In this document: positions 1 through 33,021 of the stretch, one piece after another
Numbering within the stretch: position 1 is the stretch's first letter
How the letters are laid out: the number at the start of each line of letters is the position of its first letter
Assembly: GCA_017885605.1 (NCBI GenBank)
Contig: JAFNFT010000096.1
Coordinates: 1-33,021, forward strand
Direction: 5' to 3'
Length of the DNA: 33,021 nucleotides
Source: Methanobacteriota archaeon
GTDB lineage: Archaea > Thermoplasmatota > E2 > DHVEG-1
The notes under the pieces: model-generated
Database searches by the model: none
What the model was told of the DNA's origin: nothing
Seen by the model: only the letters and a program-made list of their open reading frames with translations
Made by a program: the position numbers and the translations under genes

Positions 1-1
1 T

Positions 2-157
2 TATCTATTTCGGGATGAAGCCACCCGACTTGTTACTAACATCTTTCTCTATGGCCTGTCACCCGATTATGAGACAGAACCCCATGCTTTGATTTTATTT
101 TATACACATGACCCAAAAACAAGATTAATATTAATAGAAGTAATTTGCTTTTCTTAA
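2..157 (+). CDS. 3' end of an unrecognised gene entering from the left
   Basis: Frame 2 is open from the window edge to a TAA at 155-157, giving 51 residues. The translation reads like protein (for example RDEATRLVTN and YETEPHALIL), with mixed charged and hydrophobic residues and no low-complexity bias. The start lies outside the window. Its last 27 bases overlap the end of the convergent restriction-modification gene. I recognise no family, and the fragment could be a decayed gene or chance. Confidence 0.35.
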   Translation, partial: YLFRDEATRLVTNIFLYGLSPDYETEPHALILFYTHDPKTRLILIEVICFS

Positions 158-3100
158 ACAAGAGTTTTTAATCTTTTCTTGCGTCTTAACATCATCAGAA
201 AGATTTTTTGTTTCTTTATTAATTTTTGACTTCCAATTACGTAAATCTTCTTTAAAATCTCGTAGAACTTGATTGACATCCTTTGGAATAGGAATTTGTG
301 TCATTCCTCTTGCTGCACAATGATAGACATATTCAGCTGTTTCCATATTTTCAAATGAATATTTTTTATCATCTATGGATACAATTGGGATGCCAGCATA
401 ATTCATTTTGTAATCAATATTTTTACCGATGACGATATTAATCTTTTCTTTGATTTCTTCCTTAATAATATAATCATTTGGAAAATCTTTCATTGTGTTT
501 TCCTGTAATATCTCATCTGCAATTTGATTTAAATCTGAACCATTTTTAGTTGATTTGTTTTTCAAACTGGATGCTTTTTTTTGTCGTTCATTAATAATAT
601 TTACTACAGCAGGGTACCATTTATTCAAGAATTTATCTGGATTTTTATATCCGATAGCCGTGAGCAATATTCGATCAAGTTCTAGCCGATCCTTTTTTAC
701 TGCATTTAATGTAAATGGTTGTTTCATATCCCATATTTCATCAAAAATATTTCCTATCTTACGATCTTCCAATTTCTTCATTATTACTTTTAATTTTTTA
801 TAATATGGGCGTATTAATTTTAAATCTGGTATTGGTAATAGATCAGTTTCATATACCATGAAGCCTGCTGCTCCACCACCGTAATTTCTTCCAAACATAT
901 CTGGATATAAATAGGTCAAGGAGGAATTTAAGAAAGAATAAACACCGATTATATCATTTTTATAAGCTAGTTTTAATTTTCCAAGATATAACTGGTGATC
1001 TAACAAGAAATTGCTTTTTGGATATAGAAATGTGGAATAGAAATACATTGTTAAAACAATATCTGGATAGATAACTGGAGTTAATTTCCACCAAGGATTC
1101 CTACTTTTACATGTTAATCTATTACTGTAAGGTTCATCAGGCGGATTCTTTTCTCCATATTCGATATATTTTAAAGCAAACTTATTTATTTTTTTTCTAT
1201 TATGTTCTTTAATCAATACTACTTTCTTCTTTGTATTCTTAAAAAAATTCAAAATACCATTACTTGTGAACTCTTTAGGAGATTTCACAACATTTTGGAG
1301 ATATTTATTTTCTAAAAGATGAACAACATTGTTCCCATCCTTAATTATGCGGATTTTTTTTAATTCACCTTTTCTTAGGCCATATTTTTGTTTTAATATT
1401 TCGGGAGGGATGCTGTCTGTAATGTCTGCTACGTAGAAAAATTCGTTCGCTCCAGTGGTAAAACCTCTCTGTATGTCCATTACTTCTTTTAATGGTTTCA
1501 TATTTTTTGTGAGTTGAAATAGTTCATCTGGGGCTTTTAGATATGAATAAAATTTTGATTTAATAACATCATTAAAATCAATATTTCCTTGTCGTATAAT
1601 TCTTTTAATATCGACTTCATCTGTACTCATTTCATCTAAAATTTGTTTTTTAATTTTTATTGCTGCTTTTATATCTGGTACAAGATCATCAATTTTTGTA
1701 TTGATTCTTATGAATTTTATTTTATTATCGTCTCTATCTTGTTTTTTTGAACACCGTTCTAAAATCATTATGCTTGTGTTAACCAGTGCGTCTTCAAACC
1801 ATCGTTCCACTGAACTGTCGATAACAACTTTTATTTTGAAATAATTATTAAGGAATTTTTTAAAATCAATACCATATTCAACATTCATCCAAGTATCAGA
1901 TGTTAAGAATCCGATTCTTGATCCTTCTTTTAAAAAAGGCAATATATAGTACCAAAAATAAACATGAAAATCGGAAGTAGATGATGGTAAACCAGTGTCA
2001 TAAAATCCATTAGTTTCCAGCATTTTTTTAACTTTATCTATCTGTTTTTCCTTGTTTTCTATCTGCTCTTGTCTAATATAAGGAAGATTTGATACTACTG
2101 CATCAAGTGGTTTGAAAATAATTTGTTTCTTTTCTCCATTCAATGTTTCGACGATGGCAGATCCCGAATCTGAGTAAAACGTCCTATATCTCGGAACCAT
2201 CTCGTTTGTCTTGATGTCAAAGAAATTTTTTCTAACGATTTTAGGGTAGATTTTAGGGTCAATGAAAAGAAGCTTTGCAGACATTGCCATCATTGCTAAA
2301 TGGACTGGATAGGGTGCTATATCAATACCAAAAATTTCTTCCATAAATTTTTGGCGTATTTCTTGATTATCTTCCTTTGCAAGCATCAATTTATAATCAA
2401 AAGCCTCTGATCCAAAGGTCATAGTCCCACAAGCGGGGTCCATTACTCTATCATCTTTATGCTCTATTGTTAATACATTAATCAAATCAACAATTGGTAT
2501 TGGTGTATAATATTGACCTAAAGCATGTCTTTGTTCTCGAGAGATTAACCTGTCGTAGATATTCCCTAATGCAGATTGGGGCATTTTATCAATTTTGTAT
2601 TGATTAAGATAATTTACTAATGCTTTTATTAGTGTAGATAATTTATTATCTGCAAATAATATTTCATCAGCTTCATGAATTTCAAAAATCGGTTCAAAAT
2701 CTCCCGAGATTCTTTGTGCTTCTTCAAATGCACCTTGAATTAATCCTTTTATCATTTTTGCTGTTACGAGATTTTCAGGGATTGTGACATCAGGTAATTC
2801 ATTGAAAGATCTCTGCATTATATTATAAAAAACAATTTTATTTGCTAATTTATATGCCGTATATCTTACGAGTCGTTTTTTGTGATCATCTTCAAAATTT
2901 TTAACCGGTTCATATTCTTGTTCCATCCACCATTTTTTTAATAATATATTTTTTACATATTTATAGGCGGCTTCAACAATGACATCGAGATGGGAATTTA
3001 AACCAAGAACAAATCCTTCGCCAATAGGTTTGTAAGATACATCGATTTTCTTTTCTTGGAGATTATCTATATAAAGAATAACATCAATTATCATTTTTTT

Positions 3101-3499
3101 TAATAATTGTTTTGTAGTCTCAGATTCAAAATCCTCCTCTCTTTTGATTTTTTTTTCTATAAATATTCTGTGAATCTCTCTGTTAATTAACGGTATTGTA
3201 CAATCTCTATTATCCCAAATTACTGTTTCATTAAAATTAGATGTAATAAAATATCGCGATCCAACTGCTGTTGCTTTTTTAAAAGCATCATCTACTAACT
3301 TGATATTTCGTGGACTAAATCCTTCAACTATAGTAGGTCGCTTATACTCTCCTGTAAATAAAATTTTTTTATTTTTTTTAACGACCAAATCATCCAATTT
3401 ATGACTCTCAGATAATTCTACGTCTGCTGAGTAGTTGTTACCATACTCATTAACGAATCCAGATATTCTCGATACAATAGTCTCTTCTCTGAGTTTCAT
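131..3499 (-). CDS. Type IIG-like restriction-modification enzyme (Eco57I-type N6-adenine methylase with N-terminal nuclease)
   Basis: This 1122-residue protein has the size and order of single-chain type IIG enzymes, which methylate adenine and cut DNA. An N-terminal PD-(D/E)XK-like site is suggested by DD at 36-37 followed by EYK at 51-53. A helical linker runs to about residue 310. The methylase core has GQYYTP (328-333), the SAM-binding motif DPACGT (354-359) and a catalytic NLPY (471-474), a variant of NPPY. The C-terminal half, about 680-1000, should hold target recognition. The gene is very AT-rich. It begins the accessory region, is divergent from the 3632 gene, and has no separate methylase or specificity gene nearby. 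The family call is strong; nuclease activity is inferred from motifs. Confidence 0.85.
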   Translation of the reverse strand: MKLREETIVSRISGFVNEYGNNYSADVELSESHKLDDLVVKKNKKILFTGEYKRPTIVEGFSPRNIKLVDDAFKKATAVGSRYFITSNFNETVIWDNRDCTIPLINREIHRIFIEKKIKREEDFESETTKQLLKKMIIDVILYIDNLQEKKIDVSYKPIGEGFVLGLNSHLDVIVEAAYKYVKNILLKKWWMEQEYEPVKNFEDDHKKRLVRYTAYKLANKIVFYNIMQRSFNELPDVTIPENLVTAKMIKGLIQGAFEEAQRISGDFEPIFEIHEADEILFADNKLSTLIKALVNYLNQYKIDKMPQSALGNIYDRLISREQRHALGQYYTPIPIVDLINVLTIEHKDDRVMDPACGTMTFGSEAFDYKLMLAKEDNQEIRQKFMEEIFGIDIAPYPVHLAMMAMSAKLLFIDPKIYPKIVRKNFFDIKTNEMVPRYRTFYSDSGSAIVETLNGEKKQIIFKPLDAVVSNLPYIRQEQIENKEKQIDKVKKMLETNGFYDTGLPSSTSDFHVYFWYYILPFLKEGSRIGFLTSDTWMNVEYGIDFKKFLNNYFKIKVVIDSSVERWFEDALVNTSIMILERCSKKQDRDDNKIKFIRINTKIDDLVPDIKAAIKIKKQILDEMSTDEVDIKRIIRQGNIDFNDVIKSKFYSYLKAPDELFQLTKNMKPLKEVMDIQRGFTTGANEFFYVADITDSIPPEILKQKYGLRKGELKKIRIIKDGNNVVHLLENKYLQNVVKSPKEFTSNGILNFFKNTKKKVVLIKEHNRKKINKFALKYIEYGEKNPPDEPYSNRLTCKSRNPWWKLTPVIYPDIVLTMYFYSTFLYPKSNFLLDHQLYLGKLKLAYKNDIIGVYSFLNSSLTYLYPDMFGRNYGGGAAGFMVYETDLLPIPDLKLIRPYYKKLKVIMKKLEDRKIGNIFDEIWDMKQPFTLNAVKKDRLELDRILLTAIGYKNPDKFLNKWYPAVVNIINERQKKASSLKNKSTKNGSDLNQIADEILQENTMKDFPNDYIIKEEIKEKINIVIGKNIDYKMNYAGIPIVSIDDKKYSFENMETAEYVYHCAARGMTQIPIPKDVNQVLRDFKEDLRNWKSKINKETKNLSDDVKTQEKIKNSCLRKANYFY

Positions 3500-3593
3500 T
3501 TATCCTGTTCCCCAAAGCGTCGATTAACAGCTTCTTATAATATCAGAATCTAAATATGTTATATATGGATTTTCTTTAATCCGTCATCGTCTC

Positions 3594-3604
3594 ATTATTT
3601 ATAG
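3594..3604 (+). promoter_or_regulatory. TATA box for the 3632 gene
   Basis: ATTATTTATAG is centred about 33 bases before the ATG at 3632, so transcription would start a few bases before the start codon. The 132-base divergent gap also holds TATA-like sequence for the leftward restriction-modification gene (TTCTTATAAT at 3532-3541, read on the minus strand). Confidence 0.45.
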
Positions 3605-3631
3605 ATGAAATTCGTTTAGAGAATAGAGAGA

Positions 3632-4276
3632 ATGAATATTAAATTAATATCATTGAGAGGTAGGCATTTTAAAGTATATAATCCAGACAATCGAATGGTT
3701 TTGGAACATCCGAGCGTTACTGAAGAAGTAGATGTGTGTTTCAATGCATCAGTTAAGGACGGAGACCCATATTTAATAATTGAAGTTACATCTTTTATTG
3801 AAACTAAAATGCGTGTGCCAGGTCAGCATCCTAGAGCGGATCTTTATATTCTGGCTGAACATGGAAAAAGAATTTCAGAATCAATAGAAAGACCTATAGA
3901 TATTCAACCTTTAAATGAAATTAAACAATCTGAAATTAATGTTTCATTTGGTAATCCAATTGCTAGATTTGGACGGCAATCAGTCCCAAAAGTAGAATGC
4001 CTCTATAAATATACATTTCAATTAATGGAAGCTCCATTCTCAAATGGTTTATTGAAATACGGAAGTGGGAAAGGAGCACTTGATTTAGAAAGACCGGGGG
4101 AAGATCAAACAAAATGGAAAAATGAAGGAGGTTCAATTCAACTTCATTTCTCTTTTTTTCATCCAATATATACGGCTAGACAAGCCCCATCTAAAAATAT
4201 GACATTTTATGCATATATACCATGGAAGCACGCCAAAAGAATAGGAGAAATTTGTAAAAACTTGCCAGATATATAA
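3632..4276 (+). CDS. Unrecognised 214-residue protein beside the restriction-modification gene
   Basis: I do not recognise this family. The protein is soluble, rich in beta-strand-like segments, and lacks a signal peptide, membrane segments and cysteine clusters. Conserved-looking stretches are VPGQHPRADLY near residue 62 and FYAYIPWKHAKR near the C terminus. ATG at 3632 has no strong ribosome site, but a TATA box lies about 33 bases upstream, consistent with a very short leader. The divergent restriction-modification gene suggests an accessory or defence role, by position only. Base composition is AT-rich like its neighbours. Confidence 0.7.
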   Translation: MNIKLISLRGRHFKVYNPDNRMVLEHPSVTEEVDVCFNASVKDGDPYLIIEVTSFIETKMRVPGQHPRADLYILAEHGKRISESIERPIDIQPLNEIKQSEINVSFGNPIARFGRQSVPKVECLYKYTFQLMEAPFSNGLLKYGSGKGALDLERPGEDQTKWKNEGGSIQLHFSFFHPIYTARQAPSKNMTFYAYIPWKHAKRIGEICKNLPDI

Positions 4277-4301
4277 ATAAAATTTCCTTTAATTTATGGA
4301 G

Positions 4302-4312
4302 AAATATTTATT
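4302..4312 (+). promoter_or_regulatory. TATA box for structured RNA copy A
   Basis: AAATATTTATT lies about 30 bases before the first base of the closing stem of RNA copy A at 4338, close to archaeal TATA-to-start spacing. Copy B has a TATA-like element at nearly the same distance. Confidence 0.45.
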
Positions 4313-4337
4313 TAGTAATTAAAGATAATGATTCTTC

Positions 4338-4442
4338 GGGAAGTCAAAAAGAGATAGATCAACGAGGTCTTTTGGTCTTTATCTTCCCAGACTATGCGTT
4401 CCATTGTTTGTATCTATCTTTTCCTCCCAGACAAAGACTCCC
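4338..4442 (+). ncRNA. Candidate structured RNA, copy A of a repeated family
   Basis: This 105-base element begins with GGGAAGTC (4338-4345) and ends with GACTCCC (4436-4442), which pair with one bulged A. An inner stem pairs AGATAGAT (4352-4359) with ATCTATCT (4412-4419) perfectly. The motif TCCCAGAC occurs twice, once in the central loop (4385-4392) and once on the 3' side between the stems (4425-4432). Copy B at 16762-16861 has the same layout. No reading frame explains the conservation, and a TATA-like box precedes it. It could instead be a small mobile element with inverted ends, though I see no target-site duplication. Confidence 0.5.
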
Positions 4443-4476
4443 TTTAATCATTCTTGTTCGGATGCTTTGTAATCAT

Positions 4477-5445
4477 TTACTTTAGTATTTTTTTTTCAAT
4501 TAAATCCTTATATATTTTACAATCATTAGGATCGGAACACCCACTACATTCATCAAAACAATCTTGTAATTTCACTAATGCACAAGGATGTAACTTTCCA
4601 CCAGACTTTATTTTTCCGCATTTACTACAAACCACAGAAAATGTTCTATCGAATCCCTCACACATTCCCTGATAGGAACATCCATCACAGAGAACAATTT
4701 CCTGTATTAGTTTTCCATCCTCTTGTTCAATGTTATTCCATTCTTCAAGAACAGAATCTGTTAAATAACCGTATTCTTGGCAGCCATATATCGGGATATA
4801 ACATAAATCATCCGATTCACAATTATCGCACGAATTTCTCTTTGCAAATAAATATTCTGTAAGGGCTTTTGATAAATTATAATGAAGTGTTAACCGCAAA
4901 ATATCATTTAAAAATTCTTCCATATAATGGAAATCAATCAAATGAACATTTCTTTCAACAGCATAACTTAAACTTCCATCGAATCCTTTATCGGAAACAA
5001 GGATAGGAATTGCAAAATCTATATTATAATTTTTAATAGATAAATCAGCATACTTTTCCATTTTGTCTATCTTTTCTTTCCATTTATCCTCATCTTTATA
5101 ATCATGTATTGTCGCATCAAAAATTAACCGAGTAACAATCCCCCTTGATTCTTGAATTAAACCATCAAACAAATCACTGATAGCACCATCATTAAATATT
5201 TTTTTCCAGTTTTTCTTTAATGTTACACTTGGAAAATATAATTCTTTCACGTCTCTAGGTATATCCCACACAACATCTGGTCGAAGAAATCCACTATCTT
5301 GCTTTTTTAAGTATGGTGTATAATCTAAAAGAACTGTTTTAACATTTTTTTCCTTTTGATATTTTTTAATTCTTCTGTATACTTGAACTTGAAATCGTGC
5401 ATAATCTTTATTTTTTGGTAATATAGCATCAATCAAAGTAATCAC
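4477..5445 (-). CDS. Cysteine-rich protein with an Mrr-like nuclease-fold segment
   Basis: This 322-residue protein has two parts. In the first 200 residues, the stretch IPILVSDKGF followed by a helix and VHLIDF resembles the end of Mrr-like PD-(D/E)XK domains. I cannot find a convincing E-x-K, so activity is uncertain. The C-terminal 120 residues carry many cysteines in pairs (CDNC, CDGC, CSKC, then CSGC), suggesting several metal-binding knuckles. The start is a GTG at 5443-5445 with a TATA-like sequence about 27 bases upstream, so it may be leaderless. It sits among defence-like genes, and its end faces RNA copy A. The nuclease idea is tentative. Confidence 0.7.
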   Translation of the reverse strand: MITLIDAILPKNKDYARFQVQVYRRIKKYQKEKNVKTVLLDYTPYLKKQDSGFLRPDVVWDIPRDVKELYFPSVTLKKNWKKIFNDGAISDLFDGLIQESRGIVTRLIFDATIHDYKDEDKWKEKIDKMEKYADLSIKNYNIDFAIPILVSDKGFDGSLSYAVERNVHLIDFHYMEEFLNDILRLTLHYNLSKALTEYLFAKRNSCDNCESDDLCYIPIYGCQEYGYLTDSVLEEWNNIEQEDGKLIQEIVLCDGCSYQGMCEGFDRTFSVVCSKCGKIKSGGKLHPCALVKLQDCFDECSGCSDPNDCKIYKDLIEKKILK

Positions 5446-5472
5446 AAATGAACAAAAACATAAAACTAATAT

Positions 5473-5598
5473 TTAAAATATGTTTGAACTTGTTTTTCTG
5501 AATATAACACGACGATCAACTAGATCTTCTGCAATAGCAACAGCATTGGGGCCAAATCTGTCAAAAATTATATGAAGATTTTTACAGACCGAGATATA
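5473..5598 (-). pseudogene. Possible C-terminal remnant of a gene
   Basis: On the minus strand an open stretch ends at a TAA (5473-5475) and encodes FDRFGPNAVAIAEDLVDRRV near its end. It reads like protein and is richer in G and C than its surroundings, but no start codon or ribosome site fits. It may be a fragment left by a rearrangement. I do not recognise the parent family. Confidence 0.2.
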
Positions 5599-5641
5599 AA
5601 GATATAGATTAAGCTTATATCTATACTACATATTCTATTTT

Positions 5642-5857
5642 TTGATTGATATGCCATTTAGATTGATACGCTCAACAGGAATGTTAGATAAGTTGCCAAA
5701 AAATCAGAGAAATAAAACGATTTTAAGTTGGATAATATTGTTAAGTGCATTTTTTGCAGGACTATATGTGATATTATCTGGAGCATATCCCGATTCCACA
5801 CAAAAATGGGCATTTGGTATAATTGGGGCAATTATAGGTTATGTCATCGGAAATTAA
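5642..5857 (+). CDS. Small membrane protein, two predicted membrane segments
   Basis: The product is 71 residues: a short basic N-terminal part (KLPKNQRNK), then a membrane segment from ILSWIILLSA, a short loop, and a second from WAFGIIGAIIGYVIG to the end. The frame opens with TTG at 5642; an in-frame ATG at 5651 (MPFRLIRS) is the more conventional start. A TATA-like AGCTTATATCT lies about 27-35 bases upstream, so translation may be leaderless. The function is unknown. It is isolated between the leftward cysteine-rich gene and the small gene at 6001. Confidence 0.55.
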   Translation: MIDMPFRLIRSTGMLDKLPKNQRNKTILSWIILLSAFFAGLYVILSGAYPDSTQKWAFGIIGAIIGYVIGN

Positions 5858-6000
5858 CATATATACTTCAGGAAACTTATTAATTTCATAAAATTATATT
5901 ATCAGAACATTTAAATATCCTTTAATATAATGTAGATATTACCGATTATAATAATTCAAGAAAACAAAAAGTTTGAAATGGTACACAATAGGTATGAAAA

Positions 6001-6177
6001 ATGTTGGGAATAAACGTTAAAAAAGGAGGAAGATACAGGCCTCTTTCTTCTAACGACATAAAATCTGGTCTTAAACAGGCATCGAAATTGGAGATAGAAT
6101 TTGCCGAATTTGATAAACAAATAGATAAAGCCTTAGAAGTAAGTAATAAGACATTACAAAGAACTATAACAATTTGA
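6001..6177 (+). CDS. 58-residue protein directly before the C39-like peptidase
   Basis: This short frame runs from ATG at 6001 to TGA at 6175-6177. It begins MLGINVKKGGRYRPL, then forms a charged, probably helical stretch (SNDIKSGLKQASKLEIEF, and onward to about residue 52). It is soluble with no cysteines. It ends 19 bases before the 526-residue peptidase-like gene and is on the same strand, so the two may be co-transcribed. A small partner or inhibitor of the peptidase is a guess from position. I do not recognise the sequence. Confidence 0.5.
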   Translation: MLGINVKKGGRYRPLSSNDIKSGLKQASKLEIEFAEFDKQIDKALEVSNKTLQRTITI

Positions 6178-6196
6178 TTCTCCTCTGTTTATTATT

Positions 6197-7777
6197 ATGA
6201 CGGATGACGAATGTAATCCTGAGTTAGGTGAAGCCTTCAATATAAATTCTTTTACCGAAGAGAATCTAAAAACGTCTCTTAACAATCCCTTTTTGTTACA
6301 AAGAAAATTTGATAAGAGATTCCCTGAATATTCGCAACATTTCCAGTACTTATATTCTTATCTATCCGATATGAAATGCAAGACCATTCTCCAAGAAAAT
6401 AATTATATTGATAGAGATTATTTGGTTGATTTTGCACATTATTATGTGCGCTGTTTCACTCCATATGGAAGATTAACCAAAAGAATCCATTTTTTTTCAA
6501 AAGAGTTCGATAAACAATTATTTTTATCGGCACTTAATGGGTCAAAGAAGAATATTAATATTATAAAAAAAAATTATATCGGTTTTATTGTGGCCAAACC
6601 CCTGCCTGAGGCGATTATTGGACGTACTCTGTTAGGAACATACGAAAATGGATGTGTACCAACAACAAATAACGCAAAACGTTTTTTTACTTGTGTCTAC
6701 AAACAAAAAATCAATTTATTTGGAATTGATATGGAAATCGAAAGCCTCGAGTATCAAGAACAAGATGCTGTGACTGCGGCGTGTGCTACAAGCGCATTAT
6801 GGTCTGCATTTCACCAAACTGATAAAATCTTTAAAGGAACATGGGCACCAACACCAGTAGAAATTACGGAATCCGCAAACAAATTTTGGCAATTATCAAG
6901 ACCTATACCGAGTAGTGGGTTGACAGTTATGCAAATGTGCCAAGCAATACACGAAGTCGGACTTGAAGCATATGTGCATAGTATCGAAGATCAAAAAGAT
7001 CCCTATATGCATCCTCTAATAAGTTTAATATATGCATATCTCAAAATGGGCGTACCTGTAATATTACATGCTGAAATTAACGGAGATGATCATGCAGTAA
7101 CTTTAAATGGGTATTGTTTGGAAGAAAAACAGCACATACCAAGAGAAGTAAAACGAAATTATCCTTACATTCCACTTGTTGGACGAAGAATTAGTAAATT
7201 TTATGCGCATGATGATCAAATCGGTCCTTTTTGTAAATTAGAAATTGTACAAAAAATTTTAGACCCATATAAAATTGAAAAATATTTACATTCGTATAAA
7301 AAAATATTGACATACGAACCCATTTCGATTATTGTCCCTCTTTATACAAAAATAAGAGTAGTTTTCCTAGACGTATTCAGATGGGTAAAAAAATTTCATG
7401 ATTTTCTAAAAGCATTCAATAGGATTATAGAAACAAACATTGAATGGAATATTTATCTCTGTGAATTAAATACTTTTAGAAATCAAGTTCTCTCAGGAAG
7501 ATTATATAAACAAGATCGTTCAAGACTTTTAAGAAAAAGTTTACCACATTATATATGGAGAATAGAACTTAATACGTTGGATGGAAATAAAATTCTTGAA
7601 ATCATTGCAGATGCAACTGATATGAAGCGCTCTTTCTTTTTTAAGGATATGGTTTATTTTAATTCCCAATTTAAAACTGACATACACAATCTATTAAATG
7701 ACCGTCAGGTTAGAACTGGATATGAACATGTTCTTACTGAAAAATTGTTTAATTTTCTTTTTGAAACCTCACAATAA
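6197..7777 (+). CDS. C39-like (papain-fold) cysteine peptidase-like protein, cytoplasmic
   Basis: The 526-residue protein carries papain-fold signatures: an oxyanion-type QEQD at 187-190, a likely catalytic Cys196 in VTAACATSALWSA, and a likely catalytic His299 in DDHAVTLNGY. The third catalytic residue is unclear. The first 125 residues look like a separate helical domain, then IGFIVAKPLP and IIGRTLLGTY lead into the peptidase domain. The C-terminal 200 residues are alpha/beta of unknown type. It has no signal peptide or transporter partner, so it is unlikely to process exported leader peptides. Position among restriction and nuclease genes suggests a defence role, by inference. The start ATG at 6197 follows the 58-residue gene by 19 bases. 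Confidence 0.65.
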   Translation: MTDDECNPELGEAFNINSFTEENLKTSLNNPFLLQRKFDKRFPEYSQHFQYLYSYLSDMKCKTILQENNYIDRDYLVDFAHYYVRCFTPYGRLTKRIHFFSKEFDKQLFLSALNGSKKNINIIKKNYIGFIVAKPLPEAIIGRTLLGTYENGCVPTTNNAKRFFTCVYKQKINLFGIDMEIESLEYQEQDAVTAACATSALWSAFHQTDKIFKGTWAPTPVEITESANKFWQLSRPIPSSGLTVMQMCQAIHEVGLEAYVHSIEDQKDPYMHPLISLIYAYLKMGVPVILHAEINGDDHAVTLNGYCLEEKQHIPREVKRNYPYIPLVGRRISKFYAHDDQIGPFCKLEIVQKILDPYKIEKYLHSYKKILTYEPISIIVPLYTKIRVVFLDVFRWVKKFHDFLKAFNRIIETNIEWNIYLCELNTFRNQVLSGRLYKQDRSRLLRKSLPHYIWRIELNTLDGNKILEIIADATDMKRSFFFKDMVYFNSQFKTDIHNLLNDRQVRTGYEHVLTEKLFNFLFETSQ

Positions 7778-7896
7778 TCCATGCAAAAATCACTTAATGT
7801 TTCAGGACAGAAATTCTACCTCTTAGGTAAAATACATCCCGCGTCGACCATACATTTTCGATAGATATTTATACAATGAACTTTGGTTTTTCAATC

Positions 7897-7950
7897 ATGG
7901 TTGGAAGAAAACTCACTGAGAAAGACATCAACGAGATTCATAACTATTAA
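7897..7950 (+). pseudogene. Truncated third copy of the double-HTH regulator
   Basis: ATG at 7897 opens MVGRKLTEKDINEIHNY and stops at a TAA after 17 residues. The first 14 codons match the start of the 12287 gene (MVRRKLTEKDIKEI) at 12 of 14 positions. The upstream TTTTTCAATCATGGTT is shared with the 10192 gene, and a TATA box (ATTTATACAA, from 7867) is in place. The rest of the gene is absent, so this is a promoter plus amino-terminal remnant of the family. Confidence 0.7.
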
Positions 7951-7977
7951 AAACAAGTGAAAATACTTTAATAATTA

Positions 7978-8442
7978 TTAATCTAATAATTTGTTTTCAT
8001 TTAATTTATCCCAAGCTTTTTTTATTTCATTTTTTGAAAATTTAGGTTTTCTTCGGTGCAGAGCATCAATAGTTTCATCCATATCGAAATTACAATTTTT
8101 TCTAATGTAAAGTATAGATGCAAATAATTCTATCTCATCAATATTTGGCTTGGTAATTTTAAAAAAATCTATCGCAGTTTTAAATATTTTTTCATTTTCC
8201 TCTGATTTAAACTCAATTAATTCTAAATTACTTGTATCATTTATCTTATAAAGATTAGTTGCTAAATCTGATGAATATGGACCATACACATACCATTTAA
8301 ATTTATATCCAAGATCTAAGCCAAATCCTTTTTGAAGGATATAACAAATTTTTTGAGCAAATAATCTGTCCTCAAAATTATTAGAATCAAATTCTTTAAT
8401 ACGTTTTAACAGTCCGAAAATTGCCTCACTCTTATTGCTCAT
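7978..8442 (-). CDS. YwgA/Panacea (DUF4065)-like protein
   Basis: This 154-residue soluble protein has the pattern of YwgA- and Panacea-type proteins: an N-terminal helix, then RLFAQKICYILQ, then LGYKFKWYVYGPYSSDLA (residues about 42-60). The family is known from SocA-like antitoxins and from mobile elements. The C-terminal half is helical and charged. ATG at 8442 lies about 25 bases downstream of a minus-strand TATA (near 8464-8472), so translation is probably leaderless. No matching toxin is obvious next to it. It is convergent with the regulator remnant at 7897. The family call is moderate. Confidence 0.6.
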   Translation of the reverse strand: MSNKSEAIFGLLKRIKEFDSNNFEDRLFAQKICYILQKGFGLDLGYKFKWYVYGPYSSDLATNLYKINDTSNLELIEFKSEENEKIFKTAIDFFKITKPNIDEIELFASILYIRKNCNFDMDETIDALHRRKPKFSKNEIKKAWDKLNENKLLD

Positions 8443-8563
8443 ATATCTTGATAAACCTAAGTTATTTATAAGAATTTCGATAATCTTATAAAGAATTATT
8501 CTATTAAATAATGAAAAATTCTTTTTTAGAATATTTTTATTACGAAAAGCGGAATGTAAAATT

Positions 8564-8575
8564 GGTTTATAAACC
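8564..8575. promoter_or_regulatory. Palindromic TATA element GGTTTATAAACC
   Basis: A perfect 12-base palindrome is centred on TTATAA in the 231-base gap between the 7978 and 8674 genes. Being symmetric, it could act as a TATA box in either direction or bind a regulator. The rightward run begins about 100 bases downstream with its own GAGG site. Confidence 0.35.
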
Positions 8576-8673
8576 TTTGTTTTTCAAAATTTTATAGATA
8601 TAAACATTTTTAACATAAAGCTTAAATATCATTTGCATTCTATTACTATTGAGGTGAAAGAAAGAGGTTTAAT

Positions 8674-8916
8674 ATGGAGGATTATGAATTATTAATTTTT
8701 TGGCTTATTATGTCTCTATCTGTTGTTATTGCTTTATATAACTGGATAAGTACAAAACGGTTTAAAGAATTTAATAGATTATTATTTGAATTTTCTGAAG
8801 GTCAAGAATATTATTTTGATAAACTAAATACTAAAATTATAAAACTTGGAAATGAAGTTTTAAAGTTAAAAAAACAATTAGAAGAATCGATAAATCAAAG
8901 GGAGAAAAAAAAATGA
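8674..8916 (+). CDS. Small membrane-anchored coiled-coil protein
   Basis: The 80-residue product has one N-terminal membrane segment (LLIFWLIMSLSVVIALYNWI), then a charged helix from about residue 27 to the end with coiled-coil character (NTKIIKLGNEVLKLKKQLEE). The start is supported by GAGG about 8 bases before the ATG. Its stop overlaps the next start by four bases (ATGA), so it is probably translationally coupled to the 8913 gene. It is the first gene of a four-gene run that includes an HNH nuclease. The family is unknown. Confidence 0.65.
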   Translation: MEDYELLIFWLIMSLSVVIALYNWISTKRFKEFNRLLFEFSEGQEYYFDKLNTKIIKLGNEVLKLKKQLEESINQREKKK

Positions 8917-9230
8917 TTGAGGTTTCACCTGAATTGGCTTTATTATCTGCGAGCGTACCATTCTTGGTTGCGTTAGTAACCTTAATAGATAAATTAAATC
9001 TAAAAGGAATATTCATGATATCCTTCTATTGTATTGAAATACTAACATTTGGAAGTACAATAATATTTATTGTGTTAAAATGGTTTGGATGGGAAAATAG
9101 TATTTATTTTTATTCTTTTATAATTGCTATGATTTTCCTAATATTATTTGCAATAGTATATCCTATATCAAAAAAATGTGGTTACTCTTGGTCATTACAA
9201 AAACAAAAACCTCCAAAAGAAAACATTTGA
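8913..9230 (+). CDS. Small membrane protein, about three membrane segments
   Basis: This 105-residue protein has hydrophobic segments at about 7-24, 33-57 and 64-88, then a basic tail (KKCGYSWSLQKQKPPKENI). It starts four bases inside the preceding gene, with GGGAG just upstream. Its last 53 bases overlap the HNH gene in the +1 frame, across runs of A. The overlap is unusually long for simple coupling. The family is unknown. It probably acts at the membrane with the 8674 product. Confidence 0.6.
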   Translation: MIEVSPELALLSASVPFLVALVTLIDKLNLKGIFMISFYCIEILTFGSTIIFIVLKWFGWENSIYFYSFIIAMIFLILFAIVYPISKKCGYSWSLQKQKPPKENI

Positions 9231-9480
9231 TGAACAAACCATTGAAGCTGTGTGGAATAAGGCAAAAATACAACCTGGCTTTACATCATTCAGATCAGAT
9301 GTTTGTGGTACTGATATTCAACGATCAGAGTATGGAAAAGAATCAAAATATGGATGGGAAATAGATCATATAAATCCTGGTGCAAATGGGGGCACAGACG
9401 ATCTTAGTAATTTACAACCTCTTCATTGGGAAACCAATATGATGAAAGCAGATACCTATCCTTGGAAATGTCCTGGATGA
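9178..9480 (+). CDS. Small HNH endonuclease
   Basis: The 100-residue frame contains a clear HNH core: GWEIDHINPG, then GGTDDLSNLQPLHWETN. This matches the widespread small stand-alone HNH proteins that start shortly before a KTFDEQTIEAVWNKA-like helix. The only available start is GTG at 9178, inside the preceding gene and without a ribosome site, so either the start is weak or the domain is reached by a +1 shift from the 8913 frame. Asp, His and Asn of the motif are present, so it is likely an active nuclease. Position in the 8674-10024 run suggests a membrane-associated effector. Confidence 0.75.
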   Translation: MVTLGHYKNKNLQKKTFDEQTIEAVWNKAKIQPGFTSFRSDVCGTDIQRSEYGKESKYGWEIDHINPGANGGTDDLSNLQPLHWETNMMKADTYPWKCPG

Positions 9481-9532
9481 TTATTCAAATTATTAATTAT
9501 TTCAAGAGATATGATTTGAGGATGGTGAAAAA

Positions 9533-10024
9533 ATGATAGATGAAAAGATAAGAAAACAGGCTGAAGAGACCGTTAAAGGGATTATAAAAGGGACCAACAC
9601 CTATGGGAGAGTTGAATTATCCATTGTCCATTTCAGAGAACGATATAGACTTGTCGGTGATATTGGAATAAGCGCAAGTGTTGGTCAACTAATACGTATT
9701 GTTGAAGACCGAAAAAGACTCAAAGATACTATAGTTGGAATTATTTGGTTAAAAATACCTAGGTCACCTGAACAAAACGACTATCTAATCGCTTTTGAAT
9801 TGGATTATTGGGGGGATCTCAATAACACTATCTATTATATCTGTGGAGGAATGACTGATCATTCAGGAGAAGGGGGACGAGCTTATAATGCAATGAAATT
9901 CTATATTGAACGATACAACGATATCCCTGTCACTACAATTATTCTTAAAGATTACCCTGTAGAAAATTTTAATAACTCAAAAGATTTAATCAACTATCTT
10001 GATAAGAAACTAATTATGAAGTGA
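9533..10024 (+). CDS. Unrecognised 163-residue protein at the end of the HNH run
   Basis: The start ATG has GAGGATGG about 8 bases upstream. The protein looks alpha/beta and soluble: an N-terminal helix (IRKQAEETVKGIIKG), strands near VELSIVHF and DTIVGIIWLKIP, and a glycine-rich loop (GGMTDHSGEGG, about 118-128). I see no known catalytic motif. It follows the HNH gene by 52 bases on the same strand and may be an immunity or specificity partner, by position only. Confidence 0.65.
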   Translation: MIDEKIRKQAEETVKGIIKGTNTYGRVELSIVHFRERYRLVGDIGISASVGQLIRIVEDRKRLKDTIVGIIWLKIPRSPEQNDYLIAFELDYWGDLNNTIYYICGGMTDHSGEGGRAYNAMKFYIERYNDIPVTTIILKDYPVENFNNSKDLINYLDKKLIMK

Positions 10025-10083
10025 AACAAGAAAATCTGTTAAAGCTTAAGATACCTAATAAGTCACATAAATAAAAAATAATT

Positions 10084-10142
10084 ATTGTGCAAAATGCTGG
10101 TTTATTGTGCAATTTCCGTGTTAACACGGATTAATGTGCAAA
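10084..10142 (+). promoter_or_regulatory. Operator-like array: three direct repeats around a 16-base palindrome
   Basis: ATTGTGCAA occurs at 10084-10092 and 10104-10112, and a close variant (AATGTGCAA) begins at 10133. The spacings are 20 and 29 bases. Between the second and third lies the perfect palindrome TCCGTGTTAACACGGA (10115-10130). The array ends about 20 bases before the TATA box of the 10192 regulator. It is absent before the paralogue at 12287. It is a likely binding site for the regulator itself or another factor; an origin-like iteron role is less likely without a replication gene nearby. Confidence 0.55.
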
Positions 10143-10161
10143 GCCCTGTTTTTCAATATGC

Positions 10162-10169
10162 TTTTATAC
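10162..10169 (+). promoter_or_regulatory. TATA box for the 10192 regulator
   Basis: TTTTATAC is centred about 27 bases before the ATG at 10192, so the transcript probably starts at or very near the start codon. The same arrangement is seen for the 12287 copy (CTTTAAATA, from about 12255) and the 7897 remnant. Confidence 0.55.
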
Positions 10170-10191
10170 TAGTGGTTTTGCTTTTTCAATC

Positions 10192-10926
10192 ATGGTTGCT
10201 ACAAAACTCACCGAAGAAGATCTTGATAGGATAAAAGAAGCGATAAAAAAAGGAGTAAGCACTAAATTATTAGCTGAAAAATATGGGGTTGACCGGTCAA
10301 CGATCCAGAAAAGAGCTAAGGATGTCCTGTCCATAAAGAAGATACCATTGGAAACGAAAAATAAAGTCATCAAAGCGATCAAAGAAGGAGCTACCAAAGC
10401 TGAGGCTGCACAGATGTACGGATTGAACATAGGAACCGTGTATAACCTCACCAGGGGCATTGTAGAGGGTCATCATATCCAGGGGAACCATATCATTCGC
10501 AAGAACGGCATACGGCTTCTGAACAGGCTTATGACCGACGGTTTCTTAGTCTCTGATTTCGTGGTCTCTACTGTCCGAAATCTTCAGATGAAGTTCCCTG
10601 TCATCAAATCAGCAAGATACAGAGATAAAACCTTCTTCTATCTTCCGGGGCGAGAAGAGGAAGCCATAGAGGCTTTCTTCAAGGAGAAACCAGATCGTAT
10701 CATCAGCTACAGTTCTGTTGAGGAGATGGCGTTCCTCCTTGGTGTGAAGATATCCAAGGAGGATCGGAGAAACCTTGTAGATCGGTACAAGCATAAGCAT
10801 GCGCAATATTGGGAATCCAGACGATTGATCCAGAGGCGATTGGAGGATTTCGTCCCTGACTTGGAGTATGTTCCTGTTTCTGAATGGGCTGAACCAAGCT
10901 TCCGTTTATTTCCTAAAAACAAATGA
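10192..10926 (+). CDS. Double helix-turn-helix regulator, copy 1
   Basis: The 244-residue protein has two HTH segments. HTH1 (about 4-43) has the LAEKYGVDRSTIQKRAK pattern, and HTH2 (51-89) contains AEAAQMYGLNIGTVYNLTRG. The remaining 150 residues form a domain I do not recognise, with FPVIKSARYRDKTFFYLPG and YKHKHAQYWESRRLIQRRLE. The paralogue at 12287 differs at only 14 of about 193 aligned positions from residue 51 onward, but only 21 of the first 50 residues are identical. The gene is richer in G and C than its surroundings. ATG at 10192 is probably leaderless, and the operator-like array upstream suggests autoregulation. Confidence 0.75.
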   Translation: MVATKLTEEDLDRIKEAIKKGVSTKLLAEKYGVDRSTIQKRAKDVLSIKKIPLETKNKVIKAIKEGATKAEAAQMYGLNIGTVYNLTRGIVEGHHIQGNHIIRKNGIRLLNRLMTDGFLVSDFVVSTVRNLQMKFPVIKSARYRDKTFFYLPGREEEAIEAFFKEKPDRIISYSSVEEMAFLLGVKISKEDRRNLVDRYKHKHAQYWESRRLIQRRLEDFVPDLEYVPVSEWAEPSFRLFPKNK

Positions 10927-10954
10927 TAAACATTTGTTATTGTGGTCGGACATA

Positions 10955-11647
10955 CTAATTGTCATTGATAATATCATATATATCGATAGTATTTTGTCCA
11001 TTTGTAAATAGAATGCCCGTCTGGTCTGTATTTAATGTTAAAATATTAGATAAAGACTGTTCGTTCAAATTACCAATAAGATTCATTTGATCAGAAGTGA
11101 AACACCTTATAGGGAATGTTTCATCTATTGTTTTAGAGAAGTAAGTTATACCATCCCAAACCCATTGTGCTCCATTCCAATCAAAAGACGCCATATCATA
11201 TAACGTTTCGACAATATGTATATTATAACGCCCTTTTGGAACATTTATCATAGGACTATGGACAAAAACTGTTGGTAGACTTCCTTCATAGATTTCAAAA
11301 TATACATGACCCGTATCTATAAAAACAATTGGATTCCCGCCGTTAATTGGTATAAGTTCAACTATATCATGATATATCCCTTCAAACTTTCTACCAGAAC
11401 CAGGATAACCAAAATTAACCTCTAAAGAAGCAGAATAATCTCCTGTTTCAATGACGTCATCCCATTCTCTTATGTAAAAGACATCGTGATTTCCCTGGCA
11501 ATAAGCGTAGTTATGTAAATAAACAAGTTCTGTACCTCTTTCATTTACCAATGCAGGTTGTCCTCCTACTGGTAAAACATATAGTGTTCCACTGAATAAA
11601 ATAATTATCATAAAACATGTTCCAATTTCTACAATTTTGTTTTTCAT
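10955..11647 (-). CDS. Secreted protein, family unknown
   Basis: The start is set at the ATG at 11645-11647 (MKNKIVEI), with GGAGG 11 bases upstream on the minus strand; a further upstream ATG overlaps that site. The first 30 residues form a signal peptide (basic MKNK, then a hydrophobic stretch through FMIIILFSGTLYVLPV). The mature part is about 200 residues, beta-rich, with aromatic and glycine-rich segments (FNGAQ-type loops, VHSPMINVPKGRYNI), and resembles an extracellular beta-sandwich. No repeat or metal motif stands out. It is probably surface-exposed or released. Confidence 0.65.
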   Translation of the reverse strand: MKNKIVEIGTCFMIIILFSGTLYVLPVGGQPALVNERGTELVYLHNYAYCQGNHDVFYIREWDDVIETGDYSASLEVNFGYPGSGRKFEGIYHDIVELIPINGGNPIVFIDTGHVYFEIYEGSLPTVFVHSPMINVPKGRYNIHIVETLYDMASFDWNGAQWVWDGITYFSKTIDETFPIRCFTSDQMNLIGNLNEQSLSNILTLNTDQTGILFTNGQNTIDIYDIINDN

Positions 11648-11795
11648 ATTCCTTAATTCCTCCATATTAATAACAGAATGAGTATTAATATATCATGTCC
11701 ATATATTTAAATATGTTGAAACGATAAAATTATGTGGATTGGTTTTTTAAAGAAAGAAACAATATATGAAAGATTATCAAAGAGGGTGTTAAGAA

Positions 11796-12215
11796 TTGGC
11801 AGAAAAAAAAGTTGAGTTCAAAAAAACAGACTTATTCGATCTACTATTGGATTTTTATAAAGTAGCAACTGCAGAGAGTCAAAGTATTGGAACACAAAGA
11901 ATGAGACTTATAGCAGGTAGTATAGTGGGAGTCACTGTACTTTTTGCGTTCTTAAATTTTACCAATAATAATATTTTATTAGTGGGGTTTATGCTTACGC
12001 TTGTTATTACATTGTTTATCCTCATTGGTGTTGAATATATTATTTTAACACGAGTTGGTCATCAACATGAGGTAACGGCTTTGTTAATAGAAGAATTTAT
12101 TCAAGAATATCTTGAAAAGGGGAAAACTGAAGAGGAACTCAAAAAAGAGATAGTAAAAAGATTACCTTATTCAAAAATAAAATTAATTAAAAAATTCAAA
12201 CAAAAATATTCATAA
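11796..12215 (+). CDS. Small membrane protein with charged C-terminal helix
   Basis: The 139-residue protein has a charged N terminus, two membrane segments (about 41-60 and 65-88), then a charged cytoplasmic helix from HQHEVTALLIEEFIQEYLEK that ends in a lysine-rich tail. The start is a TTG at 11796 with a GAGG-like site 5 to 10 bases upstream; there is no nearby in-frame ATG. The family is unknown. It stands alone between the secreted-protein gene and the second regulator. Confidence 0.55.
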   Translation: MAEKKVEFKKTDLFDLLLDFYKVATAESQSIGTQRMRLIAGSIVGVTVLFAFLNFTNNNILLVGFMLTLVITLFILIGVEYIILTRVGHQHEVTALLIEEFIQEYLEKGKTEEELKKEIVKRLPYSKIKLIKKFKQKYS

Positions 12216-12286
12216 CAAAATGAAACAACTAATTACAAAACCTACTTTTCAACATCTTTAAATATCAGTGACCTCGATTTTTAATC

Positions 12287-13042
12287 ATGGTCAGAAGAAA
12301 ACTTACTGAGAAAGATATCAAAGAGATACAAGATCTCCTTCAACAGGGACATGACGTCCCCGAGCTTGCTGTAAGATATGGTGTGAGCAGATCGGTAATC
12401 TATCGGAGGGCGAAGGATCCCTATATCGCACGAGGAATCCCATTAGAAACCAGGAATAAGGTCATTAAAGCAATCGAAGAGGGCTATACGAAGGCTGAAG
12501 CGGCGCAGATGTACGGGTTGAACATAGGAACCGTCTATAACCTCACAAGGGGCATTGTAGAAGGCCATCATACCCAGGGGAATCATATCATTCGCAAGAA
12601 TGGGATAATGCTTCTGAATAGGCTTATGACCGATGGTTACTTGGTCTCTGATTTCGTGGTCTCCACTGTCCGTAATCTTCAGATGAAGTTCCCTGTCATC
12701 AAATCAGCGAGATATAGGGATAAAACCTTCTTTTTCCTCCCTGGGCGAGAAGAGGAAACCATTGAGGCGTTTTTCAAGGAGAAGGCAGACCGCATCATCA
12801 GCTACAGCTCTGTTGAGGAGATGGCGTTCCTCCTTGGGGTCAAGATATCCAAGGAGGACCAGAGAAACCTTGTGGATCGGTACAAGCACAAGCATACGCA
12901 GTATTGGGAGTCCAGAAGACTTATCCAGAGGCGGTTGGAGGATTTCGTCCCTGATCTCGAATATACTCCGGTGTCTGAGTGGGCTGAGCTAAGCTTCCGA
13001 TTATTCCCTAAAAACCAGGAGGAAAATATTTATAAACCATGA
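12287..13042 (+). CDS. Double helix-turn-helix regulator, copy 2
   Basis: This 251-residue paralogue of the 10192 protein shares its layout. HTH1 (LAVRYGVSRSVIYRRAK) is divergent, while HTH2 and the C-terminal domain are almost identical, and the tail has a short extension (EENIYKP). Nucleotide identity is also high over the shared part, which suggests recent duplication or conversion. The TATA-like CTTTAAATA is about 28 bases before the ATG, consistent with a leaderless transcript. It lacks the repeats and palindrome present before copy 1. The differing first HTH may give different DNA targets. Confidence 0.75.
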   Translation: MVRRKLTEKDIKEIQDLLQQGHDVPELAVRYGVSRSVIYRRAKDPYIARGIPLETRNKVIKAIEEGYTKAEAAQMYGLNIGTVYNLTRGIVEGHHTQGNHIIRKNGIMLLNRLMTDGYLVSDFVVSTVRNLQMKFPVIKSARYRDKTFFFLPGREEETIEAFFKEKADRIISYSSVEEMAFLLGVKISKEDQRNLVDRYKHKHTQYWESRRLIQRRLEDFVPDLEYTPVSEWAELSFRLFPKNQEENIYKP

Positions 13043-13101
13043 TGGGAGGTTCTGTGTAATATAGCATTGGGAAATCAGAGTTGGTGAAATCGGTTGGTAT
13101 A

Positions 13102-13533
13102 TCAGTTCTCGTTGTGCTTGCTATTCTTTATGATACTTACGACTCTTTGAAAAAGGTCATGAGATTTCCTATTCATAATAAAAATCAATATCTGTGGTAA
13201 AACAAAAACAAGGATGAGCATTGTAACAATCCCAACTTCAACAAGTCCAAAAAATACAATTAAAATTAATTCTAATAGAATAAAGGGAGAAACGACTATC
13301 AGCATTACCAGACCAAGAGACGGTGCTCTTGGAATAACTGTACAAATAGTTTTGCCGTTCTTCTCTCGATAATTAATTATGCAACCCCTAAAACGGTCTT
13401 GCATGATTTTAATGTTATTCCAAGGTCGGTTAGTCTCTTTCAACTCGTAACGATACGTCGAGCCAAGTTCCTTCTCAACCATATCTTTAATTTCTTTCCC
13501 TTTTACGACCTTATTAAACTGAAACTTTTCCAT
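13102..13533 (-). CDS. Membrane protein, about 143 residues
   Basis: The start is set at the ATG at 13531-13533 (MEKFQF), with GGAGG six bases upstream on the minus strand. The first 70 residues are soluble and charged (KGKEIKDMVEKELGSTY), followed by two hydrophobic segments (about 80-102 and 104-126) and a basic tail ending in SKHNEN. I recognise no family. Its stop lies 60 bases from the end of the convergent regulator at 12287. Confidence 0.6.
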   Translation of the reverse strand: MEKFQFNKVVKGKEIKDMVEKELGSTYRYELKETNRPWNNIKIMQDRFRGCIINYREKNGKTICTVIPRAPSLGLVMLIVVSPFILLELILIVFFGLVEVGIVTMLILVFVLPQILIFIMNRKSHDLFQRVVSIIKNSKHNEN

Positions 13534-13661
13534 ATAATTCCTCCTCAATATTATGGTTTTTATGCTATTTGTTATTTTTAAAGGTAATATAAAGATATCT
13601 AAAATTACAGTAATCAACTATTCTTTATTCTATTTAGTATTAACACAAAGATATGAAATAA

Positions 13662-13674
13662 AACCGTGTCAATG
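13662..13674 (+). repeat. Direct repeat AACCGTGTCAATG, left copy
   Basis: This 13-base string recurs exactly at 16212-16224. A shorter piece, TGTCAATGCTT, is at 14766-14776 and 16217-16227. The two full copies enclose the leftward 76-residue and thymidylate kinase genes and the rightward TPR gene, all between 13.7 and 16.2 kb. They could be traces of an insertion or recombination unit, or chance. Confidence 0.35.
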
Positions 13675-13727
13675 ATTATTGATAATATGAAAAAAGAGAA
13701 AACGTATTCCTTAATTCTCTATCTCCA

Positions 13728-13958
13728 TTATATCGAATTAATATTCTTCATCTCTATAAGATACTGGCATTTTCCTGTAAAAGCATCAACGCAAAATGGT
13801 TCGCACTCTGTCTTATAACTACTTTTAAAACAATATTTTTTAAATAAATCTTGTTCAATTGTTTTTACTTCTTTTGTAAATTCGCTCGGATTTTCTATCT
13901 TTAATCTTTTTAGATGAGCGATTTGTTCATTACTGATAGACAACGAACTTCCCTTCAT
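13728..13958 (-). CDS. Small cysteine-containing protein downstream of thymidylate kinase
   Basis: The 76-residue protein begins MKGSSLSISNEQIAHLKRL and has four cysteines in the second half (KYCF, ECEPFC, KCQY), a spacing that could bind a metal. It starts 29 bases inside the end of the thymidylate kinase gene, so it is probably translated from the same transcript. I do not recognise the family. A regulator or partner of the kinase is a guess. Confidence 0.55.
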   Translation of the reverse strand: MKGSSLSISNEQIAHLKRLKIENPSEFTKEVKTIEQDLFKKYCFKSSYKTECEPFCVDAFTGKCQYLIEMKNINSI

Positions 13959-14598
13959 TGTATAATTTTTTTTTTAATTCTGGTTCAACTATTTCTTTTA
14001 TTGTACGGAAAACATCTTGTGAATTTTTAAGATGGTCACCCTCTATTATATGGAGGTTAGGGTAATCTTTCATATCAAGAAAAATTTTTCTGACCTTCTC
14101 CAGATACTCCTTCTTTTCAAAAGAATTACAGGTATCTCCTCTGCCATTTATCCTTTTAATACCGATCTGCGGAGTGACATCTAGTATTATTGTGACATCT
14201 GGGATAGGCGCAAATTCTTCATTAATTTTTTTAATGTAATTTTTATCAATTCCTAATGCACTCTGATAAGCGATGGTTGAAAAATAATATCTGTCCATAA
14301 TTACGATATTATTATCTTCGAGATTTGGTCGTATTCTCTTTTCTACATTTTCTTTTCTATCCTCAATGAACAGATTGAGTTCATATTCAGGAGTGTATTT
14401 TAAGTGGTCGAAAAATCTATGCTCACTACGGCTCCGTATTTCCCTCGCGTATTTACCATCCTTCGATGGCTCTTTAATAACTATCGAAGAAAAACCTTCG
14501 GAGAGCAACCAATCATTTAATAACTTACATTGAGTAGTTTTTCCCGCTCCATCTATGCCATCGATAGCAATTAAAAAACCTTCTGCTAACTGTGGCAT
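13930..14598 (-). CDS. tmk: Thymidylate kinase
   Basis: This enzyme phosphorylates dTMP to dTDP with ATP for DNA synthesis. The 222-residue length is typical. The P-loop is GIDGAGKTT (14-22), the substrate-binding DRYYFSTIAYQ spans 102-112, and a lid-like segment (RINGRGDTCNSFEKK) is around residue 150. ATG at 14598 is preceded by GGGGAG on the minus strand. The gene is AT-rich like the accessory region and is followed by the overlapping 76-residue gene. It may be a second, acquired copy or the only one; the window cannot tell. Confidence 0.85.
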   Translation of the reverse strand: MPQLAEGFLIAIDGIDGAGKTTQCKLLNDWLLSEGFSSIVIKEPSKDGKYAREIRSRSEHRFFDHLKYTPEYELNLFIEDRKENVEKRIRPNLEDNNIVIMDRYYFSTIAYQSALGIDKNYIKKINEEFAPIPDVTIILDVTPQIGIKRINGRGDTCNSFEKKEYLEKVRKIFLDMKDYPNLHIIEGDHLKNSQDVFRTIKEIVEPELKKKLYNEGKFVVYQ

Positions 14599-14844
14599 AA
14601 TATTTTACTCCCCATGATGATATTCCCTGGTAGTCTCCTTCCCTTCATCGGTATCCCGTATATGAATTTACTGTTAATAAATATATCACTTTATTGTATT
14701 TTTTAATATTAGCTCGTATAAGATTATTTTTACTGTAAATCATTAACAATATATAATAAGAATCATGTCAATGCTTTCCTTTAGGAGGATATGTTTTTAA
14801 AGAATTGATTGTTACAAAACAACGGAGTGGAGGCAAAGGTTTTG

Positions 14845-16113
14845 ATGAAATGTACACATTGTGGGAGAAAAATCGGTGTTTTTGAAACAAGGTATAAATG
14901 GGTGGGGAAAAAAAGAGCGGTGTGTACTGAGTGTTATAAAAAACATTTGAATGAATCCCCAGAAAAACAAGAACAATGGGAGATTGAGGCAAAAGAGAGC
15001 GAAAAACAACCTTTTAAAGATACAGAAAAAAGAAAACAAACGTCTCCAACAGTTCTTGAACGGACGGAAAGAAAATCGGATAGAAATTGGAGAATTTTAT
15101 CATTTTTAATAGGGTGCGGCTTATCATTGGAGAGCGCAGGGATAGCATCGAGTGTAACATCAATGCTTAATAATCCATTCAAGGTTCAATATATTCCAGG
15201 ATGGATAGTGAAAACCTGGATTGATTATAAGCTTGTCTCAGTTGAAGATTTATATGCGATGCCAATATATTTTTATTTCCACTATTTTATGGCGGGTGTT
15301 GTTGTTAGCTGTTTATTATTTGTTTGGGCATTGAGACCGGGTAGAGGTTTTCGCAACTGGCGACTTACCATTCTTATCCTTTTCTTCGGATCGGCAATGA
15401 CCGTATTTTCTATTTGGGGTTCATATTGGGCGATGCAGTTAGAACATTCATTAGGTTCAATGCTTGGGCAATTCTTACTTTATGCTCCTTTTGGCCTTGT
15501 GGGAATCATTAGTATTATCAACGTGGTGTTTTGGCGACAAATTAACGAATACTATTTAAAGATAGGATTAGGATTGAGCATAATAGTTCCTGTTGCGATT
15601 TATTCATATACCAGTTATTTTTTTAATTACGATTTTTTATTTGTTCTAATGGTTATTTCTTTGTGTATTAGCCTATCGGTTGTCTTTTTTACTTTGGTTT
15701 TGACTAAGAAGCCGATTGCTATATACAAAAAAGCTGTTCAACGAAAACCAGAAGACGCTAAGGCACATTTCGACCTTGGAAATGCACTTTTAAGAGAACG
15801 TCTTTTTGATGATGCAATTACTGAGTATAAAAAAGTCCTTGAATTAAAACCAGACTATGCTGAAGCATATAATGGACTAGGGACGGTCTTGATTTGGAAA
15901 GGTCTATATATTGAGGCAATCAACGGTTTTAAAAAAGCAGTAGAACTAAAATCTGACTATATTGAAGCATGGAATAACTTAGGTATTATGTATGAAGATC
16001 TAGGGCAATATGAAAAAGCGGTTGAAGCTTATGATGAATCAATAAAGTTACTGCCATTTTTAAATCCAGCAAAAGCTAACAAACAAGAGATACTTGATAG
16101 AAAAAAAAGATGA
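14845..16113 (+). CDS. Zinc-ribbon, multi-spanning membrane protein with C-terminal TPR repeats
   Basis: The start is set at ATG 14845 (MKCTHCGRK), with GGAGG upstream; the frame stays open further upstream without a better site. The protein is about 422 residues. An N-terminal CxxC pair with a second CxxC (CTHC, CTEC) forms a zinc ribbon, followed by a charged linker. About six hydrophobic segments follow between residues 80 and 290. The last 130 residues hold three to four TPR repeats (DAKAHFDLGNALL, EAYNGLGTVLIWKG, EAWNNLGIMYEDLG), normally protein-protein interaction surfaces. A scaffold or signalling role is inferred. Confidence 0.7.
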   Translation: MKCTHCGRKIGVFETRYKWVGKKRAVCTECYKKHLNESPEKQEQWEIEAKESEKQPFKDTEKRKQTSPTVLERTERKSDRNWRILSFLIGCGLSLESAGIASSVTSMLNNPFKVQYIPGWIVKTWIDYKLVSVEDLYAMPIYFYFHYFMAGVVVSCLLFVWALRPGRGFRNWRLTILILFFGSAMTVFSIWGSYWAMQLEHSLGSMLGQFLLYAPFGLVGIISIINVVFWRQINEYYLKIGLGLSIIVPVAIYSYTSYFFNYDFLFVLMVISLCISLSVVFFTLVLTKKPIAIYKKAVQRKPEDAKAHFDLGNALLRERLFDDAITEYKKVLELKPDYAEAYNGLGTVLIWKGLYIEAINGFKKAVELKSDYIEAWNNLGIMYEDLGQYEKAVEAYDESIKLLPFLNPAKANKQEILDRKKR

Positions 16114-16140
16114 ACCTTAAAAGAATGTGAAAAAATGACT

Positions 16141-16164
16141 AGGTCAGCGATATAATGACCTTTT
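16141..16164 (+). terminator. Terminator-like hairpin after the TPR gene
   Basis: AGGTCA (16141-16146) pairs with TGACCT (16156-16161) around a nine-base loop, followed directly by T residues. It lies 28 bases after the TPR gene stop. Confidence 0.45.
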
Positions 16165-16211
16165 GATATGGGTGAATATCGACAACTGTTCAGAAGATAT
16201 AAGAAGTAAGT

Positions 16212-16224
16212 AACCGTGTCAATG
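16212..16224 (+). repeat. Direct repeat AACCGTGTCAATG, right copy
   Basis: This is an exact second copy of the 13-base string at 13662-13674. It is followed by CTT, as in the shorter copy at 14766. Confidence 0.35.
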
Positions 16225-16297
16225 CTTGTTCGATATATGTGATTTGTGTAATTTGAGTTTGTAAACACTTTTAAAAACACATTGTATACATCTCTAT

Positions 16298-16384
16298 GGT
16301 CTCCCCTTATTACGTTGTTCACCAAACTACGTAAATGTAGGAGACTTCTAACAGGATTAGTTTTCTACCAAAAGGGGGGAGACC
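16298..16384 (+). ncRNA. Candidate structured RNA, unrelated layout (stem-closed, own TATA box)
   Basis: The ends GGTCTCCCC (16298-16306) and GGGGAGACC (16376-16384) pair perfectly over nine bases. Within, TTACGT (16310-16315) can pair with ACGTAA (16329-16334), or CTAC (16327-16330) with GTAG (16337-16340), and CTAA with TTAG around a short loop. A TATA-like TTTTAAAAA (16269-16277) is centred about 25 bases before the first G. No reading frame fits. The 353-base gap 16114-16465 otherwise holds the hairpin at 16141 and the direct repeat at 16212. A DNA inverted repeat without transcription is possible. Confidence 0.4.
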
Positions 16385-16465
16385 AAAAACTTTAATCTGT
16401 TGCCAAAATAACTATATTTAATAAAAAGTCAAATAGAAGAATGATATATCATAGAACTTGATTTC

Positions 16466-16711
16466 ATGTATAAAGTAAAAAATACATTTGAACCTAAACT
16501 TAATTTATTTTGGATTTTAATTATTATTCTCTCTGTTATTGTTTTTATTTCCTATCTTCTAATTATTGTTTTTCCCCTTATAGAAATACCTCATTCCATT
16601 TATAAATATGGAATAGGATTGATTATTGTACTTTTAATCTTAAAATTTTTCATTTTTGTTTATAATAAAATAAAAAAATTTATTTTATGTTTTTCTTATA
16701 TCTTCTCTTAA
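16466..16711 (+). CDS. Small hydrophobic membrane protein
   Basis: This 81-residue protein is dominated by two membrane segments (about 14-38 and 49-66) with a basic patch (YNKIKKF). ATG at 16466 is about 24 bases after a TATA-like GATATATCA, so the transcript may be leaderless. The gene sits between the RNA candidates at 16298 and 16762. Its size and hydrophobicity recall membrane toxins of type I systems, but it has no recognised family and the idea rests on position. Confidence 0.5.
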   Translation: MYKVKNTFEPKLNLFWILIIILSVIVFISYLLIIVFPLIEIPHSIYKYGIGLIIVLLILKFFIFVYNKIKKFILCFSYIFS

Positions 16712-16730
16712 AAAATAACAGAAGGAAAAC

Positions 16731-16740
16731 ATTTATAAAT
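16731..16740 (+). promoter_or_regulatory. TATA box for structured RNA copy B
   Basis: ATTTATAAAT is centred 26-27 bases before G16762, the first base of the perfect outer stem of copy B. This is the textbook archaeal distance and supports transcription of the element from its stem end. Confidence 0.6.
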
Positions 16741-16761
16741 AATAATAGGATAATATTTCTT

Positions 16762-16861
16762 GGGGAGTCAAATAAAGAGATATATCCGTGAAATCGTTTT
16801 CTTCCCAGACAACGCGTTCAAATAATTGTATCTATCTTTTTCTCCCAGACATAGACTCCCC
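16762..16861 (+). ncRNA. Candidate structured RNA, copy B of a repeated family
   Basis: The 100-base element is closed by GGGGAGTC (16762-16769) and GACTCCCC (16854-16861), eight perfect pairs. An inner stem pairs AGATATAT (16778-16785) with ATCTATCT (16830-16837), with one mismatch. TCCCAGAC appears at 16803-16810 and 16843-16850, exactly as in copy A, and the loop motif GCGTTC follows the first. Copy A at 4338 matches over most of its length apart from a roughly 8-base indel in the loop. A strong TATA box lies at the right distance. The Lrp gene starts 90 bases downstream with its own TATA-like sequence. A small mobile element remains possible. Confidence 0.6.
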
Positions 16862-16951
16862 TAAACCTTCTATCTCTGATTCTCTTTTCAACGAACCGGG
16901 GGGCAAATCATTTTTAAGGAAAGAACAGTTACCAAAACTCCAATTATCAGG

Positions 16952-17479
16952 ATGAATGATATGGCGAAAACAAGTAAGAAACAGATAGATAAGGATATGA
17001 AGCGGACCATGGCAGAGCTGGAGAGGAACTCAAATGAAAACCTTGATGCACTCGCGAAGCGGTTGAAGTTCTCACGGCAGAAGATCTGGAGGTTTGTCAA
17101 GATCCTGGAAAAGAGCAAGGCCATCTGGGGATATACGGCTGTTATTGACAATGAAAGGAGATCGTTGATAGGCTATACGCTGATGCTGAAACGGTCAATG
17201 AAACCGATAGATGAAAAGACCCTAGATGCATTCACATCACAGGAGACACAAGATGCTCTCGGTGTGACCATTGAGAGTTTGTGCTATGTGCATGGTGAGT
17301 ACGACTGGATCCTTTCCTTCACGGCCTCAGATATCAAGATGGCGAAGAGGTTCTATGAAACATTACTGACAACATATCCAGGGGTGTTTGAGCGAGCGAG
17401 CCTATTAGAGACCCTTGTTGCTGTAAGGGATCACCATATCGCTAATCCGAATGTAAAAAAGCTGAAGGAATTTTTGTAA
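16952..17479 (+). CDS. Lrp/AsnC-family transcriptional regulator
   Basis: The 175-residue protein has a winged HTH at about residues 20-58 (NLDALAKRLKFSRQKIWRFVKILE) and then an Lrp-type ligand-binding (RAM) domain, with YVHGEYDWILSFTASDIKMA near 110-130. Lrp proteins bind DNA as dimers or octamers and respond to small molecules, often amino acids; the ligand here is unknown. ATG at 16952 has a weak site, and a second ATG is at 16961. The gene is richer in G and C than its neighbours. It lies between RNA copies B and C, an unusual position that may be functional. Confidence 0.8.
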   Translation: MNDMAKTSKKQIDKDMKRTMAELERNSNENLDALAKRLKFSRQKIWRFVKILEKSKAIWGYTAVIDNERRSLIGYTLMLKRSMKPIDEKTLDAFTSQETQDALGVTIESLCYVHGEYDWILSFTASDIKMAKRFYETLLTTYPGVFERASLLETLVAVRDHHIANPNVKKLKEFL

Positions 17480-17499
17480 CAGGTCTTACTATTTTAAGT

Positions 17500-17572
17500 G
17501 GAGAATAACCGTTCTTTCCATACGTATCCAACACTTTTTATCCTGCCTTTTTTTCCCTAGACCGGACTCCCC
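17500..17572 (+). ncRNA. Decayed copy C of the repeated RNA family
   Basis: The 3' end CCCTAGACCGGACTCCCC (17555-17572) matches copies A and B around CCCAGAC and GACTCCC, and the T-rich stretch before it is also shared. The 5' outer strand (GGGGAGTC) is missing, replaced by AAGTGGAGAA, so the closing stem cannot form fully. It starts 20 bases after the Lrp stop codon. A divergent relative or a degenerate copy are both possible. Confidence 0.3.
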
Positions 17573-17627
17573 AATACTTTCCGCATTCTCGTTGTTGTTA
17601 GATGAAGTTACCGCCCCTTATAAATAT

Positions 17628-18083
17628 CTATATTTCCTCTCCTTGTTGAAGTTCTACTGCTGTCGTATAGTAAGGTGGTTCATCTTTAGCTAACCATCCA
17701 ATATTTCCCCAGCGCTTGTAAAGTGCCATGTAAAAAGAATTGGGATATTGAACTTGAAGAATCACATTAGCAACATACCATCCAGGTCCAGATCCAGTGT
17801 TGTCATGAGAAAGTTCGATGTAAGATTTGCGGAGTTCGCCAAGTGTCATATTCGTCTTAAAATAGTATGTATCGGTATCACCCCTTTCAAAATCGTTATA
17901 ACCGGCGTAATCCAAATCGAACCTCTTTGCACCAATCAACAGTCTAACGTTTGCATCAGTACCTGCTTTTGGTACGTTGCCAGTGGTAATAGTAACTGCA
18001 ATCGCTACTATTTTTTGATTAACTGGCTTATTTTGAGTAATCCTCTCATAGGTTTTCAATTTATACTTTATAGGTTTTGGCAT
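17628..18083 (-). CDS. PLAT/LH2 domain protein
   Basis: This 151-residue protein is almost entirely a PLAT (LH2) beta-sandwich: VTITTGNVPKAGTDANVRLL, then YNDFERGDTDTYYF, LGELRKSYIELSHDNTGSGP and GWYVANVILQVQYP. PLAT domains bind lipids or proteins and are best known from lipoxygenases and lipases. Here there is no catalytic domain and no signal peptide. The start ATG at 18081-18083 is preceded by GAGGAGG on the minus strand. The C-terminal 40 residues are aromatic-rich. Its partner is unknown. Confidence 0.75.
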   Translation of the reverse strand: MPKPIKYKLKTYERITQNKPVNQKIVAIAVTITTGNVPKAGTDANVRLLIGAKRFDLDYAGYNDFERGDTDTYYFKTNMTLGELRKSYIELSHDNTGSGPGWYVANVILQVQYPNSFYMALYKRWGNIGWLAKDEPPYYTTAVELQQGEEI

Positions 18084-18304
18084 AACATATTCCTCCTCTT
18101 AAAAAATACTATTTTACTTTTCCTTTTAACCAATTTTTTTCTAATATTCTGCTACCATGCAAGATTGGATTTCATTTTCTCGTCTTGCTCGTTCAAAACA
18201 CTTTATTTTAAATCTGCTTCAAAATCAACTTTTTCTGAATATTTTTCCTTTCGCCTCCCTGGTGAAATCGTATTAAATATTTTTCACCATTTTTATAATA
18301 TTGA

Positions 18305-18327
18305 ATGGGTATATAAACTTTACCCAT
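18305..18327 (+). promoter_or_regulatory. Operator-flanked promoter, ATGGGTA / TACCCAT around TATATAAA
   Basis: ATGGGTA (18305-18311) and TACCCAT (18321-18327) form a perfect seven-base inverted repeat around a TATA box. A similar arrangement lies at 19143-19167 beside the AbrB gene. Downstream CCCATTTT and ACAGATAA are also shared with that site. The rest of the gap 18084-18641 holds an inverted GGTGAAA/TTTCACC pair (18261-18288), the mini-frame at 18358 and scattered coding-like fragments on the minus strand, but no convincing full gene. Confidence 0.5.
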
Positions 18328-18357
18328 TTTCCCTTAATCCCATTATACAGATAAAAT

Positions 18358-18423
18358 ATGAGTAAGAAATCACTATCAACAGAAGAAAACGGGACTACTA
18401 TTGAGAAATTCAATGAATATTAA
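18358..18423 (+). CDS. 21-codon mini-frame after an operator-flanked promoter
   Basis: ATG at 18358 opens MSKKSLSTEENGTTIEKFNEY and stops at TAA 18421-18423. It lies about 40 bases after a strong TATA box and could be a short peptide, or the start of a lost gene. It is too short to judge from composition. Confidence 0.25.
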   Translation: MSKKSLSTEENGTTIEKFNEY

Positions 18424-18641
18424 TAGAAAAATAAGAAATGACACGAGAATCTGTATAAGAGGATAGCATATTTCATTGCTAATACTAATATCTGACATAA
18501 ACTCCCTAACCTTTCCGTTATTAAAATCCTACAAAAATAATAAATTTTATAAGATTTTTTACTTTTGAAGGAAAGTTCTAACATATGATTTTATATTTTA
18601 ATAATTAAATACAAACATAATTTAATAATCAATAAATTGAT

Positions 18642-18890
18642 ATGAAAGAGGGATTGGAAATGGAAGAAAAAGAAACGTATAATATCTTAGATATTAGGGA
18701 AGTCGATCCGCAGCTAGAAAAGCACAGAAAGGACGTATTGGAAAAATATCTCGAGTATGGGCTTATAGCAATGCAAAAGGCGAGAAATCAGGGAAAAACC
18801 CTTGATGATGTTATTGAACAAATGAAAACCGCCCTCTGGTATGTGAAAAACGAAAGAATGCAGCAGATAAATAACGAACTAGGCTTGTGA
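18642..18890 (+). CDS. Small helical protein convergent with the AbrB regulator
   Basis: The 82-residue protein is acidic and helical (REVDPQLEKHRKDVLEKYLE, then TLDDVIEQMKTALWYVKNER) with no cysteines or membrane segment. Two starts are possible: ATG 18642, and ATG 18660, which has GAGGG upstream and gives MEEKETYN. Its stop is 2 bases from the end of the AbrB gene, so the two are tail to tail. I recognise no family. Confidence 0.55.
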   Translation: MKEGLEMEEKETYNILDIREVDPQLEKHRKDVLEKYLEYGLIAMQKARNQGKTLDDVIEQMKTALWYVKNERMQQINNELGL

Positions 18891-18892
18891 CC

Positions 18893-19090
18893 TTATTTCT
18901 TTTTATTTCCGAGTATCTCATCAATGAGTTCGTATTTTATCAGTGCTTTCCCCATAGTGATTTTCCCATCGTCAAGCCTGAAAAATATCTCATCGTTTGG
19001 TTTAATTTTAAGGAGATCAAGGACTTCTGGTGGAAGCGTAACTCTGTTTCTGCTATCGAGAGGTCGTGGTTTTCCTAGTAATTTTCCCAT
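18893..19090 (-). CDS. AbrB/SpoVT-type DNA-binding regulator
   Basis: The 65-residue protein is a single swapped-hairpin AbrB domain: RPLDSRNRVTLPPEVLDLLK, then PNDEIFFRLDDGKITMGKAL. Such proteins bind DNA as dimers and often act as global or antitoxin-type regulators. ATG at 19088-19090 has no strong ribosome site; a minus-strand TATA-like AATTTTATT region (19121-19129) lies 30 to 40 bases upstream. Three GGG boxes and a CCCATT lie just beyond (19130-19167), suitable for autoregulation. No toxin partner is on the same strand. Confidence 0.75.
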   Translation of the reverse strand: MGKLLGKPRPLDSRNRVTLPPEVLDLLKIKPNDEIFFRLDDGKITMGKALIKYELIDEILGNKKK

Positions 19091-19129
19091 TAAAACAGTA
19101 GGAATACATTGGCCGTATTAAATTTTATT

Positions 19130-19167
19130 GGGTATATGGGTAAATGGGAAAGGTTTATATGCCCATT
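19130..19167 (+). promoter_or_regulatory. GGG-box array and operator-flanked TATA upstream of AbrB
   Basis: GGGTA occurs at 19130-19134 and 19138-19142, and GGGAA at 19146-19150. AATGGG (19143-19148) and CCCATT (19162-19167) form an inverted repeat around GGTTTATATG, a rightward TATA box. The site lies between the leftward AbrB gene and the rightward mini-frame at 19192. It resembles the site at 18305. Confidence 0.5.
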
Positions 19168-19191
19168 TTAATTTACAGATAAGGATGAAAA

Positions 19192-19299
19192 ATGTTTGAC
19201 ATGATTTCATCGGGAGGCAATAAACGAAATATTCATTATAGAATGGAAGAACGGATTATGAGAAATAATATTTTTTCAATAGACATACAGATGTTTTAA
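19192..19299 (+). CDS. 35-codon mini-frame after the AbrB-side promoter
   Basis: ATG at 19192 gives MFDMISSGGNKRNIHYRMEE and onward to a TAA at 19297-19299. It begins about 35 bases after the TATA box at 19152. The content is plausible but too short to be sure. The rest of the gap to 19395 is AT-rich with a good AAAGGAGAGG site for the next gene. Confidence 0.3.
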   Translation: MFDMISSGGNKRNIHYRMEERIMRNNIFSIDIQMF

Positions 19300-19394
19300 C
19301 GATACAAATAAAACGGGCAAGGCGGAAAAATAAAATCCAACCTCGCATGGTAAATAAACAATAGAAATACATCAATTTAAAGGAGAGGAAAAAA

Positions 19395-20114
19395 ATGAAA
19401 AGCAAAATAGGAATATTAGTAATAGGGCTAGCGATAGCGAGTATGTTGTTTACCATACTCCCGACAAAAATGGTCCAGGCAGCAGGAGATTTTCCGTGTG
19501 AAGCTGGAGGTCCATATATGGGAATAGCACATAATAATCCTAATATGAATTATTACTTACCGGTGTATTTCCATGGCACATATGGTCCACTTCCAGGGCC
19601 ATCTGGAAAAATTGCACTATCATGGGATTTCAAAGACGGCACATATGGCTCTGGAGCAAATCCTGTTCATCAGTACAATACTGTAACGACTTATTCTGGT
19701 ATCAACTTCACTGTAACTGCTCCTCCATACCAGGCTTATGATACTACGACAGCAACGATTTATTCAAATAATTGGATAATGACAACCAGAATTTTTGCTC
19801 TACGTAACTGGGTTTTCATGTTTGGAACTCTGCATCTTTTTGTGCAAGTAGGTTCTGCTTCTGGTCAATATGATGATACGCCACCTTTTCAAACAGTTAT
19901 TGAACTTTGGCAAAATGGTGTAAAGCAAACTGAGTTAGATCGACATGACTTTAACCCATTAGCACAAGGCGGTAACACAAACTGGTACGATTATTCATTT
20001 GTTGCCAATTATCCAACAGGACAATATGAGTTCCGCGAAAAGGTAGTACTACCGAATGGCCTAAATTACGAATTATGTGATCCAGCTACTCCTTGGTCTT
20101 TTAGTATTTTGTAA
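19395..20114 (+). CDS. Secreted protein with PKD-like domain
   Basis: The start ATG has AAAGGAGAGG upstream. A signal peptide covers about residues 1-30 (MKSKIGILVIGLAIASMLFT, cleaved near VQAAG). The mature protein begins with a PKD-like fold: CEAGGPYMG, then ALSWDFKDGTYGSGANPVHQY and TVTTYSGINFTVTAPP. The second half (from about 125) is another beta-rich domain with ELWQNGVKQTELDRHDF. PKD domains are typical of archaeal surface proteins. It is the last gene before the truncated permease, followed by a strong terminator. Confidence 0.75.
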   Translation: MKSKIGILVIGLAIASMLFTILPTKMVQAAGDFPCEAGGPYMGIAHNNPNMNYYLPVYFHGTYGPLPGPSGKIALSWDFKDGTYGSGANPVHQYNTVTTYSGINFTVTAPPYQAYDTTTATIYSNNWIMTTRIFALRNWVFMFGTLHLFVQVGSASGQYDDTPPFQTVIELWQNGVKQTELDRHDFNPLAQGGNTNWYDYSFVANYPTGQYEFREKVVLPNGLNYELCDPATPWSFSIL

Positions 20115-20186
20115 GACCATCGCATATCAAATTTAGACAGAGAACAGATAACAGAAATCATCAGCATTTATATGATAAACACGAAC

Positions 20187-20227
20187 TCAGGTACGAATAC
20201 CTGATCTCTCTCTCTCTTTTTTTTTTT
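20187..20227 (+). terminator. Strong hairpin and T-tract after the PKD-like gene
   Basis: TCAGGTA (20187-20193) and TACCTGA (20198-20204) pair perfectly around a CGAA loop. A CT-repeat and an 11-base T run (20217-20227) follow. It lies 73 bases after the stop codon. Confidence 0.65.
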
Positions 20228-20342
20228 ATTTTTTATTAATGTTTTCAATCCTTTGCACTTAGATAAATCTATTTCCTTCGCGTTTTCCAATAAAATCTTT
20301 TGGAAATTTTGGTAGTTGTTTTTGTTATTTTTCTCCTGTTAA

Positions 20343-21470
20343 ATCATTGTTCTTTCTCATTTTTTTACCTTCGGAACTACTGTTATCGGAGCGCCCGAGG
20401 AAGAAACCGCACTGTCTGTTCTTCCTGCGCATGGTCTGCTGCTCAAAGGAGAAGGATACAAGGCAGTCGCACTCGCGGCTCTGGGGAGTTACGGTGCGAT
20501 TCTTGTCTGCCTTGCGTTTCTCTATCCACTTCGGTTCATCATTGGTCCCCCGCTCTCCCTGTACACCATGATACGAGAGGTGATGGTCTGGGTGCTCCTC
20601 GCGATCGTCATCCTCATGATCACAACAGAAAAAACACGGATCACCGATTTTAGTAATTCAGGGAGATTTCCTTCGATTCTTGGGATATTGTTTGCTGCCT
20701 TTGTCTTTGTTCTTTCCGGAATCTTCGGCATCCTTATCTTTGATTTTCATCTTACGTCGCCTATTGGGTTGCCTGCCCCTGTCTTGTTTCCCGCACTCGC
20801 AGGATTATTTGGAGTACCTACTCTTCTCAACTCATTATTTACCAAACCAGCTATCCCAGAACAGAAGGTACAACCCCTTATTCAGAATAGAATCGAGAAA
20901 AAATCCTCCGTTGTTTCCATACTCACCGGCAGTATTGCTGGGATTTTCGTCTCACTCATTCCTGGTCTGACCACAGCAACGGGGACTGTACTTGCGATGA
21001 ACGCACGACAAAAAGCAAGTCAGGAGCAAACCATCGTTACCCTTTCCGCTGTGAACACCGCAGCGACCTTCTCAGTCACCGTGATGTTGTTTGTTATCCT
21101 ACGGGCACGTAGCGGCGTCACGCTTGTAGTTCGGGATCTGATAGCAATTGAACCATGGCAGTCACTTACCATGCCTGTAGGGCTGATTTATCTCTTAATG
21201 TTCTTATTGCTAAGTGGGGCTCTTTCGTATTTTCTGACGCTGTACCTTGGAAAACTTTTTGCAAAAAAATTCCATATCATCCCCTATCAAAAACTTTTAG
21301 TTTTTACCCTGACCTTCATTTTTACTCTCGTTGTTCTCTTTACAGGGATTCTTGGTTTAGCCGTGTTACTGGCAGCAACCAGCATCGGGTTCTTACCGAT
21401 ATGCTGGGGTGTACGACGAAGCCATTGCATGGGGATATTGTTGATCCCTATCATTCTTTATTTTCTTTAA
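20343..21470 (+). pseudogene. TctA-like (DUF112) permease lacking its N-terminal part
   Basis: The frame is open from a TAA at 20340-20342 and reads IIVLSHFFTFGTTVIGAPEE, then TALSVLPAHGLLLKGEGYKA, which is the conserved interior of the archaeal TctA/DUF112 membrane family. The remaining 350 residues continue with many membrane segments and end normally in GVRRSHCMGILLIPIILYFL. The usual N-terminal stretch before this motif, with the PGIH-type segment, is missing. No ATG, GTG or TTG occurs before about 20568, where an internal ATG could only make a shorter product. The break is beside the terminator and coincides with a change in base composition. Confidence 0.8.
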
Positions 21471-21939
21471 CAATTGAATTTTCTACACGATCGTACCAAT
21501 CAGAGATATCGACACGATGTTTTCTTGCGGTATACAACGCAGCGACTTCAGCAAGCAGATTTTTTTCTTTTCCCTCTTTTTTTATTTCATCATGTATCTC
21601 GGTTTTATCCTGATGGGTTTGTGCATAAATCTGTGAGACAATCTCCTCGATGATGTCTTCTTCTTTTTGTTCATCTGTCGTTTCGATAAAAGTTTTTTTC
21701 GAGGGAGTAAAACCGACAGGGATTTTGATTGTATCCAGTGGAAAATTTGGGACTAACGCCCCATCTTTTTTCACTACGAGTTCTTTTTTCATTGCATAGG
21801 TCACGAACTGGTGTGATTCCTTTGTGGAGAACCAGCCTAATTCCATGGAGAGCGGTAAATACAGTTCTGCCTCTGTTAACCTGGTTTTTCCACTCCGATT
21901 AAAAAGAAACGCCAGAATGATTTTCGCCTCAGCATCCAT
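21451..21939 (-). CDS. DUF2240 family protein
   Basis: This 162-residue archaeal protein begins MDAEAKIILAFLFNRSGK and contains LTEAELYLPLSMELGWFSTK and IKIPVGFTPSKK, the pattern of DUF2240. The N-terminal half looks like a winged helix; the C-terminal half is a charged helix ending in WYDRVENSIVKENKE. The function is unknown. Its start shares a base with the stop of the upstream HisA-like gene (TAATG), so the two are coupled. Its end overlaps the convergent permease remnant by 20 bases. Confidence 0.8.
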   Translation of the reverse strand: MDAEAKIILAFLFNRSGKTRLTEAELYLPLSMELGWFSTKESHQFVTYAMKKELVVKKDGALVPNFPLDTIKIPVGFTPSKKTFIETTDEQKEEDIIEEIVSQIYAQTHQDKTEIHDEIKKEGKEKNLLAEVAALYTARKHRVDISDWYDRVENSIVKENKE

Positions 21940-22508
21940 TATACCGCTCCTTGTTTTTTATTCAGATCGATGATGATACCAGTGATTCCTTGTTCACTCC
22001 ACAACTGATTTTTCTCTAGTGAACTCGCGTAGAGATATATCTTCTGATGTACCGTTCTCTCTTTTGAAAAGCTCCCGTACAATGTCTCTTCATTGAATAG
22101 TATAATTCCGATATCACCGTTGTAGGAATGCTGCAGCGTCTTCTGCTCTTGGTGTTGTTTGCTCATATCAAGATAGATTTCATCATCGGTCAACTCCTGC
22201 ACATCAGGCATGTCAAGAGCCGGCCAGAGATCTTCCCGTAAGGTGATGTTCGTCGCACCAGACATAATCGTATCCATGACATCATCAATCCGTCGAGGTC
22301 CATTATCAATCCAAAGGACGCAGTGTTCTGCAAGCCTCTGGTACAGTTCGAGATTTGGGTTATTACGCTCGATGCCATCTAGGTCGAGTACGTACAGCAA
22401 AGAATCTTTTTCCACTCTGGTCGATATATCCACCAGTGAGAGACTATTCCCTTCTTTCCCATCAAACAGTTTTGTATTTTTTAGAGAAACAAGAGGGACA
22501 ATATTCAT
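21939..22508 (-). CDS. HisA-related protein (COG1411-like)
   Basis: The 189-residue protein resembles archaeal relatives of the phosphoribosylformimino-isomerase: LLYVLDLDGIERNNPNLELY, then CVLWIDNGPRRIDDVMDTIM and SGATNITLREDLWP. It lacks some of the barrel expected from HisA, and I see no evidence of histidine genes around it, so a role in histidine synthesis is unlikely. It starts 77 bases downstream of phosphoenolpyruvate synthase on the same strand and is coupled to DUF2240. The family call is moderate. Confidence 0.6.
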   Translation of the reverse strand: MNIVPLVSLKNTKLFDGKEGNSLSLVDISTRVEKDSLLYVLDLDGIERNNPNLELYQRLAEHCVLWIDNGPRRIDDVMDTIMSGATNITLREDLWPALDMPDVQELTDDEIYLDMSKQHQEQKTLQHSYNGDIGIILFNEETLYGSFSKERTVHQKIYLYASSLEKNQLWSEQGITGIIIDLNKKQGAV

Positions 22509-22584
22509 AGGTCATCAACAGGTACATCACGTAATACTTTTCAAATACTCACTGTCATACAAACAAAAGAAAAAAGGAAGAATA

Positions 22585-24987
22585 TTATCTCCCGAGCCGT
22601 CGCTCTGTCTCAGCGATTATCAATCTTGTTTTGATGACCGTATCCGGGTTTAGGGAGATACTATCGATGCCGCACTCCACAAGGAACTCAGCGAACTCTG
22701 GGAAATCAGAGGGTGCTTGCCCGCAGATACCGACTTTTCTGCGTGGATGATGGTTGTGCGCAACGGTAATTACTTGTGAAACGAGTCGTTTGACCGCGTC
22801 GTTCCGCTCATCGAAGATATGTGCTACCAGGTCTGAGTCCCGGTCTAAGCCAAGGGTGAGCTGTGTCAGATCGTTCGATCCGATGCTAAAACCGTCGAAG
22901 ATTTCTGAGAATTGATCTGCGACAATGACATTCGAAGGGATTTCGCACATGACGTAGACTTCAAGCCCATTTTCCCCTTGTTTCAGGCCGTATTCGTTCA
23001 TGACTTCTATGACCTTTCGTCCTTCTTCAGGCGTACGGCAGAACGGGATCATGGGTTTGATGTTGGTCAGTCCCATGTCGTTGCGTGCTTTCTTTAGCGC
23101 AATACATTCAAGTCCGAAGGCTGGTTTGTAGGTTTCATCATAATAACGGGAGGCTCCTCGCCAGCCGATCATCGGGTTATGCTCGTCTGGTTCGTACAGA
23201 TACCCGCCGATGAGGTTCGCGTACTCGTTTGTCTTAAAATCAGACATCCGCACAATCACATCAGAGGGGTAGAATCCTGCCGCTATCTTCGCAATCCCCT
23301 GAGCTAACGTATCGATAAAGAACTCGACTTTGTTCTCATAGCCGACGCTGCGTTCATCGATTTTTTTGATGACCTCAGCAATCTTTTTGTCCTTCGATGC
23401 TTCCTTTTTTAATGCGTCATAATTCAGTAATGCTAATGGATGAATGCCGATGTGTGAGTTAATGATGAATTCCTCTCGTGCAAGACCGACGCCGTTGTTT
23501 GGGATTTGTCCTTGTTGGAACGCTTGTTCAGGTACCCCGACGTTCATCATGATCTGCGTCTTGGTTGGCGGGAGCTGGTCTAGTTTTATTTCATCGATAT
23601 GGAATTTCAATAGCCCCTCATAGATTCTCCCAACTCCTTCAGAGCAGTCAATCGTGATATGTGAGCCTTTCTTAATGACTGAGGTGCCGTTTCCTGTACC
23701 AATCACACAGGGGATTCCCAGCTCCCTTGAGATAATAGCAGCATGGCAGGTACGTCCACCGCGGTTGGTGACGATGGCACCTGCGATTTTCATAATCGGC
23801 TCCCAATCAGGATCCGTCATGTCCGTGACCAGGACTTGGCCTTTTTTGAATTGACTGATGTCCTTAGCGTTTTCGATGACGTTGACATCGCCCTGTCCAA
23901 TCTTACTTCCCACCGCTTCTCCTTCGACAAGCAGTTTTCCTTTTTCATCAAGCACATAGGTCTTCATGGTCGCCATGTCTTTTTGTGAGTGTACCGTCTC
24001 AGGACGTGCTTGGACAATGAACAGCTCTTTGGTTTGTCCGTCTTTTGCCCATTCGATATCCATGGGTTTCTTGTAATGATCCTCGATGATGCAAGCCCAG
24101 CGAGCCAGTGTTAAAAGCTCTTCATCATTGATGACGAATTTCGCTTTATCTTCCGTGCTCACCTTGGTCTGCTTGGTCCCTGTTGTCCCGTAAATGAGAC
24201 GTTTTTCTTTTGACCCTAGTTTCTTTTCCAGTATCGGTTTAAATCCTTTCAGCAGCGTTGGTTTGAAAACATAGAATTGATCCGGATTGACGGTTCCTTG
24301 CACCACGTTTTCCCCAAGACCATAGGCGCCCGTGATGTACACCGCATTAGTAAACCCACTTTCCGTATCTATGGAGAACATGACACCGGAACAGGCGAGG
24401 TCTGAGCGGACCATTTTCTGCACACCAACAGACAGGTACACTGAGAGATGGTCAAAACCTTTATCCACACGATAGGAGATCGCACGGTTCGTGAATAATG
24501 ATGCAAAGCAATCCCGTACTTTCTCGATAAGATCATCTTCCCCACGGACGTTCAGATATGTTTCTTGCTGCCCTGCGAAACTAGCGTCAGGAAGATCTTC
24601 TGCTGTCGCACTGCTTCGAACCGCGACATCAACATCTTCTGCATAGCGGAACTCCATCTCCCGGTAATGTCGTCTGATATCCTCTTCAAGCTCGGGAGGT
24701 ATGGGAGTGTTTTTAATAAGATCCCGTATCTTTTGACCTCGTGCGGCAAGATCTGTCACATCATGGGTGTCGAGGTCTTTAAGAATCTCTTTTATTTTCA
24801 CATCAATGCCTGCTTTCTCAATCATATATTTATAGGCATATGCTGTAATTGCGAACCCTGAGGGTACTCGGACTCCTTTCTTGCCGAGGTTCTGAATCAT
24901 TTCTCCAAGGGAGGCATTTTTCCCACCAACAGAAGGAACATCATTAATGGTGAGATCTTCAAACCACTTTACAAACTCCTGCGTCAT
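22585..24987 (-). CDS. ppsA: Phosphoenolpyruvate synthase
   Basis: This enzyme makes phosphoenolpyruvate from pyruvate and ATP, feeding gluconeogenesis. The 800-residue protein has an N-terminal ATP-binding domain (VGGKNASLGEM near 20, RSSATAEDLPDASFAGQQET near 125-145), a swivel domain with the phosphorylated His415 in GGRTCHAA, and a C-terminal barrel with MCEIPSNVI, SNDLTQLTLGLDRDS and the catalytic Cys in GICGQAPSD. The start is set at ATG 24985-24987, with AAGGAG eight bases upstream; a further upstream ATG overlaps that site. A minus-strand TATA box (25031-25038) precedes it. Confidence 0.93.
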   Translation of the reverse strand: MTQEFVKWFEDLTINDVPSVGGKNASLGEMIQNLGKKGVRVPSGFAITAYAYKYMIEKAGIDVKIKEILKDLDTHDVTDLAARGQKIRDLIKNTPIPPELEEDIRRHYREMEFRYAEDVDVAVRSSATAEDLPDASFAGQQETYLNVRGEDDLIEKVRDCFASLFTNRAISYRVDKGFDHLSVYLSVGVQKMVRSDLACSGVMFSIDTESGFTNAVYITGAYGLGENVVQGTVNPDQFYVFKPTLLKGFKPILEKKLGSKEKRLIYGTTGTKQTKVSTEDKAKFVINDEELLTLARWACIIEDHYKKPMDIEWAKDGQTKELFIVQARPETVHSQKDMATMKTYVLDEKGKLLVEGEAVGSKIGQGDVNVIENAKDISQFKKGQVLVTDMTDPDWEPIMKIAGAIVTNRGGRTCHAAIISRELGIPCVIGTGNGTSVIKKGSHITIDCSEGVGRIYEGLLKFHIDEIKLDQLPPTKTQIMMNVGVPEQAFQQGQIPNNGVGLAREEFIINSHIGIHPLALLNYDALKKEASKDKKIAEVIKKIDERSVGYENKVEFFIDTLAQGIAKIAAGFYPSDVIVRMSDFKTNEYANLIGGYLYEPDEHNPMIGWRGASRYYDETYKPAFGLECIALKKARNDMGLTNIKPMIPFCRTPEEGRKVIEVMNEYGLKQGENGLEVYVMCEIPSNVIVADQFSEIFDGFSIGSNDLTQLTLGLDRDSDLVAHIFDERNDAVKRLVSQVITVAHNHHPRRKVGICGQAPSDFPEFAEFLVECGIDSISLNPDTVIKTRLIIAETERRLGR

Positions 24988-25030
24988 TGACAGCTCTCCT
25001 TTCATGAGGGAGGGTTAATGTGAACTGACA

Positions 25031-25038
25031 TATAAATT
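25031..25038 (-). promoter_or_regulatory. TATA box for ppsA
   Basis: On the minus strand this reads AATTTATA, about 27 bases before a likely transcription start near 25007. The leader would be about 20 bases and include the AAGGAG site. Confidence 0.5.
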
Positions 25039-25148
25039 CTTTTTAGCAAACGATGTGAAAGGATGAACGATTCGATATCATCGGTGATAATAACTAGAGA
25101 AAAATATTATAAATAGTACGAAACATATAACTATGCTATAGGGGGAAA

Positions 25149-26132
25149 ATGAATAAAAAGAGCATTTGTTCAGCTTTAGTTCTTGTCGTATTTATTCTTT
25201 CAACTTTTTCTGTTTCTCTAATGGGTTCTGATTTGAATGTAAAATCATCTGAAACAACGAGCCAAGACGAATGGTACTATCTTCCGGCGTTTCCGAATTA
25301 CGCACCACAAGGCCTGCCTGATTTCGATCAAAAACAAGATAATTGGAGAGCCGGAGGAAAATGGCTCTTAATAGGGGGGCTGTGGTCCTTTTGCGCCCCC
25401 ACAAGTCTGGCTGAGATTTTCTGGTGGTTCGATTCAAAGTACGAAGACCCGCTTGGCTACCCTGGCGATGGGAACGACACCTATCCACTTGTGACGACCT
25501 ATACTACGATTGGAACCCCAACACCTGGACCGAATCCCGATGATCATAACTTCAATAATGTCAACGATTTGGCGACCCGCTGGAAACATGGACGAGGAGC
25601 CAAAGAACTCATTGAGCAGCTTGCTTGGTATTGCAACACCAATTTTTGCCGCTATCCTTTTATCAGGGGGTACGCAGGAACACATGCGGCGTTTCTCGAG
25701 AAAGGGGCAAAACAATGGATTGCAGATGCGGGCTTACAGGATCATTATACCGTTGAAGGAATATGGAACCCAGATTTTTCCCTGATCGTTGAAAAACTTC
25801 AGAACAATAGCGGAATCATCCTGAATCTGCTCCTCTACAACTCAGACGCGATCCTCTTCCAGACGTTTCTTGGGCATTATGTTGCGGTCGCTGGGATTAA
25901 CCCCAACGGTTCCATCGCGTTATCCGATCCGTTTCAGAATATCGCGAGCCCCACACCGGCTCCTGCAGAGCATAACGACGCCAACGTCGTCTCCTATGAC
26001 ATCTACCTGGTGAACTTCACCTCGCCGTTTCCCGAGAAAGCATCCTGGTGGCTGATGGATTACTTTGATTTCGGTGTGAAGAAGTTCGGTGGACTCGCTT
26101 GGTATGCCCTGATCATATCAGAAACAGAATAA
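25149..26132 (+). CDS. Secreted C39-like cysteine peptidase-like protein
   Basis: The 327-residue protein has a signal peptide (MNKKSICSALVLVVFILST) and a papain-fold core. The likely catalytic Cys82 is in GLWSFCAPTSLAEIFWWF, His243 in FLGHYVAVAGINPNG, and Asp260 in ALSDPF. Several aromatic and proline-rich loops suggest an extracellular setting. ATG at 25149 follows a GGGGG site, and a TATA box (25107-25115) lies upstream. It lies between ppsA and the arginine decarboxylase on the opposite strand. A nutrient-scavenging protease role is inferred. Confidence 0.7.
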   Translation: MNKKSICSALVLVVFILSTFSVSLMGSDLNVKSSETTSQDEWYYLPAFPNYAPQGLPDFDQKQDNWRAGGKWLLIGGLWSFCAPTSLAEIFWWFDSKYEDPLGYPGDGNDTYPLVTTYTTIGTPTPGPNPDDHNFNNVNDLATRWKHGRGAKELIEQLAWYCNTNFCRYPFIRGYAGTHAAFLEKGAKQWIADAGLQDHYTVEGIWNPDFSLIVEKLQNNSGIILNLLLYNSDAILFQTFLGHYVAVAGINPNGSIALSDPFQNIASPTPAPAEHNDANVVSYDIYLVNFTSPFPEKASWWLMDYFDFGVKKFGGLAWYALIISETE

Positions 26133-26193
26133 CAAGTCGATCCCTTGTTTTTTTACAGAATTTTTCTTGGAAAAAACCGGTGAGTATACAAAA

Positions 26194-26745
26194 TCATTTA
26201 TCGTTTTCCATGAACACCGCGGCAGCGATCACCGTGGTCCACAACCCGTTCTTGTCCCCCTCAGCGGTCTGTGCGATGCTTTGGGTGCGGACGATCTGCC
26301 CGCTCATCTTGTACTCCTGCTTCCGCTTATCCCATGCCCTGTCCGGATCGAACTCTAAGCCAAGAGTGGTCGCAAGCATGGTTGCTGCAAGATCCTCAGT
26401 GTAATCCTCAAGTTTCTTCCCCGTGGTCCCAAACGCATGATGCTCGGAGATGTACCCGTAGTGTGATCGATCCTTCGGGACTGCGATGCCGACCGCTGCG
26501 CCGATAAGCCGGTTCGGCTCATTCGTCGAATTCCTCGACATGACGACGTAGGTGATTTCACCAGCATTGAGCTCTTTTTCACCCCTGTCTTTTGGGATAA
26601 TCGTACAATGCGGTGGGATAATGCTGGAGACATACACAAGGTTGCATTGTTCAATATCTGCGTCACGCAACGCAAGCTCAAAGGATTGCAGCTCGTGTTT
26701 ATGCCTCCCGACGCCTTTCGTGAAAAAAACTCTTTTTGGTACCAT
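26194..26745 (-). CDS. pdaD: Pyruvoyl-dependent arginine decarboxylase
   Basis: The enzyme makes agmatine from arginine as the first step of polyamine synthesis, using a pyruvoyl group made by self-cleavage. The 183-residue length is typical. Cleavage is expected between Ser40 and Ser41 in [12 protein letters not shown]. Conserved [16 protein letters not shown]-type [20 protein letters not shown] and SEHHAFG follow. The ATG at 26743-26745 lies just downstream of a minus-strand TATA-like AATTTATTTATG. It follows the PH-like gene by 44 bases. Confidence 0.92.
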
Positions 26746-26789
26746 TAGTCATCCATAAATAAATTTTATTTAATAAAGATATCCCCAGG

Positions 26790-27908
26790 TTATTTGCCTT
26801 CCTTTTCTTCCTCTTCGTCCTTCTCTGCTTCCTCTGTTTCCTCTTCTTCTACTTCTTCTTCAGGTTGGGTCACTCTTGCGGTCTTTTGTTTTTTCAACAG
26901 CTCCTTCATCTGCTGCTGGATATCAACCTGCTCTGGTTGAAACGTTTCCTCAGGTACGACCGTTTTTTTCTTGGTCACTTTTTCTTCGTCAACTTCCTCG
27001 TCCTCAGGTTCTTCCTCTTCGTTTGGTTGTCTCCCCGCTTTCCTCCTTGGTTTTTCATTCACCTGTTTATGAAGGAGATCCCTCATCTGCGTCTGAATAT
27101 CTACCTGTTGTTTCTCAAACTCTATTTGTTCTTTCTGATATTGCGTGGGGACATGGGATTGTACTAAGGTTTCAACAAGTTGTTTCACATCCTTGTACGG
27201 ATACACACCATGTAGTTCGTAATAACTTCGTGCAATCGGTGTTTGAACTTCTTTTCCACCACCAGCAAAACCAAATAACCGGGCTTTCTTCGTCCCAACT
27301 TCGACACCACCAGCAGCCATAGTCTTATCACTCCCCAGCCCAAAACCTGATTCACTCACTGGAATAATCGTCCCAAACCCAAAAATCTGACCAAGGACTC
27401 CTTGTTTCGCATCAATATCAGCAATCTTATCGTACCTGATCGTCCGTTCCCGTTTCGTAAAGATGCCACCTTTGAAAATAATACGGAGGTTCGTGATGAT
27501 ATATTTATGTGAACGGCGATAGAGTTCGACGATCAAAAAACCAATGATGGAGACCGCTATCGAATAGATGAAGATGAACAGAGGAATGTCGTTTTCCCAA
27601 TGCTGCCAGAAGATCAACCCGACAGCGCCAGCAAAGACAAAAAGATACAGGAAAAAAATAGTCCATTGAATAGCAACAAGCGAAGCAACAACACCAATGA
27701 GGAGCAGCACAAGTCCCCATAGGATAAGAGGGTACCAGTTGTTTCCAGAAAACATGCTTGCATACTCAGAGAATTTCGTCAGCCACCAGACCACGATTCC
27801 CCAAACGATGACAAAAATGCAGAGAGCCTGTAATTTCATAAACGATAATGGATGAGGTGAGAGCACCCGTTCGACTTGCTCATTTTTTAGGAGTTCTTTT
27901 TTTACCAT
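26790..27908 (-). CDS. Membrane protein with bacterial-PH-like domain and acidic tail
   Basis: The start is set at ATG 27906-27908 (MVKKELL), with GAGGG upstream, inside the end of the preceding gene. Four hydrophobic segments (about 25-135) lead into a bPH2-like domain (HKYIITNLRIIFKGGIFTKR, then IRYDKIADIDAKQGVLGQIF and GTIIPVSESG). After residue 250 the chain becomes charged and includes a motif occurring twice, VDIQTQMRDLLHKQ and VDIQQQMKELLKKQ, about 70 residues apart, and then a long acidic tail. The function is unknown; the membrane PH-like domain may sense or bind lipids. Confidence 0.75.
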   Translation of the reverse strand: MVKKELLKNEQVERVLSPHPLSFMKLQALCIFVIVWGIVVWWLTKFSEYASMFSGNNWYPLILWGLVLLLIGVVASLVAIQWTIFFLYLFVFAGAVGLIFWQHWENDIPLFIFIYSIAVSIIGFLIVELYRRSHKYIITNLRIIFKGGIFTKRERTIRYDKIADIDAKQGVLGQIFGFGTIIPVSESGFGLGSDKTMAAGGVEVGTKKARLFGFAGGGKEVQTPIARSYYELHGVYPYKDVKQLVETLVQSHVPTQYQKEQIEFEKQQVDIQTQMRDLLHKQVNEKPRRKAGRQPNEEEEPEDEEVDEEKVTKKKTVVPEETFQPEQVDIQQQMKELLKKQKTARVTQPEEEVEEEETEEAEKDEEEEKEGK

Positions 27909-28950
27909 CCGCAACCCTCACATGCTTCATCTTTGTCGCAGTTTTAAATCTATTGGTCCTCTTATATTTTATCAAGAGGATGGTCATAAGAATCGTCGAT
28001 AACAGCATCACGAGAAGAGAAACAGGTTCAACTTGTTTCGTAGGAAAATAGATGAAAAACACCCGAGCGAGCACATAGGAGACCGCCAAGGTCACGAAAG
28101 GAATGAGTTTCCAATGAGGACGGATTTCATCGGTTGCCTTTATCAGAAAGAGCACAGGAAATGTAAGGAGTATTGCGATGACCGCAGTCAGCGACATCCA
28201 TCCTAAAATAGTAAACAACCCGACATACAACACTGGCTTTAGAAACAACGACAAGACATAGAACACGTACAGAATAAGAATAATCGCAAGGATGTACAGT
28301 GGTTTTTCCACCAGATGATCTTTAATGTGTCTCAGATCATGCAGTATGTCGATTTTTTCTTTTCGTTCCTGACCAATATAACTCGGTCGTATCCCCAATC
28401 CAAAAAACAACAACACAAACAAAAATCCGACATGAAGTGGGTTCAAAAGATCTATGTTGATCAGGAAGCCTGCGAAGTCAATTGCGAATGTAGACAGGCT
28501 GACCCAAAAACCAGTCAATGATTCCACAAAGGTGTACTGAACAAGCGTTGGGAATACAAATCCTTTTCCGATGATAAAATAACTGACAAGCAAGACAAGA
28601 CCCGCAGGAATAAAAAAGGGGCCAAAGAGGAGAAATGAGCGAGCGACCCATTCAAAGACCCCTTTTTTTTCTTTCTTCGGCTCAACCTTCCCGTAGTTCA
28701 CGGTCACCTGAAAAGCAGCGATCCCGCTTCTCGTGACCGTATACCCAAGCGCCTGGCAAATCGTTTGAAACAAGATACCGATGTAATTGGTAAATCGACA
28801 GAACGCCTCATGACGATGTCGTAATCTTGACAGCATCCGTTTTTGGATTTCGATGAAGAACATCTGGAGAAACCAGAATGCTACAACACCAAGGATTGGC
28901 GCGAGGGCTGCTACAAATAAAACATCAATATTCAAAGGGACATTTGCCAT
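27880..28950 (-). CDS. Polytopic membrane protein, archaeal family not recognised
   Basis: The 356-residue protein has about eight hydrophobic segments. A distinct region between the first and third (RHRHEAFCRFTNYIGILF, then CQALGYTVTRSGIAAFQVTV) is rich in conserved-looking polar residues. I see no HExxH or other clear catalytic motif, so a site-2-protease identity is not supported. The basic C terminus (KMKHVRVADGKKRTPKK) overlaps the start of the PH-like gene by 29 bases, so the two are probably one unit. ATG at 28948-28950 follows a TATA-like TTTTTATAT. Confidence 0.6.
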   Translation of the reverse strand: MANVPLNIDVLFVAALAPILGVVAFWFLQMFFIEIQKRMLSRLRHRHEAFCRFTNYIGILFQTICQALGYTVTRSGIAAFQVTVNYGKVEPKKEKKGVFEWVARSFLLFGPFFIPAGLVLLVSYFIIGKGFVFPTLVQYTFVESLTGFWVSLSTFAIDFAGFLINIDLLNPLHVGFLFVLLFFGLGIRPSYIGQERKEKIDILHDLRHIKDHLVEKPLYILAIILILYVFYVLSLFLKPVLYVGLFTILGWMSLTAVIAILLTFPVLFLIKATDEIRPHWKLIPFVTLAVSYVLARVFFIYFPTKQVEPVSLLVMLLSTILMTILLIKYKRTNRFKTATKMKHVRVADGKKRTPKK

Positions 28951-28993
28951 CTCGCTCAGGAATGGTAGTCATCCGTGGATATAAAAATCTTTT

Positions 28994-29410
28994 TTAAACA
29001 ATATCAATAGTTACATCACGACCTGCATAATCGTATGCCCTCCATGATACATCCCCATAAGCGGACACCCCGACGATGACATGGATTTTACCAAAATGAT
29101 TAAACAAATCTAAATCAGCATCAGATGGTCGAGCAATTGAGGAAGGATGGGAATGCACGGTGCCGACGATACTGTAGTCAATGGGAAGCATATGCAAATA
29201 AAAAATCGCATGAGAATCACCAGAGATCGTGCCTGGGAGGAGCACTACCTCAATAATCGTTTTTTTATCAACCCGGTCAACACGAAGAAGCGCGCCGAAT
29301 TCCTGCGGATAATTCGACTTCGAACTCTCAAAAATCAGCTCCAAGCATTTTCTTGTTATCTTCCAAGGATATGTTGGAAGCTGTGTTGTTTTTCGTCGAA
29401 AAAGTCCCAT
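28994..29410 (-). CDS. JAMM/MPN-domain metalloprotease-like protein
   Basis: This 138-residue protein has the full JAMM pattern: Glu37 in QEFGALL, then His86 and His88 in VGTVHSHPSSIARPSDADLD, with Ser96 and Asp99. Such zinc enzymes remove ubiquitin-like or SAMP-like modifiers, or act in related cleavage reactions. Here it stands alone, just downstream of NAD kinase with a 3-base gap. No ubiquitin-like gene is nearby in the window. The metal-binding residues are all present, so activity is likely; the substrate is unknown. Confidence 0.85.
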   Translation of the reverse strand: MGLFRRKTTQLPTYPWKITRKCLELIFESSKSNYPQEFGALLRVDRVDKKTIIEVVLLPGTISGDSHAIFYLHMLPIDYSIVGTVHSHPSSIARPSDADLDLFNHFGKIHVIVGVSAYGDVSWRAYDYAGRDVTIDIV

Positions 29411-29413
29411 AGC

Positions 29414-30226
29414 TTATCTCATGAGTTTTAAACGCACCATCTGATAAAAGCTTTCGCCAAACCGGATGAAACGTGCCTTCTTCTCCGATCCTGTCACACT
29501 AATCGTGCTCTCCTGGGTGACTGGTGTTTGAAACCGGCCATCAATCACTAGGTTCGTCTCCTTGCTTTTTGGAAGCAAATGCACTTCTACCTTTCGATCA
29601 AGAGGAACAATCCAGGGCCTCGCAGAAAGTTTAAATGCAGCAAGCGGGGCGATGATCATCGCATTCACCGTGGGATCCATGATAGGACCACCGACGCTTA
29701 ACGAATAACTCGTCGAACCGGTCGGTGTCGCGATAATGACACCATCTGCCCCCATCGATTCAATCAGCTCATCATCCACAAATAATTTCAGGTAGAGTAT
29801 CTTTGCTATCCGTGCTGTTTGGATGGTCACCTCATTGGTCGCATCAGGCAATCGTTTCCCGTCCAGGATGATTTTTAATTTCGCTCGTTCCTCAACATTA
29901 TACTTTCCAGCGATGATTTGCTTTAATCCCTCCAACGCATACTTTGATTCCACCTCGCAAAGGAACCCGATTCCGCCTGAGTTTATCGCAAACACTGGTT
30001 TTTCTATCTCGCTCATCGCCATGAGGATCGTCCCGTCACCCCCGATGGTCACCACGATATCCGCGTTCTTGTTGATCTCTTTGAATGATGATCCTTTGTG
30101 TTGAATCTCCGATGCGATCGCATCCTCTACCAGAACGTTTCCATGCTGCTGTAAAAACTCAACGACATCCTTTGCTAATGTCACGGTCCTCTTCACGCCT
30201 GGGTTACACACCAAGCCCCAATTCAT
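29414..30226 (-). CDS. nadK: NAD kinase
   Basis: NAD kinase phosphorylates NAD to NADP, supplying NADPH for biosynthesis. The protein is about 270 residues. The GGDGT motif is at 62-66, and MGADGVIIATPTGSTSYSLS is around 159-178. The start is set at ATG 30224-30226; a GTG two codons upstream (30232) is possible. The gene follows geranylgeranyl reductase by only a few bases and is coupled to JAMM downstream. Confidence 0.93.
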   Translation of the reverse strand: MNWGLVCNPGVKRTVTLAKDVVEFLQQHGNVLVEDAIASEIQHKGSSFKEINKNADIVVTIGGDGTILMAMSEIEKPVFAINSGGIGFLCEVESKYALEGLKQIIAGKYNVEERAKLKIILDGKRLPDATNEVTIQTARIAKILYLKLFVDDELIESMGADGVIIATPTGSTSYSLSVGGPIMDPTVNAMIIAPLAAFKLSARPWIVPLDRKVEVHLLPKSKETNLVIDGRFQTPVTQESTISVTGSEKKARFIRFGESFYQMVRLKLMR

Positions 30227-30234
30227 CGTCACGA

Positions 30235-31425
30235 TTACGCCCTCGCCAGTTTCATTAATGGGGTCAGTTTCACCAACAACGATGGATGCTTCGTCACCAG
30301 AGCCTTAATAATACTTAGTGTACTGAACTCCTCAAATTTATAATCCTTTAAGGAGTCGGCAAGCATATCCAATGTTTTATCTTCCATGTCAAGCATGATT
30401 TCTTTTACTACGTAGTTCCGATGCAGTTTTTTTCCGAACGCGTTCTTCCAGCGGGTTTCGTACTCTGAGAGCGTCTGCGTATCGAAACGCTGTTTCTCCA
30501 CTGCGTTTCCGATGGTTTCACCAGCGTATCTTCCCGCCTCGATCGAATGCATCAGACCACCACCTGTGATAGGATCGACTTGGCGCGCAGCGTCACCGAC
30601 TAAAATGAGGTTGTCTGTAACGGATTGGATTGGTTCAGCGACTGGGTCTGCTCCAGTGATGATACGTAGCGACTCCCCTTTTTTTAACGCAGGTTGAGCA
30701 GCAATGAATTTGTCAAGGTATTGTTTTGCTTTTCCTGCTTCGCTAAGGCTTGCAAGGACGCCGATGCCGACATTTGCAACATCTCTTCCTTTCGGGAACA
30801 CCCAGATATAACCGCCGGGGGCTACATGTTTTCCTAAGAAGAAATCACAATACGGGCTGTCCCAATCAATGTTGGTCATGGTATATTGGACGCAGGTTTC
30901 CAGGTCATAGGGTTTCAGGGTGGTTTTGATCCCTGCCCATCTCCCAACTCTTGATTCTACCCCATCGGCACCAACGACGACATCAGCCTCTATCTCAAGG
31001 GTTTCGTCGAAATGCTGTGCCGTAACTCCTTTTATTTTTCCATTTTTTTTCAGCAGATCAACCGCGCGGGTATTCAACATTATTTCCGCGCCTTTTTTCA
31101 AGGCGCCTCGTGCTAGTTCCTGATCAAAAATATCTCGATATACGACATACCCGGTTTCGTCTCCCGCGTACTCCGCAGCCAATGTTACGGTGGTCCCATT
31201 CGGAGAAAAGATACGTGCCCCCTTCATTTTTGTCGCAATCCACCGTTTTCCCTCCAGAACCTTGAAAGAATCAACCTTCTGACTGACCCCCTCGCCACAG
31301 AGGACAGGAACACCGACTTCAGCGCGACGCTCGAGTATGAGGACTTTTGCTCCTGCTTCAGCGGCAAACCGCGCAGTCATACTCCCCGCAGGCCCGCTTC
31401 CGACGATGACCGCATCATAGTGCAT
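30235..31425 (-). CDS. Geranylgeranyl reductase-type flavoprotein (digeranylgeranylglycerophospholipid reductase)
   Basis: This enzyme saturates the isoprenoid chains of archaeal membrane lipids. The 396-residue length is typical. The FAD-binding GSGPAG (9-14) leads into AEVGVPVLCGEGVS, and later motifs are VVGADGVESRVGRWAG and LVGDAARQVDPITGGGLMHS, all characteristic of the family. It is directly preceded by a small ferredoxin gene (one-base gap), a plausible electron donor, and followed by NAD kinase. The assignment to the lipid reductase rather than a related prenyl reductase is by family pattern. Confidence 0.9.
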   Translation of the reverse strand: MHYDAVIVGSGPAGSMTARFAAEAGAKVLILERRAEVGVPVLCGEGVSQKVDSFKVLEGKRWIATKMKGARIFSPNGTTVTLAAEYAGDETGYVVYRDIFDQELARGALKKGAEIMLNTRAVDLLKKNGKIKGVTAQHFDETLEIEADVVVGADGVESRVGRWAGIKTTLKPYDLETCVQYTMTNIDWDSPYCDFFLGKHVAPGGYIWVFPKGRDVANVGIGVLASLSEAGKAKQYLDKFIAAQPALKKGESLRIITGADPVAEPIQSVTDNLILVGDAARQVDPITGGGLMHSIEAGRYAGETIGNAVEKQRFDTQTLSEYETRWKNAFGKKLHRNYVVKEIMLDMEDKTLDMLADSLKDYKFEEFSTLSIIKALVTKHPSLLVKLTPLMKLARA

Positions 31426-31426
31426 T

Positions 31427-31615
31427 TTATGTCCCCTCCCAGATAATTGCCCCGATCGGGCAGGTTTTCACACAAATAGAACAACTGTTACAGAGCTCAT
31501 TGTCAACAATTGCTTTACTGGAAATCATGAGGATCGCATCTTGCGGGCAGACAGAGATACAACCGCCACATGCTAAACATTTCTCTTTTTTCACAAATGC
31601 CTTATGCTTTGCCAT
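31427..31615 (-). CDS. Two-cluster 4Fe-4S ferredoxin
   Basis: The start is set at ATG 31613-31615 (MAKHKAF), with GAGGTG six bases upstream; a GTG at 31624 would overlap the DUF99 gene. Two cluster motifs are CLACGGCISVCPQD and CNSCSICVKTCPIG. The protein is about 62 residues and carries electrons. Its position next to the reductase suggests it feeds electrons to lipid saturation. Confidence 0.9.
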   Translation of the reverse strand: MAKHKAFVKKEKCLACGGCISVCPQDAILMISSKAIVDNELCNSCSICVKTCPIGAIIWEGT

Positions 31616-32174
31616 AGGATTCACCTCGGGTGATACCGGAAGCGATCAGATGTGCTACTCGGATTGGCTCAGGTATGACACCACGTATGGTAGAGATATT
31701 TATTATTTCTTTTGCCTCCTCTAAAGATACCCCGGTGCATTTGATATACATCGGGTTGTGTTGTGTGGGGATCATCTGCAATGGTCCTTTCTGGAGAAGT
31801 GACCATCGCTCTTTCCAGTCCTTGAAATTTTTTTGTAACGCGTGCTTTATTTTTTTCTGATCTGGCTTGTCTCTTGTTATTGTGATAACAGGTAGATGTG
31901 TTGATTCCGAAAGATCATCGATATCAACAACGTTGAAACCACCGAGGCAGGCGCCGTCTATCATCACCGCTTTCAGTTGTTGTCGATATCGTGAATTTTG
32001 GATCATCTGTTTACAGATCATTGTCGCTTCTGTTCCGTCAATGGTCACTTGGTTTCGTAAGACGCATTCGATATATTCACCGCCACGCATCACCACACCG
32101 ATGATTGTTGTATATTTTTCATGAAAGGTAAACGGCGCATCGTCTATCCCAAGGATTCGAATCTGTCGTTTCAT
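31602..32174 (-). CDS. DUF99 family protein
   Basis: This archaeal protein has the DUF99 pattern: RILGIDDAPF at the N terminus, VVMRGGEYIECVL, LKAVMIDGACLGGFNVVDID, and VITITRDKPD. The family is related in fold to endonuclease V, but its function is not established. The start is set at ATG 32172-32174, with GGGGG upstream; a TTG at 32184-32186 is an alternative. The end overlaps the ferredoxin start. It is the first gene of the lipid-related cluster. Confidence 0.85.
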   Translation of the reverse strand: MKRQIRILGIDDAPFTFHEKYTTIIGVVMRGGEYIECVLRNQVTIDGTEATMICKQMIQNSRYRQQLKAVMIDGACLGGFNVVDIDDLSESTHLPVITITRDKPDQKKIKHALQKNFKDWKERWSLLQKGPLQMIPTQHNPMYIKCTGVSLEEAKEIINISTIRGVIPEPIRVAHLIASGITRGESYGKA

Positions 32175-32463
32175 CTGAGCGAACAAACCCCCGGGTCGAT
32201 TAAGAATGTTTCTATGGGCCGATCTGGATTATGAAGTCCTTTTAACTGCTTCTCCGCTCAGTATACATATTATATAGTATAGAGTGGCTCGTACGATCTC
32301 AGCACATTTTTGATAGACAAAGGAAAAAAAATCAAGGATTTGTATAGCTAGATGAACAAGGTGTCATATAGAAAATGAAGATAGGTCGCTGTTCTTTGAA
32401 AAAAAGAAATCAGCTACTTATCATCACATATGATTTTTTTGTGCAAACGACTGATATTTTTTT

Positions 32464-32697
32464 TTAGAACGTCAGACCAGTTAACGTCTTTGTGTCAAGC
32501 ACGCCGGTGATCGATCGTATTTTATTGACGATGATGGTGCCGAGCTCTTCGAAATCATTCGCATCGATTTTTGCGATCAGGTCGTACTCTCCAAACAAGG
32601 GGTGTAGTTCGACGATCTGTGGTATTTTTGAGAGTTTGTTGTAGACTTCATGTTCATGTGCTGGGGCGACGTTTATTAGAACAAAACCTATAGCCAT
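32464..32697 (-). CDS. Stand-alone Lrp-type ligand-binding (RAM) domain
   Basis: This 77-residue protein consists of a RAM domain only: MAIGFVLINVAPAHEHEVYN, then LFGEYDLIAKIDANDFEELG and TGVLDTKTLTGL. It lacks an HTH, so it may modulate other Lrp proteins or act as a small sensor. GGAGG is just upstream of the ATG. The 277-base gap to DUF99 holds AT-rich promoter-like sequence with a near-palindromic TATACATATTATATAGTATA, and no gene. Confidence 0.85.
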   Translation of the reverse strand: MAIGFVLINVAPAHEHEVYNKLSKIPQIVELHPLFGEYDLIAKIDANDFEELGTIIVNKIRSITGVLDTKTLTGLTF

Positions 32698-32779
32698 CTG
32701 GTTTCCTCCTTTTTCTTTCTCATTTTGTTTTCAACATTGTTCTTTATTCTATCTTTTTTATTTATTTCCTTTAAAGAAC

Positions 32780-32902
32780 CTAAGGTTCGACTTCGTCAGT
32801 GCTCGCCTGTCCGCTCGTTGCAAGCTTACAACTTTCGCAGATGCCTTCCATTTCTTCCTCGGGTTCGAGTTCGTCTCCGCAAACAGAGCAATACATTGAC
32901 AT
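32780..32902 (-). CDS. 40-residue zinc-ribbon protein
   Basis: The minus strand encodes MSMYCSVCGDELEPEEEMEG and onward to CESCKLATSG, ending at a TAG (32780-32782). Two CxxC pairs (C5, C8 and C22, C25) form a zinc ribbon, followed by an acidic tail. A minus-strand TATA box (TTTATAAAC, near 32960-32968) lies upstream. A longer frame on the same bases lacks the cysteine pattern and is rejected. Such small zinc ribbons are common in archaea, often with nucleic-acid roles. Confidence 0.65.
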   Translation of the reverse strand: MSMYCSVCGDELEPEEEMEGICESCKLATSGQASTDEVEP

Positions 32903-33021
32903 AGTATGCCATCCCTCACTGTGTCAGTGACGAGTATCAAATTGCAATAAGATTATTGTTTATAAAGTCTTTTCTTCGCTTCTCATTCCTCTATCATTGG
33001 GGATTAAAGATTTGATGTTTT

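Follow-up and report, generated by a model that had tools for sequence, protein, structure and literature searches.

Two structured elements, copies A and B, in the 33,021-nucleotide stretch of DNA analysed here (the window) are long accessory members of a larger, previously undescribed family of archaeal RNA genes (Table 1). The family is defined across genera: its closing stem covaries, its promoter-like sequence lies at a fixed distance, the same kind of protein gene recurs beside it and candidate targets have been identified. A and B probably encode regulators, as the preliminary description had guessed. On balance, we favour the reading that they are genes for trans-acting small RNAs (sRNAs) that use a CU-rich seed as an antisense sequence and block translation initiation at the Shine-Dalgarno sequence. 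The roles of archaeal sRNAs have been called poorly understood in a review (PMC5867862), and those with a known target or mechanism are few. If the family is what it appears to be, Rfam would gain a new entry, and the CU-rich Shine-Dalgarno blocking of Firmicutes would exist in uncultured sediment archaea too.

Table 1 Coordinates of the RNA copies and of associated features in the window
Feature	Position	Strand	Remark or basis
Copy A, long-form RNA	4338-4442	+	105 bases; outer stem 4338-4345 (GGGAAGTC) / 4436-4442 (GACTCCC)
TATA-like box, copy A	4304-4313	+	position agrees with the family-wide cluster at -36 to -26
Apical seed of copy A, TCCCAGAC	4385-4392	+	motif search
3' unpaired seed of copy A, CCTCCCAGAC	4423-4432	+	predicted 13-base pairing with the leader of helicase gene T1
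Copy B, long-form RNA	16762-16861	+	100 bases; outer stem 16762-16769 (GGGGAGTC) / 16854-16861 (GACTCCCC)
TATA-like box, copy B	16732-16740	+	sequence and family-wide TATA cluster
Apical seed of copy B, TCCCAGAC	16803-16810	+	motif search
3' unpaired seed of copy B, TCCCAGAC	16843-16850	+	motif search
Lrp/AsnC-like regulator gene next to copy B	16952-17479	+	paralogues follow the copies on contigs C44 and C83
Copy C, decayed 3' end only	about 17545-17572	+	sequence; fold test
Candidate target ATCTGGGAGG	31426-31444	-	leader of gene 30235-31425 (-); sole candidate in the window, this genome only

Copies, forms and distribution of the family

The layout reported in the preliminary description, about 100 bases with an outer and an inner stem, two TCCCAGAC motifs at corresponding sites and a TATA-like box 26-30 bases upstream of the first stem base, holds for both copies, the distance from box to stem being about 29 bases in A and about 26 in B. 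The two are 75% identical over 144 aligned columns that include the promoter region (E = 4e-18), and the window has exactly four occurrences of TCCCAGAC (at 4385 and 4425 in A and at 16803 and 16843 in B) against 0.48 expected. Measured against its own shuffles, copy B shows a clear gain in folding (z = -3.5); the gain for copy A, which has a single A-C mismatch in its outer stem, is marginal (z = -1.6). Copy C retains the 3' part only, just as had been described, and was rejected as a folded RNA because it folds no better than its shuffles.

No family with this layout could be named at the outset, and a scan of the whole window with Rfam 15 gave no match at the gathering threshold; at relaxed E-values, the copies of the same genome and the core loci yielded matches at chance level only. 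The three copies described are real but represent only part of the family, since the same genome carries one further copy on each of contigs C44 and C83, the gene after it being in both cases closely paralogous to the Lrp-like gene beside B, and two more in a gene-poor stretch of contig C19. A model built from six long copies (R1) has matches in all nine genomes of the genus. Each of these genomes, including the one studied here, also has a short form of 65-70 bases, which, wherever both flanks could be read, lies between a TATA-binding-protein gene and a convergent Lrp-like gene. Model R2, built from seven short forms without the long copies, detects a second short form in most genomes of the genus, relatives in other genera and, weakly, B and A themselves (E = 0.013 and 0.098 over 0.1 Mb; 0.091 and 0.67 over 0.7 Mb). 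The idea that the RNA is carried within accessory DNA stands for A and B, which are a longer accessory variant, but not for the family, which has a core member. As separate observations, the core RNA is adjoined by a tandem pair of TATA-binding-protein-like genes (L064 4407-5506, L065 5991-7090 and L070 5779-6889; Pfam on one), and two long copies, at L007 1501-1615 (-) and L080 5577-5701, have a duplicated or extended 3' end, as if recombination with, or insertion into, another copy had taken place.

A covariance-model search of archaeal genomes, which had been proposed as a check, places the family within a single archaeal family. Specifically, the broad model R3 at E ≤ 0.01 has matches in 27 of 45 genomes and 11 of 23 genera of one Thermoplasmata family (MBG-D/Thermoprofundales); a one-contig genome has as many as 19 matching places. 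Ten other families of the order and class, represented by 35 genomes, gave no match. Because R3 was built partly from genomes that it matches, this lack of matches outside the family tells more than the matches within it. All three models find the family and none matches outside this one archaeal family. Among the relatives with a name, nearly all are bins of Thermoplasmata or Euryarchaeota, and SM1-50, SG8-52-3, M9B1D and 3300003432D have been described as Thermoprofundales (MBG-D) (PMC6461988). Viral contigs were considered and rejected: they gave nine exact matches to the 3' end, which are attributable to chance because none comes with the 5' stem strand.

Closing stem, promoter and exposed seed

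The outer, or closing, stem differs in sequence among members (GGGGAGUC/GACUCCCC, GGGGUCUA/UAGACCCC, GGGGUCAA/UUGACCCC, GGGGCUAUC/GAUAGCCCC, GGAGUCUGG/CCAGACUCC and others) and keeps G-U wobbles. Among 39 sequences, 98% of its pairs form, a figure inflated by the several sequences that were collected by requiring a stem, and two-sided changes number 84 against a shuffled mean of 21 and a maximum of 33. Compensatory changes, whose presence had been suggested as a test, affect seven of the eight pairs in an alignment of 24 sequences (three long-form rows of which are out of register), and no shuffle reaches the observed covariation score. This covariation becomes visible only once other genera are added: the RNAalifold consensus of the six long copies retains the outer stem alone, with no two-sided changes. 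The second line of evidence is the promoter, with TTTA[AT] lying at -36 to -26 from the stem in about 60 of 67 descriptor-found copies (about 90%; some are near-duplicates and a few are chance matches) compared with 0.0065 per position at random sites. Covariation and TATA position together support the earlier view of a small non-coding RNA family with its own promoter-like sequence, the transcription of which is predicted.

The most conserved part of the RNA is the unpaired 3' stretch, UUUCCUCCC or near it in most members and followed in this genus by AGAC, which is missing from the seed of genus g11; the long form repeats this seed motif in its apical part, often in degraded form. In predicted folds the seed is wholly or mostly unpaired in most members, as in the UCCC or CU-rich class of sRNAs.

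The same features bear on two readings in which these elements are not RNA genes. Inverted arms and closeness to Lrp-like genes would also suit DNA sites to which the Lrp-like protein binds, be they operators or wrapped recognition sites. However, the layout is polar (only one side has a TATA box, and its distance is fixed), the conserved unpaired stretch is likewise one-sided, G-U pairs are retained in the stems and the arm sequences differ among members, all of which makes DNA sites distinctly improbable. Alternatively, the elements could be non-autonomous transposable elements or insertion-sequence ends with short terminal inverted repeats, in line with the several copies per genome, the duplicated 3' ends of two copies and the presence of 3' remnants, one of which (L014 1476-1516) lies about 40 bases past a frameshifted transposase-like ORF. 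By contrast, there is no 5' arm near this ORF, homology extends upstream beyond the arms through the TATA region, the arms vary with compensation while keeping G-U pairs, and a single-copy core member is syntenic across the genus. The preliminary description had held that homologues consisting only of inverted-repeat transposon ends with target-site duplications would speak against its reading, and none of seven copies (A, B and five others) is flanked by such a duplication. With neither target duplications nor constant arms shared with transposase ends, a MITE or insertion-sequence end is largely refuted, and we accord mobile elements only the slightest probability.

Candidate targets and proposed mechanism

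Under the favoured reading, an antisense sRNA, the TATA box would direct transcription to start about 26-30 bases on, near the base of the outer stem. In the fold of the transcript, which comparison supports, 7-10 pairs would form the closing stem, followed inwards by a hairpin and, on the 3' side, by an unpaired stretch with UUUCCUCCC(AGAC); the long form of A and B would have an extra seed in its apical part. Ribosome binding would be blocked by pairing of the exposed seed with (G)UCUGGGAGG in target mRNAs, around their Shine-Dalgarno sequence. In the genus, (G)UCUGGGAGG, the complement of the seed, forms the Shine-Dalgarno region of the genes predicted as targets: a helicase gene of AAA_11 type (T1), two small divergent genes (T2a and T2b) and the gene for a type II/IV secretion ATPase (T2SSE; T3). 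The T2a and T2b proteins have an N-terminal hydrophobic stretch and are pilin-like by eye, Pfam giving no match. The T1 leader UUGUCUGGGAGGACAAUG is identical in six genomes, and in T3 the GUCUGGG directly before the start is kept in six genomes, the next bases varying.

Targets were sought with patterns and in selected stretches, with one permuted pattern as the control. Across the genus, TCTGGGAGG with an ATG 2-12 bases on gave 71 matches, about a third of which are the RNA genes read backwards, the orthologue sets T1, T2a, T2b and T3 being among the others; the permuted CTTGGGAGG gave 24 matches against 21 in its own reversed background, with no recurrent sets of orthologues. The 3' seed of copy A and the T1 leader are predicted to form 13 contiguous pairs (-25.0 kcal/mol), and the duplexes with the T1, T2a, T2b and T3 leaders range from -15 to -26 kcal/mol. 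Full cofolding with the core short RNA retains the duplex for T1, T2a and T3, and does not retain it for T2b. Predicted pairing with the Shine-Dalgarno sequences of several mRNAs is again as in the UCCC or CU-rich sRNA class, although some complementarity to any leader is expected because the seed includes the anti-Shine-Dalgarno core CCUCC. Leaders in these genomes frequently have GGAGG-type sequences, and the 16S rRNA 3' end in two bins of the genus reads CACCUCCU. The conservation of leaders can also have reasons other than RNA pairing; the T1 and T3 leaders form small hairpins too. As an observation in its own right, the T1 leader reads TTGTCTGGGAGGACAATG, an inverted repeat that would place the Shine-Dalgarno sequence in a hairpin loop (L271-L274, L254 and L261).

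Exposed CU-rich motifs could instead serve as decoys that titrate an RNA-binding protein or the Lrp-like protein without any mRNA pairing, a role that the doubled motif of the long form, the up to 19 copies per genome and the recurrent Lrp-like neighbour would all suit. A decoy, however, needs no match beyond CCUCCC such as that of AGAC to GUCU in several target leaders of the genus, and the Lrp-like protein has a DNA-binding helix-turn-helix, no known RNA-binding domain having been found in it. We consider a decoy unlikely.

An antisense sRNA of this kind would block translation by working like LhrC of Listeria, a multicopy RNA whose UCCC motif is exposed, occurs repeatedly and is complementary to Shine-Dalgarno regions (PMC4132741). 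With LhrC of Listeria monocytogenes and other UCCC-motif sRNAs of Firmicutes, the archaeal family has in common multiple copies, CU-rich motifs in a loop and a single strand, and complementarity to Shine-Dalgarno sequences, a likeness of published layout (PMC4132741) and not of aligned sequence; it differs in its TATA-type promoter, in a seed that sits in the 3' side of the stem enclosing the entire RNA, and in its Lrp-like neighbours. In Methanosarcina mazei, a single-stranded region of sRNA162 masks a predicted ribosome binding site (PMC3510493). This RNA is likewise archaeal and engages a predicted ribosome binding site through a single-stranded region, as the present family would, but it is described as one sRNA, comes from a different lineage and pairs through a linker instead of a bulge inside a closing stem.

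Lrp-like neighbour genes

The Lrp-like protein beside B matches Pfam and NCBIfam models below their cut-offs, and its core relatives exceed the cut-off of HTH_24. At 80 Lrp-centred loci, 21 of 24 descriptor matches lie within 600 bp of the gene, compared with 0-5 for permuted motifs; the 24 include at least one chance match, and the nine orthologous core copies count as one event. The RNA and the Lrp-like gene occur in several independent arrangements (convergent, divergent, downstream and upstream), and many other copies have no Lrp-like neighbour.

This variety also bears on a cis-acting leader or riboswitch of the Lrp-like gene, a reading suggested by B and the C44 and C83 copies, which lie directly upstream of such a gene on the same strand. 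Elsewhere the RNAs are convergent, divergent or downstream, so that no constant same-strand upstream position is kept, and some copies lack the neighbour altogether; a cis-acting leader is very improbable. Two narrower ideas were dropped: a palindromic operator across the TATA box showed a weak excess only, on related sequences, and the Lrp-like mRNA did not emerge as a special target, its ranks scattering widely. Under the antisense reading, the Lrp-like protein is probably part of one circuit with the RNA, whose transcription it might, for instance, control. As a more speculative and tentative extension, MBG-D archaea may possess a riboregulatory network, arrived at independently of the UCCC sRNAs of Firmicutes, in which as many as about 20 paralogous CU-rich-seed RNAs are coupled to Lrp-like regulator paralogues and control secretion or pilus-type and helicase genes through an extended UCUGGGAGG Shine-Dalgarno code.

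About 20-60 bases upstream of the core Lrp-like gene lies a conserved inverted repeat, TAAAAGAGC...GCTCTTA, followed by a GGGGGAAAA-type Shine-Dalgarno sequence (L116-L122); the repeat may serve this gene as an operator or form a hairpin in its mRNA. Elsewhere in the window, a large N6-methylase/Eco57I-type protein weakly resembling MADS2 is encoded at 131-3499 (-), and a short protein at 7978-8442 (-) has a weak, below-cut-off match to a DarG-type antitoxin. The stretches 10342-10920 and 12437-13015 form a direct repeat of 579 bases, 87% identical, with ORFs inside.

Follow-up and report, generated by a model that had tools for sequence, protein, structure and literature searches.

Tandem HTH proteins of an archaeal family differ by module, vary in HTH unit number and share a promoter element

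Archaeal HTH regulators have mostly been studied as single-HTH dimers. The two neighboring proteins analyzed here, regulators A and B, are each predicted to carry two HTH units in tandem. In having small trihelical units, which are in tandem in several of the compared proteins as well, they resemble the DNA-binding parts of Hin, the bipartite DNA-binding domain of Tc3, the Pax paired domain and the R2R3 repeats of c-Myb, but they differ from these in the lack of a catalytic domain, in a variable number of units within their family, and in their C-terminal domain. The swapping of DNA-recognition modules on a conserved scaffold is also known from HsdS, in which recombination exchanges target-recognition domains in the service of restriction-modification, while A and B are HTH-array proteins. 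The closest described archaeal systems are Cbp1 and Cbp2, which bind CRISPR arrays in Sulfolobales and Desulfurococcales. These tandem-HTH proteins arose by duplication, with three duplicated HTHs in Cbp1 and two in Cbp2, which are placed 5′ to 3′ along the DNA (PMC10883916). Cbp1 and Cbp2 consist of tandem HTHs only, while the A/B family has one to six units ahead of a conserved winged-helix domain at the C terminus, its genomes mostly lack Cas1, and its genes carry a common, apparently self-directed promoter element. The TnsD/TniQ proteins, which choose the target for Tn7-like transposons, have diverse C-terminal regions with several HTH domains (PMC10293859); A and B differ from them in having no TniQ core and no conserved partnership with a transposase. 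The literature searched, with few subscription papers in it, yielded no description of this family, of its C-terminal domain, of the varying number of units or of their exchange. The family appears to be new, while the tandem-HTH principle is already known from Cbp1.

The analyzed stretch of 33,021 nucleotides (contig JAFNFT010000096.1, hereafter the window) contains A and B 2 kb apart and in direct orientation. The features needed to follow the comparison are listed below.

7849..7941, forward strand: the 7897 remnant, a family promoter and about 15 B-type codons, followed by unrelated sequence
10192..10926, forward strand: regulator A, 244 residues, an intact open reading frame with an ATG start
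10192..10341, forward strand: first HTH unit (HTH1) of A, the divergent module, identical to B at 21 of 50 residues, dS saturated
10955..11665, reverse strand: gene for a secreted-type protein between A and B
12287..13042, forward strand: regulator B, 251 residues, intact, with an ATG start and the same architecture as A
12287..12436, forward strand: HTH1 of B, which groups with a copy in genome G001 of the same genus
12437..12571, forward strand: second HTH unit (HTH2) of B, of the same unit type as HTH1 (Pfam HTH_23/HTH_28 matches; unit HMM)
12572..12943, forward strand: conserved C-terminal domain of B (winged helix and helices), which defines the family (profile A4)

An ungapped comparison of A with B gave 21/50 identical residues at positions 1–50 and 180/194 at positions 51–244, reproducing the counts of an earlier, sequence-only reading of this DNA, which had reported 21 identities in the first 50 residues and 14 differences after them. 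Residue 50 was the best single change point of the pair, and its log-likelihood ratio (LLR) of 29.4 was the highest among 66 pairs of family members. The contrast was also seen in the DNA, where identity was 0.50 in codons 1–50 versus 0.86 in codons 51–244. When the rates of the two halves were compared (NG86), as the sequence-only reading had proposed, dN was 0.63 in HTH1 versus 0.04 in the remainder, while dS was saturated and not estimable in codons 1–50, and 0.80 in codons 51–244. The GC3 of A was 0.36 in HTH1 and 0.52 in the rest of the gene. The silent-codon identity at shared residues, 10/21 in HTH1 and 122/180 in the remainder, gave a Fisher p of 0.09, which counts against the exchange. 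The nearest neighbors of the HTH1 of A were L013 and L012, with identities of 0.50–0.52. The saturation of silent sites in HTH1 suggests that faster protein evolution alone is not sufficient to explain the contrast between the two parts.

The unit HMM detected two HTH units of about 45 residues in each protein, and the N-terminal region had general Pfam HTH matches in either half, with HTH_23, HTH_28 and HTH_7 among the families matched. Above the curated cut-offs, A matched HTH_28 (32.4 bits) and B matched HTH_23 (34.4 bits), general domain families that are uninformative on function. The layout of A consists of HTH1 (residues 1–50), HTH2 (51–95), a winged-helix part (96–152) and a helical C-terminal part (153–219). 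The C-terminal domain, about 120 residues long, is conserved in A and B, which matched profile A4 with E values of 4.1e-38 and 5.9e-38, respectively, both being in its source alignment; this domain had no recurrent Pfam match and no credible match among PDB sequences, the search of which gave weak matches only. The AF2 models, each built from five sequences and of too low confidence to assign a fold firmly (mean pLDDT 65.4 for A and 59.6 for B), concur in placing three helices at residues 8–43, three more at 53–86, a winged-helix-like helix-strand-helix-hairpin at about 97–150, and helices at 155–219. In these models the A/B junction falls in the linker between the two predicted HTH units, and the predicted helix boundaries suggest that the divergent block corresponds to the whole first unit. 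Foldseek searches with both models gave no match at E≤0.001; the top match of model A was the weak one to 2lvs (E 0.079, prob 0.97), which was solved by NMR and bears the title CRISPR repeat binding protein; this structure gave a Z of 5.6 and a phmmer E of 0.38 in further comparison. A structural comparison (VIA), which covers mainly residues 1–93 and gives Z values typical also of unrelated helical models, returned Hin (Z 7.3 over 49 residues), Tc3 (Z 6.2), and 1h88, which we take to be the c-Myb complex (Z 6.7 over 91 residues at 4.4 Å).

A search of 389 genomes from across the phylum with profile A4 gave members of the family in 36, 29 of them within the window's own archaeal family, which is represented by 45 genomes. 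The named relatives are Thermoplasmata/Thermoplasmatota and Euryarchaeota MAGs, and the family is centered on one archaeal family of Thermoplasmata. Among 64 distinct proteins, three of which begin at a contig edge, the number of HTH units was one in 35, two in 22, three in one, four in three and six in one, with none detected in two; the commonest spacing between units was 45–46 residues. The six-unit protein is encoded in the window's own genome (L003:916-2202, contig C59). The sequence-only reading had described the family as spread across the island, which holds for A, B and the 7897 remnant, but the other members in this genome, found at four places, are distant (21–28% identity) and lie on different contigs. 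Broken close copies are frequent (G001, G002, G025, G027, G062, G063 and G064).

The relatives of A and B are mosaic. For these comparisons L043, whose protein is identical to that of L008, was omitted from the alignments, and L016, truncated at a contig edge, was omitted from the 12-sequence module test and the change-point count, but retained in the other alignments and trees. Fragments (G001, G002, G025, G027, G062 and others) were kept outside the 13-row alignment, and G001 was entered as two separate pieces. The trees of HTH1, HTH2, the winged-helix part and the C-terminal part of the relatives reject one another, with a summed cross delta-lnL of 834 versus 205–382 in 16 random column partitions (12 sequences). 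Change points with LLR>4 were present in 51/66 pairs (mean 5.3 and maximum 21 in 100 column shuffles), and 24 of the 51 fell at residues 50–59. L042 is closest to B in HTH1 (0.60), to L013 in HTH2 (0.80) and to L008 in the C-terminal part (0.94), while L041 and L008 have a common HTH1 (0.72) but not a common HTH2 (0.51). Mosaicism extends to HTH2 and the winged-helix part, and it is present among members from different genera. Other pairs differ little in HTH1, as L040 and L049 do (42/50 identical). The even divergence along the whole gene that would speak against an exchange was looked for in this larger alignment, and uneven divergence was found. The proposal that the first HTH is exchanged while the core stays conserved gained support from the dS contrast, the tree conflict and the B-type HTH1 of G001 described below, but exchange is not confined to the first HTH. 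The entropy per ten-residue block was 0.84–1.5 bits in HTH1 versus about 0.2–1.0 bits at residues 51–220 family-wide, which shows that HTH1 is generally more variable, so that part of the A/B contrast is one of rate.

This variability of HTH1 is what would be expected if, after a plain duplication and with no exchange, the first HTH had evolved fast or under positive selection in one of the two copies. The nearest relative of the pair, a broken copy (L010) in genome G001, bears on this explanation. In residues 22–50 this copy is identical to B at 24/29 positions and to A at 12/29, while in the core it is about equidistant from both (identity 0.74–0.88, versus 0.91–0.94 between A and B). In maximum likelihood trees, residues 22–50 joined B with G001 (UFBoot 90) and residues 103–219 joined A with B (UFBoot 99), although the alternatives stand at the 5% level in AU tests with G001 (p 0.07 for the 29 columns of 22–50, and 0.27 for the core), as does the placement of A and B as sisters in HTH1 among 12 sequences without G001 (p-AU 0.099). 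Taken alone, the topology test of an exchange between A and B is therefore marginal. On the other hand, the saturation of silent sites in HTH1, the closeness of the HTH1 of B to that of G001, the strong conflict among module trees of the relatives, and the mosaic HTH2 and winged-helix parts all argue against duplication with no exchange, which we consider unlikely. Another explanation is concerted evolution only, in which A and B are old, distinct paralogues, gene conversion copies the part from residue 51 to the end, and no selection for new specificity is involved. The proximity and direct orientation of the genes, the 86% DNA identity of their common part, and the fact that G001 pairs with B in HTH1 and lies outside A+B in the core fit it, and we regard it as possible; but it leaves the mosaicism across genera and the variable unit number unexplained, and unit exchange between single-copy genomes is partly seen. 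Taken together, the silent sites, the G001 copy, the tree conflict and the change points give good support to module exchange across the family and make it probable for the A/B pair, in which either A or B could be the recombinant.

The genomic surroundings bear on two further explanations, which concern the role of the proteins. In five genera a close member lies upstream of, and codirectional with, TctA (PF01970 in the window). In four of them the genes after TctA are DUF2240, one without a name and pyruvate phosphate dikinase (PPDK), with pyruvoyl-dependent arginine decarboxylase next where the contig continues (the window, L089, L090 and L091; L097 shows TctA only). Additional dispersed copies are found elsewhere (G064, G065, G063 and G011). 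A DNA-binding protein that served a transposon or an integrated element as an accessory, in targeting or replication, could leave the frequent broken copies and promoter-only remnants as the element decays, and the HTH units resemble the DNA-binding domains of recombinases and transposases, such as Hin and Tc3. However, members recur ahead of the TctA-DUF2240-PPDK block, which speaks for a resident regulator over cargo, no conserved partner gene or recurrent transposase partner was seen among the matches listed for 19 context sequences, and A and B have no catalytic domain. B also had no tblastn match in 50,697 phage records, and its peptide patterns gave no match in IMG/VR, in a search that detects close relatives only; a phage origin was set aside on these grounds, although distant viral relatives may exist. 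A transposon accessory role appears improbable. A protein binding CRISPR repeats in the manner of Cbp1 and Cbp2 is suggested by the multi-HTH build of these proteins (PMC10883916) and by the 2lvs match of model A. This explanation is very improbable, and as a general role it was rejected because of the presence of Cas1 in only two of the archaeal family's 45 genomes, just one of which has the A/B family, and because of the lack of CRISPR-like arrays in the 218 sequences examined; Cas1 was also not found in the window's genome (91% complete). A defence role was considered as well, but the PADLOC matches (mad1, E 1.4e-4 for A and 7.6e-6 for B over 23–24 residues; CARF3, E 0.0058 for A) cover sub-domain HTH segments only and were not taken as evidence.

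The sequences upstream of A and B contain the following features.

10082..10141, forward strand: A-specific array, a candidate operator, with TTATTGTGCAA twice, TTAATGTGCAA, and the palindrome TCCGTGTTAACACGGA between them
10149..10191, forward strand: promoter of A, with TTTTTCAAT, a TATA box, a second TTTTTCAAT 33 bp downstream, and the ATG of a leaderless start
12245..12286, forward strand: promoter of B, with TTTTCAACA, a TATA box, TTTTTAATC and ATG

Both A and B have TTTTCAA upstream of TATA and a leaderless start, and in A the two copies of TTTTTCAAT, 33 bp apart, flank the TATA box. The TATA box lies about 31 bp before the ATG in every close member viewed, which suggests that the transcripts of the family genes are probably leaderless. 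Close members mostly have TTTTCAAYA directly upstream of TATA and a TTTTTCAAT-like stretch directly before the ATG, and in most of them a second TTTTTCAA-like copy is close to the start. The motif TTTC[AC][AGT] at −46 to −34 was present in 9/12 close members and in 0/10 other TATA-bearing ORFs of the context loci; among distant members it was found in 22/47 (shuffles mean 1.7, maximum 7), and so it is not universal. A promoter model (R1), trained on 10 members and the 7897 remnant, gave 47 matches at E≤0.001 in 45 genomes, 11 of them training sequences. Manual sorting assigned the remaining 36 to three close members, nine distant members, three further promoter-plus-start remnants (L178, L087:4424-4478 and L166), six unclassified cases, and 15 matches before other sequence with recurrent leaders (eight TTGGTTTTTTAAAGAAAGA-like, five CCCTTTTTATCC, and two before an MKYxMEQGKQL small protein). 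Non-member matches occurred in 14/29 genomes with the family versus 1/16 without it (Fisher p 0.007, a hand count with completeness and kinship uncontrolled). In the window, a near-match to TTTTCAACA/TATA is located at 11704–11722, upstream of the 10955..11665 gene, the protein of which has no Pfam match; this gene is a possible, weak candidate for a regulatory target. That the promoter is conserved among proteins about 25% identical indicates that it is under selection, and suggests auto- and cross-regulation by the family together with control of a few other genes. Such self- and cross-regulation would be the simplest cause of the conservation, while a common third regulator would fit equally. 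The promoter variants with TTGCGG-like and TTTCG-like start regions, compared by eye, do not track HTH1 type, and HTH1 may not decide auto-regulation, because A and B have the common family promoter despite their different HTH1.

The array that the sequence-only reading had noticed at 10084 was located, with TTATTGTGCAA at 10082 and 10102, TTAATGTGCAA at 10131, and the 16-bp palindrome TCCGTGTTAACACGGA at 10115–10130. It sits 50–110 bp ahead of A only, and it is distinct from the family-wide element, which is TTTTCAA upstream of TATA. Among four same-genus genomes searched, the TTGTGCAA pair was found in one place, the promoter of A. The array is thus a fair candidate for a putative site of A's own HTH1. 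The 7897 remnant, which the same reading had assigned to the B type, indeed resembles B (38/45 bases and 12/15 residues) more than A (29/45 and 8/15); its TATA box and the start context TTTTTCAATC are preserved, along with about 15 codons, and it scores 45.3 bits with R1, whose training set includes it.

The reading that we favor, and consider likely, is that A and B are lineage-specific modular transcription regulators, built from a variable number of HTH units and a conserved C-terminal winged-helix domain, which change their targets by exchange of HTH units. Each unit of about 45 residues would read one stretch of DNA, and the units would be arranged in a row along the site, as in Cbp1. Recombination or gene conversion between paralogues would homogenize the part from HTH2 through the core, and leave or import a different first unit, so that one core could be offered different DNA specificities. 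The common TTTTCAA/TATA promoter would place these genes under auto- and cross-regulation, together with a few others. The sequences directly show divergence by module, mosaicism, a range of one to six units and a conserved promoter; from these we infer DNA binding, auto-regulation and the change of targets by unit exchange, and new DNA specificity arising from exchange of the first HTH is plausible on the same grounds. More tentatively, the family might form an evolvable DNA-reading system, in which an effector domain stays fixed while recombination changes how many HTH units, from one to six, precede it and in what order, and a common operator at the members' own promoters ties them into one cross-regulated network. 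If true, this HTH system would work on a principle like that of zinc-finger or TALE arrays, and the promoter-plus-HTH1 remnants would be either traces left by unit exchange or donors for it. With its one to six units, its unit exchange and its common promoter, the family would offer an entry to the evolution of DNA specificity by module exchange, and could yield a code linking unit sequence to site, for which the natural A/B pair with its swapped HTH1 would be a ready-made experiment.

The AT-rich island that holds the paralogous regulator genes A (10192-10926) and B (12287-13042) lies in a window whose GC content is 0.32 in positions 1-20000 versus 0.45 in positions 20001-33021. Despite their position, A and B have GC contents of 0.44 and 0.47, similar to that of the right part of the window. 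The window also contains the following genes:

131-3499, gene resembling a Type IIG restriction enzyme-methyltransferase (6.9e-47 to the PADLOC model REase_MTase_IIG)
7978-8442, small protein with a match to part of a DarG model (1.4e-11)
9178-9480, HNH endonuclease-like ORF (PF01844)
20300-21470, TctA-family gene, in which a 300-aa ORF covers profile positions 126-422 only

No DarT neighbor of the DarG-like protein was recognized. The HNH endonuclease-like ORF overlaps a membrane protein gene. The N-terminal part of the TctA-family gene appears to have moved to another frame.

The family promoter (a TTTTCAA element just upstream of TATA) was also found without an intact family gene, in the window and at other loci (L), with genome (G) and contig (C) shown for some:

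window 7849-7941
L178 (G063:C55:2796-2845)
L087:4424-4478
L166 (G063:C56:3376-3417)
L100 (G064:C35:21732-21777)
L101:458-506

Some of these orphan promoters retain 10-30 codons of the first HTH unit, and others no codons. They could be deletion scars, or promoters captured by other genes. The leader TTGGTTTTTTAAAGAAAGA recurs 3′ of a family-type promoter, ahead of several unrelated small genes, at window 11739-11757 and at loci L171, L170, L169, L179, L165, L168, L180, and L101. The window's own genome contains six copies (≤2 mismatches), compared with none for the reversed control, and it is possible that this sequence is a structured or regulatory 5′ leader.

Another contig of the same genome (G000:C59) encodes a 429-aa family member with six HTH units (L003:916-2202). 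Many secreted or lipoprotein genes surround the dispersed family copies (L087, L088, L092, L093, L095, L097, and L103); these genes may be targets of the family.
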